A stretch of DNA of 64,000 bases, taken from assembly GCA_020846935.1 (NCBI GenBank), contig JADLCY010000010.1:124001-188000 (forward strand), written 5' to 3'. Source of the DNA: Gemmatimonadaceae bacterium. Lineage in GTDB: Bacteria; Gemmatimonadota; Gemmatimonadetes; Gemmatimonadales; Gemmatimonadaceae. Below the pieces are notes generated by a model. The model saw only the letters and a list, made by a program, of their open reading frames with translations, searched no databases and was not told the origin of the DNA. Of the stretch, positions 1-64,000 are shown piece after piece. How positions within the stretch are numbered: the stretch's first letter is position 1; every line of letters begins with the position of its first letter. The position numbers and the translations under genes were made by a program.

Positions 1-1019
1 GCCGCGACGATCGCCGCGTTCACTTCATCCATCATCGCCTGCGCCGTCTTGCCGGGCTTCGCCGTCCGGTGGATCACGTCGCGCACCTTGACAGCCTGAT
101 CGAACGCGCGCTGGTAACTCGCCGGCAACCGCACCTCGCCCGGCTTGAGCACGTAGGCGATGCGCTTCTGGTCGGTGTACATGTTCAGGTAGCCGACGCC
201 GAAGTCGATCATGACCAGGTCGCCGCGCTGGATGATGCGGTCGGTCGACGTGGCTTCGATCCCGCTCGGACCCGTGATGTAGATGCTCGGGACTTCGAAG
301 CTGGTGCCCAGCCCGCGAACGAGCATCTGCTCCTGGATCCACCACGCCACATCGGCGAGTGACGTGACGCCGGGCGTGATCACTTCGTTGGAGAGCGCGC
401 GCTCCGCGATCTGCCGGCCGACCTCCCCGGCATCGCCGAACGCGACGAGTTCGCTCGCCACGCGGCGGGAACTGAAGTCCGAGATCAGTTTCTCGGCCGA
501 GACGAGACGCCCGGCGAACTCGGCGCCGAGCGACTTGACCAGGTGCGCGTGCAGGGTGTGCGTGAGGCCGTCCGCCATGCCCATCTCGTCGGACGTGTTG
601 ATGCCGATGCGACGCGGGTTGCGCGCGCGCACGAACGCGGCGAGGTCCACGCCGCCCGAGTCGATGTCGTACGCGCCGCACGCGGCACGGTGGTGGTCCT
701 CGATGTCGAGCGCCGCGCGTTCGATCCGGTCGCCGCCGCGGTCCGTGTAGATGTAGTAGCCGATCGAACCCACGTACCCCCCGCCGAGGGTAGGCCACAT
801 CGGGTCGTAGTGACCCTCCTTCATGGCCACGATCCACATATCGATGCGGTTCTCGCGCATCGCTTCGGGGAGGATGCGGTCGAACTTCTCCTTGCGGATC
901 TGGCAGAGCCGCTCCCATCGGTTGCGCGATTCCAGGTGGGACTGCGCGGGAAGGCCCGAGGTGACCAGGGCGATGGCCGGTGTGGCAAGCAGGAGGGCGG
1001 AAATGACTCGAAGCAGCAT
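1..1019 (-). CDS. M24-family metallopeptidase (Xaa-Pro aminopeptidase-like), 3' end cut by window edge
   Basis: About 340 codons are visible and the frame runs off the left edge without a stop. The ATG at 1019 starts a hydrophobic signal peptide (MLLRVISALLLATPAIALVT) ending near a Pro-Ala-Gln, so the product is probably exported. An N-terminal creatinase/prolidase-like region of about 200 residues is followed by the start of the pita-bread fold. The segment MIDFGVGYLNMYTDQKR carries two aspartates (about residues 272 and 283) spaced 11 apart, as the first two metal ligands of M24 peptidases are. The later His and Glu ligands lie outside the window. It should cleave N-terminal residues next to proline or act on small amide substrates. 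The next gene is divergent. The family call is firm; the substrate is unknown. Confidence 0.85.
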   Translation of the reverse strand, partial: MLLRVISALLLATPAIALVTSGLPAQSHLESRNRWERLCQIRKEKFDRILPEAMRENRIDMWIVAMKEGHYDPMWPTLGGGYVGSIGYYIYTDRGGDRIERAALDIEDHHRAACGAYDIDSGGVDLAAFVRARNPRRIGINTSDEMGMADGLTHTLHAHLVKSLGAEFAGRLVSAEKLISDFSSRRVASELVAFGDAGEVGRQIAERALSNEVITPGVTSLADVAWWIQEQMLVRGLGTSFEVPSIYITGPSGIEATSTDRIIQRGDLVMIDFGVGYLNMYTDQKRIAYVLKPGEVRLPASYQRAFDQAVKVRDVIHRTAKPGKTAQAMMDEVNAAIVA

Positions 1020-1117
1020 GGCAGGGAGGCGGGGTCGGACTCCGAGTAGCCCCACGGACGACCGTCTCGCAAGGGCCGCGGGGTTCGAGGCGTGGTCCAC
1101 GGTGGTACGTCCATTGC

Positions 1118-1123
1118 TAAGTT
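1118..1123 (+). promoter_or_regulatory. -10-like hexamer TAAGTT at start of membrane protein gene
   Basis: TAAGTT is followed by 7 nt and then the ATG at 1131. With a transcription start 6-8 nt after the -10 box, the mRNA would begin at or beside the start codon. No convincing -35 or Shine-Dalgarno sequence is seen. It belongs to a series of similar sites in this window. Confidence 0.35.
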
Positions 1124-1130
1124 TGTCGGC

Positions 1131-1613
1131 ATGTCGGACACGGCCAATCCTGCCGATCGCGCGCTCGTCGCCTTCTTCCGCAAGGCGCTGATCGCGGTCT
1201 TCCTCTTTGGGGCCATCGGTACCGCCATCGAGCTGGTGCTCCTGGAGCACGTGGACGGCTGGCGGCAATGGGTGCCGATCGTGCTGCTCGGGGTCGGCGC
1301 GCTGCTGGGCGCCGGGGCAGCGTGGCGGCCGGGCCCCGTGCTCCTGCGGTCTTTCAACGTGTTCCTGACGTTCTACATTGTCGCCGGCGCCATCGGCACA
1401 TGGTTTCACTACCAGGGCAATGTCGAATGGGAGTTGGAGCGGACACCGGAGCTGGCTGGCCTGGCGCTGTTCAAGGCCGCCATGGAGGGCGCCACTCCCG
1501 CGCTCGCCCCGGGTACCATGATCCAGCTGGGATTGATCGGACTGCTGTTTACCTGGCGACACCCGAACGCTTCGGCGGAGCGGTCGCGCCCACACCCCCC
1601 GAAAGGAGCCTGA
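1131..1613 (+). CDS. Small integral membrane protein of unknown function
   Basis: The product is 160 residues. I chose the ATG at 1131 over an upstream start at 1092 because the extra N-terminal residues are not protein-like and a -10-like hexamer lies just before 1131. Four hydrophobic segments are visible, roughly residues 16-36, 46-63, 70-90 and 128-143, with a short soluble stretch between the third and fourth and a basic C-terminal tail. I recognise no family. The stop is followed after 2 nt by the next gene, so the two are probably co-transcribed. The reading frame and topology are well supported; the function is unknown. Confidence 0.7.
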   Translation: MSDTANPADRALVAFFRKALIAVFLFGAIGTAIELVLLEHVDGWRQWVPIVLLGVGALLGAGAAWRPGPVLLRSFNVFLTFYIVAGAIGTWFHYQGNVEWELERTPELAGLALFKAAMEGATPALAPGTMIQLGLIGLLFTWRHPNASAERSRPHPPKGA

Positions 1614-1615
1614 AG

Positions 1616-2251
1616 ATGAACGCTCGTACCCTGGCGCGAGGATTCGCGCTCACAGGCCTCGTCGCGCTGACGTCAAGCGCGTCGGCTCAGGTCGGAAAGA
1701 CCTCACTCCTCGACCCCAACCTCGCGACCGAGCAGCAACTGGGCACCGTGCCGAACCTCACGCCCGCGCTCGTGAAGACCATCGTTGACAAGCGACCGTT
1801 CCTGCGCATGGCCGAGCTGCACGCGGTCCTGAGCCCCACGTTGAATGCCGATCAGCTCAAGGCGACCTACGGCAAGCTCTTCCTGCACCTCGATCTGAAC
1901 ACGGCGAGCAAGGAAGAGATCCTCCTTATTCCCGGCGTCGGCAACCGCATGCTGCACGAGTTCGAGGAGTACCGTCCCTACAAGAACCTCGCGCAGTTCC
2001 ATCGCGAGATCGATAAGTACGTGGACGATGCCGAGCTGGCGCGCCTGGAGAGCTATGTCTACGTGCCGATGAATCTCAACACGGCGACGGACGCCGACCT
2101 GCTCACGATCCCGGGACTGGGCCAGAAGATGCTCCACGAGTTCAAGGAGTACCGCCCCTACAAGGACATCGCCCAGTTCCGCCGGGAGATCGGCAAGTAC
2201 GTGAACACCAAGGAGGTTGCCCGGCTCGAGCGGTACGTGACGCTCAAGTAG
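1616..2251 (+). CDS. Exported helix-hairpin-helix repeat protein (ComEA-like)
   Basis: The product is 211 residues. The ATG at 1616 has a good ribosome site (AAAGGAG) 7-13 nt upstream. An N-terminal signal peptide ends at Ala-Ser-Ala-Gln near residue 25. Two nearly identical 45-residue units follow, about residues 93-137 and 153-197, each beginning with Leu-Asn-Thr-Ala and holding a HhH core (IPGVGNRMLHEF and IPGLGQKMLHEF). A more diverged unit lies at about 31-72. HhH motifs bind DNA backbone non-specifically; ComEA uses them for DNA uptake, but no membrane anchor or com gene is nearby. It could equally be a HhH scaffold with no DNA role. It is 2 nt downstream of a membrane protein gene and followed by a strong terminator. 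Confidence 0.8.
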   Translation: MNARTLARGFALTGLVALTSSASAQVGKTSLLDPNLATEQQLGTVPNLTPALVKTIVDKRPFLRMAELHAVLSPTLNADQLKATYGKLFLHLDLNTASKEEILLIPGVGNRMLHEFEEYRPYKNLAQFHREIDKYVDDAELARLESYVYVPMNLNTATDADLLTIPGLGQKMLHEFKEYRPYKDIAQFRREIGKYVNTKEVARLERYVTLK

Positions 2252-2283
2252 CTGGTCGCGGCCGGGTCCGTTGGCCAGATTTG

Positions 2284-2317
2284 CGGCGCGGGGGCACATG
2301 GCCTCCGCGCCGTTTTT
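2284..2317 (+). terminator. Rho-independent terminator
   Basis: An 8-bp GC stem (CGGCGCGG at 2284-2291 with CCGCGCCG at 2305-2312) is followed directly by TTTTT. It lies 30 nt after the HhH gene stop and before the BNR protein gene. It is the only terminator in the window with a clear T-tract. Confidence 0.75.
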
Positions 2318-2359
2318 CGTCGGGATCCCCCAGGTTTCTCGCCGCCACCCCATGTTGCC

Positions 2360-5300
2360 ATGACTCGCTCGCTGCTCCTGCTCCCGCTCGCCCTCGCCGG
2401 CGCGACGATCGCCGGTGCCCAGGCGGCGCCCGCCACGACCCCGGCGGCGGCCCGAACGCTCACGAAGGCGGTCCCGCCCTCGCTGTTCGCCGGCCTCCGC
2501 TACCGCAACGTCGGCCCCGCGCGCGGCGGCCGCGTCACCACGGTGACCGGCGTCCCCCAGCAGCCGCTCACCTTCTACATGGGCCCCACCGGTGGCGGCG
2601 TGTGGAAGACCATCAACGCGGGTCAGACCTGGTTCAACGTCAGCGACCGTTACTTCACGGTCGGGTCGATGGGGGACATCGACGTGGCTGACTCCGACCC
2701 AAACGTCATCCTGGCCGGCACGGGCTCCGACGGATATCGCTCGAACGTCGCGATCGGACGCGGCGTGTGGAAGTCGACCGACGCGGGCACCACATGGACG
2801 CACGTTGGCCTGGCGTCGGTCGGGAACATCGGCGCCGTCCGCATCCATCCGACCAATCCGCAGGTGGCGCTGGTGGCGGCGATCGGCAATCCGTTCAAGC
2901 CCAACGTGGATCGCGGCGTCTATCGCACGACCGACGGCGGACGCACCTGGACGAAGACGTTGTTCGTATCGGATTCCACGGGCGCGGTCGACGTCGAGAT
3001 GATGCCCGGCAATCCGTCGGTGGTGTACGCCTCGATGTGGCGCGCCGAGCGCAAGCCGTGGACGATCGTCTCGGGGGCGCGCGAGGGCGGGGTGTACAAG
3101 TCGACGGACGGCGGCGTCACGTGGAACAAGCTTGGCGGCGGCCTGCCGGCGGAGCTGTTCGGCAAGAGCAACCTCGCCGTGTCGCCCGCCTCGCCCAACT
3201 CGGTGTGGGCCATCATCGAGGCCAAGCCCGGCAGTGGCCTCTACCGGTCCGATGACGCCGGCGAGACCTGGAAGCTCCTCAGCGATTTCGGGCCGATGCT
3301 CACCCGCCCGTTCTACTACACGGGCGTGACCGTACACCCGCGTGACGCCAACACGGTGTGGACGTACAGCGAGGGGTTCTACAAGAGCACCGACAACGGC
3401 CGCACCTGGCGCTCGCAGAACGTGCCGCACGGCGACAACCACGACCTGTGGATCAACCCACAGGCGCCGGACATCATGGTGCAGTCGAACGACGGTGGTG
3501 CCAACGTCACCATCGATGGCGGCCGCACGTGGTCGTCGATCTACAATCAGCCGACGGCCGAGATCTACCAGGTGGCGGTGGACAATCAGTACCCCTATCG
3601 GCTCTACGGCGCGCAACAGGACAACTCGACGCTGATCCTGCCGAGCCTCCCGCTCACGACGGGGCGACCCGATTCGCCGATGCAGGAGTGGATGCAGGGA
3701 CCGGGGTGTGAAACCGGCCCGATCATGCCGCACCGCACCAACCCGGACACCGTGTATGGGGCGTGCAAGGGGCAGTTCTCGCGGATGAGCATGCGCTCCG
3801 GTCAGGAGCAGCCGTACTGGAACGGCGGGCAGTCGCTCTACGGCAACCCTGGCAAGGATCTGGATCTTCGCTTCCAGCGCGTGTCGCCGATGGAGGTGTC
3901 GCCGCACGAGCCCAACACCGTGTACTACGGTTCGCAGTACGTGCATCGCACGCGCGACGGCGGGGTCACGTGGCAAACCATCTCGCCGGACCTCACGCTC
4001 AATCCACCGGAGCGCCAGCAATCCTCCAGCGGCGGACCAATCACGATCGACGTCACCGGTGAGGAGTACTTCTCCACGCTGTACGCGATCCGCGAATCGC
4101 CGCGCGAGCCGGGCGTGATCTGGACCGGAGCGAACGACGGGCCGTTCTTCATCACGCGCAACGGCGGCCGCACCTGGACCGACATCACGCCGCGTGGGCT
4201 CGTGGCCACGTCATCCGACTTCACGCGCAACAACTTCAAGGGCCCGCCGGATGGGTGCCGCACACAGAACATCGAACCGTCGCCCCATCGCGCCGGATCG
4301 GCGTATTACGCCGTGCACTGTTACTTGTTAGGCGACTTCCGTCCGTTCATCTACCGGACCAACGACTACGGCAGGACGTGGACCCTGCTGACGACAGGGG
4401 ACAACGGCATTCCGAAGGACGAGCCCACCCGGGTCGTGCGCGAAGACCCCGAGCGCGAAGGCCTGCTGTATGCCGGCACGGAGTTCGGGATGTACATCTC
4501 GTTCAACAACGGCGTGTCGTGGCAGCCGTTCCAGCTCAATCTTCCGGCGGTCCCGGTGACGGACCTCCGTGTGCACCGCGGCGACCTCGTGATGTCCACG
4601 CAGGGTCGGTCGTTCTGGATCCTCAACAACCTCGAGCCCGTGCGCCAGGCGAGCGATCGCCTGCTCGCGTCTGGCGTCCACCTGTTCCGCCCGGCCGAAG
4701 TGCACCGGCGTCGATACGCCGGTTCGTTCGGGGGCGTGGAGAGCAGCCGCAACGACCCGGCGGATCCGCAATATCCCCCCATGGGCGCGCAGATCGACTA
4801 CTGGCTCGGCGACGGCATCGCCGGTCAGGTGCGGCTGGATATCCTGGATGGCGCCGGCAAGATCCTGCGTTCGTTCGTGAGCGAAGGAGCGGGAGAGACC
4901 GCCACGACGCAGCCCAGCATGCGCCAGATGGTGACGGAGATGAGCGGCACGCCGCGACTCACGCGCACGCCGGGCCACAACCGATTCACGTGGGATCTCG
5001 CGCTCGCCGGACCGTGGGACGCCAACCCGGCGCGCAGCGGTCGCAACGGGCCGATGGTGCTGCCGGGCGCGTATCAGGTTCGCCTGACCGCCGGTGGCGT
5101 GACGCAGGTGCAGCCGCTCACGCTGCGGCAGGACCCTCGCGTGGCGAAGGATGGCGTCACGCTCGCCGACCTGCGCGAGCAGCTGAATCACAACCTCAAG
5201 GTCCGCGACATGGTCACCGAGGTGAATCAGCTGGCGGTCGCGATCGAGGAAGGGCGTGCACGGCTGCGCACCGCCACCTCAGCGGCGGACACGCTCAAGC

Positions 5301-5515
5301 TGCTCGAGGAACTGCGTGCCAAGGTGATCATGCCGTCGGTCCGCTACTCCAAGCCGGAACTGCAGGCGCACATCCAGTACCTCTACACGATGACGACGCG
5401 GTCGGACCAGAAGATCGGTCGCGATGCCATCACGCGGTATGCCAAGCTGCGACAGGAACTCGACGAGCGGATCCTCGAGGCGAAGAAGCTCCTGGGGCCG
5501 CGGGTGGCGATGTAG
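2360..5515 (+). CDS. Exported VPS10/sortilin-like BNR-repeat protein
   Basis: The product is 1051 residues with a signal peptide (about residues 1-22, ending at GAQA). The first 750 residues form a beta-propeller array with about ten Asp-box motifs of the form (S/T)xDxGxTW, for example KSTDAGTTW, RTTDGGRTW, KSTDGGVTW and RTNDYGRTW. This matches the sortilin/VPS10 and photosystem II assembly factor-like propeller families. Asp boxes are structural and do not by themselves imply sialidase activity. The last 290 residues hold a beta-rich segment and then a helical, charged tail (about 930-1050). Close relatives are often labelled glycosyl hydrolase without proof. It is a monocistronic gene between two terminators. 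Confidence 0.85.
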   Translation: MTRSLLLLPLALAGATIAGAQAAPATTPAAARTLTKAVPPSLFAGLRYRNVGPARGGRVTTVTGVPQQPLTFYMGPTGGGVWKTINAGQTWFNVSDRYFTVGSMGDIDVADSDPNVILAGTGSDGYRSNVAIGRGVWKSTDAGTTWTHVGLASVGNIGAVRIHPTNPQVALVAAIGNPFKPNVDRGVYRTTDGGRTWTKTLFVSDSTGAVDVEMMPGNPSVVYASMWRAERKPWTIVSGAREGGVYKSTDGGVTWNKLGGGLPAELFGKSNLAVSPASPNSVWAIIEAKPGSGLYRSDDAGETWKLLSDFGPMLTRPFYYTGVTVHPRDANTVWTYSEGFYKSTDNGRTWRSQNVPHGDNHDLWINPQAPDIMVQSNDGGANVTIDGGRTWSSIYNQPTAEIYQVAVDNQYPYRLYGAQQDNSTLILPSLPLTTGRPDSPMQEWMQGPGCETGPIMPHRTNPDTVYGACKGQFSRMSMRSGQEQPYWNGGQSLYGNPGKDLDLRFQRVSPMEVSPHEPNTVYYGSQYVHRTRDGGVTWQTISPDLTLNPPERQQSSSGGPITIDVTGEEYFSTLYAIRESPREPGVIWTGANDGPFFITRNGGRTWTDITPRGLVATSSDFTRNNFKGPPDGCRTQNIEPSPHRAGSAYYAVHCYLLGDFRPFIYRTNDYGRTWTLLTTGDNGIPKDEPTRVVREDPEREGLLYAGTEFGMYISFNNGVSWQPFQLNLPAVPVTDLRVHRGDLVMSTQGRSFWILNNLEPVRQASDRLLASGVHLFRPAEVHRRRYAGSFGGVESSRNDPADPQYPPMGAQIDYWLGDGIAGQVRLDILDGAGKILRSFVSEGAGETATTQPSMRQMVTEMSGTPRLTRTPGHNRFTWDLALAGPWDANPARSGRNGPMVLPGAYQVRLTAGGVTQVQPLTLRQDPRVAKDGVTLADLREQLNHNLKVRDMVTEVNQLAVAIEEGRARLRTATSAADTLKLLEELRAKVIMPSVRYSKPELQAHIQYLYTMTTRSDQKIGRDAITRYAKLRQELDERILEAKKLLGPRVAM

Positions 5516-5524
5516 CGAAGGGGT

Positions 5525-5565
5525 GGGAGTCGGGCCGGCGTCAGTCAGGCGTCGGCCCGGCTCCC
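5525..5565 (+). terminator. Stem-loop terminator after BNR protein gene
   Basis: GGGAGTCGGGCCG (5525-5537) pairs with CGGCCCGGCTCCC (5553-5565), 13 bp with one G-U pair and a 15-nt loop. There is no T-tract, so termination is inferred only from stem strength and its position 10 nt past the stop. Confidence 0.5.
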
Positions 5566-5701
5566 GGCCGAACGCATCCGCGCGATGGGCGCGGCCCGAC
5601 GAGGCAGTCCGGACACGACCGCGTGTGGAGGGCTTCGGTTATCGCGAAGGATCGTACAGAGTCGCGGCACCGAGCGGCGTGTGCTCGCCGTATCTCCGTG
5701 T

Positions 5702-5751
5702 GTGCTTTGTATTGTAAAGCACTTGACGACACCCGGGCGCTGGGCTAGCCT
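5702..5751 (+). promoter_or_regulatory. Operator and sigma70-type promoter of the regulator-uppS operon
   Basis: A perfect inverted repeat, GTGCTTT (5702-5708), 7-nt centre, AAAGCAC (5716-5722), abuts a -35 box TTGACG (5723-5728). After 17 bp comes a -10 box TAGCCT (5746-5751), and the GTG start codon is 6 nt further on. A dimeric regulator bound to the repeat would contact the -35 region. The winged-helix protein encoded by the second gene of the operon is the obvious candidate, implying autoregulation. The match to consensus is seen directly; the regulator assignment is inference. Confidence 0.65.
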
Positions 5752-5757
5752 TCGGCC

Positions 5758-6411
5758 GTGACGCCCCGACAGCCCCTCCGGCTCGACCGCTCCGACGCGC
5801 CTCCCGCGCTCTCCGACCGCGCCCTCGACAATCTCCGGTTCATCCGCGAGACGATGGAGCGAGCGGGCTCGTTCACGGCCATTTCCGGCAGCGGAATCTC
5901 GGCCACCGGCGTGATCGCGCTCCTCGCCTACGCCGTGTCCGGGAACGACCTCAACGACCCGCGCTGGTTCCTCACCTGGATCGGGGCGGCACCTTTGGCC
6001 CTCGTGACCTCGGTCGGTTCGACCTACCGCAAGGCGCGACGGATGGAGGTGGCCCTGAGCGGGGCCCTCGCGCGCAAACTCGCGCTTGCGTTTCTGCCCG
6101 CCCTCATCACGGGGGCGGTCATCACGGCGGTCGCTGTACGGGCCGGCTGGTTCGTCGCCCTGCCGGGGGTGTGGCTCATCATGTACGGAGCGGCGGTCAT
6201 GGCCGGCGGCGCGCTCTCCACGCCAATCGTGCCCGTCATGGGGGCCTCGTTCATGCTGCTCGGCGCCACCGCGCTTGGCGCCCCGGTGGTCCTCGCGTCC
6301 GTGTGGGCCGAGGGTACGCGACATGTCCTGCTGAACGCACTGATGGCGGCCGGGTTTGGGGGTCTGCACCTGTTGTTCGGCACCGCCATCGCGAGGAAGT
6401 ACGGTGGCTAG
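5758..6411 (+). CDS. Polytopic membrane protein linked to a winged-helix regulator
   Basis: The product is 217 residues from a GTG start 6 nt after the -10 box, so translation may be leaderless. The first 40 residues are soluble and include LDNLRFIRETMERAGSFT; about six hydrophobic segments follow. I recognise no enzyme motif. The stop overlaps the start of the regulator gene by 8 nt, so the two are translationally coupled. Such membrane protein plus winged-helix pairs are common in several phyla, and the membrane protein may sense a signal or sequester the regulator; that is inference. The frame and topology are secure. Confidence 0.7.
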   Translation: MTPRQPLRLDRSDAPPALSDRALDNLRFIRETMERAGSFTAISGSGISATGVIALLAYAVSGNDLNDPRWFLTWIGAAPLALVTSVGSTYRKARRMEVALSGALARKLALAFLPALITGAVITAVAVRAGWFVALPGVWLIMYGAAVMAGGALSTPIVPVMGASFMLLGATALGAPVVLASVWAEGTRHVLLNALMAAGFGGLHLLFGTAIARKYGG

Positions 6412-6793
6412 GCGAGGCACCGCCGCGCGCGCGCGCCCCTCGGCGGCCACCCAACCCGCTCAGCCCCCGGCGCGGTCAGCACGCGATGCGACCGCGGCCG
6501 AGCTGGATCGTCTGATTCACGAACGGGTCAGGCTCGGGATCGTGAGCGCGCTGGCCGTGAACGACTCGCTGTCGTTTACCGACCTCAAGGCGCTCATGGG
6601 AACGACCGACGGCAACCTGAGCGTACACGCACGAAAGCTCGAGGATGCCGGGTACGTGAGTTGCACAAAGACGTTCGAGGGGCGGGTCCCGAGGACCGAC
6701 TACACGCTGACAGCCACCGGCCGCAAGGCGCTGGAGCGCTACCTCGAACACATGGAAGCCATCATCCGGATCACGCGAGAGGGACGACTGTGA
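6404..6793 (+). CDS. Winged-helix transcriptional regulator (HTH_34-like)
   Basis: The product is 129 residues from a GTG at 6404 that overlaps the preceding gene. The first 35 residues are Ala/Arg-rich and probably disordered. A winged-helix domain follows, with the recognition region [20 protein letters not shown] and a wing around [20 protein letters not shown]. This matches the MarR/PadR-like HTH_34 group, which represses its own operon in known cases. The inverted repeat abutting the -35 box of this operon is its likely target. The uppS start codon overlaps its stop (GTGA), tying an essential cell-wall gene to this regulator. Confidence 0.75.
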
Positions 6794-7530
6794 GAGATAT
6801 GCGGAGCGACGCGGAGGACTCGGCGCGCGCGGCGCGCATCCCGCGCCACATCGCCATCATCATGGACGGCAACGGGCGGTGGGCGAACCAGCGCGGTAAG
6901 CCGCGCACGTTCGGTCACCTGGCCGGCGCCAGGACCGTGCGCCAGATCGTGGAGCATTCGCGCCGCACCGGCGTCCGCTGCCTGACGCTGTACGCGTTCT
7001 CGTCCGACAACTGGAGCCGACCGCAGGACGAAGTGGCGGCGCTCATGCGGCTATTCCGCCGGCACCTGGCCGCGGAAACGCCCAGATGCGTGGAGAACGA
7101 CGTCCGCATCAGCGTCGTTGGCCGACGTGATCGCCTCTCGCCCGAACTGGTCACCGCGATCCGGGCCGCCGAAGAAGCGACGCAGGAGTGCGCGGCGCTC
7201 CACCTGCGTCTCGCCGTGGACTACTCCGCGCGCGACACGATGGTACGCGCCGCGTCGGCTTGCGGCGGCCGGCAGCCGTCGCGCGAGGCGTTCGCCGCGC
7301 TCCTTGCCTCGGTGAACCACGACGACGGCTCCGCCGGCGACGTGGACCTCCTCATCCGGACCGGAGGCGAGCAGCGCCTGAGCGACTTCCTCCTATGGGA
7401 GTGCGCGTACGCGGAACTGGTGTTCTCGCGCCGCATGTGGCCCGAGTTCGGGACGGCCGACTTCGACGCGGCCATCGAAGACTTCCACGGACGCGATCGC
7501 CGCTTTGGTGGACTGAGCAAGGCGATCTGA
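6790..7530 (+). CDS. uppS: Isoprenyl transferase (undecaprenyl diphosphate synthase family)
   Basis: The product is 246 residues from the GTG at 6790; an ATG at 6799 in the same frame is the alternative. I prefer the GTG because it overlaps the upstream stop and has AGAGGG upstream. The cis-prenyltransferase signature [12 protein letters not shown] with the catalytic Asp (about residue 26), the SSDNWSRP segment and the C-terminal [16 protein letters not shown] block are all present. It condenses isopentenyl diphosphate units on farnesyl diphosphate to make the C55 lipid carrier for peptidoglycan and other glycans. uppS usually sits next to cdsA or frr; here it is the third gene of a regulated operon instead, so a second prenyl transferase elsewhere in the genome is possible. 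Confidence 0.9.
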
Positions 7531-7555
7531 GCCCATGTTGCGGCGGGTATCAACA

Positions 7556-7583
7556 GCGGCGCCATCGGTTGCGGTGGCGCCGC
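7556..7583. terminator. Bidirectional stem-loop between uppS and purK
   Basis: GCGGCGCCA (7556-7564) pairs perfectly with TGGCGCCGC (7575-7583). It lies between convergent gene ends, uppS at 7530 and purK at 7605, so it can serve both strands. No T-tract is present. Confidence 0.5.
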
Positions 7584-7604
7584 GTCGCTTTGCACCACCT
7601 CCCG

Positions 7605-8735
7605 CTACGTCCGCATTTGCTCGCGCGCCTTCAACACGCGCTCGCGGGCCTCGTCGACCGACGAGGCAACGGCCGAGAGGTGTCCCATCTTGCGCCCCGG
7701 GCGCGCCGACGTCTTGCCATACAAGTGCAGGCGCACGTCGGGGACGGCCAGCGCGCGGTCGTACGCCGGCGGGCCACCCTGCCACAGATCGCCCAGGAGA
7801 TTGGCAATTGCCGCCGGCGTCGTGGACCGCGTCTCACCGAGCGGCAGCCCGCAGACGGCGCGCACCAGTTGCTCGAACTGGGACGTGGAGCATCCACGCT
7901 CGGTGTGATGGTAGGTGTTGTGCGGTCGAGGGGCGAGTTCATTGACCAGCAGTCGGCCGTCCGTGGTGAGGAACAGCTCACAGGCGATCAGCCCCACGAC
8001 GTTCAGGGTGTCGGCGATGGCGCGACCGATCTGCTGCGCGTGCGCCACCACGGGCGCCGGCAGCGGCCCCGGGCACACCGACCAGTCGAGGACGCCCGCG
8101 ACGTGGTGATTGACGGCGGGCGGATAGACGGCCGACGTGCCGTCGGTCCGTCGCGCAACGAGCACGGACAGCTCGAGGTCCAGCGGGAGGAACTGCTCCA
8201 CCAGGCAGCGTCCGCTGCCTAACGTTTCAAAGGCGGCCCTGGCCTCCTGGGGCGTTCTCACGCGCACTTGCCCGCGCCCGTCGTAGCCTCCCATCGGCGC
8301 CTTGCAGATGGAAGGGCCGAGGGCCGCCACGGCGGCGGCACATTCATCGGCGGTGCTGACGGCACGGAACGGCCCCACGGGGATGGCGTGGCGATCGAGC
8401 CAGGTGCGCTGCCGAATGCGGTCCTGAATGGTGAAGACGGCGTCTGGTGATGGGTGCAAAGGAGCGATCGCGGCCACCGCGTCGAGGGCGGGCCGCGCGA
8501 TCTGCTCGATCTCCAACGTCACGACGTGCGCTCGTCGTGCCAGCTCTGCGGCGGCGTCGGCGTCGTCGAACCTGGCGGTGATCAGGTGACTTGCGATGTC
8601 GCGCGCCGAACAGTGCGGGTCGGGATCGAGCACGTGGACGTCGTAGCCGAGCGTGCGCGCGGCCATGCCCGTCATTCGTCCGAGTTGTCCGCCGCCGAGG
8701 ATTCCGATCGTTGCGCCAGGCAGGACCGGATTCAT
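7605..8735 (-). CDS. purK: 5-(carboxyamino)imidazole ribonucleotide synthase
   Basis: The product is 376 residues, normal for PurK. The N-terminal motif GILGGGQLGRM, the central ATP-grasp region (PMGGYDGRGQVRV) and the downstream NELAPRPHNTYHHTERGCST block are diagnostic. It uses ATP and bicarbonate to make N5-CAIR from AIR in purine synthesis. Its ATG overlaps the purE stop (ATGA), so it is translated as the second gene of a purE-purK operon. No frameshift or missing motif is seen. Confidence 0.95.
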   Translation of the reverse strand: MNPVLPGATIGILGGGQLGRMTGMAARTLGYDVHVLDPDPHCSARDIASHLITARFDDADAAAELARRAHVVTLEIEQIARPALDAVAAIAPLHPSPDAVFTIQDRIRQRTWLDRHAIPVGPFRAVSTADECAAAVAALGPSICKAPMGGYDGRGQVRVRTPQEARAAFETLGSGRCLVEQFLPLDLELSVLVARRTDGTSAVYPPAVNHHVAGVLDWSVCPGPLPAPVVAHAQQIGRAIADTLNVVGLIACELFLTTDGRLLVNELAPRPHNTYHHTERGCSTSQFEQLVRAVCGLPLGETRSTTPAAIANLLGDLWQGGPPAYDRALAVPDVRLHLYGKTSARPGRKMGHLSAVASSVDEARERVLKAREQMRT

Positions 8736-9223
8736 GGGAGGGTTTGTCCCAGGACCTCGTCGCGACGCGCGGCGCGCCAGGCCTTGAGTCGCTCACGGAC
8801 ATCGGGGCGTTCGTTACCGACGATTTCGGCCGCGAGGATGGCCGCGTTGATCGCGCCGGGCTTTCCAATGGCGAGCGTGCCTACCGGCACGCCAGCCGGC
8901 ATCTGGACGATGGAGAGCAGGGCGTCCTGGCCGTTGAGCAGGGTTGCTGGAATCGGGACGCCCAGGACTGGCACAGTGGTCTTGGCGGCCACCATGCCTG
9001 GCAGATGTGCAGCGCCGCCGGCACCAGCGATAATCGCCCGGAGCCCCCGCGACTCGGCCGAGGTGGCGAACTCGAACATCCAGTCCGGGGTGCGATGCGC
9101 CGAAACGACTCGGGACTCGAAGGGCACCTGAAGCGCATCGAGCATGGCGCAGGCGTGCTGCATGTGCTCGTAGTCCGAGGTGCTGCCCATGATGACGGCG
9201 ACGAGCGGTGCCGGGCTGGCCAT
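8732..9223 (-). CDS. purE: N5-CAIR mutase
   Basis: The product is 163 residues from the ATG at 9223. The longer open frame upstream to 9409 was rejected because those residues do not match PurE. Family motifs are present: VIMGSTSDYEHM, SAHRTPDW and AGAGGAAHLPGM. It converts N5-CAIR to CAIR, the step after PurK, and class I PurE of this length works together with PurK. It is first in the purEK operon. Its upstream region up to the divergent SusC promoter is about 140 bp. Confidence 0.95.
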   Translation of the reverse strand: MASPAPLVAVIMGSTSDYEHMQHACAMLDALQVPFESRVVSAHRTPDWMFEFATSAESRGLRAIIAGAGGAAHLPGMVAAKTTVPVLGVPIPATLLNGQDALLSIVQMPAGVPVGTLAIGKPGAINAAILAAEIVGNERPDVRERLKAWRAARRDEVLGQTLP

Positions 9224-9365
9224 GGTGAGCGAGGTAGGGCGGAAGGAGAGTCGTAAATATGGTACCGCACGCTGGTTTCGGCCCCGGCGTGCTGGCGTCG
9301 ACCGCCGCGGCCCCCACGAGGCGCACCCTACCCGGGTACGCGGACTGCCGCGCGTCCCATTTGCA

Positions 9366-9394
9366 TTGACGCCTGCCGCGCCGCTTCCTACTCT
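9366..9394 (+). promoter_or_regulatory. Sigma70-type promoter of the SusC/SusD operon
   Basis: TTGACG (9366-9371) and TACTCT (9389-9394) are separated by 17 bp. The expected start near 9401 gives a 5' leader of about 128 nt before the ATG at 9529. The leader contains the palindrome ACCTGGCGCCAGGT (9455-9468) and a strong ribosome site, GCAGGAGG. Confidence 0.55.
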
Positions 9395-9528
9395 AGTGCC
9401 GACGCCCATTGCGCTCCGCTGGCCTCGGTTATCCCGAACTCCTACCCCCAGGGTACCTGGCGCCAGGTTCGGCGAAGGAAGGAAGCGCTCGTCGTGTTTG
9501 CCTTACAACCCGCAGGAGGCATATCGGA

Positions 9529-12500
9529 ATGAGTACTCGCTCGTTCGGAATTGGCCTGAGTGCCGGGCTCGGGCTGCTCGCGCTCAGCGCGGCAACCCTG
9601 CCCGCACAGGGCACGCAGGGAACGGTGAACGTTCGTGTGAGCGCCGACGGCTCGCCAGTCGACCAGGCGCAGGTAGTCATCGTGGGCACGACCCTCGGTG
9701 GCCTTACGAGTAGCGCTGGCACGTTCTCCATTCGTGGAGTGCCGGTCGGGGCGCACACGGTCCGGGTGATTCGCGTCGGCTACTCGGAGCAGAAGAAGCC
9801 GGTGACTGTAACCGCCGGTGGCACCGTGGACGTGGAGTTTGCGTTGACGCAGGTTGCGGTTTCCCTGGCACCGGTCGTGACCACGGCGACCGGGGAGACG
9901 AGACGGGTCGAGATCGGTAACGCGGTGGCCTCGATCGATGTGGCCAAGGTGATGGAGGCGTCACCCGTGCGTGACGTGAACGACTTGCTGAACTCGCGCA
10001 CGGCCGGCGTGGTCGTCACCAGCGGCTCGCAGACGGGATCCGGTGCGCGTATTCGCATTCGGGGGCAGAACTCGCTGTCGCTCTCGAACGATCCGATCTT
10101 CATCATCGACGGCGTTCGCATGTCGAACAACGTGGGATCGTCGAACCTCTTCACGGGCGGTTCGCAGCCGAGCCGAATCGGTGACATCAACCCGGAAGAG
10201 ATCGAGAACATGGAGATCGTGAAGGGTCCGTCGGCGGCAACCCTCTACGGCACCGATGCGGCGAATGGCGTGGTGCTCATCACGACCAGGCGTGGCCGGG
10301 CCGGTGCGGCCCGGTGGACACTGTACGGCGAGAGCGGGATTCTCAAGGACAACACGCAGTACCCGACCGCCTTCACGATTTTTGGCACTCGGGTATCGAA
10401 CGGCACAAAGCTCGGCATCAACGGGTGCAACCTGCCCACGGTTTCGTCGGGATTCTGCACGATCGATTCGCTGGCGTCTTATAACCTGTTCAAGGACGAC
10501 GACGTCAGCCCGCTCAGCACCGGATATCGGTTCCAGTATGGCGCAAATGTCGCTGGCGGTACCGAGGCGGTCCGTTACTTCGTGTCGGGCGAGCGCGAGG
10601 ACGAAACGGGTGTGCTGGAGCTGCCGCCATTCGAGGCGCGGCGTCTCGATTCACTCGGCCTTCCCAAGCACGACTATACCAGGCGTCCCAACGTTCTGGG
10701 CAAGACCAGTGTTCGCGCGAACCTCAACGCGGCCGTCAGTCCAACGCTCGATATCGCCGCGTCCACTGGCTTCATCAATCTCGGTCAGCGCTTCACGCTC
10801 GAGTCGAACGCCACCGCCGGCCTCGGCTCGCAGGCGTTCGGAGGCCCGGGCTGCAAGATCTGCGCGCCTGATCGCCTCGTTGGCGGTGGATTGAGAACAC
10901 CGCTCTATGGATACCGGGCGTGGACGCCAGGATACACGTGGCAGGAGAAGGCCGGTCAGCGCGTCAACCGCTTCATCGGCTCGGTCAATGCCAACTGGCG
11001 TCCCACGAGCTGGCTGCAGAATCGGGCGACTCTTGGCAATGACCTGACCGACCGCGTCGACGACAATCTCCTCCTCCGCGGCGAGGGCCCGCCGATCACG
11101 GCCCTGTATCGTGAAGGCTTCAAGCAGAACACGCGCACCGACATCCGAAACTTTACGGTGGATCTCGGTTCGACGGCGAGCTGGGCGCCGAGGCAGTGGC
11201 TCCAGATGAAGACCACGGGGGGTGTGCAGTACGTGAACTACCTGTTCGAGCTGGGCTCGGCCACTGGTGAGCAGCTCGCGCCGGGCTCCCAGACGGCGGG
11301 TTCCGGGGCCGTTCCTACGGCGGACGAGGCCAGCACGTTGCAGAAGACGCTGGGCATCTTTGTCGAGCAGGCGGCGGCGCTCAATGACCGCCTGTTTCTT
11401 ACGGCGGCGGTGAGAACCGACCAGAACTCGGCGTTCGGAACGGACTTCCAGAGTGTGGTCTACCCGAAGGGCTCGGTCTCCTGGCTGCTCTCCGATGAGT
11501 CGTTCTTCCCGGACGCCTCGTGGATGAACTCCTTCCGCTTCCGCGCCGCCATCGGTTCATCCGGTGTGCAACCAGGGCCGAATGATGCCCTTCGGTACTA
11601 TGGCTCGACGATCGCCAACGCTCGGGGTGTCGACACGCCGGCAATCACGTATAGCTCCATCGGCAACACGAATCTCAAGCCCGAGAAATCCACGGAGTTC
11701 GAGACGGGCTTCGAGACCAAGCTGTTCGACAATCGGTTGTCGCTCGACTTCACCTATTATCGCAAGAAGACACAGGACGCGATCATCTCGGCGATCGTGC
11801 CACCGTCCCTCGGTGGTCCGACGAACCAGCGAACGAACCTCGGGTCGGTGCGGAACCAGGGCCTCGAGGCCCTCGTCACCGCCCAGCTCCTCGACCGCCG
11901 TGCGTTTGCCTGGGACGTTTCGCTCAACGCGTCGACGAACTCCAACAAGCTCGTCTCGCTCGGCGGTACGCCGCCGCAGATCGGTACCACGACGCGTGCC
12001 GTCGAAGGGTACCCCATGTTCGGACTCTGGGCGCGCGCCATTACGGGCTGGAACGACAAGAACGGCGACAAGATCCTGACCTACAACGCCGACCAGAATC
12101 TCAACGAAGTGTTCGTGGCCGACTCGTTCACGTTCCGAGGCTACAGCCAGCCCCGGCATGTCGCGACGCTGACCAACGGGTTCGATCTCTTCAACCGCCG
12201 CCTCCGTATCCAGTCACTCCTGGATTACCGCGGCGGGCACAAGTGGTACAACAACACCGAGCGGATCCGCTGTGTGTCGCGCCAGAACTGCGGTGGTCTG
12301 CAGAACCCCAACGCATCGTTCGAAGACCAGGCGATGGTGGTCGCAACCCGCAACCACCCGGCGGCGACGCTCGACGGCTTCTTCCAGGATGGCGAGCTGC
12401 TCCGATTCCGCGAGCTCACCGTGCAATACACGTTGGCACCGAGCCTGTCACAGCGGCTGTTCAAGAGCCGTGGGGTGAGCGTCCTGCTCACGGGTCGCAA

Positions 12501-12642
12501 CATCGCCAAGTGGACGAAATACCGCGGCGTGGACCCGGAGAACGACTATCAGCTCACCACGGGTGCCGACAGCCCGGGTGGTGACTTCCAGACGCTCGGC
12601 CTGCCGTCGTACTACATCCTCCGTGTCAACATCAATCGCTAA
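9529..12642 (+). CDS. SusC/RagA-type TonB-linked outer membrane protein
   Basis: The product is 1037 residues. The ATG at 9529 follows a near-perfect ribosome site (GCAGGAGGC) and begins a signal peptide ending at TLPAQ. A carboxypeptidase-regulatory-like beta domain occupies about residues 30-110. The TonB plug follows (about 120-260), with the SusC-type segments IRIRGQNSLSLSNDPIFIID and VKGPSAATLYGTDAANGVVL. The remaining 770 residues form the beta-barrel, ending in LRVNINR. It should import an oligomeric nutrient with energy from TonB-ExbBD. The partner lipoprotein gene starts 16 nt downstream. No glycosidase or peptidase gene flanks the pair, so the substrate cannot be predicted. Confidence 0.93.
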   Translation: MSTRSFGIGLSAGLGLLALSAATLPAQGTQGTVNVRVSADGSPVDQAQVVIVGTTLGGLTSSAGTFSIRGVPVGAHTVRVIRVGYSEQKKPVTVTAGGTVDVEFALTQVAVSLAPVVTTATGETRRVEIGNAVASIDVAKVMEASPVRDVNDLLNSRTAGVVVTSGSQTGSGARIRIRGQNSLSLSNDPIFIIDGVRMSNNVGSSNLFTGGSQPSRIGDINPEEIENMEIVKGPSAATLYGTDAANGVVLITTRRGRAGAARWTLYGESGILKDNTQYPTAFTIFGTRVSNGTKLGINGCNLPTVSSGFCTIDSLASYNLFKDDDVSPLSTGYRFQYGANVAGGTEAVRYFVSGEREDETGVLELPPFEARRLDSLGLPKHDYTRRPNVLGKTSVRANLNAAVSPTLDIAASTGFINLGQRFTLESNATAGLGSQAFGGPGCKICAPDRLVGGGLRTPLYGYRAWTPGYTWQEKAGQRVNRFIGSVNANWRPTSWLQNRATLGNDLTDRVDDNLLLRGEGPPITALYREGFKQNTRTDIRNFTVDLGSTASWAPRQWLQMKTTGGVQYVNYLFELGSATGEQLAPGSQTAGSGAVPTADEASTLQKTLGIFVEQAAALNDRLFLTAAVRTDQNSAFGTDFQSVVYPKGSVSWLLSDESFFPDASWMNSFRFRAAIGSSGVQPGPNDALRYYGSTIANARGVDTPAITYSSIGNTNLKPEKSTEFETGFETKLFDNRLSLDFTYYRKKTQDAIISAIVPPSLGGPTNQRTNLGSVRNQGLEALVTAQLLDRRAFAWDVSLNASTNSNKLVSLGGTPPQIGTTTRAVEGYPMFGLWARAITGWNDKNGDKILTYNADQNLNEVFVADSFTFRGYSQPRHVATLTNGFDLFNRRLRIQSLLDYRGGHKWYNNTERIRCVSRQNCGGLQNPNASFEDQAMVVATRNHPAATLDGFFQDGELLRFRELTVQYTLAPSLSQRLFKSRGVSVLLTGRNIAKWTKYRGVDPENDYQLTTGADSPGGDFQTLGLPSYYILRVNINR

Positions 12643-12658
12643 CGCCTACCTCAAGACC

Positions 12659-14035
12659 ATGCTGATGCATCGCATTTTCTCGGGCGGGCGGTTTGCCCGT
12701 GCCGCCATGGCCCTCGGGCTCCTGTCGACGACCGCCTGCAGCGGAATTACCGACTCGCTGCTCGAAGCCACGGATCCCGATCTGATCAATCCCGGCGCAA
12801 CCAAGTCGATCGAGGGCGCCCGTGCCCTCGCAAACGGCACCATTTCCCGGCTCACGGCCATCACGGCTGGAAACGAGAGCACGTGGCTGTTCGGAGGCCT
12901 GCTCGCCGATGAATGGGCCACGAGTTCCACATTCGTCCAGAACGACGAGACCGACCAGCGGAGAATCCGGGAGGACAACAGCTCCATAACCGGTATGCTC
13001 TATCGGCTGTACCGCACGCGTACGTCGGCCAATCAGGCCATCAGCGAGCTCCGCGAGTGGCTGCCGGGCGCCACAACCACCATTGGCGAGATGTACTTCG
13101 CCCGTGGTTTCGCTGACCTGCAGCTCGCGTCCGATTTCTGTAACGGTATCCCGCTCTCCGACGGGTCGGGCGAAACCGTGGTTCTGGGTGATCCGCAGAC
13201 GATCGCGCAGGTGTACAACGCGGCAATCGCGGCATTCGATTCCGCGGTGACCACCGTGGGCTCGGCCTCGGACGCAACGTCCGTACTCATCACGCGCGCC
13301 GCGCGTGTGGCCAAGGGGCGGGCGCAGCTCGGCCTGAACCAGGTCGATGCGGCGGCGGCGACCGTAGCCGGTATCCCGACCTCGTTTGCATATCAATCGA
13401 CGTTCTCCACGACGTCCCAAACGAATACCATCTGGGGCCAGGGGCTTTCGGCGCAGCGCTACACCGTGGGCGATTCGGTCCAGGGCAACCAGCGCAATAT
13501 CCGGGTGCCGAATGCAATTCCGTTTGCCTCGCTCAACGACCCTCGCCTGCCAGTTACCAAACGCAGCAGCGCCGGCCAGGATGGACAGACCTATACCAAC
13601 ACGACCGCGATTTACGACCAACTGACCTCGGTCGACGTCGTGAACGGGATTGATGCCCGCTTCATCGAGGCGGAGAAAGCGCTTCGTGATGGCAACGCGA
13701 CGCAGTGGCTCTCGATCCTCAACGCTCTGCGAAGTGCTCCGCCAACGCTTCATAGCGTCCCGGTGAGCGCCCTACCAGCACTTGCGGATCCCGGAAACCA
13801 GGCGGCACGCATCGACCTGCATTTCCGCGAGAAGGCGCTGTGGACGTTCAGCCGCGGCCAGCGGCTCAGCGACATGCGCCGCCTCATCCGTCAGTACAAC
13901 CGTCCGGTGAACAGCGTCTTCCCGATCGGGCCTCATTTCAAGGGCGGCGACTTTGGCACAGATGTCAGCCTCCCCGTCACGACTCCCGAACGCAACAACC
14001 CCAAGTTCACCGGCTGCCTCGATCGCAGTGCGTAA
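12659..14035 (+). CDS. SusD/RagB-like surface lipoprotein
   Basis: The product is 458 residues from the ATG at 12659; a second ATG two codons later is also possible. The N-terminus is a lipoprotein signal, with LLSTTACSG giving an acylated Cys near residue 24. The rest is helical and TPR-like, as in SusD: the RTRTSANQAISEL and EMYFARGFADLQLASDFC segments match the RagB core, and EKALWTFSRGQRLSDMRRL matches the conserved C-terminal region. It should form the ligand-binding lid on the SusC barrel encoded upstream. The operon ends with a strong hairpin. Confidence 0.9.
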   Translation: MLMHRIFSGGRFARAAMALGLLSTTACSGITDSLLEATDPDLINPGATKSIEGARALANGTISRLTAITAGNESTWLFGGLLADEWATSSTFVQNDETDQRRIREDNSSITGMLYRLYRTRTSANQAISELREWLPGATTTIGEMYFARGFADLQLASDFCNGIPLSDGSGETVVLGDPQTIAQVYNAAIAAFDSAVTTVGSASDATSVLITRAARVAKGRAQLGLNQVDAAAATVAGIPTSFAYQSTFSTTSQTNTIWGQGLSAQRYTVGDSVQGNQRNIRVPNAIPFASLNDPRLPVTKRSSAGQDGQTYTNTTAIYDQLTSVDVVNGIDARFIEAEKALRDGNATQWLSILNALRSAPPTLHSVPVSALPALADPGNQAARIDLHFREKALWTFSRGQRLSDMRRLIRQYNRPVNSVFPIGPHFKGGDFGTDVSLPVTTPERNNPKFTGCLDRSA

Positions 14036-14058
14036 GAGCCTGCAGTCGCACGACAATT

Positions 14059-14084
14059 GGGGGGGAGCCGGTTGGCTCCCCCCC
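14059..14084. terminator. Strong stem-loop terminator after SusD gene
   Basis: GGGGGGGAGCC (14059-14069) pairs perfectly with GGCTCCCCCCC (14074-14084) around a GGTT loop, and GACAA/TTGTC flank the stem to extend it. It lies between convergent gene ends (14035 and 14106), so it may act in both directions. Confidence 0.7.
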
Positions 14085-14105
14085 GTTGTCATTGGGCTCG
14101 GCAGC

Positions 14106-14594
14106 TCAGGGTCGGCGGCGTCGCTGTGGGAGCCCTGCCTTCGCCAGGCCGTCGCTGATCGCGTTCATGAGTTCGATCGACGTGCGCTTGTGGTCCTCGC
14201 TCCAGTCGCCCAGCACGCGGGCCAGCACGGCCTCGACCGTTTCCGCGGAAGGGGACTCGAGCGCGTGACCCGCGTCGGTCAACCTGATCTGCACGCGGCG
14301 GCGATCGTCGGGATCGGTGCCCCGGGCGATCAGGCCGCGTTGCTCCAGACCCCGCAGGATCGTGGACAGCGTTCCCGGGTCGATGTGGAGGTAGCTGGCC
14401 AGGTCACCGGGTGACACGCCGGGCCGCTGGCCGACGAGTCGAATGACGGTGCGCTGGGGAAACGTCACGCCGAGTTCCCGCGCCATCAGCCGTGACTGGC
14501 GTTCCAGGAGGTGGTTGAGGCGCCAGAGCGATCGCAGGAAGCCGAGGGCTTGCGGCGCCGTGGAGTCTGAGGACTGCTGGTCTCCGGGGGACAT
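14106..14594 (-). CDS. MarR-family transcriptional regulator
   Basis: The product is 162 residues from the ATG at 14594; the frame stays open to a GTG at 14675, but the added residues do not fit the family. The winged-helix core includes VSPGDLASYLHIDPGTLSTI and the wing GLIARGTDPDDRRRVQIRLT, whose DDRR(R/V) is the MarR hallmark. MarR proteins are dimers that repress efflux, catabolic or stress genes and are released by small ligands. It is convergent with the SusC/SusD operon and divergent from the large LuxR-type regulator, so either could be a target. No operator was identified. Confidence 0.85.
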   Translation of the reverse strand: MSPGDQQSSDSTAPQALGFLRSLWRLNHLLERQSRLMARELGVTFPQRTVIRLVGQRPGVSPGDLASYLHIDPGTLSTILRGLEQRGLIARGTDPDDRRRVQIRLTDAGHALESPSAETVEAVLARVLGDWSEDHKRTSIELMNAISDGLAKAGLPQRRRRP

Positions 14595-14841
14595 GGCGGT
14601 GGGGGAGGGGAATGCGGAGCCTGGCGTACCTGCGTCCCCAAATATGAGGGCGGTGCAACCAGCATCGAAAGCCACCCGGCGCAGGCGGGGGCGGCTGGTC
14701 CGTTCATGCGGTCAGTTCGACTAAAGGCGCGCGGCATGCCGAACCTGGCGCAGGTCGCGGGTGAGTCGGGGGCGTGCGCCCTATTGCGGGGAAGGGTTCC
14801 AGTGCGCGAGACTTGACGCCCATATCCTTCAATGGCAGGGC

Positions 14842-17800
14842 ATGAGCGCGTCCAGCGGCGCCGGAGTGAAGCCCGGCCCGATCGCAGCCCTTCCCCTCGT
14901 CGGGCGCCGATCCGACGTGGCCTCGCTGCGCCTCGCGCTCGACGACGTCATGGACGGGGGCGGCCGCGTCGCGAGCATGCGCGGTGTGTCGGGTGTGGGG
15001 AAGTCGCGCCTGGTCGACGTGTTGGTGTCGGAGGCCCGCGCCCGGGGAATGGTCACCGCGGTCGGTCGCGGGTACGCCGTCGAGGCCGGCCGACCGTTCG
15101 GCATGTGGTCGGATGCGCTCACGCCCCTGCTCGCGGCGCTCGGGAGCGGTCCGAGCGCCGTGCTCGCGCGAGGCGCCGAGTGGGAGCTGTCGAGCATCGT
15201 CCCGGCGTTCGGCACCCGCGCTCCGGCCCACGCCGCTTCGGGGGGCGACGCCGACGGACGCGGACGTCTGTTCTGGAACTTCGCGCGGTTCCTCGACCGC
15301 CTCTCGCAACGCGAGCCGCTCGTGCTGGTCTTCGACGACGCCCACTACGCGGACACGTCGTCCCTCGAGCTGCTGCACTTCGTTGGCCGCCAGCTCGAGG
15401 CCGAACGGCTGCTGCTCGCGTACACGTACGTGCCGGATGACCGAATGGCCGAGCGGGTGCAGGAGGTGGATCGTTCGCTCGCCGGGCGACCACGCACCGT
15501 CCGCCGCGAGCTGAGCCCGCTGACGAGGCAGGACGTGTCCGACATGCTGCACGGGGTATTTGGACCCGATGTCCCGGCCGCGTTCGTGGACTCGCTGCAC
15601 GAACGCACCGGCGGACTTCCGTTCTTCATCGACGAGACGCTCAAGGCGTTGATCGAGGCCGGCACGCTGGGCGTCGGACCCGCGGGCTGGAAGGGGTTCG
15701 TCACCCCGATGGATGGCGAGATCCCGCAGTCGGTGCGCGCCATGGTCAGGGCCAGGCTCGCAGGATACGCCAGCGACGTGCTGCAGGTGGCCGACGTGGT
15801 GGCGCTCGCCGGGCCGCGCGCGACGCTCGACGTGATCGAATCGGTCACCGGGCTCGCCGTATCGGCACTGGCGGATGCACTCGATGCGCTTTGTGCGCGC
15901 CAGATCCTGTGTGCGCCGACGATCGGCGGCGGACCCTATGTGTTTGCGCAACACATCGTGCGGATGACCGTGGCCGAGGGCATCTCGGAGGCGCGGGGAC
16001 GGGCGCTGCACCGTGCCCTCGCCACCTCGATCGAGCGATACGCCGGACCGGACGCGGCAGCCGATGTGGCGCTGCACCTCGCAAACGGGGGGCTCGCTGC
16101 GACCCCCGCCTCGATTCCTCATCTCATTCGCGCCGGCCGCGATGCGCTGGCAAGGCGAGCCGACCCCGAGGCCGCCGCATGGTTGCGCGACGCGCTCGCG
16201 GTGGCTGACCGACAGCCCGAGCCGGTGCTCGATCCGCTGGAGGTCATTCGACTCCTCGAGGACGCGGCTCTCGCCACGCAACGTGCGGGCAACGCGCCCG
16301 AGGCGCGCCGGCTCTTGCTCCGCGCGCGCGACGCGGCAGACGCCGCGGGCAACCACGAGGCACGCGCCGAGGTACGCCGACGCACGGCCAACGCCTTCGT
16401 GATCGAGGGCCGCGTCGACCGCGCGCTCGAGGAGTTTGCCGAGGCCGAACGTGCAGCACGCCTCGCCGCGCGACCGGACCTCGTGGTGCGCGTGCGCGTG
16501 GCGACGGCCATGGCACTGCAGTCCATCGGTCGCAGCGCGGACGGGGCGCGCCTCCTGGAGGAGGTGGTCGACGACGTCGAGCGCGAGGGCAATCCACTGT
16601 TGCGGGCGCGTGTGCATCGCGCACTCGTCCTCATCTACGGATGGACAGGGCCGATCGCGAAAGTGGAACACCATTCTGCCCGTGCGCTGGAGGCGTCGCG
16701 CGTGGCAGGCGATGAAGAGGTGGCGTGGTCGGTCCACTGGGCGCTCGCGACGCTGGCCGGGCTCCATGGAGACGGAGAGGGCATCGCCTTGCACCGTCGC
16801 GAGGCGGAGCGGTTGGCGAATCTCCTCCACTCGCCGCCGTTGCAGGCCGCGACGGCCGAGGTCGCGATCGAACACGCATCGATCTCGGGGGAATGGCAGG
16901 AGGCGCTCGAAACTGCGCGCACGACGATTCCGCTGGCCCGTGCGGTGGCGCCGCACACGCTGCTCCCTCGCATCCTCGTGTGGACCGGCCTGGTACATCT
17001 TGGTCGGGATCAGCTGCACGAAGCCACTCGGCTCCTCGATGAGGCCTGGGGTTTGAGCGGCGCGGATCGCGCGGGCGAGGCGCTACCGGCCAACGTGCAC
17101 AACCTCGTGCTGGCGCATACGGGGCGGGCCGCCCTGCATCTGCATCGCGGCGAGTGGCGTGAAGCACTGGCCATGGGAGAGCGCGGGCTCGAGCTGGCCG
17201 ACCGCTATGGCTACGTCGCGTGGGCCATTCATCGTCTCCTGCCCCAAAGCGCCGAAGCCGCCCTCTGGCTCCAGGACTTCACCAGGGCAGAAGCTGTTGG
17301 GCGTCGTTTGCGAGCGGAATCCCGGTCCCTCGATCATCGACTGGGCGTGGCCTGGGCGGACGCGATCGATGCGTTGATTGCCCGCTTGCGGGATCACCGG
17401 CGCGATGCGTCCGAGCGCCTCCTGGCCGCGGCCGACGATCTGGAGGCCATCCCGTTCCCGTTTCACGCGGCGCGCCTGCGCCGAAATGCGGCGCAGGTGC
17501 TCGAACTGGATGGTCGGCTCGAGGATGCCGTGCGCCAGTTGCGGCACGCGCACGACACCTTTGTCAGGCTTGGCGCCGAGTTCGAGTTGCGGGGCACGCG
17601 CAGCCAGCTGCGCTCGCTTGGGGTGCGGTTGCCACCGCGTCAGGTGATGGAAGGCGCGGGCGCGCTCACCGGGCGCGAACTCGAGATCGCGCGCTGCGTG
17701 TCGCGCCGCCGGAGCAACAAGGACATCGCCCGCGAACTCGACATTTCGTCGCGCACGGTCAGTACGCACCTGTCCAACATCTTTGGCAAGCTCGGGGTCG

Positions 17801-17913
17801 ACAGTCGCGGTGCGTTGGCCGATCTCATCCGGGAACACCCGACGCTGGCCGGTCTCGGCACGACGGCGACGCCCGCCGAGTCCAGTCGCCGCGCCGATTC
17901 GCCAGTGCGTTAG
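14842..17913 (+). CDS. Large LuxR-family regulator with AAA ATPase and TPR-like region (MalT/LAL type)
   Basis: The product is 1023 residues from the ATG at 14842; the open frame upstream lacks protein-like sequence. An AAA module starts near residue 18 (LVGRR), with Walker A GVSGVGKS (about 48-55) and Walker B LVLVFDDAH (about 158-166). A helical, TPR-like sensory region covers about 400-930. A LuxR-type helix-turn-helix closes the protein (about 942-1000), including RRSNKDIARELDISSRTVST. LAL/MalT-type proteins use ATP and an inducer to oligomerise and activate sugar or secondary metabolite genes. The adjacent genes give no clear target. All key ATPase and HTH motifs look intact. Confidence 0.88.
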   Translation: MSASSGAGVKPGPIAALPLVGRRSDVASLRLALDDVMDGGGRVASMRGVSGVGKSRLVDVLVSEARARGMVTAVGRGYAVEAGRPFGMWSDALTPLLAALGSGPSAVLARGAEWELSSIVPAFGTRAPAHAASGGDADGRGRLFWNFARFLDRLSQREPLVLVFDDAHYADTSSLELLHFVGRQLEAERLLLAYTYVPDDRMAERVQEVDRSLAGRPRTVRRELSPLTRQDVSDMLHGVFGPDVPAAFVDSLHERTGGLPFFIDETLKALIEAGTLGVGPAGWKGFVTPMDGEIPQSVRAMVRARLAGYASDVLQVADVVALAGPRATLDVIESVTGLAVSALADALDALCARQILCAPTIGGGPYVFAQHIVRMTVAEGISEARGRALHRALATSIERYAGPDAAADVALHLANGGLAATPASIPHLIRAGRDALARRADPEAAAWLRDALAVADRQPEPVLDPLEVIRLLEDAALATQRAGNAPEARRLLLRARDAADAAGNHEARAEVRRRTANAFVIEGRVDRALEEFAEAERAARLAARPDLVVRVRVATAMALQSIGRSADGARLLEEVVDDVEREGNPLLRARVHRALVLIYGWTGPIAKVEHHSARALEASRVAGDEEVAWSVHWALATLAGLHGDGEGIALHRREAERLANLLHSPPLQAATAEVAIEHASISGEWQEALETARTTIPLARAVAPHTLLPRILVWTGLVHLGRDQLHEATRLLDEAWGLSGADRAGEALPANVHNLVLAHTGRAALHLHRGEWREALAMGERGLELADRYGYVAWAIHRLLPQSAEAALWLQDFTRAEAVGRRLRAESRSLDHRLGVAWADAIDALIARLRDHRRDASERLLAAADDLEAIPFPFHAARLRRNAAQVLELDGRLEDAVRQLRHAHDTFVRLGAEFELRGTRSQLRSLGVRLPPRQVMEGAGALTGRELEIARCVSRRRSNKDIARELDISSRTVSTHLSNIFGKLGVDSRGALADLIREHPTLAGLGTTATPAESSRRADSPVR

Positions 17914-18234
17914 GCACCTGCCCGACATGGTGCGCGCTGTACGCTCGGCGTGGCGGGGTTCGCGATGCGCTTCGCGAAGCGGCCGCCAGCGCATGGTGGA
18001 GCAGCTGGCGGACGACGACGTCGTCGCGCTGCAGCAGGGCCGTACAGAGTTCGGGAGCTTGAGAGCGCAGTAACCAGGCTCCTGGCGTACGGCTCGCCAG
18101 GACGTCGCGAAATCACTGTTGCGTCGAAGGCGTCGAGAAAGGCGGGTCTCCGCACGGCCGAAGTCAGGCTCTGCACCGATCCCGTGGCTCTCGCTCAGCG
18201 CACTGGTCGGAGGCGCTGGTGCCAGCCGAAGCTC
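17914..18234. other. Intergenic region, no gene seen
   Basis: This 321-bp stretch lies between the convergent LuxR and membrane protein genes. It contains the short palindrome GCTTCGCGAAGC near 17968-17979. Open frames here have low-complexity Arg/Ala composition and no family resemblance. I see no RNA gene or clear terminator. Confidence 0.4.
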
Positions 18235-18606
18235 CTACCCCTTCTTCTGCTTCTCGTCGAGGAGCACGCTGTTGAGCACCATGCTCACGATGCTCACGAC
18301 GAGCGCGCCCCAGAACGCGGCGCCGAGTCCGCGGACGTGGAAGCCGAGCCCCAGCGTCTCGGACAGGCGTGAGGTGAGCAACAGCATGGCCCCGTTGATC
18401 ACGAGCGAAAAGAGCCCGAGCGTGAGGATGATGAACGGGAACGAGAAGAACCGGACGATCGGCTTGAGGACGCTGTTGACGACGGCGAACACCAGCGCGA
18501 CGCCGGCGAGACCCAGGGGCTCGCCGCGCCAGGAGATGCCGTCGACCAGGCGCGTCGCCGCGTAGAGCGCGGCGGCGTTGGCCAGCAGGCGGAGCAGGGT
18601 GGTCAT
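18235..18606 (-). CDS. Phage-holin-family (DUF360-like) membrane protein
   Basis: The product is 123 residues from the ATG at 18606, with four hydrophobic segments separated by short loops. The pattern ALVFAVVNSVLKPIVRFFSF and LTLGLFSLVINGAMLLL is typical of the YvlD/phage holin superfamily IV group: small chromosomal membrane proteins of unknown function, not phage genes. The start lies 2 nt after the tag stop, so they form an operon. The C-terminal tail is charged (LDEKQKKG). The family call is good; the role is unknown. Confidence 0.8.
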   Translation of the reverse strand: MTTLLRLLANAAALYAATRLVDGISWRGEPLGLAGVALVFAVVNSVLKPIVRFFSFPFIILTLGLFSLVINGAMLLLTSRLSETLGLGFHVRGLGAAFWGALVVSIVSMVLNSVLLDEKQKKG

Positions 18607-18608
18607 GT

Positions 18609-19238
18609 TCAGCGCGGGCGAGGGAAGGCGGATCGTTCCTTCTCTACGATGGCACGCGCATGGCAGGTTTCGACGTGGTCGTTGACCACGCCCATGGCCT
18701 GCATCGCCGCGTACATCGTGGTGGGGCCGACGAACGTCCACCCGCGCTTCTTGAGGTCCCTGGAGAGCGCGGTGGACTCGGGCGTCGTGGCAAGCGTGGA
18801 GAGCACCGCTGGCGTGAGGCGGCGCGGCCGGCTCGCGTCCGGCGGCTCGTAGGACCAGACGAGCGATCCGATGGAGCCACGTTCGTCGATGAGGTCACAC
18901 GCTCGCTGCGCGTTGTTGATCGTCGACTCGATCTTGCCTCGATGCCGGACGATCCCGACGTTGCCGAGGAGCGTCGTCACATGGCGCGCGGTATAGCGCG
19001 CCACCTTTTCGAAGTCGAAGCCGTCGAATGCGGCACGGAAGTGCTCGCGCTTGCGAAGGATCGTGATCCAGGCGAGGCCGGCCTGAAACCCTTCGAGGCA
19101 GAGCTTCTCGAAGAGCCGCCGATCGTCGGAGACCGGGCGTCCCCACTCGGTATCGTGGTAGTGGACGTAGAGCGGGTCGCTACCGCACCAGCCGCAGCGT
19201 GAGACGGGGTCGTCGGCGTTCGTATGTGCCCTGGTCAT
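18609..19238 (-). CDS. tag: DNA-3-methyladenine glycosylase I
   Basis: The product is 209 residues from the ATG at 19238; longer starts add non-conserved Arg-rich sequence. The Tag signature CGWCGSDPLYVHYHDTEWG is present, and the structural zinc ligands can be placed: Cys15 and His28 at the N-terminus, and the His and Cys of NDHVETCH near the C-terminus. The SLEGFQAG-type segment here reads CLEGFQAGLAWITILRKRE. It excises 3-methyladenine from alkylated DNA in base excision repair. A TACATT -10-like box is 5 nt before the start. It precedes a small membrane protein gene in the same operon. Confidence 0.93.
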   Translation of the reverse strand: MTRAHTNADDPVSRCGWCGSDPLYVHYHDTEWGRPVSDDRRLFEKLCLEGFQAGLAWITILRKREHFRAAFDGFDFEKVARYTARHVTTLLGNVGIVRHRGKIESTINNAQRACDLIDERGSIGSLVWSYEPPDASRPRRLTPAVLSTLATTPESTALSRDLKKRGWTFVGPTTMYAAMQAMGVVNDHVETCHARAIVEKERSAFPRPR

Positions 19239-19243
19239 GGCGG

Positions 19244-19249
19244 AATGTA
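19244..19249 (-). promoter_or_regulatory. -10-like hexamer TACATT before tag
   Basis: TACATT (read on the minus strand) is separated from the tag ATG by CCGCC, 5 nt. No Shine-Dalgarno sequence is possible in that gap, which favours a leaderless transcript. No clear -35 box was found. Confidence 0.35.
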
Positions 19250-19388
19250 CCGACCCCGAGCGCGCAGGGTCTCGAGCGTCACGCCGCGGGCGCAACCGGT
19301 GACGTAGCGCACCTGTGTGGCGGCGTCAGGGGCACCGCACGGCGGAGGGGTGCGGTCGCATCATGCGGGGACGCTCTCACGCCTCCCC

Positions 19389-20369
19389 ATGCGACTGTCG
19401 CTCCTGTTTGCCATTGCTCTCGCCGCGGCCGCCTGTGGCGCACCCGCCGATCCCGGCGCTTCGCCCGATACCGGCGCCCCGGTGCTTCCCGACGACGCCG
19501 ATCTGTGGGTGGCGAACGGACCGCTCAACGGCCGGCGTCCGTTTCCCGCGGACAACTGGTGGAATACCGACATCAGTGCGGCGCCCGTGGACCCCCGATC
19601 CTCGACCCTCATCGCGTCGTGTGGCCTGCGCAATCTGCATCCCGACTTTGGCACCACGTGGAACGGCGCGCCCAACGGGATTCCGTACGTGCTCGTGGGC
19701 GCCAAACAGGTCAAGCGCCCGATCACGTTCCAGTACGCCAGCGAAAGCGATCCCGGTCCGTATCCGATCCCCATGAACCCGCCCATCGAAGGCGGGCCGA
19801 ACGGCACCGGCGATCGACACGTTCTGATCGTCGATACGCTGAACTGGAAGCTCTACGAAGTGTTCGACGCGCATCCCATCAACGGTGGCCGCAGCTGGCG
19901 CGCCGGCTCAGGCGCCATCTTCGATCTCAACTCGAACGCGCTGCGTCCGATGTACTGGACGTCCGCGGACGCGGCCGGGCTGCCGATCTTTCCGGGGCTC
20001 GTGCGCTACGACGAGGCGGTGGTTCGCCAGCGCATCGACCATGCGCTGCGCTTCACTTGTCCACGCACTCGGCGCGGGTTCGTGACGCCGGCGCGTCATT
20101 TCGCGAGCAGCGACACCTCGAGCGCGTTGCCGCCGATGGGCATGCGGGTGCGGCTCAAGGCGAGCTTTGACGTGAGCGGCTATCCCGCCGAGGTCCGCGT
20201 GATTCTCAACGCGATGAAGGCGTACGGGATGTTCATGGCCGACAATGGCAGTGGGTGGTATGTCTCGGGCGCTCCCGATCCACGCTGGAGTGACGCGAAC
20301 CTGGGTACGCTCAAGCGCGTGCCGTCCTCGGCGTTCGAGGTGGTGCAGATGGGGGCGGTGACCAAGTAG
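19389..20369 (+). CDS. Predicted lipoprotein of unknown function
   Basis: The product is 326 residues from the ATG at 19389. The N-terminus is a short lipoprotein signal (LLFAIALAAAACG) with the acylated Cys at about residue 17. The mature part is soluble and rich in Trp, Tyr, Pro and Gly. It has distinctive blocks such as PADNWWNTDIS, NPPIEGGPNGTGDRHVLIVD, GGRSWRAGSGAIFDLNSNA and MFMADNGSGWYVSG. These look like a compact beta-rich domain under strong constraint, and I recall similar unnamed proteins in soil bacteria, but I cannot name the family. Only two further Cys are evident, about residues 78 and 228. It stands alone and is followed by a hairpin terminator. Confidence 0.75.
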   Translation: MRLSLLFAIALAAAACGAPADPGASPDTGAPVLPDDADLWVANGPLNGRRPFPADNWWNTDISAAPVDPRSSTLIASCGLRNLHPDFGTTWNGAPNGIPYVLVGAKQVKRPITFQYASESDPGPYPIPMNPPIEGGPNGTGDRHVLIVDTLNWKLYEVFDAHPINGGRSWRAGSGAIFDLNSNALRPMYWTSADAAGLPIFPGLVRYDEAVVRQRIDHALRFTCPRTRRGFVTPARHFASSDTSSALPPMGMRVRLKASFDVSGYPAEVRVILNAMKAYGMFMADNGSGWYVSGAPDPRWSDANLGTLKRVPSSAFEVVQMGAVTK

Positions 20370-20466
20370 GGTCGCCGGCGACGCGGATGCCGTCGGTTGT
20401 CCGAGTTCAGCGTCGGCTCCCGGGTCGGACTTGCCGAGCGTGTACAATTGCCCTCAAATCACTGAA

Positions 20467-20502
20467 CGACAGAGCCCACCGCTGGCGCGACGGGCTTTGT
20501 CG
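20467..20502 (+). terminator. Stem-loop terminator after lipoprotein gene
   Basis: CGACAGAGCCC (20467-20477) pairs with GGGCTTTGTCG (20492-20502), 11 bp including one G-U pair, with a 14-nt loop. The right arm contains TTT, and moderately T-rich DNA follows. It lies about 100 nt past the stop. Confidence 0.6.
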
Positions 20503-20516
20503 TGTTGTCCGCTTCC

Positions 20517-20533
20517 AGCTCCCGAGGAGGGAC
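20517..20533. repeat. 17-bp direct copy of the tRNA-Asn 3' end (putative att site, distal)
   Basis: AGCTCCCGAGGAGGGAC here is identical and in the same orientation to 21928-21944, which covers the 3' acceptor strand and part of the T arm of the tRNA-Asn gene. Duplicated tRNA 3' ends are the usual footprint of tyrosine-recombinase elements. Confidence 0.6.
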
Positions 20534-20538
20534 CCTAT

Positions 20539-20922
20539 AGCCAAACCGCGACTCTCTACTACTCTGCCAACGATCCAGATCTTTGACTGCTGACCAACTA
20601 CTCGCCATACTGGGGCGGGGGAGGCTTCGGCTACTCGCGAGCTTCAGGGGAGCCGCAGGGGCATCCCGGCAAGCGTCAAGACATCGTCGGCGTTCGTGGC
20701 CCAGGATTCTCGGGGTGCCCTCCCCAAATCTCCTTCAACACGATCAGCATTGAAGGTCAGAACGAACTGTGAGTGTTTACGAGGTCACAGCCGGGTCGGT
20801 CTTTCGGCTTCGCAATCCGCACCTACTATGGGACGTATACGCGCGGTGGAATGACCGTAACGGCTACGGGGAAGCTCTTCTGCCGAGCAATGTGGGGCTG
20901 GTTCAAGTCGGCCAAGTACTAG
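20539..20922 (+). pseudogene. Broken reading frame with two in-frame stops
   Basis: One frame reads as convincing protein across two TGA codons. It starts SQTATLYYSANDPDL, then TGA, then a Gly/Tyr-rich block beginning LLTNYSPYWGGGGFGYS and ending ISFNTISIEGQNEL, then TGA, then a tail with SFGFAIRTYYGTYTRGG and MWGWFKSAKY before a TAG. The composition suggests a secreted or surface protein. I do not recognise the family, and the start is not visible. It overlaps the att-like repeat edge. Confidence 0.4.
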
Positions 20923-20923
20923 G

Positions 20924-21439
20924 ATGACAAAGGTGATCCCTCCTGGGCGCAATGACATCCGCTCTGCTGCCGAACTTTGTCTCCACGGGTGTCGCATAGA
21001 AGCAGGCGTCGCGGCCACAGAATCAGATGTCCTGTTTCGTGTGGAGGGATCGCTCATCGATCTTACCGCGGTAGAGTTCGAGCACCACCTCGAGCAGCTG
21101 GCAAGGCCGGTGATTTGCAGCGCCTCGGTAGTGGATTCTCGATCGCTTGCCGTTCGCTTGGGACCCTATTCAGGCAAGCTACCGCAGCGTCTCGATCTGC
21201 GTCGGTTGCTCACGCGCGGCGCGCCGTTCGTTGCCGTAGCCTCAAGAGGTGTCGAGGTCCGTGCATGCTCTGTTGATGTAGTCGAGCTGTGGCTGCGTGA
21301 TTTTCTGCACCAGAACCTCGCGTTGGGGGCCGGAGCAGCCTCCGATTCCTTCGCGGACGACTATCGGAGCCGTATGGAGGAGTTGGGTGCGTCAGCTCTC
21401 GTCGTCCTGGCGAAGATGGGTTCCGTGAAACGGCGCTAA
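20924..21439 (+). CDS. Orphan hypothetical protein in island remnant
   Basis: The product is 171 residues from the ATG at 20924. Amino-acid composition is balanced, unlike a shadow frame, with no signal peptide, membrane segment or known motif. A second small open frame (GTG at 20769, 52 residues) ends in TGA overlapping this ATG, but it competes with the broken frame described above and I do not call it. Alternation of short hydrophobic strands and helices (FRVEGSLIDLTAVEFEHHLE, PVICSASVVDSRSLAVRL) suggests an alpha/beta fold. It may be island cargo, for example an immunity-type protein, but nothing proves that. Confidence 0.45.
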   Translation: MTKVIPPGRNDIRSAAELCLHGCRIEAGVAATESDVLFRVEGSLIDLTAVEFEHHLEQLARPVICSASVVDSRSLAVRLGPYSGKLPQRLDLRRLLTRGAPFVAVASRGVEVRACSVDVVELWLRDFLHQNLALGAGAASDSFADDYRSRMEELGASALVVLAKMGSVKRR

Positions 21440-21660
21440 AGCAGGCACTTCGCGGTGGGTGCTTGGGAAAGCGCCATCTGTTGCATCGCAGGGAGTGTGA
21501 AGGTTCCCTGTGGGTTTGGTTCGGGTGCCCGAGACTTTGCGGGTGCCCACGAGCTCGAGGTTCGGCGCGGGCCGGCCGGTGGCAAGAAGCCCAAGAGTTC
21601 CGTTACGTGGTGCGTGCTGTACCAGCTGACCCACGCGAGAGTGGCGCACTCCACGTCTTG
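21436..21660 (-). pseudogene. IS3-family transposase (OrfB) C-terminal remnant
   Basis: The minus strand encodes ECATLAWVSWYSTHHVTE then LLGFLPPAG. This matches the conserved end of IS3-group OrfB transposases, where a stretch like ATLEWVDWFNNRR...IGxxPPAE closes the DDE domain. The upstream part of the domain is absent or frame-shifted, and the sequence after PPAG drifts. No terminal inverted repeats were found. It therefore cannot be active. Confidence 0.5.
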
Positions 21661-21899
21661 CCTCCGGGAATCCCGGGTCGATTCAGTGCCGCAACACCCA
21701 CACCGTCCACCAGCTGCGGGCGGGGGACGATCCTTGGCTGATCGCCGAGAACCTCGTCACGTGGACGAGAAGATGATCCTGTCCATCCATGGAAAGCCCG
21801 TCCCATGGCGAAGGAGATGGTGCGAGCTCAGGCGCGCGACTAGCGGAGGGCAAACTCGTGACACGGTTACTCTGCCAAAGTGCCCGAGAAACGACATGA

Positions 21900-21922
21900 G
21901 GCCAGCGCTGTGAACGCTGGCC
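21900..21922 (-). terminator. Hairpin after tRNA-Asn
   Basis: GGCCAGCG (21900-21907) pairs perfectly with CGCTGGCC (21915-21922) around a 7-nt loop, beginning 8 nt beyond the tRNA 3' end on the minus strand. There is no T-tract directly after it. Confidence 0.45.
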
Positions 21923-21927
21923 CCACA

Positions 21928-21944
21928 AGCTCCCGAGGAGGGAC
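21928..21944. repeat. 17-bp tRNA-Asn 3'-end segment (putative att site, proximal)
   Basis: This copy of AGCTCCCGAGGAGGGAC covers the last 15 nt of the tRNA gene plus 2 nt outside it. It is identical to 20517-20533. The shared segment includes the full 3' acceptor strand, so integration here would keep the tRNA functional. Confidence 0.6.
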
Positions 21945-22002
21945 TCGAACCCCCGACAGGGTGATTAACAGTCACCTGCTCTACCACCTGAGCTACTCGG
22001 GA
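21930..22002 (-). tRNA. tRNA-Asn (anticodon GTT)
   Basis: The 73-nt gene folds as a cloverleaf. The acceptor stem TCCCGAG pairs with CTCGGGA with discriminator G. The D arm contains AGCTCAGGTGGTAGAGC, the anticodon loop is CTGTTAA with anticodon GTT, and the T loop is GGTTCGAGTCC. The 3' CCA is not encoded. It sits 82 nt downstream of the nucleotidase gene on the same strand, and a TAGTTT hexamer at 22014-22019 could be its -10 box. Confidence 0.95.
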
Positions 22003-22083
22003 ATGGTCCGCGAAAACTAAGCGGCGCACGGAGGCACTGGTAGCCGGATTCCCGGCGCCGAGACAGGGGCGCCGGCCCGTCCA

Positions 22084-23634
22084 TCACCCGGATCCACGGC
22101 CCTTCGGCCCACCAGCCTGCGCGGTTCCGCCCGGTCCCCCGCGAGCGCCCCACCGCGCCCGCATCTCCTCCATCAGCGGCACCCGCACGTCCCGCAGGTT
22201 CCTCCTGTCGGTGACCTCCGGGGCCGGAAAGACGAAGAAGGGCAGGTTGGCCTCACGCCCCGTCAGCAGAAAGTCCGTCGTCACCACCGTGTACACGCGG
22301 TCGGGGTCGATCGGCTGCCCGTTCACCATCACCTGGTCGCCTTGCACCACCGCGCCGTACGTGTGGAGAAAGCCGCCGATGCCCACGTTGCGGCTCCCGG
22401 TGAGCAGGGTGCGCGCGATGAGCCGACCCGTCACGCGAACGGTCGCGAGCGGGCCGCCAAATGGCAGGATGCGGATGACATCGTATTGCGTCACCGGGCC
22501 GGCGGGCACCACGTCGTCGATGCGAATACTGCCGGCGTTGAAGATGCCGATCTCCGCCGCGGGCGCCTCGCGCCGCATGGCGGCCAGCATCAGTTCGGTC
22601 ATGTTCGTCGGTCGCGCGCGCATCACAGACTCGCGCGCATCGAGCGGTTCGGGAATGGTCGCCACGAGTTCGCGCGGCGCAAACCCATCCCGGATGTAGC
22701 CCGCGAACGCGACGTCCAGCCAGCGCTCGACTTCGGCGCGCACGGTGGGATCTTCGGGGATGCTGTCGGTGATCGGCACGAGTTCCGTCGTGACCACGGG
22801 CCGCGTGCCGCGCGCACCGAAATGCAGCGTGACCACCTGGGCGCTGCGCGCGTTGCCGTCCGCCTTCACGATGGGCGTGCGACGCGCACCGCGCCGCAGC
22901 AGAAAGTTGTCGTGTTCGTGTCCGCCCACGATCACGTCGATGCCGTCGACCTCCGAGGCGAGCCGGTCGTCTTCGTAGTAGTACTGGTGCGTGATCGCGA
23001 TGACGGCGTCCACCGAATCGCGCAACCGCTGCACCTCGCGACGGACGGCGGCCCACTGGTCCTGGTAGCGCACCCACGGGGCGCGCGTCGCAGGCAGCAA
23101 GGTACCGACGAGCCCCAGCGTGATCACGCGGCCCCCGCGCGTGGCCACGCGCACGATGGCCCGAGGCACCGTGCCGCTCAACGGCACACCCGCGGTGTCG
23201 GTCACGTTGCTGATCACGTAGCGAAAGCGCGACTCGCGTACGCGAGCCTGAAACAGGCGCTCCGCGATGTCGAACTCGTGATTGCCTAACGTGGCCCAGT
23301 CCAGGCCCATGGCGTTGAGTACGGCCACCATCTGTCGACCGGCCAGGGCTTCGCCGTCGACGCGCGCCGTCCCGAGCGCGGAGGGTGACATGAAGTCGCC
23401 ACCGAGGGTGGTGAGCACCTGACCGCGCTCGCGGAGCAGTCGCTGGCGCACCGTGGCCACTCGCGCGAGCCCGCCGGCGCGGCCACCCTCGATGGGCGTG
23501 ATCTCGTAGACGTCGTTCAGGTGCAAGAGGGTCACGACGGCGTCGGCGGGTGGCGACGGCGCAAGGTCGGCCACGCGCGCAGGGGCGGTCGCGCAGCCGA
23601 TGGTGGCCACGCTGACCATGAGGAGGAATCGCAT
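22084..23634 (-). CDS. 5'-nucleotidase/UshA-type metallophosphoesterase lipoprotein
   Basis: The product is 516 residues from the ATG at 23634; a GTG two codons upstream is possible. A lipoprotein signal ends VSVATIGC. The metallophosphoesterase domain has all the usual metal-binding blocks: HLNDVYEI, GGDFMSP, GNHEFD, ITHQYYYED and GGHEHD. The C-terminal 5'-nucleotidase domain (about 310-480) includes AEIGIFNAGSIRIDD and LPFGGPL. It should hydrolyse extracytoplasmic nucleotides or nucleotide sugars to nucleosides and phosphate. An AAGATT -10-like box lies 6 nt before the start. tRNA-Asn follows on the same strand. Confidence 0.9.
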   Translation of the reverse strand: MRFLLMVSVATIGCATAPARVADLAPSPPADAVVTLLHLNDVYEITPIEGGRAGGLARVATVRQRLLRERGQVLTTLGGDFMSPSALGTARVDGEALAGRQMVAVLNAMGLDWATLGNHEFDIAERLFQARVRESRFRYVISNVTDTAGVPLSGTVPRAIVRVATRGGRVITLGLVGTLLPATRAPWVRYQDQWAAVRREVQRLRDSVDAVIAITHQYYYEDDRLASEVDGIDVIVGGHEHDNFLLRRGARRTPIVKADGNARSAQVVTLHFGARGTRPVVTTELVPITDSIPEDPTVRAEVERWLDVAFAGYIRDGFAPRELVATIPEPLDARESVMRARPTNMTELMLAAMRREAPAAEIGIFNAGSIRIDDVVPAGPVTQYDVIRILPFGGPLATVRVTGRLIARTLLTGSRNVGIGGFLHTYGAVVQGDQVMVNGQPIDPDRVYTVVTTDFLLTGREANLPFFVFPAPEVTDRRNLRDVRVPLMEEMRARWGARGGPGGTAQAGGPKGRGSG

Positions 23635-23640
23635 GCGCAC

Positions 23641-23646
23641 AATCTT
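23641..23646 (-). promoter_or_regulatory. -10-like hexamer AAGATT before nucleotidase gene
   Basis: AAGATT (minus strand) is followed by GTGCGC and the ATG, a 6-nt gap. It resembles the TAGATT boxes before maeB and rpiB in both sequence and position. No good -35 box was found. Confidence 0.3.
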
Positions 23647-23869
23647 GCGATGGGCAACGCCGGCCCGTCAGTACGCGACTGGGCGGCGAGGCCGAGTTCG
23701 AGCCGGGCGTGCGCACAGCGGTGATCGCCGCCGTGCGTCGCGACACGTCACCGGTCCGGTCGTTCCGGTGTGCAAGGGCCAGGATGCTCACATGCGAGGT
23801 CGCTGGTGGGACCGTTGAACTGACCCGCGACCTGCGAGCTCCTCCGGATGGTCCGTGCCCCAGCGAGGC

Positions 23870-23875
23870 GATAAT
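23870..23875 (+). promoter_or_regulatory. -10 hexamer GATAAT at start of SDR gene
   Basis: GATAAT is followed by CTCCCCGG (8 nt) and the GTG at 23884. The match to TATAAT is good, and a start at +1 would coincide with the GTG. No ribosome site is present. Confidence 0.4.
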
Positions 23876-23883
23876 CTCCCCGG

Positions 23884-24702
23884 GTGCCGAATGTTCAGGA
23901 TAAGGAGCGCCGCCTGGCCGTGATCACCGGGGCGTCCGAGGGGATCGGGCGCGACCTGGCCGCGTGTTACGCCACGGCAGGCTTCGACCTCGTGTTGGTC
24001 GCGCGGCGTGAGACGCTGCTGCGGGACGTCGCCACTGACCTCGCGGCCACCCGTGGCGTCCGGTGCCGCGTAGTGGTCGCGGACCTCTCGACCAGCGACG
24101 GCTGCGAACAGGTCATCCAGGCCATCGCGCCCGAGCGCCACCGACTCTACGCCCTGGTGAACAACGCCGGGCTCGGCACGCACGGGTGGTTCCACGAGCT
24201 GCCGATCGATCGTCAACGGACGCTCATCGACGTGAACGTGAGCGCACTCACGCACCTGACGCGGGGCGTGCTGCCCTGGCTGCGCGCCAATGGCGCGGGA
24301 CACGTGATGAACGTGGCCTCGGTGGCGTCCTTTCAGCCCGGGCCGCTCATGGCGACGTATTACGCGTCCAAGGCGTACGTCCTGTCGCTCTCAGAGGCGC
24401 TGCATAACGAGTGCCGCGGGACGGGGGTCACGGTCAGCGCGGTGTGCCCGGGACCCACGCGCACGGGCTTCGCGCGGGTCGCCGGGATCTCACCCCGCGC
24501 GAAACCGGGAGGGGCGCCCGCCATGGACTCCCGGGTGGTCGCCGATCTCGCCTTTCGCGGCACGATGGCCGGCCGTCCCGTGATTCTCACCGGCTTCCGC
24601 AACCGGGTCGCCGCGTGGATCGGACGCTATCTCCCGCGCACGGTCAGCGCGGAACTGGTCCGGAGGATCCAGATGAGGCGCCTCGAGGCAGGGCAGGGTT
24701 AG
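23884..24702 (+). CDS. Short-chain dehydrogenase/reductase
   Basis: The product is 272 residues from the GTG at 23884. The Rossmann motif TGASEGIG is at about residues 15-22, the NNAG motif near 94, and the catalytic set is Ser of NVASVAS with YYASK (Tyr and Lys). A DLST-type Asp after the second strand and the ARRE basic pair after strand 2 suggest NADP(H) preference. The closest classical group is the SDR proteins of the YqjQ/DltE type that act on acyl or ketone groups. It is a single gene convergent with uvrA, and the substrate cannot be inferred. Confidence 0.88.
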   Translation: MPNVQDKERRLAVITGASEGIGRDLAACYATAGFDLVLVARRETLLRDVATDLAATRGVRCRVVVADLSTSDGCEQVIQAIAPERHRLYALVNNAGLGTHGWFHELPIDRQRTLIDVNVSALTHLTRGVLPWLRANGAGHVMNVASVASFQPGPLMATYYASKAYVLSLSEALHNECRGTGVTVSAVCPGPTRTGFARVAGISPRAKPGGAPAMDSRVVADLAFRGTMAGRPVILTGFRNRVAAWIGRYLPRTVSAELVRRIQMRRLEAGQG

Positions 24703-24971
24703 GTCGACGCGCGCGCGGGTCGCATCATCCTCGATCGGGAGCAACCAGCGCGCCCAATCCGTGTTGTTGAGGGTGCCAGACGAATCATGGCATGACCATC
24801 AACGGATCCCCGAAGACGAATGCCCAGCCTATGAGTAGCGTTCGCCACCAAGGTGCACCGAGTCGGGGGGATCACCATCCACCGCCCTGCGCCCCGCAGC
24901 ACAACACGCGCACGTCGTCGACGCGTGGGTCCCTTGTGGCCGTCGGGGTGACGCACGCGAGGATCCGCGTG

Positions 24972-27776
24972 CTACCCGCGCAGCATCGGCGCCAGGAACC
25001 GCCCCGTGTGCGACGACGGCTCCTTCACGATGTCTTCGGGCCGACCCATCGCCACCACGCGCCCGCCGCCGCTCCCGCCCTCCGGGCCCATGTCGATGAT
25101 CCAGTCGGCGAGCTTGATGACATCGAGATTGTGCTCGATCAGCACCACGGTGTGGCCGGCGTCGACGAGGCGGTCGAGCACGGTCGTCAGCTTGCGCACG
25201 TCATCGAGATGGAGCCCGGTGGTGGGTTCGTCGAGCAGGTAGAGCTTGCGACCGCTGCTGCGCGCCGAAAACGCGAGTTCGCGCGCGATCTTCACGCGCT
25301 GGGCTTCGCCGCCCGAGAGCGTCGTGGCGCTCTGCCCCAGTCGCAGGTAGCCGAGCCCGACCTGCTGCAGGTGCCAGAGCGACTGTCCGAGCTTCTCCTC
25401 GTACGGGAAGAACCGGATCGCCTGGTCCACGGTCAGCTGGAGCACGTCGTGGATGTTGCGCCCGTTGAGGGTGACCTCGAGGATTTCCGGCTTGAAGCGC
25501 TTCCCGGCGCACTCGTCGCATGGCACGAACACGTCGGCCATGAACACCATCTCGACCTCCAGGTACCCGGCACCTTCGCAGCGCTCGCAGCGCCCGCCCT
25601 TCACGTTGAAGGAGAAGTGGTATGGCGAAAGCCGCTTGCTCCGCGACGCCGGCAGCCCGGCAAAGATCCGGCGGATCTCGTCGTAGGCCTTGAGGTAGGT
25701 CACCGGGTTGGAGCGCGGCGTACGGCCGATGGGCGCCTGGTCGACCAGGACCACCGCGTCGAGCGCCTCGTGCCCGCGCATCTCGCGAAAGCTCCCCACG
25801 CGTTCGCCCAGGTGACGCCGGGCCGTATGCTCTCCGTGGAGCGCGGACTCCAGCGCACGATGCAGCACGTCGTGCACCAGCGTGCTCTTGCCCGACCCCG
25901 ACACACCGGTCACGATCGTGAGTGCGCCTAACGGGATCGTGATGTCCACGTCCTGCAGGTTGTGCTCACGGGCGCCGGTGAGCGTGAGTCGCTGCCGGTT
26001 CACCGGTCGCCGCTTCGCGGGCACGGCCAGCGCCATGGCGCCGGTGAGGTACTGGCCGGTGAGCGGGCTGGCCGCTGCGTCGCGCACCGCGCCCTCGAAC
26101 ACGATGGCGCCGCCACCCTCCCCGGACCCCGGCCCCAGCTCGATCATGTGATCGGCCGCGCGGATCGCGTCGAGGTCGTGCTCGACCATGAGCACGGTGT
26201 TGCCGGTGTCCCGCAACCGCCCGAGGAGCGACAGCAGCCGCGAGAGGTCGCGCGCGTGCAGGCCGATCGAAGGCTCGTCGAGCACGTACAGGGTATCGAC
26301 GAGCGAGGCGCCGAGCGAGTTGGCGAGGGTGATCCGCTGGGCTTCTCCGCCAGAAAGCGTGCGCGTCGCGCGCTGCAGCGTGAGGTAGGTGAGTCCCACG
26401 TCTCGCAGGAACGAGGTGCGCGCCCGCGCCTCGCGCAGGATATGCGCAGCAACCTCCGACTCGAACGGGGTCAGTTCGAGGCCGTCCATCCACGCAAGCA
26501 GCTGGTCGATGGTGCGGTCGCTCACTTCGGCGATCGTCGATCCCGCCACCCGAACGTTCAGCGACTCGGGCCGGAGCCGCGCGCCGCGGCACCCGCTGCA
26601 CTCCATCGCTGACTGGTACTGCCGGAGGAACACGCGGATGTACTGCTTGTAGCGCTTCTCCTCGAGCGCGGTGAGAAAAGGGATGATGCCCTTGTAACCG
26701 CGCGAGGTGCGGTGCAGCAGCGCGTCGCGCTGGGCGGTGCTCAGCGAGCGCCATGGCTCGTCGAACGGAATCCCCTCGCGGCGCGCAAAGTCGGCGAGCG
26801 TGCGCCGCCGCCCATCGTAGCGCGGCTTGGTCCACGGGTCGATGGCGCCGTCCCGCAACGACCGCTCGGGATCCGGGACGATGAGCGTGACGTCGTAGGT
26901 GAGCTCGGCGCCGAACCCGTTGCAGGTCTCGCACGCCCCGCGCGGATTGTTGAAGGAGAAGAGCTGCGGCGTCGGTGGTGGTGCGCGGTATCCGTCATTG
27001 GGGCACTCGAAGCGCTCGGTGAAGCGCAGCAGGCGCGGCGCGCCGCCGTCAGTCGCCATCAGCACGATCACTGCGTCGCCGTCACCCTCGCGGAACGCGG
27101 TACCCATCGACTCGACCAGGCGTCCTCGCTGGCCAGGATCCACCGCGAGTCGATCCACGACCACGAGCAGTTCCGCGATGGTCGCGAGATCGATGCGCTG
27201 CGCCGCGAGGTCGTCGAGGTGCACCACGGCGCCGTCGACCACCACACGCAGGAATCCCTGCGTCCGCAGGTTCTCCTCGATGACCGCCCCACGCACGCGC
27301 GCAGAAGGCCGCAAGGGAAAGGCGACCACGAACCGCGTACCCGGTGCCTCATCAAAGACGCGTGCGGCCACCGACTCCGCCGTATCCGGAACGAGTTCCC
27401 TGCCACAGAGCGGGCACGACGTCCGGCCGATGCGCGCCCACAGGAGCCGCAGATAATCGTAGATCTCGGTGGCCGTACCCACCGTGGAGCGCGAGGACTT
27501 CGTGGGATTTCGCTGCTCGATGGCGACGGCCGGCGAGATGCCCTCCACCGCGTCGACGTCGGGCTTCTCCATGCGCTCGAGGAACTGCCGCGCGTACGAA
27601 GAAAGCGACTCGACATAGCGCCGCTGGCCCTCGGCGTACACGGTGTCGAACGCGAGCGACGACTTGCCGGATCCCGACGGCCCGGTGATGACCGTGATCG
27701 CGCGTCGGGGAATGCGGACGTCGAGATTTCTGAGATTGTGCTGTCGCGCGCCGCGAACGATGATCGCGTCCTTCAC
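24972..27776 (-). CDS. uvrA: Excinuclease ABC subunit A
   Basis: The product is 934 residues from the GTG at 27776, close to the usual 940. The frame is open further upstream to 28055, but the extra residues do not match UvrA and a -10-like box (TAGTTT) lies 7 nt before the GTG. Two ABC ATPase modules are present: Walker A TGPSGSGKSS (about 31-40) and GVSGSGKST (about 624-632), with signature motifs LSGGEAQRITLA and LSGGEAQRVKIA. The C-terminal zinc finger CERCEGAGYLEVEMVFMADV with CDECAGK is intact. In the N-terminal finger region the first pair reads CPNDG, lacking the second Cys, while CETCNG is kept; such variation occurs in other UvrAs. It recognises lesions in nucleotide excision repair. 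Confidence 0.95.
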   Translation of the reverse strand: MKDAIIVRGARQHNLRNLDVRIPRRAITVITGPSGSGKSSLAFDTVYAEGQRRYVESLSSYARQFLERMEKPDVDAVEGISPAVAIEQRNPTKSSRSTVGTATEIYDYLRLLWARIGRTSCPLCGRELVPDTAESVAARVFDEAPGTRFVVAFPLRPSARVRGAVIEENLRTQGFLRVVVDGAVVHLDDLAAQRIDLATIAELLVVVDRLAVDPGQRGRLVESMGTAFREGDGDAVIVLMATDGGAPRLLRFTERFECPNDGYRAPPPTPQLFSFNNPRGACETCNGFGAELTYDVTLIVPDPERSLRDGAIDPWTKPRYDGRRRTLADFARREGIPFDEPWRSLSTAQRDALLHRTSRGYKGIIPFLTALEEKRYKQYIRVFLRQYQSAMECSGCRGARLRPESLNVRVAGSTIAEVSDRTIDQLLAWMDGLELTPFESEVAAHILREARARTSFLRDVGLTYLTLQRATRTLSGGEAQRITLANSLGASLVDTLYVLDEPSIGLHARDLSRLLSLLGRLRDTGNTVLMVEHDLDAIRAADHMIELGPGSGEGGGAIVFEGAVRDAAASPLTGQYLTGAMALAVPAKRRPVNRQRLTLTGAREHNLQDVDITIPLGALTIVTGVSGSGKSTLVHDVLHRALESALHGEHTARRHLGERVGSFREMRGHEALDAVVLVDQAPIGRTPRSNPVTYLKAYDEIRRIFAGLPASRSKRLSPYHFSFNVKGGRCERCEGAGYLEVEMVFMADVFVPCDECAGKRFKPEILEVTLNGRNIHDVLQLTVDQAIRFFPYEEKLGQSLWHLQQVGLGYLRLGQSATTLSGGEAQRVKIARELAFSARSSGRKLYLLDEPTTGLHLDDVRKLTTVLDRLVDAGHTVVLIEHNLDVIKLADWIIDMGPEGGSGGGRVVAMGRPEDIVKEPSSHTGRFLAPMLRG

Positions 27777-28192
27777 GGGCGGGAAACTAATCGTGCGGCG
27801 CGCTTGGCCTCGCGCCGAGCGAGTCTCGCCGGGTTGGTCCTTGGGGTCGAGGCGTCCGTTGTGTCCACCCGCAACGGCGAGCTGGGTCTTGTCGATGCCC
27901 GCTCGTGAGACCCCTTTAGAACGCCTCGGTTGAGGTATCCACGGTGCTACCACCGGGGCAACGCAGCTGGTCCGGGGAGGATCCTCTGGCGTCTCGCTCG
28001 GCGCGCCCTGCCGCGGCTCCCGGCCACGAATAATGAGGGGGCGCACACCACGCATATCTCGCTGGTATCACGGCTTGCGGCGCTGCGCGGGGCTTCAATA
28101 GCTTCACGCACTTCTCGGGAGCGTCGGCGGTCCTCCCGTGCCGTCGCTCGTGGCGGTTTGCCCTGCAGATCCGCGGTCCCCCGCACCCCCGA
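27777..28192. other. Divergent intergenic region between uvrA and FHA gene
   Basis: This 416-bp region holds the starts of two divergent genes. On the uvrA side there is TAGTTT (27784-27789) 7 nt before the GTG. A small hairpin CGGTG-CTAC-CACCG occurs near 27941-27954. I see no LexA-type SOS box and no convincing promoter for the FHA gene. Frames that stay open through it are Arg/Pro-rich and not protein-like. Confidence 0.4.
27784..27789 (-). promoter_or_regulatory. -10-like hexamer TAGTTT before uvrA
   Basis: TAGTTT (minus strand) is followed by CCCGCCC (7 nt) and the GTG start. There is no Shine-Dalgarno sequence. This spacing supports the chosen uvrA start and a leaderless mRNA. Confidence 0.35.
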
Positions 28193-29482
28193 ATGCCCTT
28201 CCTCCAGCTCCGGGACTCCCGATATCCGCTGCGCGCGGGCGTCAACCGGGTGGGATGGGGACCCGAAGCGGAGGTTCGCCTCCCGGATTCACCGTTCGGA
28301 GGCACGCCGGTCGCCGCCGTTGTCACCGTCGCCAGCGAAGGCTCGGCGAGCGTCGATCTGGGCCCGGGCTCGGTGGTCGTGGTCCTGAACGGCGTGGCGG
28401 TGCAGGGGCCTTCCCCGGTTCTGCATGGAGACCGCCTCGTCATCGGTGAGTTCTCGCTCAGCTACGGCGACGAGGCCCAACTCGGCGACACGATCGAGAT
28501 CGAAGGACATCATGACGACAGTCTGGCTGTGCCGAGTCCGGCGGCGCGCACCTCACGCGTGGGAGGCCGCCTGCTCTCGCTGATGGATGGGCGGGAGTAC
28601 CCGGTGCCTGACGCTGGGCTCACGATCGGCCGTGATCCATCCTGCGACATCGTGATCCCGGCGCAGAGTGTGTCCCGTCGGCACGCAACGATACGCGCCG
28701 GCGACCTCGGATACCTGTTGCTCGACACTTCCGCCAACGGCGTGTTCGTCAACGAGGGCCGCGTGCACGGGGAACTGCCGATCGGTCGAGGGGACACGCT
28801 GCGCGTCGGCCCCGAGGAATATCGTTTCCACGCCGACGAAGAAGCGACCCAGGTCGACCCCGCGGCGCATCCGGGGTTGCAGCACACCGGTGCGTTCGCG
28901 GCCGCTGCGCGACCCACCGCCCCGGCGGCCGGTGCGGCCGGCGCGACACCGGTACCGGAGCGGGAACGGCCGATGTTCGGCTCGCTGGAGGTCATCAACG
29001 AGGGGCCGTCGAAAGGGACGCGGTACGAACTGGATTCACCGCGCATCACCATCGGTCGCGGGCCACATAACGACGTGTCGATCAACGACGAAAGCGTGTC
29101 CGAGTACCACGCGAAGCTGCAGCGACGCGAGGACGGTTGGTACCTGATCGACCTCGACTCGACCAACGGTTCCTATGTCGATGGGAAGCGGGTGGCCGAG
29201 GAGGCCAGGGTGGGGTCCGGAAGCGACGTCCGGTTCGGGGGGGTGAAGATGACCTTCCGTGGGGCCGGGCCGGTGGCTCGCCCTTCCGGGGAGACGCGGG
29301 TTATAGTTGGGGTCAAGGCTCCCGACCCCAAACGGGCTGAACCGCGTCACGGAGAGACGACGGATCAGTCCGACGCCCATGACGCGGTGGGTGGGGGCAG
29401 GATCTCCCCGCTCCTCTGGCTCACGGTCACTGTGCTCGTCATACTCGCGCTGTACGCAGCTGTTCGAGGCGGGGGACGGTAG
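28193..29482 (+). CDS. Membrane-anchored protein with tandem FHA domains
   Basis: The product is 429 residues. A degenerate FHA-like fold occupies about residues 1-100. A canonical FHA domain follows at about 122-200 (IGRDPSCDIVI, SVSRRHATI, TSANGVFVN) and another at about 265-355 (IGRGPHNDVSIND, SVSEYHAKL, DSTNGSYVDG). The linker around 215-255 is Ala/Pro-rich. One hydrophobic segment near the C-terminus (about 404-424, LLWLTVTVLVILALYAAV) anchors it, leaving the FHA domains in the cytoplasm. FHA domains bind phosphothreonine peptides made by Ser/Thr kinases. The PP2C phosphatase gene begins immediately after its stop, a typical pairing. No kinase gene is in the window. Confidence 0.9.
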   Translation: MPFLQLRDSRYPLRAGVNRVGWGPEAEVRLPDSPFGGTPVAAVVTVASEGSASVDLGPGSVVVVLNGVAVQGPSPVLHGDRLVIGEFSLSYGDEAQLGDTIEIEGHHDDSLAVPSPAARTSRVGGRLLSLMDGREYPVPDAGLTIGRDPSCDIVIPAQSVSRRHATIRAGDLGYLLLDTSANGVFVNEGRVHGELPIGRGDTLRVGPEEYRFHADEEATQVDPAAHPGLQHTGAFAAAARPTAPAAGAAGATPVPERERPMFGSLEVINEGPSKGTRYELDSPRITIGRGPHNDVSINDESVSEYHAKLQRREDGWYLIDLDSTNGSYVDGKRVAEEARVGSGSDVRFGGVKMTFRGAGPVARPSGETRVIVGVKAPDPKRAEPRHGETTDQSDAHDAVGGGRISPLLWLTVTVLVILALYAAVRGGGR

Positions 29483-30274
29483 GTGGATCTTACCGTCGCC
29501 GCCCGAACCGATGTGGGGATGATTCGCTCGGGGAACGAGGATTCGTTCTTCGCCCACGCCACGCGGGAACGCGGTGTCTTCATCGTCGCCGATGGCATGG
29601 GTGGGCATGCGGCGGGCGAGGTGGCAAGCGAGATGACGGTCCAGATCATCTCCCGGGAGCTGCAAGAGCTGCCCGCGCTTGGCGACGGCGCAGCCGACCT
29701 GGTCGTGGACGCCATCCTGCAGGCCAATCGAGCGGTCTACGAACGCACGATCCAGGAATCCGACAAGCAGGGCATGGGCACCACTGCCTCGGTGCTGGTC
29801 GTGTCCGAAGACCGGTTCCTCATCGGCCAGGTCGGCGATTCGCGCGTGTACCTGCTGCGTGACGGCGCGCTCCGGCAGCTCACCAAGGACCACTCGTATG
29901 TGCAGGAGCAGGTGGACGCCGGTCTGCTGACTCCGGAACAGGCGCGCTACCACCCCTACAGCAACGTGATCACCCGCTGCGTAGGGGCGAGCGACAACGT
30001 GGAGCCCGACACGTACTCCGGCGAGATCCGAAAAGGCGACGTCTTTCTCGTGGCGAGTGACGGGCTCACGGGCATGGTCGACGACCGCCGCCTCCAGCAA
30101 CTGCTGCTCTCGCGCGCCAGTGCGGGACGCGTGGTGGATGCGCTGATTGCCGAGGCCAACTACCGCGGTGGGCTCGACAACATCACCGCCATCGTGGTCC
30201 AGATCACCGGCTCCGCTCCCGTGGACACGGGTGAGCGGCCCACGCCAAAACATGGCGACGTTGTCTCCGGATGA
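29483..30274 (+). CDS. PP2C-family (Stp1/PrpC-type) Ser/Thr protein phosphatase
   Basis: The product is 263 residues from the GTG at 29483, directly abutting the FHA gene stop. All PP2C metal-binding motifs are present in order: RSGNEDSFF, VADGMGGHAAGEVAS, GQVGDSRVYLL, VASDGLTGMVDD and GGLDNITAIVV. It has no membrane segment and should be a soluble Mn-dependent phosphatase removing phosphate from Ser/Thr. In related operons it reverses a Hanks-type kinase, whose substrates the FHA protein binds. The C-terminal 20 residues extend past the catalytic core and overlap the start of the next small gene. Confidence 0.93.
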   Translation: MDLTVAARTDVGMIRSGNEDSFFAHATRERGVFIVADGMGGHAAGEVASEMTVQIISRELQELPALGDGAADLVVDAILQANRAVYERTIQESDKQGMGTTASVLVVSEDRFLIGQVGDSRVYLLRDGALRQLTKDHSYVQEQVDAGLLTPEQARYHPYSNVITRCVGASDNVEPDTYSGEIRKGDVFLVASDGLTGMVDDRRLQQLLLSRASAGRVVDALIAEANYRGGLDNITAIVVQITGSAPVDTGERPTPKHGDVVSG

Positions 30275-30455
30275 TCCTCCGGCCGAGAGCGTCGGGGCTC
30301 TCGCTGCGCTATACCTCGGCAACATCCTGTATGCGCTGGAGGCCGCAGCCCGCGCGTTCGACGACGAGGGCAAGGCCGACCATGGAGCCTTTTACCGCGG
30401 GATAGCCCGCAAGCTGGCCGAGGCGCGTGGCCGGGAAAAGACGGACGGACCGTAG
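30252..30455 (+). CDS. Small hypothetical protein overlapping the PP2C gene
   Basis: The product is 67 residues from the ATG at 30252, overlapping the phosphatase gene end by 23 nt in another frame. It contains a helical stretch LAALYLGNILYALEAAARAF and a charged tail ending ARKLAEARGREKTDGP. The composition fits a real small helical protein more than a shadow. It has no known motif. The overlap implies coupling to the phosphatase, so it may be an accessory factor; this is speculative. Confidence 0.5.
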   Translation: MATLSPDDPPAESVGALAALYLGNILYALEAAARAFDDEGKADHGAFYRGIARKLAEARGREKTDGP

Positions 30456-30461
30456 CCGCGC

Positions 30462-30479
30462 AGGCGCGCCGTCGCGCCT
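30462..30479. terminator. Short hairpin between convergent genes
   Basis: AGGCGCG (30462-30468) pairs with CGCGCCT (30473-30479) around a CCGT loop. It fills the 23-nt gap between the FHA/PP2C operon and the HD hydrolase gene, overlapping the HD gene stop codon. Confidence 0.45.
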
Positions 30480-31699
30480 TAACCTGCCTCCAAAGCTCGC
30501 AGCAGCCACGCTCGCTCGACCCTGACGGGGCGCGCGACAAAGACGCGGAGCCAGCGCGCCGAGCGGTAGAGCTGATCGGCCAGCACGGGGAGGTTGATGA
30601 CTCCGGCAATGCCGCTCGTGGTGAGGCGCTCGACCGAGCCGTCGCGTCGCACCACCGGCATGTCGAGGCCGAGCATCTGGGTCTTCTCGGGGAAATCGAG
30701 CAGGAGTTCGCCGTGGGCGAGCCCGAGGTGCTCAGCCAGGGCACGCTCGGCCGCCACCACTCGATGGCGATCGCTGGCCACCCACTCCGCGAACTCGTCA
30801 GGCAGTTCCGCCGCCGGCGCCTCGAACGCGCGCTTGTAGAGTCGGCGGTGCCTGAGTGCGGTGAGCAACGGAGACGGCGCGCGCACCTCCAGCGTGTGGA
30901 GCAGGGCTTCGTCGGTGAAGCCGGCCAGCTCCGACACCGCCAGCGCACCGGCCGCAATCGCCTCTTCCACCAGTCGCTTGTACATGGCGGTGGCGCTGCG
31001 CACGGCGTGGTGCCAGTACACGTTGCGATACATCTGGTACTTTGCGAACAGCAGCGACTCGAGGGCCGACAGTCCCTTTTCGCGGACGGCGATCGACGCC
31101 CGCCCGGTCGTTGGATCGGTGGCCAGCGTCATCGCGTTGATCAGCCGGTCGACGTCGATCTCCCCGTAGGGAACGCCGCACATGAGCGCATCGCGCTTGA
31201 GGTACTCGATCTTGTCGAGGTCCAGCGATCCGGAGATCAGTCCCTGCAACGGCGATGTTGACTCACCGCGGATGAGTGCAAAGACGCGCTCGGCTGCGTC
31301 GGGAGCGAGCTCGCCAAGGATTGCACCGACCGGCCCACCGGTGAGCAACGGGCGCGCCACATCTTCGTGATGCGGAGCGCCGATCTCCTCGAGGGCGTGG
31401 GAAAAGGGGTAATGCCCGAGGTCGTGCAGGAGTGCGGCGAGCCGCACGATGGTGCGCTCCAACGGTGGGATCGCCGTGAGTGCGCCCTCCTCGTCGAGGC
31501 GCTGGATCGCGACGCCGGCGAGGTGATACGCGCCGAGCGCGTGTTCGAACCGGGCGTGCGTCGCCCCGGGGTACACGAGCCATGCCCACCCCAGCTGGCG
31601 TACGTAGCGGAGGCGCTGGAACGCTGGCGTATCCACCAGCCGCAGGGCGCGTGCGTCGACGCGGATGTTGTTCCAGAGCGGGTCGCGGATGATATCCAT
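30479..31699 (-). CDS. HD-domain phosphohydrolase (SAMHD1/dGTPase-like)
   Basis: The product is 406 residues from the ATG at 31699; a GTG ten codons upstream is the alternative. The N-terminal HD region has THARFEHALGAYHLA with the first His, then LAALLHDLGHYPFSHALEE with the HD pair, then an Asp in GSLDLDKIEYLKRDALMCGV. These are the metal-binding residues of the YdhJ/SAMHD1-type family that hydrolyse dNTPs or related phosphate esters. The C-terminal 170 residues are less conserved and probably helical. It is downstream of pckA on the same strand by 72 nt. The exact substrate is not predictable. Confidence 0.88.
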   Translation of the reverse strand: MDIIRDPLWNNIRVDARALRLVDTPAFQRLRYVRQLGWAWLVYPGATHARFEHALGAYHLAGVAIQRLDEEGALTAIPPLERTIVRLAALLHDLGHYPFSHALEEIGAPHHEDVARPLLTGGPVGAILGELAPDAAERVFALIRGESTSPLQGLISGSLDLDKIEYLKRDALMCGVPYGEIDVDRLINAMTLATDPTTGRASIAVREKGLSALESLLFAKYQMYRNVYWHHAVRSATAMYKRLVEEAIAAGALAVSELAGFTDEALLHTLEVRAPSPLLTALRHRRLYKRAFEAPAAELPDEFAEWVASDRHRVVAAERALAEHLGLAHGELLLDFPEKTQMLGLDMPVVRRDGSVERLTTSGIAGVINLPVLADQLYRSARWLRVFVARPVRVERAWLLRALEAG

Positions 31700-31771
31700 G
31701 AAGAATGCGGAGCGGCCACCCGACGTCACGACGGCGTGACGCGGGTGGCCGAGGCGTGCATGTGGGCCGAC

Positions 31772-33370
31772 TCAGCCCTGGGGGCCGGCGGCAGCGATCT
31801 TCGGGTCGACGGCGCCGAACTTCTCGAAGTTCTTGCGGAACATCTCGGCAAGCCGCTTGGCCTGCCGGTCGTATTCTGCTTCCTCGCGCCACGTGTTCCG
31901 CGGGTTGAGGAGAAAGGTGGGCACGTCGCGTACCTCGTTCGGAATCTGCAGGCCGAACACCGGGTCCGCGGTCGTTGCGGCCTGATCGAGGGAGCCCGAC
32001 AGCAGCGCGCGCACCATCGCGCGTGTGTACCCGATCTTCATGCGGGCGCCGACACCGTACGGGCCACCGCTCCAGCCCGTGTTCACGAGCCACACGTTCG
32101 AGCCATGCCGATCGATCAGCTCGCCCAGCATCTGCGCGTACTTGGTGGGGTGCCACACGAGGAACACCGCGCCGAAGCACGAGGAGAACGTCGCCTGAGG
32201 TTCCGTCACGCCGCGCTCGGTGCCGGCGACTTTCGCCGTGTAGCCGGACATGAAGTAGTACATCGCCTGGTCGCGCGTGAGCTTCGCGATCGGTGGAAGC
32301 ACGCCAAAGGCGTCGGCGGTGAGGAAGACGATGTTCTTCGGGTGCCCGGCCCGTCCGCTCGGGACGTGATTGCGGATGTAGTGCAGCGGATACGAAGCGC
32401 GGGTGTTCTCGGTAACCGACTGGTCCTCGAACATCACGCGCCGCGTATCGGTGTCGAGCGAGACATTCTCCAGGATCGTCCCGAACATCTGCGTCGTGGC
32501 ATAGATGTCGGGCTCGGCGTCCTTCGACAGGTTGATGACCTTGGCGTAGCAGCCGCCCTCGTAGTTGAACACGCCCTCATCGGACCAACCATGTTCGTCG
32601 TCGCCGATGAGGCCGCGCTCGGGATCGGCGGAGAGCGTGGTCTTGCCCGTGCCGGAGAGCCCGAAGAACAGCGCCACGTCGCCGCTGGCGCCGACGTTCG
32701 CCGAGCAGTGCATGGACAGGACGCCTGCCTTCGGCATCAGGTAGTTCATGACGGTGAACATCGCCTTCTTGAGCTCGCCGGCGTAGCGCGTTCCGCCGAT
32801 GAGGATCATGCGGCGCGCGAGGTGCAGCACGATGAACGTGCTGCTGCGCGTCCCGTGCTCCCTGGGGTCGGCCCGGAACTCCGGCGCGTGCAGCACCGTG
32901 AAGTTCGGCGCAAACGACGCGAGCTCCGCCAGCTCAGGCCGGATGAACATGTTCCGCACGAAGTTCGCGTGCCACGCGTTCGGTGTCACGTAGCGGACCT
33001 TGAGGCGGTGCTTGGGATCCGCGCCGCAATAGAGATCCTGTACGAACAGGTCGGAGAGTTTGCTCAGGTAGCTCTGCACGTCCTTCAGCAGGACGTCGAA
33101 CATGGCGTTGGGGAAGGGCTGGTTCACCTTGCCCCAGTCCACGTCGGCCTCGGTGCTCGGCTCCCGGACCACGAACTTGTCGTTAGGTGAGCGCCCGGTG
33201 TGTGGTGCGGTAATGGCGACGAAGGGCCCCATGTCGGCCAGGGTCCCTTCGCGTCGCTCGCACGCGGCCTGCACGAGCGCTGGCGTGATGAGATTCCAGT
33301 GGACCTGGCCCTTGGGGGAGAGGCCCTGTCCTTCGAGGCCGGTGGTGGTCGGGGTCGATGTCGAAGCCAT
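31772..33370 (-). CDS. pckA: Phosphoenolpyruvate carboxykinase (ATP)
   Basis: The product is 532 residues, normal for the ATP-dependent class. The kinase-1a loop FGLSGTGKTTLSADP, the kinase-2 motif IGDDEHGWSDEGVFNYEGG and the substrate segment HTGRSPNDKF are complete. It converts oxaloacetate and ATP to PEP and CO2, the entry step of gluconeogenesis. It lies 29 nt downstream of maeB on the same strand, so the two enzymes of the C3/C4 node may be co-expressed. The first 20 residues are Thr/Ser-rich and not conserved. Confidence 0.96.
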   Translation of the reverse strand: MASTSTPTTTGLEGQGLSPKGQVHWNLITPALVQAACERREGTLADMGPFVAITAPHTGRSPNDKFVVREPSTEADVDWGKVNQPFPNAMFDVLLKDVQSYLSKLSDLFVQDLYCGADPKHRLKVRYVTPNAWHANFVRNMFIRPELAELASFAPNFTVLHAPEFRADPREHGTRSSTFIVLHLARRMILIGGTRYAGELKKAMFTVMNYLMPKAGVLSMHCSANVGASGDVALFFGLSGTGKTTLSADPERGLIGDDEHGWSDEGVFNYEGGCYAKVINLSKDAEPDIYATTQMFGTILENVSLDTDTRRVMFEDQSVTENTRASYPLHYIRNHVPSGRAGHPKNIVFLTADAFGVLPPIAKLTRDQAMYYFMSGYTAKVAGTERGVTEPQATFSSCFGAVFLVWHPTKYAQMLGELIDRHGSNVWLVNTGWSGGPYGVGARMKIGYTRAMVRALLSGSLDQAATTADPVFGLQIPNEVRDVPTFLLNPRNTWREEAEYDRQAKRLAEMFRKNFEKFGAVDPKIAAAGPQG

Positions 33371-33399
33371 ATGGGTGGTCGGATCGAGGAAAGGTCGAC

Positions 33400-35706
33400 T
33401 TACAGAAACGAGAAGGCGCGCGCCCGGGTTGGTGCGCCGGGTTCCTTGCGCTCCGAGGGACGGGTGCGCTCCTGGGCATCCATGACCGCGACAGCGGCCA
33501 TGTTCACTATGTCCTGCACGTCGGCCCCCATCTCGAGGATGTGGACCGGCTGGGCCATGCCCACCAGGATCGGGCCGATTGCGGTGGCCCCGCCCAATCG
33601 GTGCAACAACTTGTAGGCGATGTTTCCGGCACTCAAGTTCGGGAAGATCAACACGTTGGCCGGTTGCTTGAGCGTTGCGAACGGAAAGGTCTCCTGCAGC
33701 GTGACGCCGTCTACCGCGGTGTCCGCCTGCATCTCTCCGTCCACAATCAGCGTCGGCTCGCGCTGTCGCACCAGCGCGACGGCTTCGGCCACCTTCCGGG
33801 CCTCGGGGTGGTCCACCGACCCGAAGTTCGAGAAGGAGAGCATCGCCACCCGCGGCGCCTCACCAAAGGTCCGTACGATCCGGCCCGCGGCGAGCGCGAT
33901 CTCGGCGAGTTGCGCTGCCGTGGGTTCGATGTTCACCGTGGTGTCGCCGCAGAAGACCACGTGACGATCGAACACGAGCATGTACATGCCCGCCACGAGC
34001 CCGGACCGCGGGTTGGCGCCGATCACCTGCAGGGCCGGGCGCAACGCTTCGGGATAACTCGTCGTCATGCCGGTCAGGATCGCATCGGCGTCGCCGCGTG
34101 TGACCATCATGCAACCGAAGTAGTTGCCGTCGAACATCAGTCGCTGCGCCTGCGCAAGCGACAGCCCCTTGCGCTGCCGCTTCTCCCACAGCTGCGACGC
34201 GTAGGCCTCGCGACGCGGTGACGCCGCCGGATCTTCGATCGCCACGTCCTCGAGCGAGACTCCGTCGGCCGCCGCACGCCGCCGGATCGTCGCCTCGTCG
34301 CCGAGCAGGATCGGATGCGCGATGCCCTCGTCGACGAGAATGCGCGCCGCCCGGATCATCTTGCGCGCTTCGCCCTCGGGAAGCACCAGGCGCTTGGGAT
34401 CGCTCAACGCGCGATTGATGATGCCGCGCATGATCCCGCGCGCTCGTCCCAGCCTCGCCTCGAGCGACTGGCGATACTCCTCGAGGTCGATGAAGTCATC
34501 GGCCACGCCACTGGCGACCGCCGCCCACGCCACGGCCGGGGCCACCCAGAGCAACACCCGCGGGTCGAAGGGGAAGGGGATGAGGTACTCCCGTCCGAAC
34601 GTGACGCGCCGGAGCCCGTAGAGGGCCGCGACGCTCTCGGGGACGTCTTCGCGGGCGAGCGCGGCCAGCGCGCGCGTCGCGGCCATCTTCATCTCCTCGT
34701 TGACCATCGTCGCGCGCGCGTCGATCGCGCCGCGGAAGATGAACGGAAAGCAGAGGACGTTGTTGATCTGGTTCGGGTAGTCACTGCGCCCGGTGGCCAC
34801 GATGGCGTCGGCACGCACGGCCTTCACCTCGTTCGGCATGATTTCCGGGACCGGGTTCGCGAGCGCAAAGATGATCGGGTCGCGCGCCATGCCCTTGATC
34901 ATGGCGCCCGTCACCGCGCCCGCGGCGGACAACCCGACAAAAACATCTGCGCCGTCGAGGGCCTCGGTGATGGTGCGCTTCGAGGTCTCGGCGGCGTATC
35001 GGGCCTTGTATGGATCCATGTCCTCCAGGCGCCCGGCGTAGATCACCCCGGTCAGGTCGCACATGAGGATGTGCTCGCGTTTGACCCCGAGCCGCTCGTA
35101 GTGCATCGCCGAGGCCAATGCCGCCGCGCCCGCCCCGCTGAACACCACCCGCACTTCGCCGATGTCTTTTCCGACGAGCTCCAGCGCGTTGAGCAGGGCC
35201 GCCCCCGTGATGATCGCCGTCCCGTGCTGGTCGTCATGAAAGACCGGGATCTTCATCGTCGCCCGCAGCGTCTCCTCGATGTGGAAACAGTCCGGGGCCT
35301 TCACATCCTCGAGGTTGATGCCGCCCACCGTGGGCTCGAGGAGCTGGCAGAACCGGATCATGTCGTCCGGATCCTCGGAGCCGACCTCCAGGTCAAAGAC
35401 GTCCAGGTCGGCGAACTGCTTGAACAGGTTCCCCTTGCCTTCCATGACCGGCTTGCCGGCAAGTGCACCGATGTTTCCCAGACCGAGGACGGCGGTGCCG
35501 TTGGTCACCACGGCGACCAGGTTGCCGCGCGCGGTGAACCGATACGCCGCGTCAGGGTGCTTCTGAATCTCCAGGCAGGGCTCGGCGACCCCGGGCGAAT
35601 AGGCGAGGGCGAGATCCCGCTGGTTGGTCAGTGGCTTGGTCGGGACGACCGCGATCTTCCCCGGTCGAGGCAGTTCGTGGTAGTCGAGCGCATCCTTTCG
35701 GTTCAT
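33400..35706 (-). CDS. maeB: NADP-dependent malic enzyme with C-terminal phosphotransacetylase-like domain
   Basis: The product is 768 residues, the usual size of MaeB hybrids. The malic N-terminal domain (about 20-150) includes [13 protein letters not shown] and [20 protein letters not shown]. The NAD(P)-binding domain has [20 protein letters not shown] (about 186-205). From about 430 to the end is a phosphate acetyl/butyryl transferase-like domain ([36 protein letters not shown]), which in MaeB is regulatory, binding acetyl-CoA, rather than catalytic. It decarboxylates malate to pyruvate, making NADPH. A TAGATT box is 6 nt before the ATG. pckA follows after 29 nt. Confidence 0.96.
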
Positions 35707-35712
35707 CAGCGC

Positions 35713-35718
35713 AATCTA
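35713..35718 (-). promoter_or_regulatory. -10-like hexamer TAGATT before maeB
   Basis: TAGATT (minus strand) is followed by GCGCTG and the ATG of maeB, a 6-nt gap that leaves no room for a leader. The same hexamer occurs 8 nt before rpiB. Confidence 0.4.
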
Positions 35719-35960
35719 AGCGGGGGGCATCGCCCGGTCCCGACCGGCGGTGCGGCCACATGGGCACGGTGCCGGCTGACGCTGCGTGGTGCCGCGCCCG
35801 CGGTGACCGGCATTGACCGCCGCGGCACCCGGATCTCCGTCCGGCGCGCCTCAGGCACGCCACAGCGGGCGCCTGTGGCGCGTCTCCCGCCGGAACGGGG
35901 ATCCCCCTACCCCCCCCTACCGCACTCGCGTTCCGGCCGGCGTGCCCGTCGAACGATGCC

Positions 35961-37391
35961 CTACTTCACCACCGGCACGGGGTAGGCCCCCTTCAGGGCC
36001 TGTACGTATTCGCCGAACAGCGACCGGGTTGCCGCAAACTCCTGCCGCACCTTGTCTCGAAAGGCCGCGTCGGTCGCAAAATCGTGCAGGAGCGCGGCCA
36101 TCGCCATGGCGTCGATGCGAAACCCCGTGTGACCGACTTCGGTCAGCGCGTCCGCCTCCATCTCGTACGTGTGGAAGCCTCCGCGCGACGTGAACGCGCT
36201 GAAGCCCACGCCGGGGATGTCGCGTGAGACGCTGCCTGTCTCCTCCCAGCCCTGCGGTTTCTGGGGCTCGGCCAGCACGCGCGCGGCGCCGTACTTCTGC
36301 AGGTAGCCAAACGCGACCTCGTTGAGCGCGCCCGTGGAGATGCCGTCGCGCATGCTGCCATACGGTTCGATCGAGACCTTTGTGCCCGTGGCGAGCGCGG
36401 CGCCGCGCGCGGCGTTGTCGACGAGCTCGCGCACCTGTGCGAGGTAGACTTCGTCCGGGTACCTGATGTAGAAATCGGCGACCGCCCGGTCCGGAACCAC
36501 GTTGGGCGCCTTGCCGCCCTCGGTGATGATGCCCTGCACCCGGGCCTCGGGCCGGAGGCTCTTGCGCAGTCCGTCCACGTCGACGAAGAACCGCACCACC
36601 GCGCTGAGCGCATCGCGGCCCTCCCAGGGCGTCATCTGGTGCGCCGGGGCGCCGCTGAAGACGTACTTCACGCCGTCGATGTTGAGGCAGCACGTTCCGA
36701 AGCCCGGCGCGGGGCGCTGCGTGTTCACCGACGAATGCGAGCGCACGACCACGTCGACGCCGGCAAACACCTTCTGCTCGTGCATCACCGCCTTGGATGG
36801 CGGGGGCATCATTTCCTCGGCGGGCGTGCCGATCACGGTCACGGTGCCGGGCGTGCGTGTGCGCGTGAGGAACTCCGCGACGGCGACCGCCGCCGCCATG
36901 CCCACCGGGCCCTGCGCGCTGTGCTGGTCACCATGGTAGTCACGCACGGTGCCGCGCAGCGCGTCGTATTCGAGCACCACGCCCAGGTTGGGGCCCGGCG
37001 TCCCCTTGCGGTAGCGCGCCACGAACGCCGTGGGCAGTCCGGCCACGCCGTGCGTCACCTCGAAGTCGTGCGCCGACAGCCAATCGGTCAGCAGCTTGAC
37101 CGAGCGCGTCTCCTTGAACCCGATCTCCGGGTGGCGCGTGATGTCGTCGCTCATGCCCTGCAGTTCGGACTCCCAGAGTTCGCGCGCCCGCGCCACCACC
37201 GCGTCCCGCGCGGGACTGGCCGCACTCGTCAGGCGTCGCGCAAGACCTCTGGCGTCGATGCTGGCATGGAGAGCCGCCATCCTGGTGAGGACGCTGCCGG
37301 CCGCGGCCCGCTGCGTGGGCGTTTCCTGCGCCGGGGCGAGCGCGGGGAGCAACAGCAGGGCAATCGCGGAGGGGACGAGGACGCGGAGCAT
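35961..37391 (-). CDS. Exported M20-family amidohydrolase (AbgB-like)
   Basis: The product is 476 residues with a signal peptide (LVPSAIALLLLPALAPAQ). The body matches M20D peptidases of the AbgB type: RHPEIGFKETRS near the N-terminus, GDQHSAQGPVGMAAAVA at the first metal site, GTPAEEMMPP at the catalytic Glu, and VRSHSSVN. The dimerisation domain lies at about 215-330. AbgB cleaves p-aminobenzoyl-glutamate and relatives act on N-acyl amino acids or dipeptides; an exported version may process peptides or amides outside the cytoplasm. No AbgA or AbgT partner is present. It is separated from rpiB by 38 nt on the same strand. Confidence 0.88.
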   Translation of the reverse strand: MLRVLVPSAIALLLLPALAPAQETPTQRAAAGSVLTRMAALHASIDARGLARRLTSAASPARDAVVARARELWESELQGMSDDITRHPEIGFKETRSVKLLTDWLSAHDFEVTHGVAGLPTAFVARYRKGTPGPNLGVVLEYDALRGTVRDYHGDQHSAQGPVGMAAAVAVAEFLTRTRTPGTVTVIGTPAEEMMPPPSKAVMHEQKVFAGVDVVVRSHSSVNTQRPAPGFGTCCLNIDGVKYVFSGAPAHQMTPWEGRDALSAVVRFFVDVDGLRKSLRPEARVQGIITEGGKAPNVVPDRAVADFYIRYPDEVYLAQVRELVDNAARGAALATGTKVSIEPYGSMRDGISTGALNEVAFGYLQKYGAARVLAEPQKPQGWEETGSVSRDIPGVGFSAFTSRGGFHTYEMEADALTEVGHTGFRIDAMAMAALLHDFATDAAFRDKVRQEFAATRSLFGEYVQALKGAYPVPVVK

Positions 37392-37429
37392 GGCACTGGG
37401 GGTGGGCCCGGCGTGCGGGCAAGGGGAGC

Positions 37430-38098
37430 CTAACGGCGGTTGGTGTCGAGGGCGTCGATCTTGGCCACGCGCGCGTCATGCCGACCACCGGCGTAGATCG
37501 CGGCAAGGAAGGTACGGACCACCTCGAGCGCCAGTCGGTTTCCGAGGAGCGTGCCGCCGAGTGTCAGCACGTTGGCGTTGTTGTGTTCGCGCGCGTTGGA
37601 GGCCGTCGTGACGTCGTGGCACATCGCGGCGCGCACGCCGGCGACCTTGTTGGCCGCCATGCAGCTGCCGATGCCGGCCCCGTCGATCATGATGCCCACA
37701 TCGGCCCGGCCCTCGGTCACGGCCCGCGCCACGGCGATGGCATAGTCGGGATAGTCCACCGCGTCCGTGCTGAACGTGCCAACATCGTCGACGGCGTGGC
37801 CCGCTCCGCGCAGCCACGCGAGCACGGCGTCTTTCATCGCCACGCCGCCATGGTCGGCCCCGATCGCCACGCGCGCAGGCGCGGTCGTCGCCGCGCCAGG
37901 TGCCCCGTGGGCGGCCGAGGGCTCGGCGGTTGGCGATGGTGCCGTGGCGGCAGCGCGGAGGTCGATGCCCAGCACCCTGGCGGCGTCCCGCGCACTGGGT
38001 GTGACGGTCGCTCCGGTCGTGTCCAGGACGCGTTCGCCACGCGCGGCCGCACGCCGCACGGCGTGCTCCGTGATTGCAGGTCGGCGACGGGCTGACAT
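37430..38098 (-). CDS. RpiB/LacAB-family sugar-phosphate isomerase with N-terminal extension
   Basis: The product is 222 residues from the ATG at 38098, where a TAGATT box lies 8 nt upstream; the much longer open frame is not protein-like. Residues 76-222 are an RpiB domain: IGADHGGVAMKD, then AANKVAGVRAAMCHD (His161) and AREHNNANVLTLGG. The position of the usual catalytic Cys (CGTGIG in RpiB) is Asp139 in IDGAGIGSCMAANK, with a Cys seven residues later. Residues 8-45 form an extra segment (ITEHAVRRAAARGERVLD, then VTPSARDAARVLGI), joined by an Ala/Pro-rich linker. RpiB interconverts ribose- and ribulose-5-phosphate; here the altered site makes the activity uncertain. Variants of this type are, as I recall, found near bacterial microcompartment genes, but none are here. 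Confidence 0.85.
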   Translation of the reverse strand: MSARRRPAITEHAVRRAAARGERVLDTTGATVTPSARDAARVLGIDLRAAATAPSPTAEPSAAHGAPGAATTAPARVAIGADHGGVAMKDAVLAWLRGAGHAVDDVGTFSTDAVDYPDYAIAVARAVTEGRADVGIMIDGAGIGSCMAANKVAGVRAAMCHDVTTASNAREHNNANVLTLGGTLLGNRLALEVVRTFLAAIYAGGRHDARVAKIDALDTNRR

Positions 38099-38106
38099 GG
38101 CGGCGG

Positions 38107-38112
38107 AATCTA
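38107..38112 (-). promoter_or_regulatory. -10-like hexamer TAGATT before the rpiB-like gene
   Basis: TAGATT (minus strand) is followed by CCGCCGCC (8 nt) and the ATG at 38098. No ribosome site or good -35 box is present. Confidence 0.4.
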
Positions 38113-38283
38113 CGGCGAAACTCGCGAGGGCGAGAAAGGGCGTCGCTGTGGCAGGGAACGCCGGCGCTTTGCCGGCGGCCCAGTGCACCTCGAACGTCGC
38201 GGCGTCGAGCGCCCTCCTCCCTCGATGCAGGCCTACGCCATCACCAGCAAGTGGCGCGCATGCTCCACGGTGATCGTACCCCA

Positions 38284-38310
38284 ACACTCCGCTGAGGAGG
38301 AGCGGAGTGT
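38284..38310 (-). terminator. Stem-loop after the tandem membrane protein genes
   Basis: ACACTCCGCT (38284-38293) pairs perfectly with AGCGGAGTGT (38301-38310) around a GAGGAGG loop. It is 124 nt past the stop of the 232-residue membrane protein gene on the minus strand. It is not followed by a T-tract. Confidence 0.5.
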
Positions 38311-38433
38311 CCGCTCGCGATGCGAACAACGGTGAGCACCACCAGCGCAACAGCGACTGCGGGCTGCCGACACCGCGTACCGCACCGAGATCGACGGAGT
38401 TCTGGCCATCGACCGGGGCGGCTCCCGTGCCGG

Positions 38434-39132
38434 CTAGGCTGCGCGCGAGACCCGTGCCGCGTGCTCCGCCGCGCCGGCCGCGAGCTCCTGCTGGCGGATC
38501 AACGCGTAGAGCAACAGGGAGACGCCGAGGAGCTCGGCAGTCTCTTCGAGCGTGGAGACGGCGAGGAAACGGGTGCTGTGCCCTCCAGATTCGACGAAGA
38601 CCGCCAGGGCGTGCAGGACCACGGCGCCACCGTAGTACACCGCGCCCGCGCGCAGCAGCGCGCGGCGCGCCTCCGGCACCTGGCGTCGAAGCAGGGGCGC
38701 AAACCACGCGAGGAGCGCGAGGGCGATGGCGCCACCGACCAGCAGCCAATGTTGTGCGAAGCTCGCGCCGCCGAAGACCTGCGGCAGGTACGTGGCGCCG
38801 CGCTCGTGCATTCCCGATGCTTCGTCGATGGCGTGCAGCACCAGGATCATGGCCAGCGTGTTCCAGCCCGATCCGCGCGATGTCGCAGGGGCCGGGTCGC
38901 GCCGCGCGATGATCGCGGCGAGCCCCGCGGCCAGCAGCAGCTGCATGGAACTGAACCAGGCCGGAAGGTTGAGTTCACCCGTGAGCGAGGTCAGGCCGGG
39001 CCATCGTGAGGTTGCGTCCAGCCTTCCGGTGAACCGAAGGCCCGTGACCACCACGTGCAGGCCGATGAGCACGACCCCGGTCAAGGCGCTCCAGCGGAAG
39101 ACGCGCCGTGCGTCGAGGTGCAGCGTGATCAT
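38434..39132 (-). CDS. Polytopic membrane protein, paralogue of upstream neighbour
   Basis: The product is 232 residues with about six hydrophobic segments. It shares an architecture with the protein encoded just upstream: an (S/Y)SSxQLxLAAxL segment (LPAWFSSMQLLLAAGLAAII), a motif AIDEASGMHE at about 101-110 with Asp, Glu, His and Glu, and a late LEETAELLG segment. Acidic and His residues placed next to membrane helices hint at metal or proton binding. I recognise no named family. Its ATG overlaps the upstream stop (ATGA), so the two are co-translated and may form a heteromer. Confidence 0.7.
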   Translation of the reverse strand: MITLHLDARRVFRWSALTGVVLIGLHVVVTGLRFTGRLDATSRWPGLTSLTGELNLPAWFSSMQLLLAAGLAAIIARRDPAPATSRGSGWNTLAMILVLHAIDEASGMHERGATYLPQVFGGASFAQHWLLVGGAIALALLAWFAPLLRRQVPEARRALLRAGAVYYGGAVVLHALAVFVESGGHSTRFLAVSTLEETAELLGVSLLLYALIRQQELAAGAAEHAARVSRAA

Positions 39133-39830
39133 GCGCCCGCCATCTCTCGGGGAGCTTGCGCTCGTGCGCTCGGTGCCGGTGTGACGGCAAGCAATCGGAG
39201 GAGCGCCCCGACAAACAGGGCGATGCCGATCAGTTCACCGCCGTTCTCCAGCACGTTCAGCAGATTGTAGCCGAGCGAGTCGGACATCCCGGCGGAGGCC
39301 ACCATGCCTCCCACACCTTCAAGGCCCACCGCGCTCCCGACGAAGATCGTGCCCGCGATGATGAAATCCCGACGCACCCCGGCCTCCAGGCTGCGGAGCA
39401 GGGGGAGGAAGAGCAGCAGCACGGCGGGCAGCAGCACGAGCGCCACCGCGATCCAGCGAAAGTAGAAGAACCCCTTCTTCTCCACCGACCCGCGCGCGAC
39501 CGCTCCCCACTCCTCATGGATCGCGGCGAGTTCGTCGAGCGACAGGAACGCGAATCCGATGGCGAGCAGGATCCATCCCCAGCGCTGCTCCGGCTTGCGT
39601 GCCGCGACCACGCCCAGGAGTGCGGCCGCCAGCGCGAGTTGCGCCGAGGAGTACAACGTGGGCACGCCACCTTCGACCCCGAGATCAAGCAGCATGAACA
39701 CCGGGCGCGGTATCGTCAGCCCGGCCAGGCTGTGCAGCAGCGAAAGGACGATGTCTCCCGCCGCCAGCACGCCGGTGATCGTAAACAGGGTGCGGAGCAC
39801 CGTTTGATCGCTCTGGATCTCGAGCCGCAT
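39129..39830 (-). CDS. Polytopic membrane protein, first of tandem paralogous pair
   Basis: The product is 233 residues with about six membrane segments. The conserved features shared with the next gene are VPTLYSSAQLALAAALLGVV, SLDELAAIHEEWGA at about 97-110 and VLENGGELIGIALFVGALL. The two proteins are only moderately similar overall, consistent with an old duplication followed by specialisation. The region before the ATG carries an inverted repeat that could be an operator. The family and function are unknown to me; a photosynthesis- or respiration-linked membrane subunit is possible but unproven. Confidence 0.7.
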   Translation of the reverse strand: MRLEIQSDQTVLRTLFTITGVLAAGDIVLSLLHSLAGLTIPRPVFMLLDLGVEGGVPTLYSSAQLALAAALLGVVAARKPEQRWGWILLAIGFAFLSLDELAAIHEEWGAVARGSVEKKGFFYFRWIAVALVLLPAVLLLFLPLLRSLEAGVRRDFIIAGTIFVGSAVGLEGVGGMVASAGMSDSLGYNLLNVLENGGELIGIALFVGALLRLLAVTPAPSARAQAPREMAGA

Positions 39831-40189
39831 GGCCGAGGCGGTTGAGTCATTTTGAACCGGAGCGTTATGCCCGGTTCATATTTATCGCAAGATCATGAAG
39901 CAAGTTCTGAGCCTCGGGTAGGGGCATCGCAGCCGCGGATCCTCGTTCGGCTGTTGCCAAGGCGTCGCCCACGCCCGCGCGCGGTACCCGTCGCGATACG
40001 ATGGTCCGCCGCCGCCGCGGTCCTGGTCCTGGAGCCCGTTCGCCTGGATTCGCTCCGTGCGAGTGGGCGCCAAAGCACGCATGGTGCGCGAACGCGGTAA
40101 CGCAAAGTGCCGATGCATCCGGTTTCGCCCCGAGAGGCGTGCCCTGCGGGTCCAACGGCGGACGTCGCGAATGCCTGAAGCGATCGGCT
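39831..40189. other. Intergenic region upstream of paralogous membrane proteins
   Basis: This 359-bp gap separates the membrane protein pair from the end of envC, both on the minus strand. The first 60 bp beside the membrane protein gene are AT-richer and contain an inverted repeat and promoter-like sequence. The rest is GC-rich without a convincing ORF, RNA or terminator. Confidence 0.4.
39854..39877 (-). promoter_or_regulatory. Inverted repeat upstream of membrane protein pair
   Basis: GAACCGG (39854-39860) and CCGGTTC (39871-39877) form 7-bp perfect arms with a 10-nt spacer, 24 bp before the ATG at 39830. On the minus strand TTGCGA and TAACGC overlap the repeat with 17-bp spacing and may be a promoter. 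It could be an operator or a leader hairpin. Confidence 0.4.
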
Positions 40190-41374
40190 CTATTGTCGGC
40201 GGAGCCAGCCCAGCGGATCCGTCGCGCGGCCCTTGGGCCGGATCTCGAAATGCAGGTGCGGCGCCATCTCCGGGTCGGCGCGGCCCACGGCTCCGATGAC
40301 CTGCCCCTTCGTCACCTGTTGCCCCACGCGCACGTCGGCTCGGCTCAGCGAACCGTAGACGGAGTAGTCGCCACCGCCGTGTTGCACGATGATGGTCAGG
40401 CCGTAGGTGCCGATGGGCGCCACATACGTCACCTCGCCCTGCGCAACGCTGGTCACGTTCGTGCCCGACGGCGCCGCGATGCCCATGCCGTTCCATCGGA
40501 TCGCGGTGTTGTTCGGGTTGATCACGCGCCCAAAGCTGTAGAGGATCTCGCCGTCGACCGGCCAGTCGAGTCGACCAAAATCCGTGGTCTTGAGTGTGCT
40601 GCCCGACGCGGCGCCGGCATTGGGACGCGCTGCCTCGCTGCGACGCCGTGCTTCCTCCATCGAGGCCAGCAGCTGCGCCAGGCGCGCCTCGTCGCGCTGG
40701 ATACGCGCCAGGCGGTCCTGGACCTGCTCCTGGGACTGGCGCACATCGGCCAGCGATCGCTGCCGCTGGCCCTGCATCGAACGCAGCCGGGATTCCTCCT
40801 GCGCCTTCTCGAGCCGATTCCGCTCGATCTCGGTCTGGAGCCGCACGAGCAGCGTGCGCTGCTCGTCGATCTTGTCGTACAGGCCCGTGACCTGCTTGAC
40901 CACGGCGCGATCATGCAGCGCCAGTTCGTGCAGGTACTTGTAGCGGCCCACGAGTTCGGCAAAGGTCCGCGCCGAGAGCAGCGCTTCGGTGGTGTACATC
41001 GGGCCGCGCTTGTAGATGTCCACGAGCCGGTGCTGCAGCGATGAACGCTTGCGCACGACCTCCTGCTGCGCCTTCTGCACCGCATCCTCGGCGGTTTCCA
41101 CGTCGCGGTGGATCTCCACCAGCTGCACGTCGAGCTGGCGCACGAGTCGCGCGGTCGCGTCGGCCTGCCGCCGCAGGTTGGTGGCCTCTTCACTCAGGTC
41201 GTGTGCGCGGCCCTGCAACTCCTGGAGGCGACGCTGCAGGTCGGTGCGTTCCTTCCTGATGGCGTCCAGTTCGTTCTGCTGTTGGCGCAGCCGCTGTTCG
41301 GTCGATTGCGCCGCCAGCACGCCAGGAAGCGCGACGACGACCACCAGCGCCGCGATGCGCACGGCGCGCCTCAC
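40190..41374 (-). CDS. envC: EnvC-type murein hydrolase activator (degenerate LytM/M23 domain)
   Basis: The product is 394 residues from a GTG at 41374 that overlaps the ftsX stop (GTGA). A signal peptide (ALVVVVALPGVLAAQ) is followed by a long coiled coil, about residues 22-250, rich in Gln, Arg and Glu. The C-terminal LytM domain covers about 275-394. Its metal site is degenerate: the usual HxxxD region reads RWNGMGIAAP and the YxH region reads YGSLS, though HLHFE remains. Loss of these residues is typical of EnvC, which activates amidases rather than cutting peptidoglycan. Position after ftsE-ftsX fits FtsEX-controlled septal wall hydrolysis. Confidence 0.9.
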   Translation of the reverse strand: MRRAVRIAALVVVVALPGVLAAQSTEQRLRQQQNELDAIRKERTDLQRRLQELQGRAHDLSEEATNLRRQADATARLVRQLDVQLVEIHRDVETAEDAVQKAQQEVVRKRSSLQHRLVDIYKRGPMYTTEALLSARTFAELVGRYKYLHELALHDRAVVKQVTGLYDKIDEQRTLLVRLQTEIERNRLEKAQEESRLRSMQGQRQRSLADVRQSQEQVQDRLARIQRDEARLAQLLASMEEARRRSEAARPNAGAASGSTLKTTDFGRLDWPVDGEILYSFGRVINPNNTAIRWNGMGIAAPSGTNVTSVAQGEVTYVAPIGTYGLTIIVQHGGGDYSVYGSLSRADVRVGQQVTKGQVIGAVGRADPEMAPHLHFEIRPKGRATDPLGWLRRQ

Positions 41375-42222
41375 GTCACCTTGCGGATCTGCCGGCCCAC
41401 CGACACGGCGCTGCCAAAGACGCCCATGACGGCGCCGCCGAGGATGCCCAGCAGCGAGAGCTGAGCGCCAAAGAACTCGGTGCGGATGAAGTACCGACTG
41501 ATGACGATCGAGGCGACCCACGTGAGCAGGAGCGCCATGAGGCCACCAAGGACTCCCTTCACGAAGCCCTCGACCAGGAACGGGCGACGAATGAAGCCGT
41601 CGGTGGCGCCCACAAGCCGCATGATGGAGATCTCCCTCGCGCGCGCCATCACGGCCATGCGGATGGTCGCGCCAATGATGATCACGGCGACGGCGGCGAA
41701 CGCGAGGCCGAGGATCACACCGGCGGCCGTGGCGATGTTCCGGATGGTGTAGAGCTTCTGCACCCATTCTTCGCCGAACCGCACATCATCCACGATCTCG
41801 CTGGCCCCGATGCGGGCCGCGACGTCGGCGACGGTCTGCGGGGCGCGGTGTCCGTCGGCGAGCCGCACGTCGATCGATGCCGGCAGGAAGCCGGCCTCGA
41901 AGACGTCGCGAAACTCCTGCAGCTCGTTGCGGGCGCGCTCCAGCGCCTGTTCGGGTGAGATGTATTCGACGCGGGACACTTCGGGATACGCACCGATCGC
42001 CTTCATGGCCTCGGAGATCGACTCCACGGTCGCATCTTCCCTGAGGAACGCACGGATCTCCACGCGTGATTCCACCTGCGCCAGGGCCGCGCGCAAGTTC
42101 AGGGCGACCAGGGAGAACAGACCAAACGCGAAGAGCGAAAACGCAATCGTCGTCACGGATAGCGCGCTGAGCATCGGCGCGCGCCGGAACCCGATGAGGG
42201 CTTCGCGAATGACGAGCTTCAT
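41371..42222 (-). CDS. ftsX: Cell division ABC transporter permease subunit FtsX
   Basis: The product is 283 residues with the FtsX pattern: one membrane helix near the N-terminus (about 22-45), an extracytoplasmic domain (about 46-155, ESRVEIRAFLREDATVESIS onward), then three more helices. It carries the conserved TIRMAVMARAREISIMRLVG loop (Glu-Ile and Met-Arg-Leu-Val-Gly) that contacts the ATPase. FtsX transmits ATP-driven motion from FtsE to EnvC across the membrane. Its ATG overlaps the ftsE stop and its stop overlaps the envC start, so all three are translationally coupled. Confidence 0.93.
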   Translation of the reverse strand: MKLVIREALIGFRRAPMLSALSVTTIAFSLFAFGLFSLVALNLRAALAQVESRVEIRAFLREDATVESISEAMKAIGAYPEVSRVEYISPEQALERARNELQEFRDVFEAGFLPASIDVRLADGHRAPQTVADVAARIGASEIVDDVRFGEEWVQKLYTIRNIATAAGVILGLAFAAVAVIIIGATIRMAVMARAREISIMRLVGATDGFIRRPFLVEGFVKGVLGGLMALLLTWVASIVISRYFIRTEFFGAQLSLLGILGGAVMGVFGSAVSVGRQIRKVT

Positions 42223-42977
42223 GGCGTCACCTCGGCCCGGCGCTTCTTCTCGTCCGCCGAGTCAAACACGACCTGCCCACGGTTGATCTCGAGCACGCGA
42301 AACTCGGAACGCTTGACCAGCTCGAGGTTGTGGGTGGCCATGATCACGGCGGTCCCCGCCGCGTTGATCTCCCGCAGGAGCTGAAAGACACCGCGCGTCG
42401 CACGCTCGTCGAGGTTGCCGGTCGGCTCGTCGGCCACGAGCACAAAGGGATCGTTGGCCAGCGCGCGCGCGATGGCGACGCGCTGCTGTTCCCCGCCGCT
42501 CAATTCATTCGGGAAGCTCGTGGCCTTGGAGGCCAGTCCCACCTGCGTCAGGAGACGCGAGACCTTGGCGCGCACCTTGTCAGGCGGGGTGCCGATCACA
42601 TCGAGCGCAAACGCGATGTTGGCCTCGATGGTGCGGTCCTCCAACAGGCGAAAGTCCTGGAAGACGACCCCCAGCTTGCGTCGGAGCATCGCGATCTCGC
42701 GACGCTTGACGCCGTGCGCCTTGGTCCCGCTGACCCACACGTCGCCGCGTGTCGGCAACTCCTGCATGTAGATCAGCTTGAGGATCGAGCTTTTCCCGGC
42801 GCCGCTCGGCCCGGTGAGAAAGACGAACTCCCCCTTGCCCACGAAGAAACTGACGTCGTTGAGCGCGACGCCGGTGCGGGGGTACTCCTTGAAAACGTTG
42901 GCGAACCGGATCAACGGAAGATCGGATGAGGCGACCGCGCGGGACGACGTTGCGTGCCCCGTCTCTCTCTCGGACAC
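42219..42977 (-). CDS. ftsE: Cell division ATP-binding protein FtsE
   Basis: The product is 252 residues from the GTG at 42977. The first 20 residues are an unusual Ser/Ala-rich extension before the ABC fold (LIRFANVFKEYPRTGVALND). Walker A (GPSGAGKSS), signature (LSGGEQQRVAIARAL) and Walker B (VADEPTGNLDE) are intact, together with VVFQDFRLL. FtsE hydrolyses ATP at the divisome and drives FtsX. It is the first gene of the ftsE-ftsX-envC operon. A TACCTT hexamer 13 nt before the start is a possible -10 box. Confidence 0.95.
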   Translation of the reverse strand: MSERETGHATSSRAVASSDLPLIRFANVFKEYPRTGVALNDVSFFVGKGEFVFLTGPSGAGKSSILKLIYMQELPTRGDVWVSGTKAHGVKRREIAMLRRKLGVVFQDFRLLEDRTIEANIAFALDVIGTPPDKVRAKVSRLLTQVGLASKATSFPNELSGGEQQRVAIARALANDPFVLVADEPTGNLDERATRGVFQLLREINAAGTAVIMATHNLELVKRSEFRVLEINRGQVVFDSADEKKRRAEVTP

Positions 42978-43131
42978 TTTGACCGAGCAGAAGGTAACGA
43001 ATTCCGCGCCTCGTCTCCGTGGCGGTTCGTCCTACCGAGCCGCGTTCGACCGCGCGTTGCCCGGCCCGACGGTCGCTGCAGCCGCCGTCCGCAACGAGGC
43101 CAATGACTCGCCGTTGCGGGAGTTGCTCGCC

Positions 43132-44289
43132 CTATCCCAGCGCGCGCTGGACGTCCGCGATGAGGTCGGCGATGTCCTCGATCCCGACGCTGATGCGCAC
43201 GAACCCATCGGGGATGCCGGCGGCGGTGCGCTCTTCGGGAGTGAGTCTGGCGTGGGACGTATAGCGGGGCTCGCTGACGAGTGAGTCCACGCCGCCCAGT
43301 GAGGGGGCGTGCGTGATCACCGAAAGCCGCGAGACGAAGCGTTCGGCGGCCGGCCCGCCGCCCTTCAGCACCAGCGCCATCATGCCGCCGTACCCGGCGA
43401 GCGTGGCGCGCGCGACGTCGTGATCCGGGTGCGAGCCGAGTCCGGGGTAGAGGACCGACGCCACGGACGGATGCGCGGCGCACCATTGTGCGAGGCGCAT
43501 GGCATTCTCGTTGTGGCGCTTCACGCGGACGTCGAGCGTCTTGAGACCGCGTTCGAGCAGCCAGGCCGCGAACGGGTCAGGTGCCTGCCCCCAGAGGATC
43601 ATTCGTCCTCTGACTTCCTCGATGTAGGGCGTGCTGCCCGCGACGACGCCTGCAAGCACGTCGTGGTGCCCATTGAGGTACTTGGTCGCGGAGTGGATCA
43701 CGACGTCGGCGCCGTGCGCGACCGGGCGGAAGTTCACGGGGCTCGCGAACGTGGAGTCCACGACGAGGGCGAGCCCGCTCTCTGCGGCCAGGCGGTGCAG
43801 CTGGCGCACGTCGAGAACACGTGTCGTCGGATTCACGGGCGATTCGACGAAGATGGCGCGCGTCTCCTTGCGCACCTGCTGTCGCCACCCGCGCGATGCG
43901 GTGGGGTCGACGAGCGTGACCTCGATGCCCATCGTCGGGAACTGTTCGAGGAACAGGGCGCGCGTGCCCCCGTAGATCCAGTCGGAGGCCAGCAGGTGGT
44001 CGCCGGGCCGGAGCAGGGCGAGCAGCGCGCACGCGGTCGCGCCCTGGCCGGAGGCGAGGAGCAGCGCCGCTTCGGTGCCTTCGAGCGCGGCGATGGTGGC
44101 CTGCACGCGTTCGGCATTTGGGGCGTTACCGTAGCGCGGGTAGAGCAGGCCGGCCTCGGTACCCACTTGCTGCAGATAGTTGACGGACTGCACCAGCGGG
44201 AAGACGACGGGGGCGCCGGGGTGTGTGGGACCGCCCGGGCCACGAACGGCGACCGTCGGGAGCTGCAGGGGCGAGGGAGGCGTCGGCAT
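43132..44289 (-). CDS. Trans-sulfuration PLP enzyme (cystathionine gamma-synthase/lyase family)
   Basis: The product is 385 residues from the ATG at 44289; the frame extends to 44406, but the upstream residues come from the flanking repeat region. The Cys/Met metabolism PLP-enzyme fold is clear: YPRYGNAPNAERVQATIAAL, EAALLLASGQGATA, FVESPVNPTTRVLD, and HSATKYLNGHHDVLAG with the PLP-binding Lys. The C-terminal SLGGVDSLVSEPRYTSHA is conserved. Members make or cleave cystathionine, or use O-acylhomoserine or methionine. I cannot decide among these from sequence alone. No other methionine gene is adjacent. Confidence 0.9.
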   Translation of the reverse strand: MPTPPSPLQLPTVAVRGPGGPTHPGAPVVFPLVQSVNYLQQVGTEAGLLYPRYGNAPNAERVQATIAALEGTEAALLLASGQGATACALLALLRPGDHLLASDWIYGGTRALFLEQFPTMGIEVTLVDPTASRGWRQQVRKETRAIFVESPVNPTTRVLDVRQLHRLAAESGLALVVDSTFASPVNFRPVAHGADVVIHSATKYLNGHHDVLAGVVAGSTPYIEEVRGRMILWGQAPDPFAAWLLERGLKTLDVRVKRHNENAMRLAQWCAAHPSVASVLYPGLGSHPDHDVARATLAGYGGMMALVLKGGGPAAERFVSRLSVITHAPSLGGVDSLVSEPRYTSHARLTPEERTAAGIPDGFVRISVGIEDIADLIADVQRALG

Positions 44290-44329
44290 CGGCGAGAAGG
44301 CGGGCCTCCATATCTGCGGGCCGTTCCCG

Positions 44330-44440
44330 GCACACCGCAAGGACGCGATGCCGGCGACCGTTACACCAACCTCCGCCGCGAGCATGCCGGAATCCCGCCC
44401 CCGCACACCGCAAGGACGCGACGCCGGTGGTCGCTACACC
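44330..44440. repeat. Pair of 38-bp imperfect direct repeats
   Basis: Copies at 44330-44367 and 44403-44440 both begin GCACACCGCAAGGACGCGA and end TACACC. They differ at about five positions, all transitions, and are 35 bp apart. The second copy overlaps the last codons of the 100-residue ORF. On the minus strand both can read as Ala-Ser-Leu-Arg-Cys-Ala-Gly. They look like a small dispersed repeat family. Confidence 0.6.
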
Positions 44441-44736
44441 TGGCGTCGGTCGTCGACGGAGTCGTAGTCGGGCTTCTGCACCCGGATCACCTCGGAGACG
44501 CCAACGCCGGCGATGTCGCGGAGCACAACACCTCCGCGGGGAATGCTGTCGTCGAGCACGATCGTGGCGAGCTCGCTGCGTCGCGGGCCCTGGATCCACG
44601 CGAGTTCGCGATCGCTCAGCAGGCGGGCCCGGGCTTCTTCGCTGGACATGCGCGCCTGTGGGCCGCGGTCTTCGTCACCGCGGCGCGTGGCGATGAACCC
44701 GATGACGTGGAGCGGCGGGTTGGACCGGATGGTCAC
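44434..44736 (-). CDS. Small hypothetical protein at end of STAS/HATPase operon
   Basis: The product is 100 residues from the ATG at 44736, overlapping the STAS gene stop by 4 nt. It has no signal peptide or membrane segment. Short strands (PLHVIGFIATRRG, ATIVLDDSIPRGGVVLRDI) and a helix with an acidic run suggest a compact alpha/beta domain. Its 3' end lies in one of two 38-bp repeats, so the original C-terminus may have been altered. I recognise no family; the operon suggests a role in the same signalling unit. Confidence 0.55.
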   Translation of the reverse strand: MTIRSNPPLHVIGFIATRRGDEDRGPQARMSSEEARARLLSDRELAWIQGPRRSELATIVLDDSIPRGGVVLRDIAGVGVSEVIRVQKPDYDSVDDRRQV

Positions 44737-45293
44737 GACGGATGCGGCAGCGCGACACCGCCGTCATCGCGCCGGACGACGAGCCGTCGGGCAAACAGCT
44801 CGTCGAGCACGCGGCCGCAGGTTTCGGCCGGCTCGCCGAACTCCGCCTCCACATCGCGGGCGAGGATCGGTCCGCGCTGGCGGACGAGCTGCCAGACGCG
44901 GCGCACGCCATCGTCGAGCGTGCCAACCAGCTTGTGCGTGCCCGCGTCGTCCTGGACGATGACCGCGAGATCATAGCGTTCGAGCACCGCTTCGATGGCC
45001 TCGAGGTGCGCGTCGTGTACGCCCCGGATGAGGAAATACGTGCGCGGCGCGCCGCCGGCGCGCTGGTACGCATCGAGCAGTTTGCCGACGATCTCGTCGG
45101 CACACGAGAAGTCGAGCAGCGTGACGTGCGAGAAGTCGATGACCGTGACGTTCGGCTCGGGCTGCTCGGCAAGCGCTTCCTCGATGGCCTTGCGCACCGT
45201 CGCACCGGTGGGCCGGGTGACGAGGTTGGAATAGAGGTCGCAGACCGTTCGGCGGAGCACGGAGCTGACGTCGATGGCGATATGGTACGTCAT
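44733..45293 (-). CDS. STAS-like protein (DUF4325 type) with C-terminal winged-helix region
   Basis: The product is 186 residues from the ATG at 45293; a longer open frame to 45716 is a shadow. Residues 35-115 have the STAS-like pattern VTVIDFSHVTLLDFSCADEI, as in DUF4325 proteins and anti-anti-sigma factors. The C-terminal 60 residues (VWQLVRQRGPILARDVEAEF, then AETCGRVLDELFARRLV) resemble a winged helix. STAS domains bind anti-sigma kinases, often controlled by Ser phosphorylation in a partner switch. The gene overlaps both neighbours by 4 nt and follows a Bergerat-fold ATPase gene, a natural partner. The DNA-binding role of the tail is inference. Confidence 0.7.
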   Translation of the reverse strand: MTYHIAIDVSSVLRRTVCDLYSNLVTRPTGATVRKAIEEALAEQPEPNVTVIDFSHVTLLDFSCADEIVGKLLDAYQRAGGAPRTYFLIRGVHDAHLEAIEAVLERYDLAVIVQDDAGTHKLVGTLDDGVRRVWQLVRQRGPILARDVEAEFGEPAETCGRVLDELFARRLVVRRDDGGVALPHPS

Positions 45294-46180
45294 CGCGTCA
45301 CCACCCGCTCGGGAATGGTGATCTGGACCTGGGCGCCCGGGAACGCCGCGAGCGACTCGCGGAGCGGCACATCGTCGTCCCATCCGGGGACGATGGCGAT
45401 GCGCGCGGTGCCGCTGCGGATGGCCAGCTTGCCGTCCCACTTGCCCACGTAGCGCCGCACGCCGGCCAGGCCCTGACCACGACCGGGGTCGCGAAACCGG
45501 CTGACGCCACGGATCAACGCGTCCTCGAGCGCCATCGCGTCGTCCCAGCGGTCGCTCAGCTTGCGCCCCTGCGCACTCTCCAGCGACTTGCGAAAGCCGA
45601 TGCCCGCATCGCAGACCGCGATCACGACCACGCGGCGTCCGAGCCGCTGCCGATAGCGATACGTCTGTACGGCCACCCAGCCCGTCGTGCCCGCGTGCTC
45701 CACGATGTTCTGACAAACCTCCGAAAGCGTCATGGCAAAGCGCATCGTCGCCAACGGGTCGAGGTTCAGCTCGTTGACGAGGATCGCCTGCGCCTTCAGC
45801 TGGATCTTTTCGACGACATCGTGCACGTCGTCGCTCTTCGCGACGGCGGTGATCTCGAGCAGCACGTTCGATTCGCCCGCCGAGCCTCGCGGGCGCGGCA
45901 CGTGGCCGTGCATCTCGAACAACCGCTCGGCGTGATCGTAGAACCCGGCCCGCTGCCAGTAGCTCGCCGTCTCTTCCGTCTCCGGTCCGGTGAACGCCGC
46001 GCGCTCGGCACGCGTCTGTGCCAGGGTCAGCAGCGCCGTCAGCCCGTACGGCGACGACCAGCGCGTGTGACGCGCGTCCACCAGCACCTTCTGATCGAGC
46101 GGGAGTGGGGCGAGCTGCTCGAGCACGTGTTCGAACGTCTGGTCGTCGAGCGAAGGCGGGACGGTAATGACAGAGGTCAC
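45290..46180 (-). CDS. STAS-like plus HATPase (anti-sigma/histidine kinase-like) protein
   Basis: The product is 296 residues. The N-terminal 100 residues look STAS-like (KVLVDARHTRWSSPYGLTAL). The C-terminal part has Bergerat ATPase motifs: N box LSEVCQNIVEHA (about 151-162), G1 box VCDAGIGF (about 189-196) and G2 GRGQGLAGV (about 233-241). There is no His phosphoacceptor domain and no membrane segment, so it is closer to RsbW/SpoIIAB-type kinases or regulatory ATPases than to a sensor kinase. The gene overlaps the PfkB gene upstream and the STAS gene downstream by 4 nt each. It may phosphorylate the STAS partner; this is inferred. Confidence 0.75.
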   Translation of the reverse strand: MTSVITVPPSLDDQTFEHVLEQLAPLPLDQKVLVDARHTRWSSPYGLTALLTLAQTRAERAAFTGPETEETASYWQRAGFYDHAERLFEMHGHVPRPRGSAGESNVLLEITAVAKSDDVHDVVEKIQLKAQAILVNELNLDPLATMRFAMTLSEVCQNIVEHAGTTGWVAVQTYRYRQRLGRRVVVIAVCDAGIGFRKSLESAQGRKLSDRWDDAMALEDALIRGVSRFRDPGRGQGLAGVRRYVGKWDGKLAIRSGTARIAIVPGWDDDVPLRESLAAFPGAQVQITIPERVVTR

Positions 46181-47199
46181 GAAGGAATCAATTCGCCGCG
46201 GAGATGGTGCGCGAGGCCGGATGCACCGCGAAACTCGACGTTGCGCGCCGCGGCTCGCACGGCGGAGGGTAACGCGACCGAAAACGTATCACCGCAAACG
46301 AGCCGCGCAAAGAGTGTGGCGCCGAACACGTCGCCGCATCCCGTCGGATCCTGTTCGGGCCCCTTGACACGCACGCGATCCGCAGGCACGCGCGCTGTTT
46401 CCACTGCGCCCGCCACGAACGCGGCAGCACCGCGACGCCCTGCATCGTCCAGTGTCTGGAATCCGGGCGCGTTCACGTACACCACGCCGCGCGCACCCAG
46501 CGTCACCACCAACGAAGACACGCCGCAGTTCATGGCCGTCGCCGCCAGCGCCATCGGATCCGGCGCAATGAGGCGCATTTCATCCTCATTCACCTGAACG
46601 AGATCGAAGCACCGTAACCATCCTTCGGCGTTCACGAGCGGACGCGGCGTGCGCAGGCCGCCCGGCTGCACCGCCAGCAGCAGCGAGTGCAGGTCGCAGT
46701 AGATGGGGCCCCGAAAATGTTGACGGATCAACTGCGCGACCTCGAGGTCGAGTTCGAAGCCGCTCAGCAGGTTGATGTACAGGGCGTCGATGTCGCGCAG
46801 CAACGGCTTGAGCCCCAGCCAGTGCCAGGGAGGCACCCCGCCCGTGAGCACCTCGGAGCGCCGTTCCTCGCTGGTGTATCGAAGTTCGACACGGTTGTTC
46901 TGCACCGGCACGATGATCGGTTCGGCATCAGGCGCGATGCGGCGCAGGCCGCGCAGGAACTCGCGCGCGCGCGCCGCGAGGTCTGCCCCGACCTTCACGA
47001 GCGGAACGACTTGCCAATCGTTAGTCAGCGCGGCGTCGAGGGCCGACAAGGCATACGTCACGCCGCCCCACTCCTCGATGGGCGCCCGACGCGCGTCCCG
47101 GCCGTAGATCACGTCCCAGACAAAGGAGCCGATCACTCCCAGCCGCCGCGGGCCCGAAGGGCGCTCGTCCGGGCTGGCGAACGGCCTCTCAGCGGTCAT
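46177..47199 (-). CDS. PfkB-family carbohydrate kinase
   Basis: The product is 340 residues. The ribokinase fold is recognisable from LGVIGSFVWDVI near the N-terminus and the C-terminal signature DPTGCGDVFGATLFARL with the catalytic Asp. Substrate-site residues are diverged from ribokinase and fructokinase, and an insertion around 95-130 contains VPVQNNRVELRYTSEERR. It should phosphorylate a sugar, nucleoside or related alcohol. It lies 6 nt after a ROK kinase gene and overlaps the ATPase gene, so carbohydrate phosphorylation and the STAS/ATPase unit are expressed together. Confidence 0.82.
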   Translation of the reverse strand: MTAERPFASPDERPSGPRRLGVIGSFVWDVIYGRDARRAPIEEWGGVTYALSALDAALTNDWQVVPLVKVGADLAARAREFLRGLRRIAPDAEPIIVPVQNNRVELRYTSEERRSEVLTGGVPPWHWLGLKPLLRDIDALYINLLSGFELDLEVAQLIRQHFRGPIYCDLHSLLLAVQPGGLRTPRPLVNAEGWLRCFDLVQVNEDEMRLIAPDPMALAATAMNCGVSSLVVTLGARGVVYVNAPGFQTLDDAGRRGAAAFVAGAVETARVPADRVRVKGPEQDPTGCGDVFGATLFARLVCGDTFSVALPSAVRAAARNVEFRGASGLAHHLRGELIPS

Positions 47200-47205
47200 G
47201 CCACG

Positions 47206-48204
47206 TCACACTGCGTCCACGGCCTGCTGTCGGAATGTAGCCACCGCGCCCACCACGCCCGCGGTCCCCGGCAGTGAGCCCGGAACGATGCGGCAGGCGT
47301 CCACCGCCGGCCGAAACGCGCGGCGGCGCACTTCGCGGCGCAGCGGCACGAACAGCGGATCCCCGGCCTGCGTTACGCCGCCCGCGATCACCACGACGTC
47401 CGGGTTGTAGACGTTGAGGAGGTTCGCGAGCCCGGTCCCGAGGAACACGGCGGTTTCGCGAACCACCTCGAGCGCCACGACGTCGTCGCGCTTGGCCGCA
47501 TCGTACACGATCGCGGCGGTGAGTTTCGACAGGTCGTTGTCCACCATGGCGTAGAGCATCGAGGGCTGGTCGCCGCCAAGCGCCTCGCGCGCACGCTCGG
47601 CGATGCTCGGCCCGGAGGCGTAGGCTTCGAGGCAGCCGTAGTTGCCACAGCCGCAGCGTCGGCCGGTGATGTCGATGGTCATGTGCCCGATCTCACCCGC
47701 CACGTCCGAGGCGCCGTGGTAGAGCTTGCCGTCGAGGATCAGCCCCCCGCCGATGCCGGTTCCGATGGTCATGCCCACCACATTGCGCCCGCCCCTGGCG
47801 GCACCCAGCCACCACTCGCCGAGCGTCGCACAGTTCGCGTCGTTGTCGAGCGTGGCCGGAAGGCCCACGCGGTCAGCGATGACCTGCCGCAACGGAAAGT
47901 TTGTCCAGCCAAGGTTGGGCGTCGTGATGACGATGCCCTTCTCGCGATCGAGCGGCCCCGGCGCGCCCACGCCGACGCCGAGACACTGGTCGCGCTTGAG
48001 CCCCGCCGCCATCGTCTCGGCGATCACGGTGTCGATCATGCGCACCATGCGATCCACCACGGCGTCCGCGCCCTGGGTCGCGCGCGTCGGCTCGGATCGC
48101 ATGGCGTATTCGGTGGCGCCGTCGTCGCTGAGTGAGCCGACCACGATGTTGGTGCCGCCAAGGTCGACACCGACAATGAACTTCGAGGCCTTTCTCGCGG
48201 GCAT
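47206..48204 (-). CDS. ROK-family glucokinase
   Basis: The product is 332 residues from the ATG at 48204. ROK features are complete: phosphate-1 motif GVDLGGTNIVVG, substrate block TLDNDANCATLGEWWLGA with the catalytic Asp, GIGGGLILDGKLYHG, HMTIDITGRRCGCGNYGCLE with the zinc-binding Cys cluster, and VVVIAGGVTQAGD. There is no N-terminal HTH, so it is a kinase rather than a ROK repressor. It most likely phosphorylates glucose with ATP; other hexoses are possible. It leads the operon that continues with PfkB, HATPase and STAS genes. Confidence 0.92.
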   Translation of the reverse strand: MPARKASKFIVGVDLGGTNIVVGSLSDDGATEYAMRSEPTRATQGADAVVDRMVRMIDTVIAETMAAGLKRDQCLGVGVGAPGPLDREKGIVITTPNLGWTNFPLRQVIADRVGLPATLDNDANCATLGEWWLGAARGGRNVVGMTIGTGIGGGLILDGKLYHGASDVAGEIGHMTIDITGRRCGCGNYGCLEAYASGPSIAERAREALGGDQPSMLYAMVDNDLSKLTAAIVYDAAKRDDVVALEVVRETAVFLGTGLANLLNVYNPDVVVIAGGVTQAGDPLFVPLRREVRRRAFRPAVDACRIVPGSLPGTAGVVGAVATFRQQAVDAV

Positions 48205-48254
48205 GGCGCGAAGAGTGAAGGAAATCGTGTGCCGGACGCGCGTCGAAATCTATC

Positions 48255-49037
48255 CTAGCCCAGGAGCCCGACGCCGCGCGCCACCACGAGACCGCCGAGG
48301 ACGAGCACGGTCACCGCGAACCCCTGCTTGATCCGCCGCTGCGGTACGCGAGGCGCGAGCCGCGTCCCGATGATCGCGCCGACCGCCGCCACTCCGGTGA
48401 ACTCGGCGGCGAGTCGCCAATGAATGGGGACGATCCCGATGTACCCGATGAAGCCGGACAGTCCGTTGACCATGATGATGAACAGGGAACTCCCGACCGC
48501 GGCACGCACCGGCACGCGTGCGAGCAGGACGAGCGCGGGCACGATCACAAAGCCGCCTCCGGCGCCGATGAGCGACGTCAACACGCCGACGGCAACGGCC
48601 TGAACAGCGAGCAGCGGGGTGAAGCGCACGTTCGCGACGCTGCTCTCCGGTGCGCTGGCGGGCGCGCGCATCCCATCGCGCAACATGAGGAGCGCGGCGG
48701 CCCCGGCAAAGATCACGAACAGCGTGAGCTGAACCTGGGCGGGTACCTGGTGGGCGATTCGCGCCGTGGCGAACGCGCCGATCATCGCCAGCGCTCCAAA
48801 GGGCAGCGCGATGCGCATGTGCACCGTGCCCTGCCGCCAGTGGGACACAAACCCAACCGCGGCGCTCATGCCGACCACCGCGAGGCTCATGGCCACCGCG
48901 GATTTGGTGGGCACGTGAAACACGTACAGGAAGATCGGCAGCGCCAGGATCGAGCCGCCACCACCGAGCAGCCCAAGGACCAATCCAACCACGAGGGCCA
49001 GCGCGAGGCCCAGCATGCCGTGGGAGACGGGGTCCAC
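48255..49037 (-). CDS. TauE/SafE-family membrane permease
   Basis: The product is 260 residues from a GTG at 49037, abutting the glycosyltransferase stop. About eight hydrophobic segments form two similar halves; each begins with a Gly-rich turn (GLVLGLLGGGGSILALP and VLTSLIGAGGGFVIVPALVL), the hallmark of TauE/SafE (DUF81) proteins. Members export sulfite, sulfoacetate or other organosulfur anions. A methionine/cysteine-type PLP enzyme is encoded 4 kb away, but no direct sulfur gene is adjacent, so the substrate is open. Confidence 0.9.
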   Translation of the reverse strand: MDPVSHGMLGLALALVVGLVLGLLGGGGSILALPIFLYVFHVPTKSAVAMSLAVVGMSAAVGFVSHWRQGTVHMRIALPFGALAMIGAFATARIAHQVPAQVQLTLFVIFAGAAALLMLRDGMRAPASAPESSVANVRFTPLLAVQAVAVGVLTSLIGAGGGFVIVPALVLLARVPVRAAVGSSLFIIMVNGLSGFIGYIGIVPIHWRLAAEFTGVAAVGAIIGTRLAPRVPQRRIKQGFAVTVLVLGGLVVARGVGLLG

Positions 49038-50078
49038 TTAGCGTCGTTCGTTGAGGAGTGCCGTAGTGGCCATGAGGACGCGGTCGGGCAACAGGTCCAG
49101 CATGCACCGAAAATGCCCGAGGGGACAGGTGGCCGGCCCGTGTGCCGAACACGGGCGGCACGCGAGATTGGACACCTCGGCGATGCTGCTTCGCTGGGCG
49201 AGGGGGCCGAAACCGAACCGCGTCACGGTCGGGCCAAAGATCGCGACCGTCGGCGTGTTCATCGCCGAGGCGAGGTGCAGTGGCGCGGAGTCGTTGGTAA
49301 CCAGCACACGTGCCCTCGCAATGAGTGCGGCCGAGCCGAGGAGTGAGAGCTGTCCGGTCGCATCGATGGCCGAGGGTGAGGCGGCGGCGATATCTCGCGC
49401 GAGCGCGCTGTCGGCCTCGCTTCCGAGGACAACCACCCGCCCCAGCGCGGAGAGGTCCCTGGCGAGCGCCGGAAAGAAGGGCCAGCGCTTGGTCGCCCAC
49501 ACGCTGCCGGGTGCGAGCGCGATCAATGGTTCACCAAGGGCGCCGTGCTCGTTGAGCAGCACCTCGACGCGCGCCTCGTCGCGGGCGGCGGGATAGAGGC
49601 GTGGTCGCAGCTGATCCGCCGTCGGTGCGTCCGGCGACCGCGCGAGTCGCCACAGGCGATCGGCGTGATGCAGACCGTCTGTAGGGGTGATGCGCGTGGT
49701 GTACCAGAGGCGGCCCGTCGAGGTCGCGAATCCCACGCGCTCACGGTATCCGGCGGCCCGTGCGAGCAGACCGCTCCGATGAGATCCCTGCGCGAGGTAG
49801 GCGACCGCCTGCCGATCGTCGGTGCGCAGTGCGCGCACCATGCGCTGGAAGCCGCGGACGCCCGCGTCGGCGCCGCGCTTGTCGTACACGATGACGCGGG
49901 ACACGCCGGGATGGTGAGCGAACAGCGCGGCCGCTGCCCGGGTGACGACCAGCGAGACCGGTCCGCGACGAGCCAGCTCCGCGATGAGTGGCGTCGTGAG
50001 CACGGCATCGCCGATGAACGAGGTCTGGACGATGAGCGAGGAGGTCAAGCGTGCGCTGGGTCGTTTCCCTACAGCCAA
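49038..50078 (-). CDS. Glycosyltransferase family 9 (ADP-heptose:LPS heptosyltransferase-like)
   Basis: The product is up to 346 residues. The start is unsure: TTG at 50078 or TTG at 50048, the latter just before LIVQTSFIGDAVLTTPLIAE, the conserved N-terminal GT9 motif. The C-terminal half has IALAPGSVWATKRWP, VVLGSEADSALA, VLVTNDSAPLHLASAMNTPT and VAIFGPTVTRFGFGP, which form the nucleotide-heptose site. Four Cys near the C-terminus are unusual (CRPCSAHGPATC, then RC). It should add heptose to the LPS core, supporting a Gram-negative envelope. It is divergent from the metal-locus genes. Confidence 0.88.
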   Translation of the reverse strand: MAVGKRPSARLTSSLIVQTSFIGDAVLTTPLIAELARRGPVSLVVTRAAAALFAHHPGVSRVIVYDKRGADAGVRGFQRMVRALRTDDRQAVAYLAQGSHRSGLLARAAGYRERVGFATSTGRLWYTTRITPTDGLHHADRLWRLARSPDAPTADQLRPRLYPAARDEARVEVLLNEHGALGEPLIALAPGSVWATKRWPFFPALARDLSALGRVVVLGSEADSALARDIAAASPSAIDATGQLSLLGSAALIARARVLVTNDSAPLHLASAMNTPTVAIFGPTVTRFGFGPLAQRSSIAEVSNLACRPCSAHGPATCPLGHFRCMLDLLPDRVLMATTALLNERR

Positions 50079-50136
50079 ATCACGGTGGTCGACGTATATC
50101 TAACACTGGCTGTCGACCCTCACGTCGCGACGTCCC

Positions 50137-50505
50137 GTGGCCATCCGCAAGCTCGGCGCAACGATCTATCTGCTGTGGCTCGCCCTGTACCTGGGTGCGC
50201 CGCAGCCGATGCATCATTGTCCGGAGCACAGCCCGGTCGTGGCCGCCACCGCGTCCGCGCCAACAGGACACGCCCATCACGGCGGAGGCGATACTCCGGA
50301 GCCGGAGCAGCACAAGTGCTGCTGCCCGGGGCCGCAGTGCGGCACCACGGCACTCGTCGTTGTCGACGCGCCGAGGTTCTCCGCGGAGGTACCAGCGCAC
50401 GACGGCAGCCGCCCGCCCGCGAGGGAGCAGCGGCCGGTTCCGCTGCGTGGCCCGCACGTTCTTCCGTTCGCCACGGCTCCCCCGGCGTCGACGCGCCTGA
50501 CGTGA
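50137..50505 (+). CDS. Small exported Cys/His-rich protein (DUF2946-like)
   Basis: The product is 122 residues from a GTG at 50137. A hydrophobic N-terminal signal (YLLWLALYLGA) precedes three metal-ligand clusters: MHHCPEH, GHAHHGG and HKCCCPGPQCG. The rest is Pro/Arg/Ala-rich. Short His/Cys-rich exported proteins of this kind are common beside TonB receptors in copper or related metal loci. The next gene, on the same strand after 156 nt, is a TonB receptor. A role in metal binding or delivery in the periplasm is likely; the metal is inference (copper is the best guess). Confidence 0.7.
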   Translation: MAIRKLGATIYLLWLALYLGAPQPMHHCPEHSPVVAATASAPTGHAHHGGGDTPEPEQHKCCCPGPQCGTTALVVVDAPRFSAEVPAHDGSRPPAREQRPVPLRGPHVLPFATAPPASTRLT

Positions 50506-50661
50506 GCGCGCGGTCGTAGACACAGGAGTTCGGCGCCTTCCTCCGGAGGTCCGCCGCACGCGTCAGGCACATCCGTCACGACTCGGCGACTTCCCGCCGC
50601 GTCCTCTCGCGCGCTCGCGACCCATCGGTCGTGCACGCAACCTTGAGCCACGGATCTTCCG

Positions 50662-52989
50662 ATGCCTGCCAATGCACGGCGCTTCCTGCGCCGTTCCTCC
50701 CTCTTGTTGTTTCTCGCCGTCCCGTTCACGGCGAGCGGTGCCCAGCAGTCTGGCGCGCTGCGCGGCGTCATCACCGACTCCTCGACCCGGCTGCCCGTGG
50801 GCGACGTGACCGTCGCCGTGCGCGGCACGACGCGTGGGGCGATCTCGGACGCGAATGGTCGCTACAGCATCGCTGGCCTGCCGCCGGGTCCGCAGGTCAT
50901 CGTGGTGCAGCGGGTGGGCTACACGCCGCGCACCCTCGATGTCCAGCTCTCGGCAGCAAGCACCACCGAGCTGGACGTGATGCTCGTTGTCGCTGCGCAG
51001 GTCATCACTCCCGTCGTGGTCTCGGCCACGCGCGAGCTGCAGCGACGCACGGAGGCGTCGGCAACGATTGATGTGCTCGACGGTGCCGCGATGCGGGAAG
51101 CACGCGCGGCGCACCCGGCCGCGCTTGTGAGCCGCATCCCGGGTGTTCACGTGTCGCAGCTCTCGGGCGAAGGGCACTCGACCGCGATCCGGCAGCCGAT
51201 CACGACCAAGCCGCTCTACCTCTACCTGGAAGACGGTGTCCCGACGCGCTCCACCGGCTTCTTCAATCACAACGCCCTGTACGAGGTGAACTTGCCGCAG
51301 GCCGGCGGGCTGGAGGTGCTCAAGGGCCCCGGCACGGCGTTGTACGGCAGCGACGCGATCGGTGGCGTGATCAACGCGCTCACGCGCCCAGCACCCGCGT
51401 CGCCCACGGTGGACCTCGCGCTGGAGGCAGGCGACTACGGGTACCGTCGCTTCCTCGCCACCGGAGGCTTCTCACCCGGCTCGCAGGGCCTTCGCATGGA
51501 CCTCAACGTCACGAAGGCCGACGGCTTCAAGCGTGATGCCCCGTACGAGCGCACGAGTGCCACCGTTCGCCACGATCTCGCCACTTCGAAGGGCATCGCG
51601 TTCCGCACCGTGCTCTCGGGCTCGTCGGTTGACCAGCGCGACGTCGTCGCGCTCAACGCGTCCAACTTCGGCACGCGACCCAACCTCAACCTCTCGCCGA
51701 TTGCCTTCCGCGACGTGCAGGCGCTCCGGTGGTCCACCGCGGTCGAAGTCGATCGAGGCGCCACGTCGATCAGCCTCACGCCGTTTGCGCGACACAACGT
51801 GCTGGGTCTGCTCCCCAACTGGCAACTCACGTTCAACCCCGAGGTCTGGGACACGCGCAACGACTCGTACGGTCTGCTCGCGCGCGTCCGGCGCGACCTC
51901 ACGCCGATGCGCACGCGCGTCATTGCGGGTGTCGACGTGGACTACTCGCCCGGGTCGGTCCTGATCGAGGGCATCACGCCCCGCTCGGCCGGCAACGACA
52001 ACGCGTGGACGACCTACACGAAGGGGGCTGTCCACTACGACTACGACGTCACGTATCGCCAGGCTTCGCCGTACCTGCACGTGGAGGTGTCGCCGATCGC
52101 GCGCGCGCGTCTGGACGTTGGCCTCCGGTACGACAACAGCAGCTACGCCTACGACACGCACCTTCCCGTGCTGCAGACCGGTCGCTTCCGGGTGCCAGCC
52201 GACACGTCGCTCCGCTTCTCGCGCTGGAGCCCGAAAGTCGGGCTCACGGTCGACGTGACGCCGCAGCTCAACGTGCACGCGTCGTGGCGCCAGGGATTCC
52301 GGGCGCCGGCGCAGGGCCAGCTCTTCCAGCAGGGCGCGAACCTCAACACCACCGGCCTCGATCCCGTCACCGCGACGAGCCGCGAACTCGGTGTGCGTGG
52401 GGTGCTCGGCCACCGCGTGCTGTACAGCGTGGCGTGGTACGACATGCGCGTGGAGAACGACATCCTGAGCATCCTCGACGCGACGGGGACGTCGACGTCG
52501 TCGAATGCCGGTGCGACGCGCCATCACGGGATCGAGTCCGCGCTCGGCGCGCTCCTTGTGCCTTCGGTGCGCGTCGACCTCGCGTGGAGCACCGCGACGC
52601 AGCGCTACGTCAACTGGGTGATCCCTGTGCAGAGACACAACGTGAGCTACGGTGGCCGCACCATCGAGCAGGCGCCGCATACCCTCGGCAACGCGCTCGT
52701 GACATGGACGCCGGCGATCCTCCGCGGTGGTCGGCTCGCGGTGGAGTGGTCGCACACGGGTCGCTACTACATGGATCCCGAGAACACGCATCGATACGAC
52801 GGCTTCCAGCTCTGGACCCTGCACGGCAACTGGCACGTGCGCGGCGCCGAGATCTTCGCGCGCGTCGTGAACCTCGACGACCGGAAATACGCCGAAATCG
52901 CCACGTACGACGCGTTCAACCGCGAGCGGTTCACCCCGGGCAGCCCGCGCATGGTGTACGCCGGCGCGCGGTGGACCTGGCAGCGCTGA
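50662..52989 (+). CDS. TonB-dependent outer membrane receptor
   Basis: The product is 775 residues with a signal peptide ending near TASGAQQ. A carboxypeptidase-regulatory-like domain occupies about 28-110 (GRYSIAGLPPGPQVIVVQRV). The plug runs from about 118 to 240, with SATRELQRRTEASATIDVLD and LEVLKGPGTALYGSDAIGGV. The barrel ends in an aromatic position (RWTWQR). The length fits siderophore or metal receptors rather than SusC proteins, and the gene has no SusD partner. Upstream is a Cys/His-rich exported protein and downstream, after 10 nt, a BNR lipoprotein with Cys clusters. Metal or metallophore uptake is the likely role. Confidence 0.92.
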   Translation: MPANARRFLRRSSLLLFLAVPFTASGAQQSGALRGVITDSSTRLPVGDVTVAVRGTTRGAISDANGRYSIAGLPPGPQVIVVQRVGYTPRTLDVQLSAASTTELDVMLVVAAQVITPVVVSATRELQRRTEASATIDVLDGAAMREARAAHPAALVSRIPGVHVSQLSGEGHSTAIRQPITTKPLYLYLEDGVPTRSTGFFNHNALYEVNLPQAGGLEVLKGPGTALYGSDAIGGVINALTRPAPASPTVDLALEAGDYGYRRFLATGGFSPGSQGLRMDLNVTKADGFKRDAPYERTSATVRHDLATSKGIAFRTVLSGSSVDQRDVVALNASNFGTRPNLNLSPIAFRDVQALRWSTAVEVDRGATSISLTPFARHNVLGLLPNWQLTFNPEVWDTRNDSYGLLARVRRDLTPMRTRVIAGVDVDYSPGSVLIEGITPRSAGNDNAWTTYTKGAVHYDYDVTYRQASPYLHVEVSPIARARLDVGLRYDNSSYAYDTHLPVLQTGRFRVPADTSLRFSRWSPKVGLTVDVTPQLNVHASWRQGFRAPAQGQLFQQGANLNTTGLDPVTATSRELGVRGVLGHRVLYSVAWYDMRVENDILSILDATGTSTSSNAGATRHHGIESALGALLVPSVRVDLAWSTATQRYVNWVIPVQRHNVSYGGRTIEQAPHTLGNALVTWTPAILRGGRLAVEWSHTGRYYMDPENTHRYDGFQLWTLHGNWHVRGAEIFARVVNLDDRKYAEIATYDAFNRERFTPGSPRMVYAGARWTWQR

Positions 52990-52999
52990 GGAAGCAGAC

Positions 53000-54286
53000 A
53001 TGCGACGCCTGATTGCGGCGGTTGCCGCTACCTCCATCGCCTGCGCGGGACGCCCGGACGTCACGCTGCAGCCGGAAGAAGTGCTCACGGCAGGCGCGAC
53101 GGCCGGTGCCGCTCCCATGTTCGCCGTGGCGCCTTCCGGTGCGCGTACGGTGGCATGGGTGAGCGCGCCTGACCGCGGGAGCGACGGTCGGCTCTTCACC
53201 TCGACCGCCGGTGCCGAGCCGAGCGAACTCCAGGACCCGTTGGGCGGGATCGAGGCGCACGGGGAATCGCCGCCCAAGCTGACCTATGCGCCGGACGGCA
53301 CACTGCACGCCCTCTACGTCGTCGGCAAGGTGATCCAGGGCCGCCGCTTCCCGTTCTCGACGCTTCGCCTCGTGTCGTCGCACGATGGTGGAGCGACGTG
53401 GAGCGCACCGGCCACCGTCACCGGCGATTCCGTGCTCGGTTCGCGGAACTTTCACGCCATGCACGCGGCCGCCGACGGCACGATCTACGTGGCGTGGCTC
53501 GAATCACGCGACAATCGCCGCAGCGGCACGTTCATCACGCGGTCCACTGACGGCGGCGCTACGTGGAGCCAGGCGGTACGCGCCGATTCCACCGAGTCAT
53601 GCCCGTGCTGCCGCACGGCGATCGCCTCAGCCACCGATGGCACACTCTACCTGGCGTGGCGTACCGTCATGCCGGGGAACGTGCGCGACATCGTCGTCGC
53701 TGCGTCGAAGGACCACGGGGCAACGTGGAGCCCGGCGCAGCGCGTTCACGCCGACGGCTGGGTGTTCGACGGCTGCCCGCACGCCGGCCCGGCGCTCCAC
53801 GTTGGCGCTGATGGCGCCGTGCACGTGGCGTGGTGGACCGGGAAGGAGGGTGCAGCCGGTGTGTTCTACGCGAAGTCGACCGACGGCGCACAGACCTTCC
53901 TGGCCCCGGTCGCGCTGGGGACTGCCGCGTTCTCGCGGCCGGCACACGTGCAACTCGCCCTCGACGGCCCGTCCACGGTCGTCGCCGCGTGGGACGATGG
54001 TCGTGACACGATCCCGCGGATCCTGGTGCGCGTGTCGCGCGACGGGGGCGCAACGTTCGGTGAGGCGGTGACTGCAAGCGACGCAACCGTCGCCGCAAGC
54101 TTCCCGGTACTCGCGGTGCGCGACAGCGCGATTACAGTGGCATGGTCGCAGCAGAGCAAGGCCGCAATGGACCACGCGGCGAACGCGCGCCCCAACATGA
54201 AGGATCCGCACGCGCTGATGCCGTTGCCGGTCGTGGGCGATCAGCGGGTGGTGGTACGAAGGGGGAAGATCCAGGGACGTCGTTGA
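53000..54286 (+). CDS. BNR-repeat (sialidase-like) lipoprotein with CPCC motif
   Basis: The product is 428 residues; GAGGAAG provides the ribosome site. A lipoprotein signal (AAVAATSIACAG) gives Cys at about residue 15. The body is a beta-propeller with Asp boxes (SSHDGGATWS, RSTDGGATWS, ASKDHGATWS, KSTDGAQTF, VSRDGGATF). Two conserved Cys elements interrupt it, ESCPCCRTAIA and VFDGCPHAGPA, plus an HADGW segment. Sialidase catalytic Arg triad and Tyr/Glu are not evident, so enzymatic activity is doubtful. It follows the TonB receptor gene by 10 nt and probably works with it at the outer membrane. Metal binding by the CPCC site is inference. Confidence 0.8.
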   Translation: MRRLIAAVAATSIACAGRPDVTLQPEEVLTAGATAGAAPMFAVAPSGARTVAWVSAPDRGSDGRLFTSTAGAEPSELQDPLGGIEAHGESPPKLTYAPDGTLHALYVVGKVIQGRRFPFSTLRLVSSHDGGATWSAPATVTGDSVLGSRNFHAMHAAADGTIYVAWLESRDNRRSGTFITRSTDGGATWSQAVRADSTESCPCCRTAIASATDGTLYLAWRTVMPGNVRDIVVAASKDHGATWSPAQRVHADGWVFDGCPHAGPALHVGADGAVHVAWWTGKEGAAGVFYAKSTDGAQTFLAPVALGTAAFSRPAHVQLALDGPSTVVAAWDDGRDTIPRILVRVSRDGGATFGEAVTASDATVAASFPVLAVRDSAITVAWSQQSKAAMDHAANARPNMKDPHALMPLPVVGDQRVVVRRGKIQGRR

Positions 54287-54318
54287 CCGCTGCTTCGTAC
54301 TTGCAGCGTAGCCGTGCT

Positions 54319-54357
54319 GCTGGCTGGAGCTGCGCCTCGCGCTCCGGCCCAGCCAGC
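54319..54357. terminator. Stem-loop between convergent BNR lipoprotein and lepA genes
   Basis: GCTGGCTGG (54319-54327) pairs perfectly with CCAGCCAGC (54349-54357), with additional GC pairing possible inside the 21-nt loop. It lies between convergent gene ends, so it may serve both strands. Confidence 0.45.
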
Positions 54358-54413
54358 TACATCAGGTCCAGCAGTCAGTACCAGTACCGGCAAGCTGCAA
54401 GCAACCCGCCCTG

Positions 54414-56213
54414 TTACTCGACCTGCAGCACCGCGAGGAACGCCTCCTGCGGGATTTCCACGCTGCCGACGCTCTTCATGCGCTTCTTGCCCTCCTTCTG
54501 TTTCTCCAGGAGCTTGCGCTTGCGGGAGATGTCGCCGCCGTAGCACTTGGCCAGCACGTCCTTGCGCAGCGGCTTGACCGTGGTGCGCGCGATGATCTTG
54601 TTGCCGATCGCCGCCTGGATCGCGACCTCGAAGAGCTGCCGAGGGATCAGCTCCTTGAGCTTGTCCGCCACCTTCCGGCCCCAGTCGTAGGCCTTGTCGC
54701 GGTGGATGATCACCGAAAACGCGTCGACCGCATCGCCGTTGATCAGCATGTCGAGCTTGACCAGCGGACTCGGACGGTAGTCGCCCATTTCGTAGTCGAG
54801 CGACGCATAGCCCCGACTGATGGTCTTGAGCCGGTCGTAGAAGTCCAGAATGATCTCGGCCAGCGGGAACTCCCACTCGAACTCCACGCGGGTCGTGTCG
54901 ATGTAGCGCATGCCGAGGTACACGCCGCGTCGGTCGGTGCCCAGCGTCATGATCGGCCCGATGTAGTCGGTCGGCGATACGATGCGCGCCTTCACATACG
55001 GCTCCTCGATGCGCTCGATGTCTCCGGGCGCGGGGAGCTTGCTCGGGTTCTCGATGAGCGTCAGTTCCTCCGACCCCGGCATGTACACGTGGTACTCCAC
55101 GTTCGGGACGGTGGTGACGAGGTCGAGGTTGAACTCGCGCTCGAGCCGTTCCTGCACGATCTCCATGTGCAGCAGCCCAAGGAATCCGCAGCGAAAGCCG
55201 AAGCCGAGGGCCGTCGAGGTCTCGGGTTCGTATTTGAGCGACGCATCGTTGAGCTGCAGCTTGGACAGCGCATCGCGCAGCTGTTCGTATTGCGAGGTGT
55301 CCGTGGGGTAGATGCCTGCAAACACCATTGAGTGCACGTCCTTGTAGCCCGGCAGCGGCTCGACCGCCTTGTTGGCGGCGTCGAAGATCGTGTCTCCGGC
55401 GCGCGTCTCCTGCACCGTGCGCACGTTCGCGAGGACGTACCCCACCTCGCCAGCGGTCAGCTCGTCGGCCTTCGTCTGCTTGAGCTGCAGGTACCCGACC
55501 TCGCTCACGTCGTACGTGGCGTCGTTGGCGCCAAAGGTGATCTTCATCCCGGCGCGCAGCGATCCGTCGACCACGCGCACGCTGGGGATCGCGCCGCGGT
55601 AGCGATCGTAGTACGAGTCGAAGATGAGCGCGCGCAGCGGGGCGTCCGGCTGCCCCCGCGGCGGCGGGACGTGCTTCACGATGGCTTCGAGCAGCGCCGG
55701 AATGCCGAGGCCTTCCTTGGCGGAGACGAGCAGGATGTCGTCCGGGTCGGTGCCGATCAGGTCGTGCACCTCCTGCTTTCGGCGATCAGGCTCGGCGCCC
55801 GGGAGGTCGATCTTGTTCAGCACCGGGATGATCTCCAGCCCGGCGTCGAGCGCGAGAAACAGATTGGACAGCGTCTGAGCCTGGATCCCCTGCGACGCGT
55901 CCACGACCAGGATCGCGCCTTCGCAGGCCGCGAGCGAACGCGAGACCTCGTACGTGAAGTCCACGTGGCCTGGTGTGTCGATCAGGTTCAGCTCGTACCG
56001 GTTCCCGTCGTTGGCCGCGTAGCTCATGCGTACCGCGTTGAGCTTGATCGTGATGCCGCGCTCGCGCTCGAGATCGAGCGTATCGAGCATCTGCGACTTC
56101 ATGTCGCGCTTCTCGATCGTCCCGGTTGCTTCGATCAACCGATCGGCCAGCGTGGACTTCCCGTGGTCGATGTGGGCGACGATGCAGAAGTTGCGGATCA
56201 GGTCGAGCTTCAC
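54414..56213 (-). CDS. lepA: Elongation factor 4 (back-translocase LepA)
   Basis: The product is 599 residues from the GTG at 56213, the normal size. GTPase motifs are intact: AHIDHGKST (G1), [12 protein letters not shown] (G3), [12 protein letters not shown] (G4) and SAKEG (G5). Domains II, III and V follow, and the LepA-specific C-terminal domain has [20 protein letters not shown] near residue 560-580. It binds ribosomes and can reverse translocation or aid initiation under stress. It is a single gene here; in many bacteria it precedes lepB, which is not next to it. Confidence 0.96.
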
Positions 56214-56367
56214 GGCGTGCGGGCAGGTCCGGGGTTGCAGTCGAGTCCACCCGGGTCGGTCCCGGGCGCGCCGGAACCGCCTCGAGCGGCCAAGCCTACC
56301 AATCTAAAGGGGTCCGCCGATCGCATCGGAGAACCCCCTCTGATTCCTCGGGCTCGAGCCCGCCGGG

Positions 56368-57960
56368 TTACGGAGACTTGTCGCCGCTCGGTGGCTTGCG
56401 CTCCGGAGGATCGGCGGACTTGGCGCCACCCGTCGACGCCGCGGGCTGCGGTGGTGGCGGCGGTGGTGACGAGGTCGCTGCCGGCATCGACATCGGTCGC
56501 GAATCCACGCCGGACGTCATGGGGCGTGGTGGCGGCGTGAACGACGGCGGGTCGTACGACCGTCCCGCGGGATTGCTGAAGCCTGGCGAGCGAATGGGCT
56601 CGCGATCAAAGGTCGGGCTGTTCGACCGAGGAGGCGGATTCCAGGTGGACGCACCGCCAGAACTCCGATCCCGATCGCGACCCCGGTCGAGACTCGCGCG
56701 GTTGGGGAGTCGATCGAAGCCCTCCGAGCGTTCCACGGCGCGTGGCGGACGCACCCACTCGATCGGCTGACCGCCTGCCATCGTTGGTACCGGTCGACCC
56801 GGCATCGGGATCAAGCCGTCGCCGGACTGATTCCGCGGCGCCCGCGTCAGATCTTCTCCTGCGTCCCGCGTGCGACGACCGCGCAGCGCCCTGGCCGGGA
56901 TGGAGAAGGACAGGTCTTCGCTGTCGTTCCGCAGGCTCCGCGTCGGCAGCGGACGTCGTGGATCGAGGGCCATCGTCTGTGGAGGACCAGCCGGCCCGGG
57001 CGTGCCCTTCTCGATGTTCGGCCGCTGGACGCTGTCCGGCACCCACGGATTCACCCGTGTGGAGTCTTCTCCGTTTGGGCCCAGCGGGGGAGTCGTCGGG
57101 GTCTGGGCAACCTGCGAGCGACGGTAAGGATCGCAGAAAATCGGGATTCCATAGCCGTACCCGTACAGCGGCATGAAGCAGGAAAGGTACCGGTACCGAC
57201 TGCAGGCTGAGCGGAACCCAAACTCATCGCCGTACCCGAGCTGATCGTAGTACGCGCCGCCCATCGGCCGCGTGAGCCACGAGTCATACGCGTCAATCTG
57301 GTCAAGGCAGCCCGTTCCATACGAAAATGCGTTGACCGTGCTGTAGATCGGGCGGTCGACGGAGTAGAACGCGATATCGAAGTCCCAGTCATCGGGATCC
57401 GAGAGCACGACGCGCGCGAACCGCTGCACGACGCGATAGGGGTCACCGATGTAGCGCGCCACGGGCTGGCCCCTCGGCACGCCCGTGACCCACGCAGAGA
57501 AGTCGCGGCTCGTCAGACTCGTGAGATCGAGCGGCGCTCCCGAGGCGATTGCAAAGACGAATCCGGAAGCGCCAAAGCGCGCGTCGGCCACGAAGGTCCC
57601 GCGTGTCCCCAGTCGGGCGCTTCGGATCAGCTGATCCTGGCCACCCCGCACGAACGTGCTGCGTCCGACCGAACGGGGGTGCAGGACCGACAGGTTGCCC
57701 TGATTATCGACCTGGGCCACGACCACGAACGCGTCCTGATCGACGCGATACGAGACGCGCACCGGCTCCCCGGCCGAAAAGATCGAGCGTTCGAGCCACA
57801 CGCGGACGACCGGCTCGCCCTGTTCGGAGGCACCGGCCTGACGAAGGAGGTAGTTCCAGCGGGCAGCGGCCGCGCGGACCGTGCTGTCCTGCGCGCCGAG
57901 ATCGCCGCGCGCGGCCAATGTGAGTGCTCCCAGCGTGACGCAACGAACCAGGCGACTCAT
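56368..57960 (-). CDS. Exported DUF4384-domain protein with Pro-rich C-terminus
   Basis: The product is 530 residues from the ATG at 57960, with GGAGGG as ribosome site. A signal peptide ends near DLGAQ. Residues 45-115 match the DUF4384 pattern (VWLERSIFSAGEPVRVSYRV, then QDAFVVVAQVDNQGNLSVLH). A Tyr/Gly/Cys-rich part follows (about 195-280, with four to five Cys). The last 230 residues are Pro/Arg/Ser-rich and probably disordered, ending in a poly-Pro tract near 508-513. DUF4384 domains sit in exported or stress-linked proteins of uncertain function. It is convergent with neither neighbour and likely monocistronic. Confidence 0.75.
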   Translation of the reverse strand: MSRLVRCVTLGALTLAARGDLGAQDSTVRAAAARWNYLLRQAGASEQGEPVVRVWLERSIFSAGEPVRVSYRVDQDAFVVVAQVDNQGNLSVLHPRSVGRSTFVRGGQDQLIRSARLGTRGTFVADARFGASGFVFAIASGAPLDLTSLTSRDFSAWVTGVPRGQPVARYIGDPYRVVQRFARVVLSDPDDWDFDIAFYSVDRPIYSTVNAFSYGTGCLDQIDAYDSWLTRPMGGAYYDQLGYGDEFGFRSACSRYRYLSCFMPLYGYGYGIPIFCDPYRRSQVAQTPTTPPLGPNGEDSTRVNPWVPDSVQRPNIEKGTPGPAGPPQTMALDPRRPLPTRSLRNDSEDLSFSIPARALRGRRTRDAGEDLTRAPRNQSGDGLIPMPGRPVPTMAGGQPIEWVRPPRAVERSEGFDRLPNRASLDRGRDRDRSSGGASTWNPPPRSNSPTFDREPIRSPGFSNPAGRSYDPPSFTPPPRPMTSGVDSRPMSMPAATSSPPPPPPQPAASTGGAKSADPPERKPPSGDKSP

Positions 57961-58143
57961 CAGACCCTCCGCTCTCCCGAGCCTCGCAACGTCGGAAAAC
58001 GACGATTCCCCAAGTCTTCTACACCCAAGCTATACGACTCCCCACGTCCTGCCAGCGTTTCTTGCGACCGAACACCGTCCACCGCCGACCGTCACCGCCA
58101 CCTACCAACGCCTTCGCCCCGTCCCTAGCTTCCGCCCCCGCCC

Positions 58144-59052
58144 ATGGAATCCACACGAACGCGCGCTGACCTACTCGACCCGGCTCAGGTGGCCTCACTC
58201 GGCCGCATGGAGATCGTGGCGCGTTGGGTGGTGGAAGGATTTCTCCAGGGTCTGCATCGGTCCCCGCGGAAGGGCTTTTCGGTCGAGTTCGCCGAGTATC
58301 GGGGGTACCAGCCCGGCGATGACCTGCGCTACATCGACTGGAAGGTCGTCGCCCGGGCCGACAAGTGGATGATCAAGCAGTTCGAGGAGGAGACCAACCT
58401 CCGGGCCGCAATCGTCCTCGACGTCAGCAAGTCCATGGACTGGAAGGGAACTGCCACGGGCCTGACCAAGCTCCAGTACGCCGAGCAGATCGTGGCTGCC
58501 GTTTCGTTGCTGCTGCTCAGGCAGAAGGATGCCGTGGGACTCGTGCGCTACGACGACCAGCTGCGCAGCGTGATCCCGCCCAAGGCGCGCACGATTCACT
58601 GGCGGCGCATCATCGGCGCGCTCGAAGAGCCCGGTGGTGGCGGCGACTCACAGATGGGTGCCGCCCTGATGCACGCCGGACGCATGGTGAGCCGGCCAGG
58701 AATCGTGATCCTCGTGAGCGACATGCTCGTCGACCCCGAAGACACGCTCAGTGGCCTCAAGGCCGTTCGCGCCGGGGGCCATGACGTGACGGTGCTGCAC
58801 GTGATGGACCGCTCCGAGCGCGAACTCGACGTGGCCAACGAAGCGATCTTTGCCGACACGGAGACGCCCTTGCACGTGTCGGCCACCGCGTCCGAAGTAC
58901 GAGACGCATATCGGCGGACCGTGGACCACGCCATCCAGGAGTGGCGCGATCGGTTGGGTGCGCTTGGATGTTCGTACGAGGTGGTCTTCAGCGACGAGCC
59001 GTTCGGCGTCCCGCTCCGCAAGGCCTTCGCCGCCCGCCAGCGCCTCCCGTGA
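58144..59052 (+). CDS. DUF58-domain protein
   Basis: The product is 302 residues. The DUF58 signature EYRGYQPGDDLRYIDWKVVA is at about residues 51-70, after FLQGLHRSPRKGFSVEFA. A vWA-like region follows with AIVLDVSKSMDW, whose DxSxS is a complete MIDAS start. DUF58 proteins usually work with MoxR ATPases and Bat proteins in folding or metal insertion at the membrane; no MoxR gene is present in the window but it may lie elsewhere. Its stop overlaps the start of the BatA-like gene (GTGA). A TAGCTT hexamer lies 12 nt before the ATG. Confidence 0.9.
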   Translation: MESTRTRADLLDPAQVASLGRMEIVARWVVEGFLQGLHRSPRKGFSVEFAEYRGYQPGDDLRYIDWKVVARADKWMIKQFEEETNLRAAIVLDVSKSMDWKGTATGLTKLQYAEQIVAAVSLLLLRQKDAVGLVRYDDQLRSVIPPKARTIHWRRIIGALEEPGGGGDSQMGAALMHAGRMVSRPGIVILVSDMLVDPEDTLSGLKAVRAGGHDVTVLHVMDRSERELDVANEAIFADTETPLHVSATASEVRDAYRRTVDHAIQEWRDRLGALGCSYEVVFSDEPFGVPLRKAFAARQRLP

Positions 59053-60854
59053 GTTTTCTTCAGCCGCTTTTCCTGCTGTTGGGTGTTGGTGCCGCGGTCC
59101 CGCTCGTGTTGCACCTCATGCGGCGTCGCATCCACATGCGTGTGGACTTTCCGGCCGTGCAGTACCTCGCACGCGCCGAGCGCGAGAACATCCGCCAGAT
59201 CCGCATGCGCAACCTGCTGTTGATGGTGCTGCGCATGCTGGTCGTGCTGTTGCTCGCGCTGGCGGCGGCCCGACCCCTTGGCGCGTTCTTCGGGACGAGC
59301 CATGTGCCCACGGCCATGGCCATCGTGCTGGACAACTCGCTCAGCACGAGTGCAGTGGTGAACGGCCAGCCGTTGCTGGCCACCCTGCGTGCGGCGGCGC
59401 GCGATGCGGCGCAGGCAGCCACGAGTTCGGATCGTTTGTGGTTGGTGACCGCGGACGGACAGGTGGTGGGTGGCAGTCGCGAAACGGTGCTCGCCGCCAT
59501 CGACAAGACCGATGCGCTGGCTGGTCGTGGCGACCTCGCGACCGCGGTGACGCGCGCGAGCGGACTGGTGGCCGGCGCGGGCCTGGGCGCGCAGCAGGTG
59601 GTGGTCGTTACGGACGGGCAGGCGACGGCGTGGGATGCGCCGGTCACGGTGGGTGGTGTCAGCGTGTCGGTGCTGGCCGCGGCGCCGGCGGCGCCAGCCA
59701 ACCACGCGGTGGTGCAGGCGGAGGCGAGGCCGGCGCGCTGGACGCCGGGTGGGAGCGTGGTGGCGCGCACCCTGGGTGCCGACTCCGCGACCTACCGAAT
59801 CGCGTTAGGCGCGACCCGCCTGGCGAGCGGCACGGCGCGGGCCGGCGAGGAACTCACGGTGCACAGCTCGCCCCGGACGCAGGGGTGGAGTGCCGGGGTG
59901 GTGGAACTGGAGCCCGACGAACTGCGCGGCGACGACGCCCGCCATTTCGCGGTTTGGGTCGGTGCGGCTCCCCTGGTGCGAATCGACGCATCGGCCGGCG
60001 CCTTTGCGCGGACGGCGTTCGACGCGCTCGTGCAGAGCCAGCGCGTGGCGGCTGGCGCCGACGTCGTCATCGCGGCGGCGGATGTCGTGGATCGACTCCC
60101 GGCACTCCTCATCGCGCCCTCGGACCCTCGCCGCGTCGGGACGGCCAATCGGGCCCTCGAGCGCCTCGGCGTGCCCTGGCGGTTTGGCGCCGGTCGGCGC
60201 GACGAAACGTTGGCGCGCGGTGAGCGCTTCGAGGGCGTGAAGGTCACGTCTCGCATGCCACTCATCGCGCAGTCGGGTGCGGTGGCCGATACGCTCGCCA
60301 CCGCGGGTGGTGACGCGTGGGTCGTGGCCGGTGAGGGGTATGTGCTCATCGGCTCGCCACTCGATCCCTCGGCCACCGATCTCCCGCTGCGCGCGGGCTT
60401 CGTCCCGTGGCTCGGTGATATCGTCGCGCAGCGCCTCGCGGGCGAAACCACGGCGCTGGTGGAGGCGGCGCCCGCCGGACCGCTGCGACTGCCGAGCGGC
60501 GTCACGGCGGTCGAGGCAAGCGATGGCACGTCGCAGCCCGTTGCTGCGATGCACGCCGCCCCTGCACGCCCCGGCGTGTACTTCCTGATGCGCGGCAGCC
60601 AACGGGTTGGCGCGCTCGTCGTGAACCCCGAGGGTGAGGAATCCGACCTGCGCCGGCTCGCGCCCGCGGCGTTGCGCGATCGACTGCAGGGCCGCTCCGT
60701 CGCCGTGACATCGGACGTCGCACAGTGGCGGCGCTCGCTGTTTGCTTCGGGCTCCAGGCGTCCGCTGCAGGTGCCGCTGATCGTCCTCGCGCTCCTCCTT
60801 CTCGCCGCCGAAACGTTCGTCGTCAGACGCACCGAGCAACAGGCCGGCGCCTGA
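59049..60854 (+). CDS. BatA-like membrane protein with vWA domain
   Basis: The product is 601 residues from a GTG at 59049 that overlaps the DUF58 stop. The N-terminal BatA segment has two membrane helices (about 4-22 and 52-75) around LVLHLMRRRIHMRVDFPAVQ. A vWA domain follows with MAIVLDNSLST (MIDAS DxSxS) and VVVVTDGQA. A long periplasmic part (about 220-575) and a final helix (LQVPLIVLALLLLAAETFVV) complete it. Aerotolerance Bat proteins associate with MoxR/DUF58 systems. The next gene, mfd, starts in its stop codon (TGATG). Confidence 0.85.
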   Translation: MSFLQPLFLLLGVGAAVPLVLHLMRRRIHMRVDFPAVQYLARAERENIRQIRMRNLLLMVLRMLVVLLLALAAARPLGAFFGTSHVPTAMAIVLDNSLSTSAVVNGQPLLATLRAAARDAAQAATSSDRLWLVTADGQVVGGSRETVLAAIDKTDALAGRGDLATAVTRASGLVAGAGLGAQQVVVVTDGQATAWDAPVTVGGVSVSVLAAAPAAPANHAVVQAEARPARWTPGGSVVARTLGADSATYRIALGATRLASGTARAGEELTVHSSPRTQGWSAGVVELEPDELRGDDARHFAVWVGAAPLVRIDASAGAFARTAFDALVQSQRVAAGADVVIAAADVVDRLPALLIAPSDPRRVGTANRALERLGVPWRFGAGRRDETLARGERFEGVKVTSRMPLIAQSGAVADTLATAGGDAWVVAGEGYVLIGSPLDPSATDLPLRAGFVPWLGDIVAQRLAGETTALVEAAPAGPLRLPSGVTAVEASDGTSQPVAAMHAAPARPGVYFLMRGSQRVGALVVNPEGEESDLRRLAPAALRDRLQGRSVAVTSDVAQWRRSLFASGSRRPLQVPLIVLALLLLAAETFVVRRTEQQAGA

Positions 60855-63800
60855 TGCCGCTGCCGCTGGTGCTGGATGCGTTCGAACGGCTGGCGCCGTT
60901 CGGTCGCCTGATGGCGGAATTTCCCGCCGCCGGAGAGCGCCGCCCCATCGCCGGGTTGGTCGGGTCTACCGATGCCGTGCTGGTGGCCGCGCTGGCGGCT
61001 CACCATCCCAATCGCTTCTTCGTGGTGGTCGCCGATGCGGTGAGCGAAGCCGAACGCTGGCTCGCGGACCTCGAGTTGCTCATGGATGCCGCCCCCGTGG
61101 CGCTATATCCGGCGCGCGAGGGATTCGGCAGCGAGGAGCCCCACGCCGAGATCGCCGGTGAACGCGTGGAGACGCTCGAACGGGTTGCGCAGGGTGGTGT
61201 GCGCGTGCTGCTCACCACGGCGCGCGCGCTGCTCGAGCGCACGGGGCTTCCCACCGCACTGGGCGCGGCGCGCCTCGAGTTGCGACAGGGCGACACGCGA
61301 CGCGTCGAAGACCTCGCGACCCACCTCGAATCGATCGGGTTCGAACGCGTGGCCCTGCTCGACGACGTGGCGCAGTTCGCGATTCGCGGCGGGATCGTCG
61401 ACGTGTACTCGTACGGGATGGCGGAGCCGGTGCGCCTGGAGTTCTGGGGCGACGAGATCGTGGGATTGCGCCACTTCGACCTCGGGTCGCAGCTCAGCAC
61501 GCGACCGACCGATGTGGCCGTCATCCTTCCCGTCGACGCCCCGAGCGTCGAGCAGGCCCTGGGCGCCGAGCGCGTCTCCATTGCCGAGCTGTTCCCCCCG
61601 GACACGGTGCTCGTGCTGCCTGACGAGTCGCACCTGTCGCCGGAACTCGCGCGCACGTGGGACGAGGCGCAGCACCACGCGGATCTCGCCAGGCGTCGGG
61701 GCGATGACGTCGTCGTGCGCGAAAGCACCTTCGTGGCTCCCGGGGACCTGACCGCGCGTCTCTCGCGCTTTGCGCGACTGGCCGTGGTCGACGCCGCGCG
61801 TGACGCGAAGGCGATCGTGTTCCCGATCCGGCCGCCCGACAACATCTCGCGCGACGTGCGCCTGTTGCGCCGCGTGGTGCGCGACGGCACGCCCACCGTC
61901 ATCCTGTGTGACAATGCGGGTCAGGCCGAGCGGCTCGATGAGCTGCTGAACGAGGATGAGTGGAACCCGTCGCCGGCGGCACTGACGATCGGTGTGCTCA
62001 ACGGCGGGTTCGTGATTCCGCCCGGCAGCCGGCGCGTTGCGGCCTCGGGCGGCGTGGCGCTGGACGATGCCGGGCCGGTGCCCGGCGCCTCGGGCACCGC
62101 CGGCCTGCGCGTCCTCACCGATCACGAGATCTTCCGGCGCGACCGCCGGCTGCGGCGCGCGAGGCGATACGCCACCGGGTCCGTCCTCGAGACCATCACG
62201 CAGCTCAAGGCAGGCGACTACGTGGTCCACCTCGAACACGGCGTCGGGATCTATCGCGGCATCGAGCAGATGTTCATCCGCGAGAGCACCATCGAAGTAG
62301 CGGTGATCGAATACGAGGGCGGTGACCGCCTCAACGTGCCGCTGTATCGCATCGACCAGATCGAACGCTACCGCTCGGGTGTGGACGTCGGCGATGACGC
62401 CCCGCCACCCAGGCTGCACAAGCTCGGCGGCCGTCGCTGGGCACAGCAACGCGATCGCACGCGCATCGCGATCGAGGCGATGACGCAGGAACTGCTCGAA
62501 CTGTACGCCCGCCGCAAGGTTGCCGAGCGGCCGCCCCATGCGGCGGATACCGCATGGCAAAAGCAGCTCGAGTCGTCGTTCCTGTTCGAGGACACGCCGG
62601 ACCAGCGCAAGGCGACCGAAGACGTCAAGCGCGACCTCGAAGGGCAGCGACCGATGGACCGGCTGCTGGTCGGCGACGTGGGCTACGGCAAGACCGAGGT
62701 CGCCATCCGTGCCGCGTTCAAGGCGGTGCAGAGCGGGCGGCAGGTGGCCGTGCTCGTCCCGACGACGATCCTGGCTGACCAGCACTACCGCACGTTCACC
62801 GATCGCATGGCCGACTTCCCGATCAAGGTGGCGGCCATGAGCCGCTTCCAGACGGCGAAGGAGCAGGCGCAGGTGCTGGCCGAACTCAAGGCCGGCAACA
62901 TCGACATCGTCATCGGCACGCACCGCCTGCTGTCCGATGACGTGACGTTCCGGGCGCTCGGCCTGATCGTCGTCGACGAGGAGCATCGGTTTGGCGTCAA
63001 GCACAAGGAACGGCTCAAGCAGCTCAAGCTGGAGACGGACGTGCTCACCCTCACGGCGACGCCGATCCCGCGCACGTTGCATCTGTCGCTCGCCGGTCTG
63101 CGCGACATGACGCTCATGCAGACGGCGCCGCGCGACCGTTCGCCGGTGCTCACGTTCGTCGAGCCATGGGACGACGGCATCATGGAAGAAGGCATCGCCC
63201 GCGAGATCGATCGCGGCGGCCAGGTGTTCTTCGTCCACAACCGCATCGAAACGATCCAGGCCATCGCCGACCACATCGCGCGGGTGGCGCCGCGGGCCCG
63301 CATCGCGGTCGGCCACGGCCAGATGAAGGAGAAGGATCTCGAAGACGTGATGCACCGCTTCGTCAGCGGCGAGGTCGACATCCTGGTGTCCACGCTCATC
63401 GTCGAATCCGGCCTCGACGTGCCGAACGCGAACACGATGTACATCAACCGCGCCGACACGTTCGGGCTGGCGCAACTCTACCAGCTGCGCGGGCGCGTGG
63501 GTCGTTCACACCGTCGGGCCTACTGCTATCTCATGGTTCCCGATCGCGTGGACGAAGATGCGGAGCGAAGGCTCAAGGTGCTGGAACACCACACCGAGCT
63601 GGGGGCCGGGTATCGCATCGCGCTCAAGGACATGGAACTGCGTGGAGCCGGCAACCTGCTGGGTGCCGAGCAGTCGGGGCACGTACACGCGGTCGGGTTC
63701 GACCTGTATCTGCGCATGCTCGAGCAGACCGTGCGTCGCGTCCAGCTGGGCGAACTCGCGCCCAGGGCCGCCCCTGCCGACATCTCGATCGACGCCCCGG

Positions 63801-64000
63801 CCTTTCTGCCGGACGACTACGTCCCGTCCCAGGAGGCCAAGCTCGACATCTATCGGCGGCTTGGGGCGGCGGAGCACCCGGAACAGGTCGACGCCGTCCG
63901 GTTGGAGCTCAAGGATCGGTTTGGCCCGCTCCCGCCACCGGCGGCCAACCTCTTGAACAGCACCACCCTGCGTGTGGCCGGCGGGGACCTTGGGATCGAG
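60854..64000 (+). CDS. mfd: Transcription-repair coupling factor, 3' end cut by window edge
   Basis: The 1049 visible codons run off the right edge. The ATG at 60854 overlaps the preceding TGA. The UvrB-homology domains are N-terminal (PAREGFGSEEPHAEIAGER). The RNA polymerase-interacting domain starts near residue 455 (GDYVVHLEHGVGIYRGIE). The RecG-like translocase follows with Walker A LLVGDVGYGKTE, DEEHRFGVKHKERLKQ, TATPIPRTLHLSL and the TRG region GHGQMKEKDLEDVM, STLIVESGLDVPNANT and QLRGRVGRSHRRAYCYL. It removes stalled RNA polymerase and recruits UvrA, which is encoded about 33 kb away in this window. The C-terminal autoinhibitory domain is only begun. Confidence 0.95.
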   Translation, partial: MPLPLVLDAFERLAPFGRLMAEFPAAGERRPIAGLVGSTDAVLVAALAAHHPNRFFVVVADAVSEAERWLADLELLMDAAPVALYPAREGFGSEEPHAEIAGERVETLERVAQGGVRVLLTTARALLERTGLPTALGAARLELRQGDTRRVEDLATHLESIGFERVALLDDVAQFAIRGGIVDVYSYGMAEPVRLEFWGDEIVGLRHFDLGSQLSTRPTDVAVILPVDAPSVEQALGAERVSIAELFPPDTVLVLPDESHLSPELARTWDEAQHHADLARRRGDDVVVRESTFVAPGDLTARLSRFARLAVVDAARDAKAIVFPIRPPDNISRDVRLLRRVVRDGTPTVILCDNAGQAERLDELLNEDEWNPSPAALTIGVLNGGFVIPPGSRRVAASGGVALDDAGPVPGASGTAGLRVLTDHEIFRRDRRLRRARRYATGSVLETITQLKAGDYVVHLEHGVGIYRGIEQMFIRESTIEVAVIEYEGGDRLNVPLYRIDQIERYRSGVDVGDDAPPPRLHKLGGRRWAQQRDRTRIAIEAMTQELLELYARRKVAERPPHAADTAWQKQLESSFLFEDTPDQRKATEDVKRDLEGQRPMDRLLVGDVGYGKTEVAIRAAFKAVQSGRQVAVLVPTTILADQHYRTFTDRMADFPIKVAAMSRFQTAKEQAQVLAELKAGNIDIVIGTHRLLSDDVTFRALGLIVVDEEHRFGVKHKERLKQLKLETDVLTLTATPIPRTLHLSLAGLRDMTLMQTAPRDRSPVLTFVEPWDDGIMEEGIAREIDRGGQVFFVHNRIETIQAIADHIARVAPRARIAVGHGQMKEKDLEDVMHRFVSGEVDILVSTLIVESGLDVPNANTMYINRADTFGLAQLYQLRGRVGRSHRRAYCYLMVPDRVDEDAERRLKVLEHHTELGAGYRIALKDMELRGAGNLLGAEQSGHVHAVGFDLYLRMLEQTVRRVQLGELAPRAAPADISIDAPAFLPDDYVPSQEAKLDIYRRLGAAEHPEQVDAVRLELKDRFGPLPPPAANLLNSTTLRVAGGDLGIE

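Follow-up and report, generated by a model that had tools for sequence, protein, structure and literature searches.

Within a 64,000-nucleotide stretch of a Gemmatimonadaceae genome (the window), two adjoining genes, here called HAT and SWH, encode a predicted serine kinase and its putative substrate. Judged from their homology, the two proteins are an HTH-less variant of the published CapK/CapS switch, which controls phage defence (Chambers et al., EMBO J 2026; PMC13373217), and the kinase/STAS-wHTH pair is thus not undescribed, as the original prediction had supposed. We assign a probability of roughly 60% to the reading that HAT/SWH is a domesticated phosphoswitch of the CapK/CapS type whose output has probably moved off DNA. 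This reading draws on computed homology, domain architecture, conservation of active site and phosphosite, co-occurrence of the two genes, an operator in their relatives, and the loss of recognition residues in a single clade.

Operon layout and the sugar kinases

HAT and SWH belong to a co-directional run of five genes, confirmed here to lie on the minus strand:

47206..48204, minus strand: ROK-family sugar kinase, glucokinase-like (Pfam ROK 1.8e-69, TIGR00744, PDB 2qm1)
46177..47199, minus strand: divergent PfkB/ribokinase-like kinase (Pfam PfkB 27.3 bits, catalytic motif)
45290..46180, minus strand: HAT, STAS-GHKL protein, predicted serine kinase of CapK/VapK/RsbW type without N-terminal HTH, GTG start
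45908..46180, minus strand: STAS domain of HAT, residues 1-91 (AF2 secondary structure, PDB profiles 4hyl/1sbo, column comparison)
45695..45721, minus strand: N-box of HAT, E154-x3-N158-x3-H162 (conservation, CapK alignment)
44733..45293, minus strand: SWH, STAS-winged-helix protein, CapS relative, predicted phospho-substrate of HAT
45105..45107, minus strand: Ser63 codon of SWH, predicted phosphosite (conservation, aligned with CapS S54)
44751..44912, minus strand: winged helix of SWH, residues 128-181, with degenerate DNA-reading positions (model, Foldseek, conservation, charge, family alignment)
44434..44736, minus strand: small protein, 100 aa (weak Molydop_binding likeness, distribution)

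The ROK-PfkB gap is exactly 6 nt, as predicted, and the three later junctions are 4-bp overlaps; all had been described as ATGA, which holds for HAT/SWH, the PfkB/HAT and SWH/small protein overlaps being GTGA. HAT and the small protein start with GTG, and the conserved N-terminus of HAT begins at that codon. Across loci, PfkB and HAT overlap by 4 bp in 81/102 cases and HAT and SWH by 4 or 1 bp in 60/107, more than expected by chance. The run continues upstream with GT9 and TauE, and downstream with a Cys/Met PLP enzyme, FtsE, FtsX and an M23 peptidase. Among the operon genes named there is no sigma factor, in agreement with the original prediction, and no PIN-domain VapC was found among the operon's proteins.

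The ROK gene is the only one found in a search of the genome. It passes the Pfam ROK cut-off, its best structural matches are glucokinases (PDB 2qm1, 1.5e-58), and it scores 242.2 bits against the TIGR00744 glucokinase model, below the 260.35-bit cut-off. PfkB lies barely above its Pfam cut-off (27.3 vs 25.8 bits); its DPTGCGD catalytic motif is intact (D290) and conserved to at least 95% across 89 sequences. The best PDB profile match of PfkB is a ribokinase (2e-7), and a PDB search for its substrate gave no match at 1e-8 and generic ribokinases at 2e-7 or weaker. The small protein, confined to near relatives, weakly resembles the C-terminal molybdopterin-binding domain of DMSO/TMAO reductases (Pfam Molydop_binding 1.3e-3, under the cut-off; PDB profile 8e-3). 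Neither HAT nor SWH nor the small protein had an NCBIfam match, and in the literature on Gemmatimonadota operons we found no function for the unit.

A predicted kinase and its predicted substrate

HAT begins directly with its STAS domain. While its HATPase_c domain passes the Pfam cut-off (6e-7), the STAS domains of HAT and SWH do not for the window proteins; that of HAT is supported by profile matches to the STAS structures 4hyl and TM1442 (1sbo), by Pfam matches in several of 17 members and by the AF2 model (pLDDT 86). Foldseek matched the GHKL domain to SpoIIAB and RsbW, and its RsbW/SpoIIAB-type N-box (E154/N158/H162) is conserved in 99/99 sequences, with the same spacing as E214/N218/H222 of CapK. 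Column comparison places P44 of HAT at the phospho-acceptor position, as P97 in CapK. HAT would be a serine kinase whose own STAS domain is not phosphorylatable at the usual site, having Pro for Ser. The HAT profile aligned with Enterobacter roggenkampii CapK over residues 11-257 (hhalign E=1.9e-11, 97%); CapK itself gave no matches in the PDB.

The predicted structure of SWH (pLDDT 89) comprises a STAS domain and the winged helix that had been proposed for it; its N half matched RsbS and its C half winged-helix proteins in Foldseek. Against the PDB, the CapS structure 9z71 was the top match of the SWH profile, and MarR/ArsR-type regulators were also matched. The direct profile comparison with CapS is weak when taken alone (hhalign E=2.2e-4, 45%); hmmsearch within a 12-sequence file gave 6e-7, with HTH-less plasmid pairs intermediate (1e-16). 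We base the kinship on aligned motifs, matching architecture and the partner. Specifically, S54, D52, E58 and G21 of CapS align with S63, D61, E67 and G30 of SWH, and S63 is conserved in 94/95 Gemmatimonadota and 31/31 Nitrospirota/Desulfobacterota sequences. The STAS region also resembles DUF4325 (PF14213) weakly (best 1e-3, 3/16 members), a family of unknown function, for which our literature search found none either; the window's SWH falls below its Pfam cut-off.

HAT was found in 280/298 genomes of the phylum Gemmatimonadota, and its co-occurrence with SWH is almost strict. Outside the phylum, SWH was present in 28/31 HAT-positive versus 1/20+20 HAT-negative genomes; within it, in 25/25 HAT-positive versus 2/19 HAT-negative or near-negative genomes, both exceptions lying at contig ends. 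Together with the profiles and models, this supports the predicted pairing of a GHKL kinase with the adjoining STAS protein. HAT and SWH would act as kinase and substrate in the manner of CapK/CapS: upon a signal, HAT would phosphorylate Ser63, the residue where STAS helix 2 has its N-terminus, and if SWH behaves as CapS and VapS do, this would break an SWH dimer or a complex with a partner.

Gene order and separability from the sugar kinases

Conservation of gene order extends well beyond this strain, since ROK-PfkB-HAT-SWH is kept across the class Gemmatimonadetes. In two sets of loci, ROK lies no more than 1.6 kb upstream of the pair in 36/37 and 23/23 cases, PfkB is directly upstream in 46/46 and 23/25 (two loci being without PfkB), and LepA is near in 24/24 and 17/20. 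The pair is also present in Nitrospirota and Desulfobacterota, where it is not linked to sugar kinases. One Gemmatimonadota family (f8) retains ROK-PfkB-Cys/Met and lacks the pair, and one genome of the phylum (G109) retains the pair but lacks any PfkB match and has no ROK in the vicinity. Because each half thus exists without the other, the coupling to sugar kinases is one of synteny alone, and the sugar-status signalling originally proposed is unproved.

These separations in both directions, and the constancy of LepA, are consistent with the pair being carried along in a slowly rearranging stretch of chromosome, its linkage to the sugar kinases reflecting translational convenience rather than function. 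A conserved chromosomal domain of high strand bias, in which core genes and cell-division clusters abound, is in fact described at the level of the phylum (PMC11237797). We regard this account as possible, if on the unlikely side: linkage of the pair to FtsE falls from 34/34 loci in Gemmatimonadales to 0/23 outside, and that to GT9 from 27/29 to 0/20, but the four-gene block persists where both flanking linkages are gone.

The winged helix and the output of the switch

In other branches of the family, SWH very probably binds DNA as a repressor of defence or restriction-modification genes. In Nitrospirota, HAT and SWH flank differing type II restriction-modification cassettes, and immediately 3' of HAT, ahead of SWH or the restriction-modification cargo, there is a conserved promoter with the palindrome TTCAATTGA-T-TCAATTGAA. 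The candidate operator for Nitrospirota SWH is:

TTCAATTGATTCAATTGAA

Plasmid pairs with an HTH-less kinase and the S63 motif occur in Janibacter (its SWH homologue is annotated DUF4325), Cytobacillus and Nostoc; HAT relatives on plasmids were found with a Nitrospirota query, whereas tblastn of plasmids with the window's SWH found no relative. Some relatives' pairs are linked to ThiF/Bub-like operons instead of restriction-modification. The Nitrospirota/Desulfobacterota and plasmid pairs have an intact recognition helix and no ROK-PfkB.

In contrast, the Gemmatimonadota winged helix has kept its fold, and the protein its phosphosite, but the DNA-reading residues are lost. Recognition-helix residues common to CapS and all other relatives examined are missing, the motif N..[RQ]L is absent from Gemmatimonadota SWH in the family alignment, and the CapS DNA contacts N145, K151 and wing glycines G169-G170 are not kept. 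The charge of the domain is -2 vs +6, and identity within it is 0.25-0.46 vs 0.50-0.65 at equal STAS divergence (0.5-0.8). Since the loss is seen only in the Gemmatimonadota members, which form one clade (100/100 support), we take it to be a single evolutionary event. The Nitrospirota operator was absent from nine Gemmatimonadota genomes. An operator upstream of ROK was considered but found no support: no shared 7-mer in 59 upstream stretches rose above the shuffled range, and no sigma70-type promoter consensus matched in 43000-50700.

That SWH remains a DNA-binding repressor or activator of changed specificity, released by HAT phosphorylation and acting on its own operon or on distant genes, we consider somewhat unlikely. 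The fold is confidently predicted and MarR/ArsR-type profiles match it, helix 3 plus turn has a net charge of about +1, and DNA is the target of CapS (PMC13373217) and, to judge from the operator, of Nitrospirota SWH; even a winged helix of degenerate appearance could bind DNA after a change of specificity. However, the recognition positions are unconserved, the domain is acidic in Gemmatimonadales, the upstream searches were empty, and an operator would not fit between HAT and SWH, whose genes overlap. The direct action on DNA suggested originally is therefore disfavoured. With the DNA-reading residues lost, the output has probably shifted to a different interaction, whose partner may be encoded in the operon itself.

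Under the domestication reading, the pair would have settled between PfkB and the gene downstream as a core cassette passed on vertically, and an old defence regulator may have turned into a housekeeping switch. A signalling role in which HAT-SWH regulates, or is regulated by, ROK and PfkB seems unlikely to us. The persistence of this linkage beyond that of FtsE and GT9, the frequent PfkB-HAT overlaps and the catalytic motifs kept in both sugar kinases speak for it; the f8 family, G109, the two further loci without PfkB and the unlinked pairs of other phyla speak against it. Similarly doubtful is the fullest version, in which a defence-type DNA-damage switch underwent a single domestication, when the class arose or close to that time, and became a nearly universal, non-DNA core switch that controls, or is controlled by, the co-translated sugar kinases through phosphorylation-dependent protein binding. 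A classical RsbW/RsbV anti-sigma switch with sigma factor and phosphatase elsewhere, to which the N-box and the Foldseek matches point, is very improbable and was set aside, because a separate canonical STAS - HATPase_c_2 - GAF/SpoIIE cassette holds the genome's only SpoIIE phosphatase and both proteins have the two-domain CapK/CapS architecture.

Comparison with known systems

HAT/SWH shares with SpoIIAB/SpoIIAA and RsbW/RsbV the GHKL fold, the N-box spacing and the STAS helix-2 serine, but consists of two-domain proteins and has no sigma factor or dedicated phosphatase nearby. VapKSC, by its published description, likewise has an HTH-less STAS-GHKL kinase, and the C-terminal part of its STAS substrate works on protein instead of DNA (PMC13373217), a precedent for a non-DNA output of SWH. 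VapKSC differs in having the PIN-domain protein VapC, which the operon in the window lacks, and VapS ends in a short helix where SWH has a full winged helix.

CapK/CapS is the closest in design: a STAS-GHKL kinase followed by a STAS-wHTH substrate, with equivalent phosphoserine (S54/S63), kinase Asn (N218, essential in the CapK active site, and N158) and Pro in the kinase STAS domain. Phosphorylation there is stimulated by ssDNA and the dimer breaks up; the ssDNA-stacking aromatic is W68 in CapK and F54 in VapK (PMC13373217). The W68 column is Ser10 in HAT, and an aromatic W/Y/F is invariant at residue 176, beside the columns of CapK K237/K239. CapK has an N-terminal HTH, whose deletion had no effect (PMC13373217), and HAT has none. 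A palindromic operator over the promoter and association with immune operons are features of CapK/CapS (PMC13373217); the latter extends to the Nitrospirota and plasmid relatives, whereas the Gemmatimonadota pair is a core chromosomal element of a whole class, set in a sugar-kinase operon. Collectively, the comparison places CapK/CapS in a much wider family, with HTH-less pairs in at least five phyla that guard restriction-modification cassettes in Nitrospirota and are fixed as core genes in an entire class. It yields an operator and a phosphosite that can both be tested, and sets the same kinase and phosphosite beside an intact and a degenerate DNA-reading domain, a natural comparison bearing on how a defence regulator turns housekeeping.

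Layout and conservation of the operon

Five genes run in one direction, as the original prediction had stated, all on the minus strand and with a gap of 6 nt between the ROK and PfkB genes. The predicted 4-bp overlaps at PfkB/HAT, HAT/SWH and SWH/small protein were found as well, but they read GTGA, ATGA and GTGA, respectively, so that the motif ATGA, claimed for every junction, is wrong for two of the three.

47206-48204, minus strand: ROK kinase
46177-47199, minus strand: PfkB-like kinase
45290-46180, minus strand: HAT, STAS-GHKL protein, predicted serine kinase
44733-45293, minus strand: SWH, STAS-winged-helix protein, predicted substrate
44434-44736, minus strand: small protein
40190-56303: conserved cluster LepA ... 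GT9 - ROK - PfkB - HAT - SWH - small protein - Cys/Met PLP enzyme - FtsE - FtsX - M23 peptidase

The small protein is confined to near relatives (Gemmatimonadales), has conserved RGP and RD motifs and shows a weak likeness to the C-terminal domain of molybdopterin oxidoreductases. A 122-aa open frame without a Pfam match lies on the plus strand between GT9 and a TonB receptor (50137-50505), and TauE stands between GT9 and ROK at five loci only.

HAT was found in 280 of 298 sampled Gemmatimonadota genomes, in most as a single copy, and was absent from all six genomes of f11, a family outside the class. The order ROK-PfkB-HAT-SWH, whose conservation in relatives had been proposed as a check, is near constant (110 loci) and so passes it; PfkB and HAT overlap by 4 bp at 81/102 loci, and HAT and SWH by 4 or 1 bp at 60/107. 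Because part of the Gemmatimonadota chromosome keeps its gene order in general (PMC11237797), we compared the flanks too. Outside Gemmatimonadales, linkage to FtsE (0/23) and GT9 (0/20) is gone, but ROK (23/23), PfkB (23/25) and SWH (25/25) are kept, which makes the four-gene block tighter than most of its surroundings; LepA is still nearby in 17/20.

The pair can nevertheless be separated from the kinases. Two genomes of family f8 (G096 and G177; stretches L189 and L190) carry ROK, PfkB and the Cys/Met enzyme in the usual succession but lack both HAT and SWH, which are missing between the last two, reflecting either clean loss or ancestral absence of the pair. Conversely, genome G109 has HAT-SWH, no PfkB match anywhere and no ROK within the 9 kb fetched. 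Together, these cases show HAT-SWH to be an independent unit that usually accompanies the sugar kinases but need not do so. In several other HAT-negative genomes of the class the contig breaks off at the locus, so these may be assembly gaps.

Domains of HAT and SWH and their relatives in other phyla

The STAS domains of both proteins are too divergent to pass Pfam cut-offs and were established instead by profile, fold and family evidence; among 17 HAT members scanned with Pfam, HATPase was detected in all and STAS_2 in six. HAT residues 4-95 match the STAS proteins 4hyl/TM1442 in PDB profile searches, and the ATPase part matches RsbW and CheA. Foldseek placed the HAT model (AF2, pLDDT 86) with histidine-kinase CA domains, CheA P4, SpoIIAB and RsbW. 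The winged helix suspected in SWH is borne out by its AF2 model (pLDDT 89, pTM 0.84), whose N half falls on RsbS (Foldseek probability 1.0) and whose C half falls on winged-helix proteins (target TM-scores reaching 0.8).

HAT also occurs in 24/198 genomes of a Nitrospirota sample (L110; Thermodesulfovibrionia) and 7/198 of a Desulfobacterota sample (L109; Deltaproteobacteria), both names being sample labels that follow these record titles, not taxonomy of the individual genomes. SWH accompanies it there (28/31 HAT-positive versus 1/40 HAT-negative genomes), and the stretches around these pairs hold no ROK or PfkB relatives. Around SWH lies a 19-bp inverted repeat, TTCAATTGA-T-TCAATTGAA, with arms 1 base apart, as in the narrow site (TTAAaTTAA) of CapS, the substrate of a published switch. 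It starts exactly 17 nt past TTGACA in 11/16 cases, which puts its first six bases at the −10 hexamer position, and is mostly preceded by TG in extended −10 fashion. With ≤ 2 mismatches, the repeat occurs in 23/31 HAT-positive genomes, 1/34 HAT-negative genomes and 0/9 Gemmatimonadota genomes, mostly once and at the HAT-SWH locus; exceptions are G500, with several sites, and G298, where the backward control matches as well. At several loci the HAT-to-SWH stretch contains a type II restriction-modification cassette that differs from locus to locus (TdeIII, MvaI/BcnI, BglII and EcoO109I families, together with N6/N4 methylases). HTH-less pairs also reside on plasmids of Janibacter and Cytobacillus, adjoining ThiF (Bub-like) operons, and on a Nostoc plasmid.

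L163, L164, L165, L172, L174 and others, e.g. G389:C73:6576-12989: Nitrospirota-type islands, HAT - promoter with TTCAATTGA-T-TCAATTGAA - variable cassette - SWH
L186:5920-7399, L187:5959-7473, L185:5902-7422: plasmid pairs (Janibacter, Cytobacillus, Nostoc)

The islands apparently represent a CapK/CapS-like controller of exchangeable cargo; repeat, cassettes and plasmid ThiF neighbours are in line with a repressor controlling defence genes.

The altered winged helix in Gemmatimonadota

Every other member of the family, CapS among them, has a recognition helix patterned by Asn and [RQ]L and a wing that bears glycine; Gemmatimonadota SWH lacks both. Winged-helix columns conserved at ≥ 85% number 19 in Nitrospirota/Desulfobacterota, nine in Gemmatimonadales and four in other orders, while conserved STAS columns are about equal across these sets (40-45). 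At equal STAS divergence (bins 0.5-0.8), winged-helix identity is 0.50-0.65 in Nitrospirota/Desulfobacterota versus 0.25-0.49 in Gemmatimonadota, and the net charge of the domain is +6 versus −2.5 in Gemmatimonadales and +1 in other orders. Both Gemmatimonadota groups conserve W134, a position at which other phyla carry a different residue, and R131 and R169-R170-L171 are conserved in Gemmatimonadales; these residues could form a new contact surface. In the HAT tree, Gemmatimonadota form one clade (100/100 support). Since the outgroups sit on very long branches and leave the root unsure, domestication of the pair in Gemmatimonadota is the likely, not a proven, direction.

Proposed mechanism and relation to CapK/CapS

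Homology and conserved residues suggest that HAT most likely phosphorylates SWH at S63, which would alter what SWH binds. With recognition residues and operator lost, the Gemmatimonadota target is presumably DNA no more. Synteny invites the guess of a sugar kinase, weakened by the separable cases. HAT-SWH is not the only partner switch of its genome, as a canonical cassette, containing the sole SpoIIE match, lies between Pta and KsgA.

G000:C14:38161-40618 (L184:1662-4119): STAS - HATPase_c_2 - GAF/SpoIIE cassette

The closest described system, in the literature since June 2026, is CapK/CapS: CapK (HTH-STAS-GHKL), activated by ssDNA, phosphorylates CapS (STAS-wHTH) at S54, whereupon the CapS dimer comes apart and releases its palindromic operator; in the variant VapKSC the kinase lacks the HTH and a toxin is the target (PMC13373217). 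Compared with the E. roggenkampii pair (WP_001567866.1, WP_001567865.1; L183), HAT aligns to CapK with E = 1.9e-11 and SWH to CapS with E = 2.2e-4 (probability 45%). In family alignments, CapS D52, S54, E58 and G21 correspond to SWH D61, S63, E67 and G30, and CapK E214, N218, H222 and P97 to HAT E154, N158, H162 and P44. The S63 column holds Ser in 92/93 Gemmatimonadota rows (94/95 in another count) and 31/31 others, and HAT N158 is conserved in every ungapped row. CapK W68, needed for ssDNA activation (PMC13373217), has Ser10 in its column in HAT, and an invariant aromatic at HAT 176 lies beside the CapK K237/K239 columns. A dedicated phosphatase is in view neither for HAT-SWH nor for CapK/CapS as described. 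The unit had looked undescribed; the observation itself is real, and the term fits an HTH-less, core, sugar-kinase-linked pair with a degenerate DNA-reading domain, of which the literature searched holds no description, but not the module type, which is already known.
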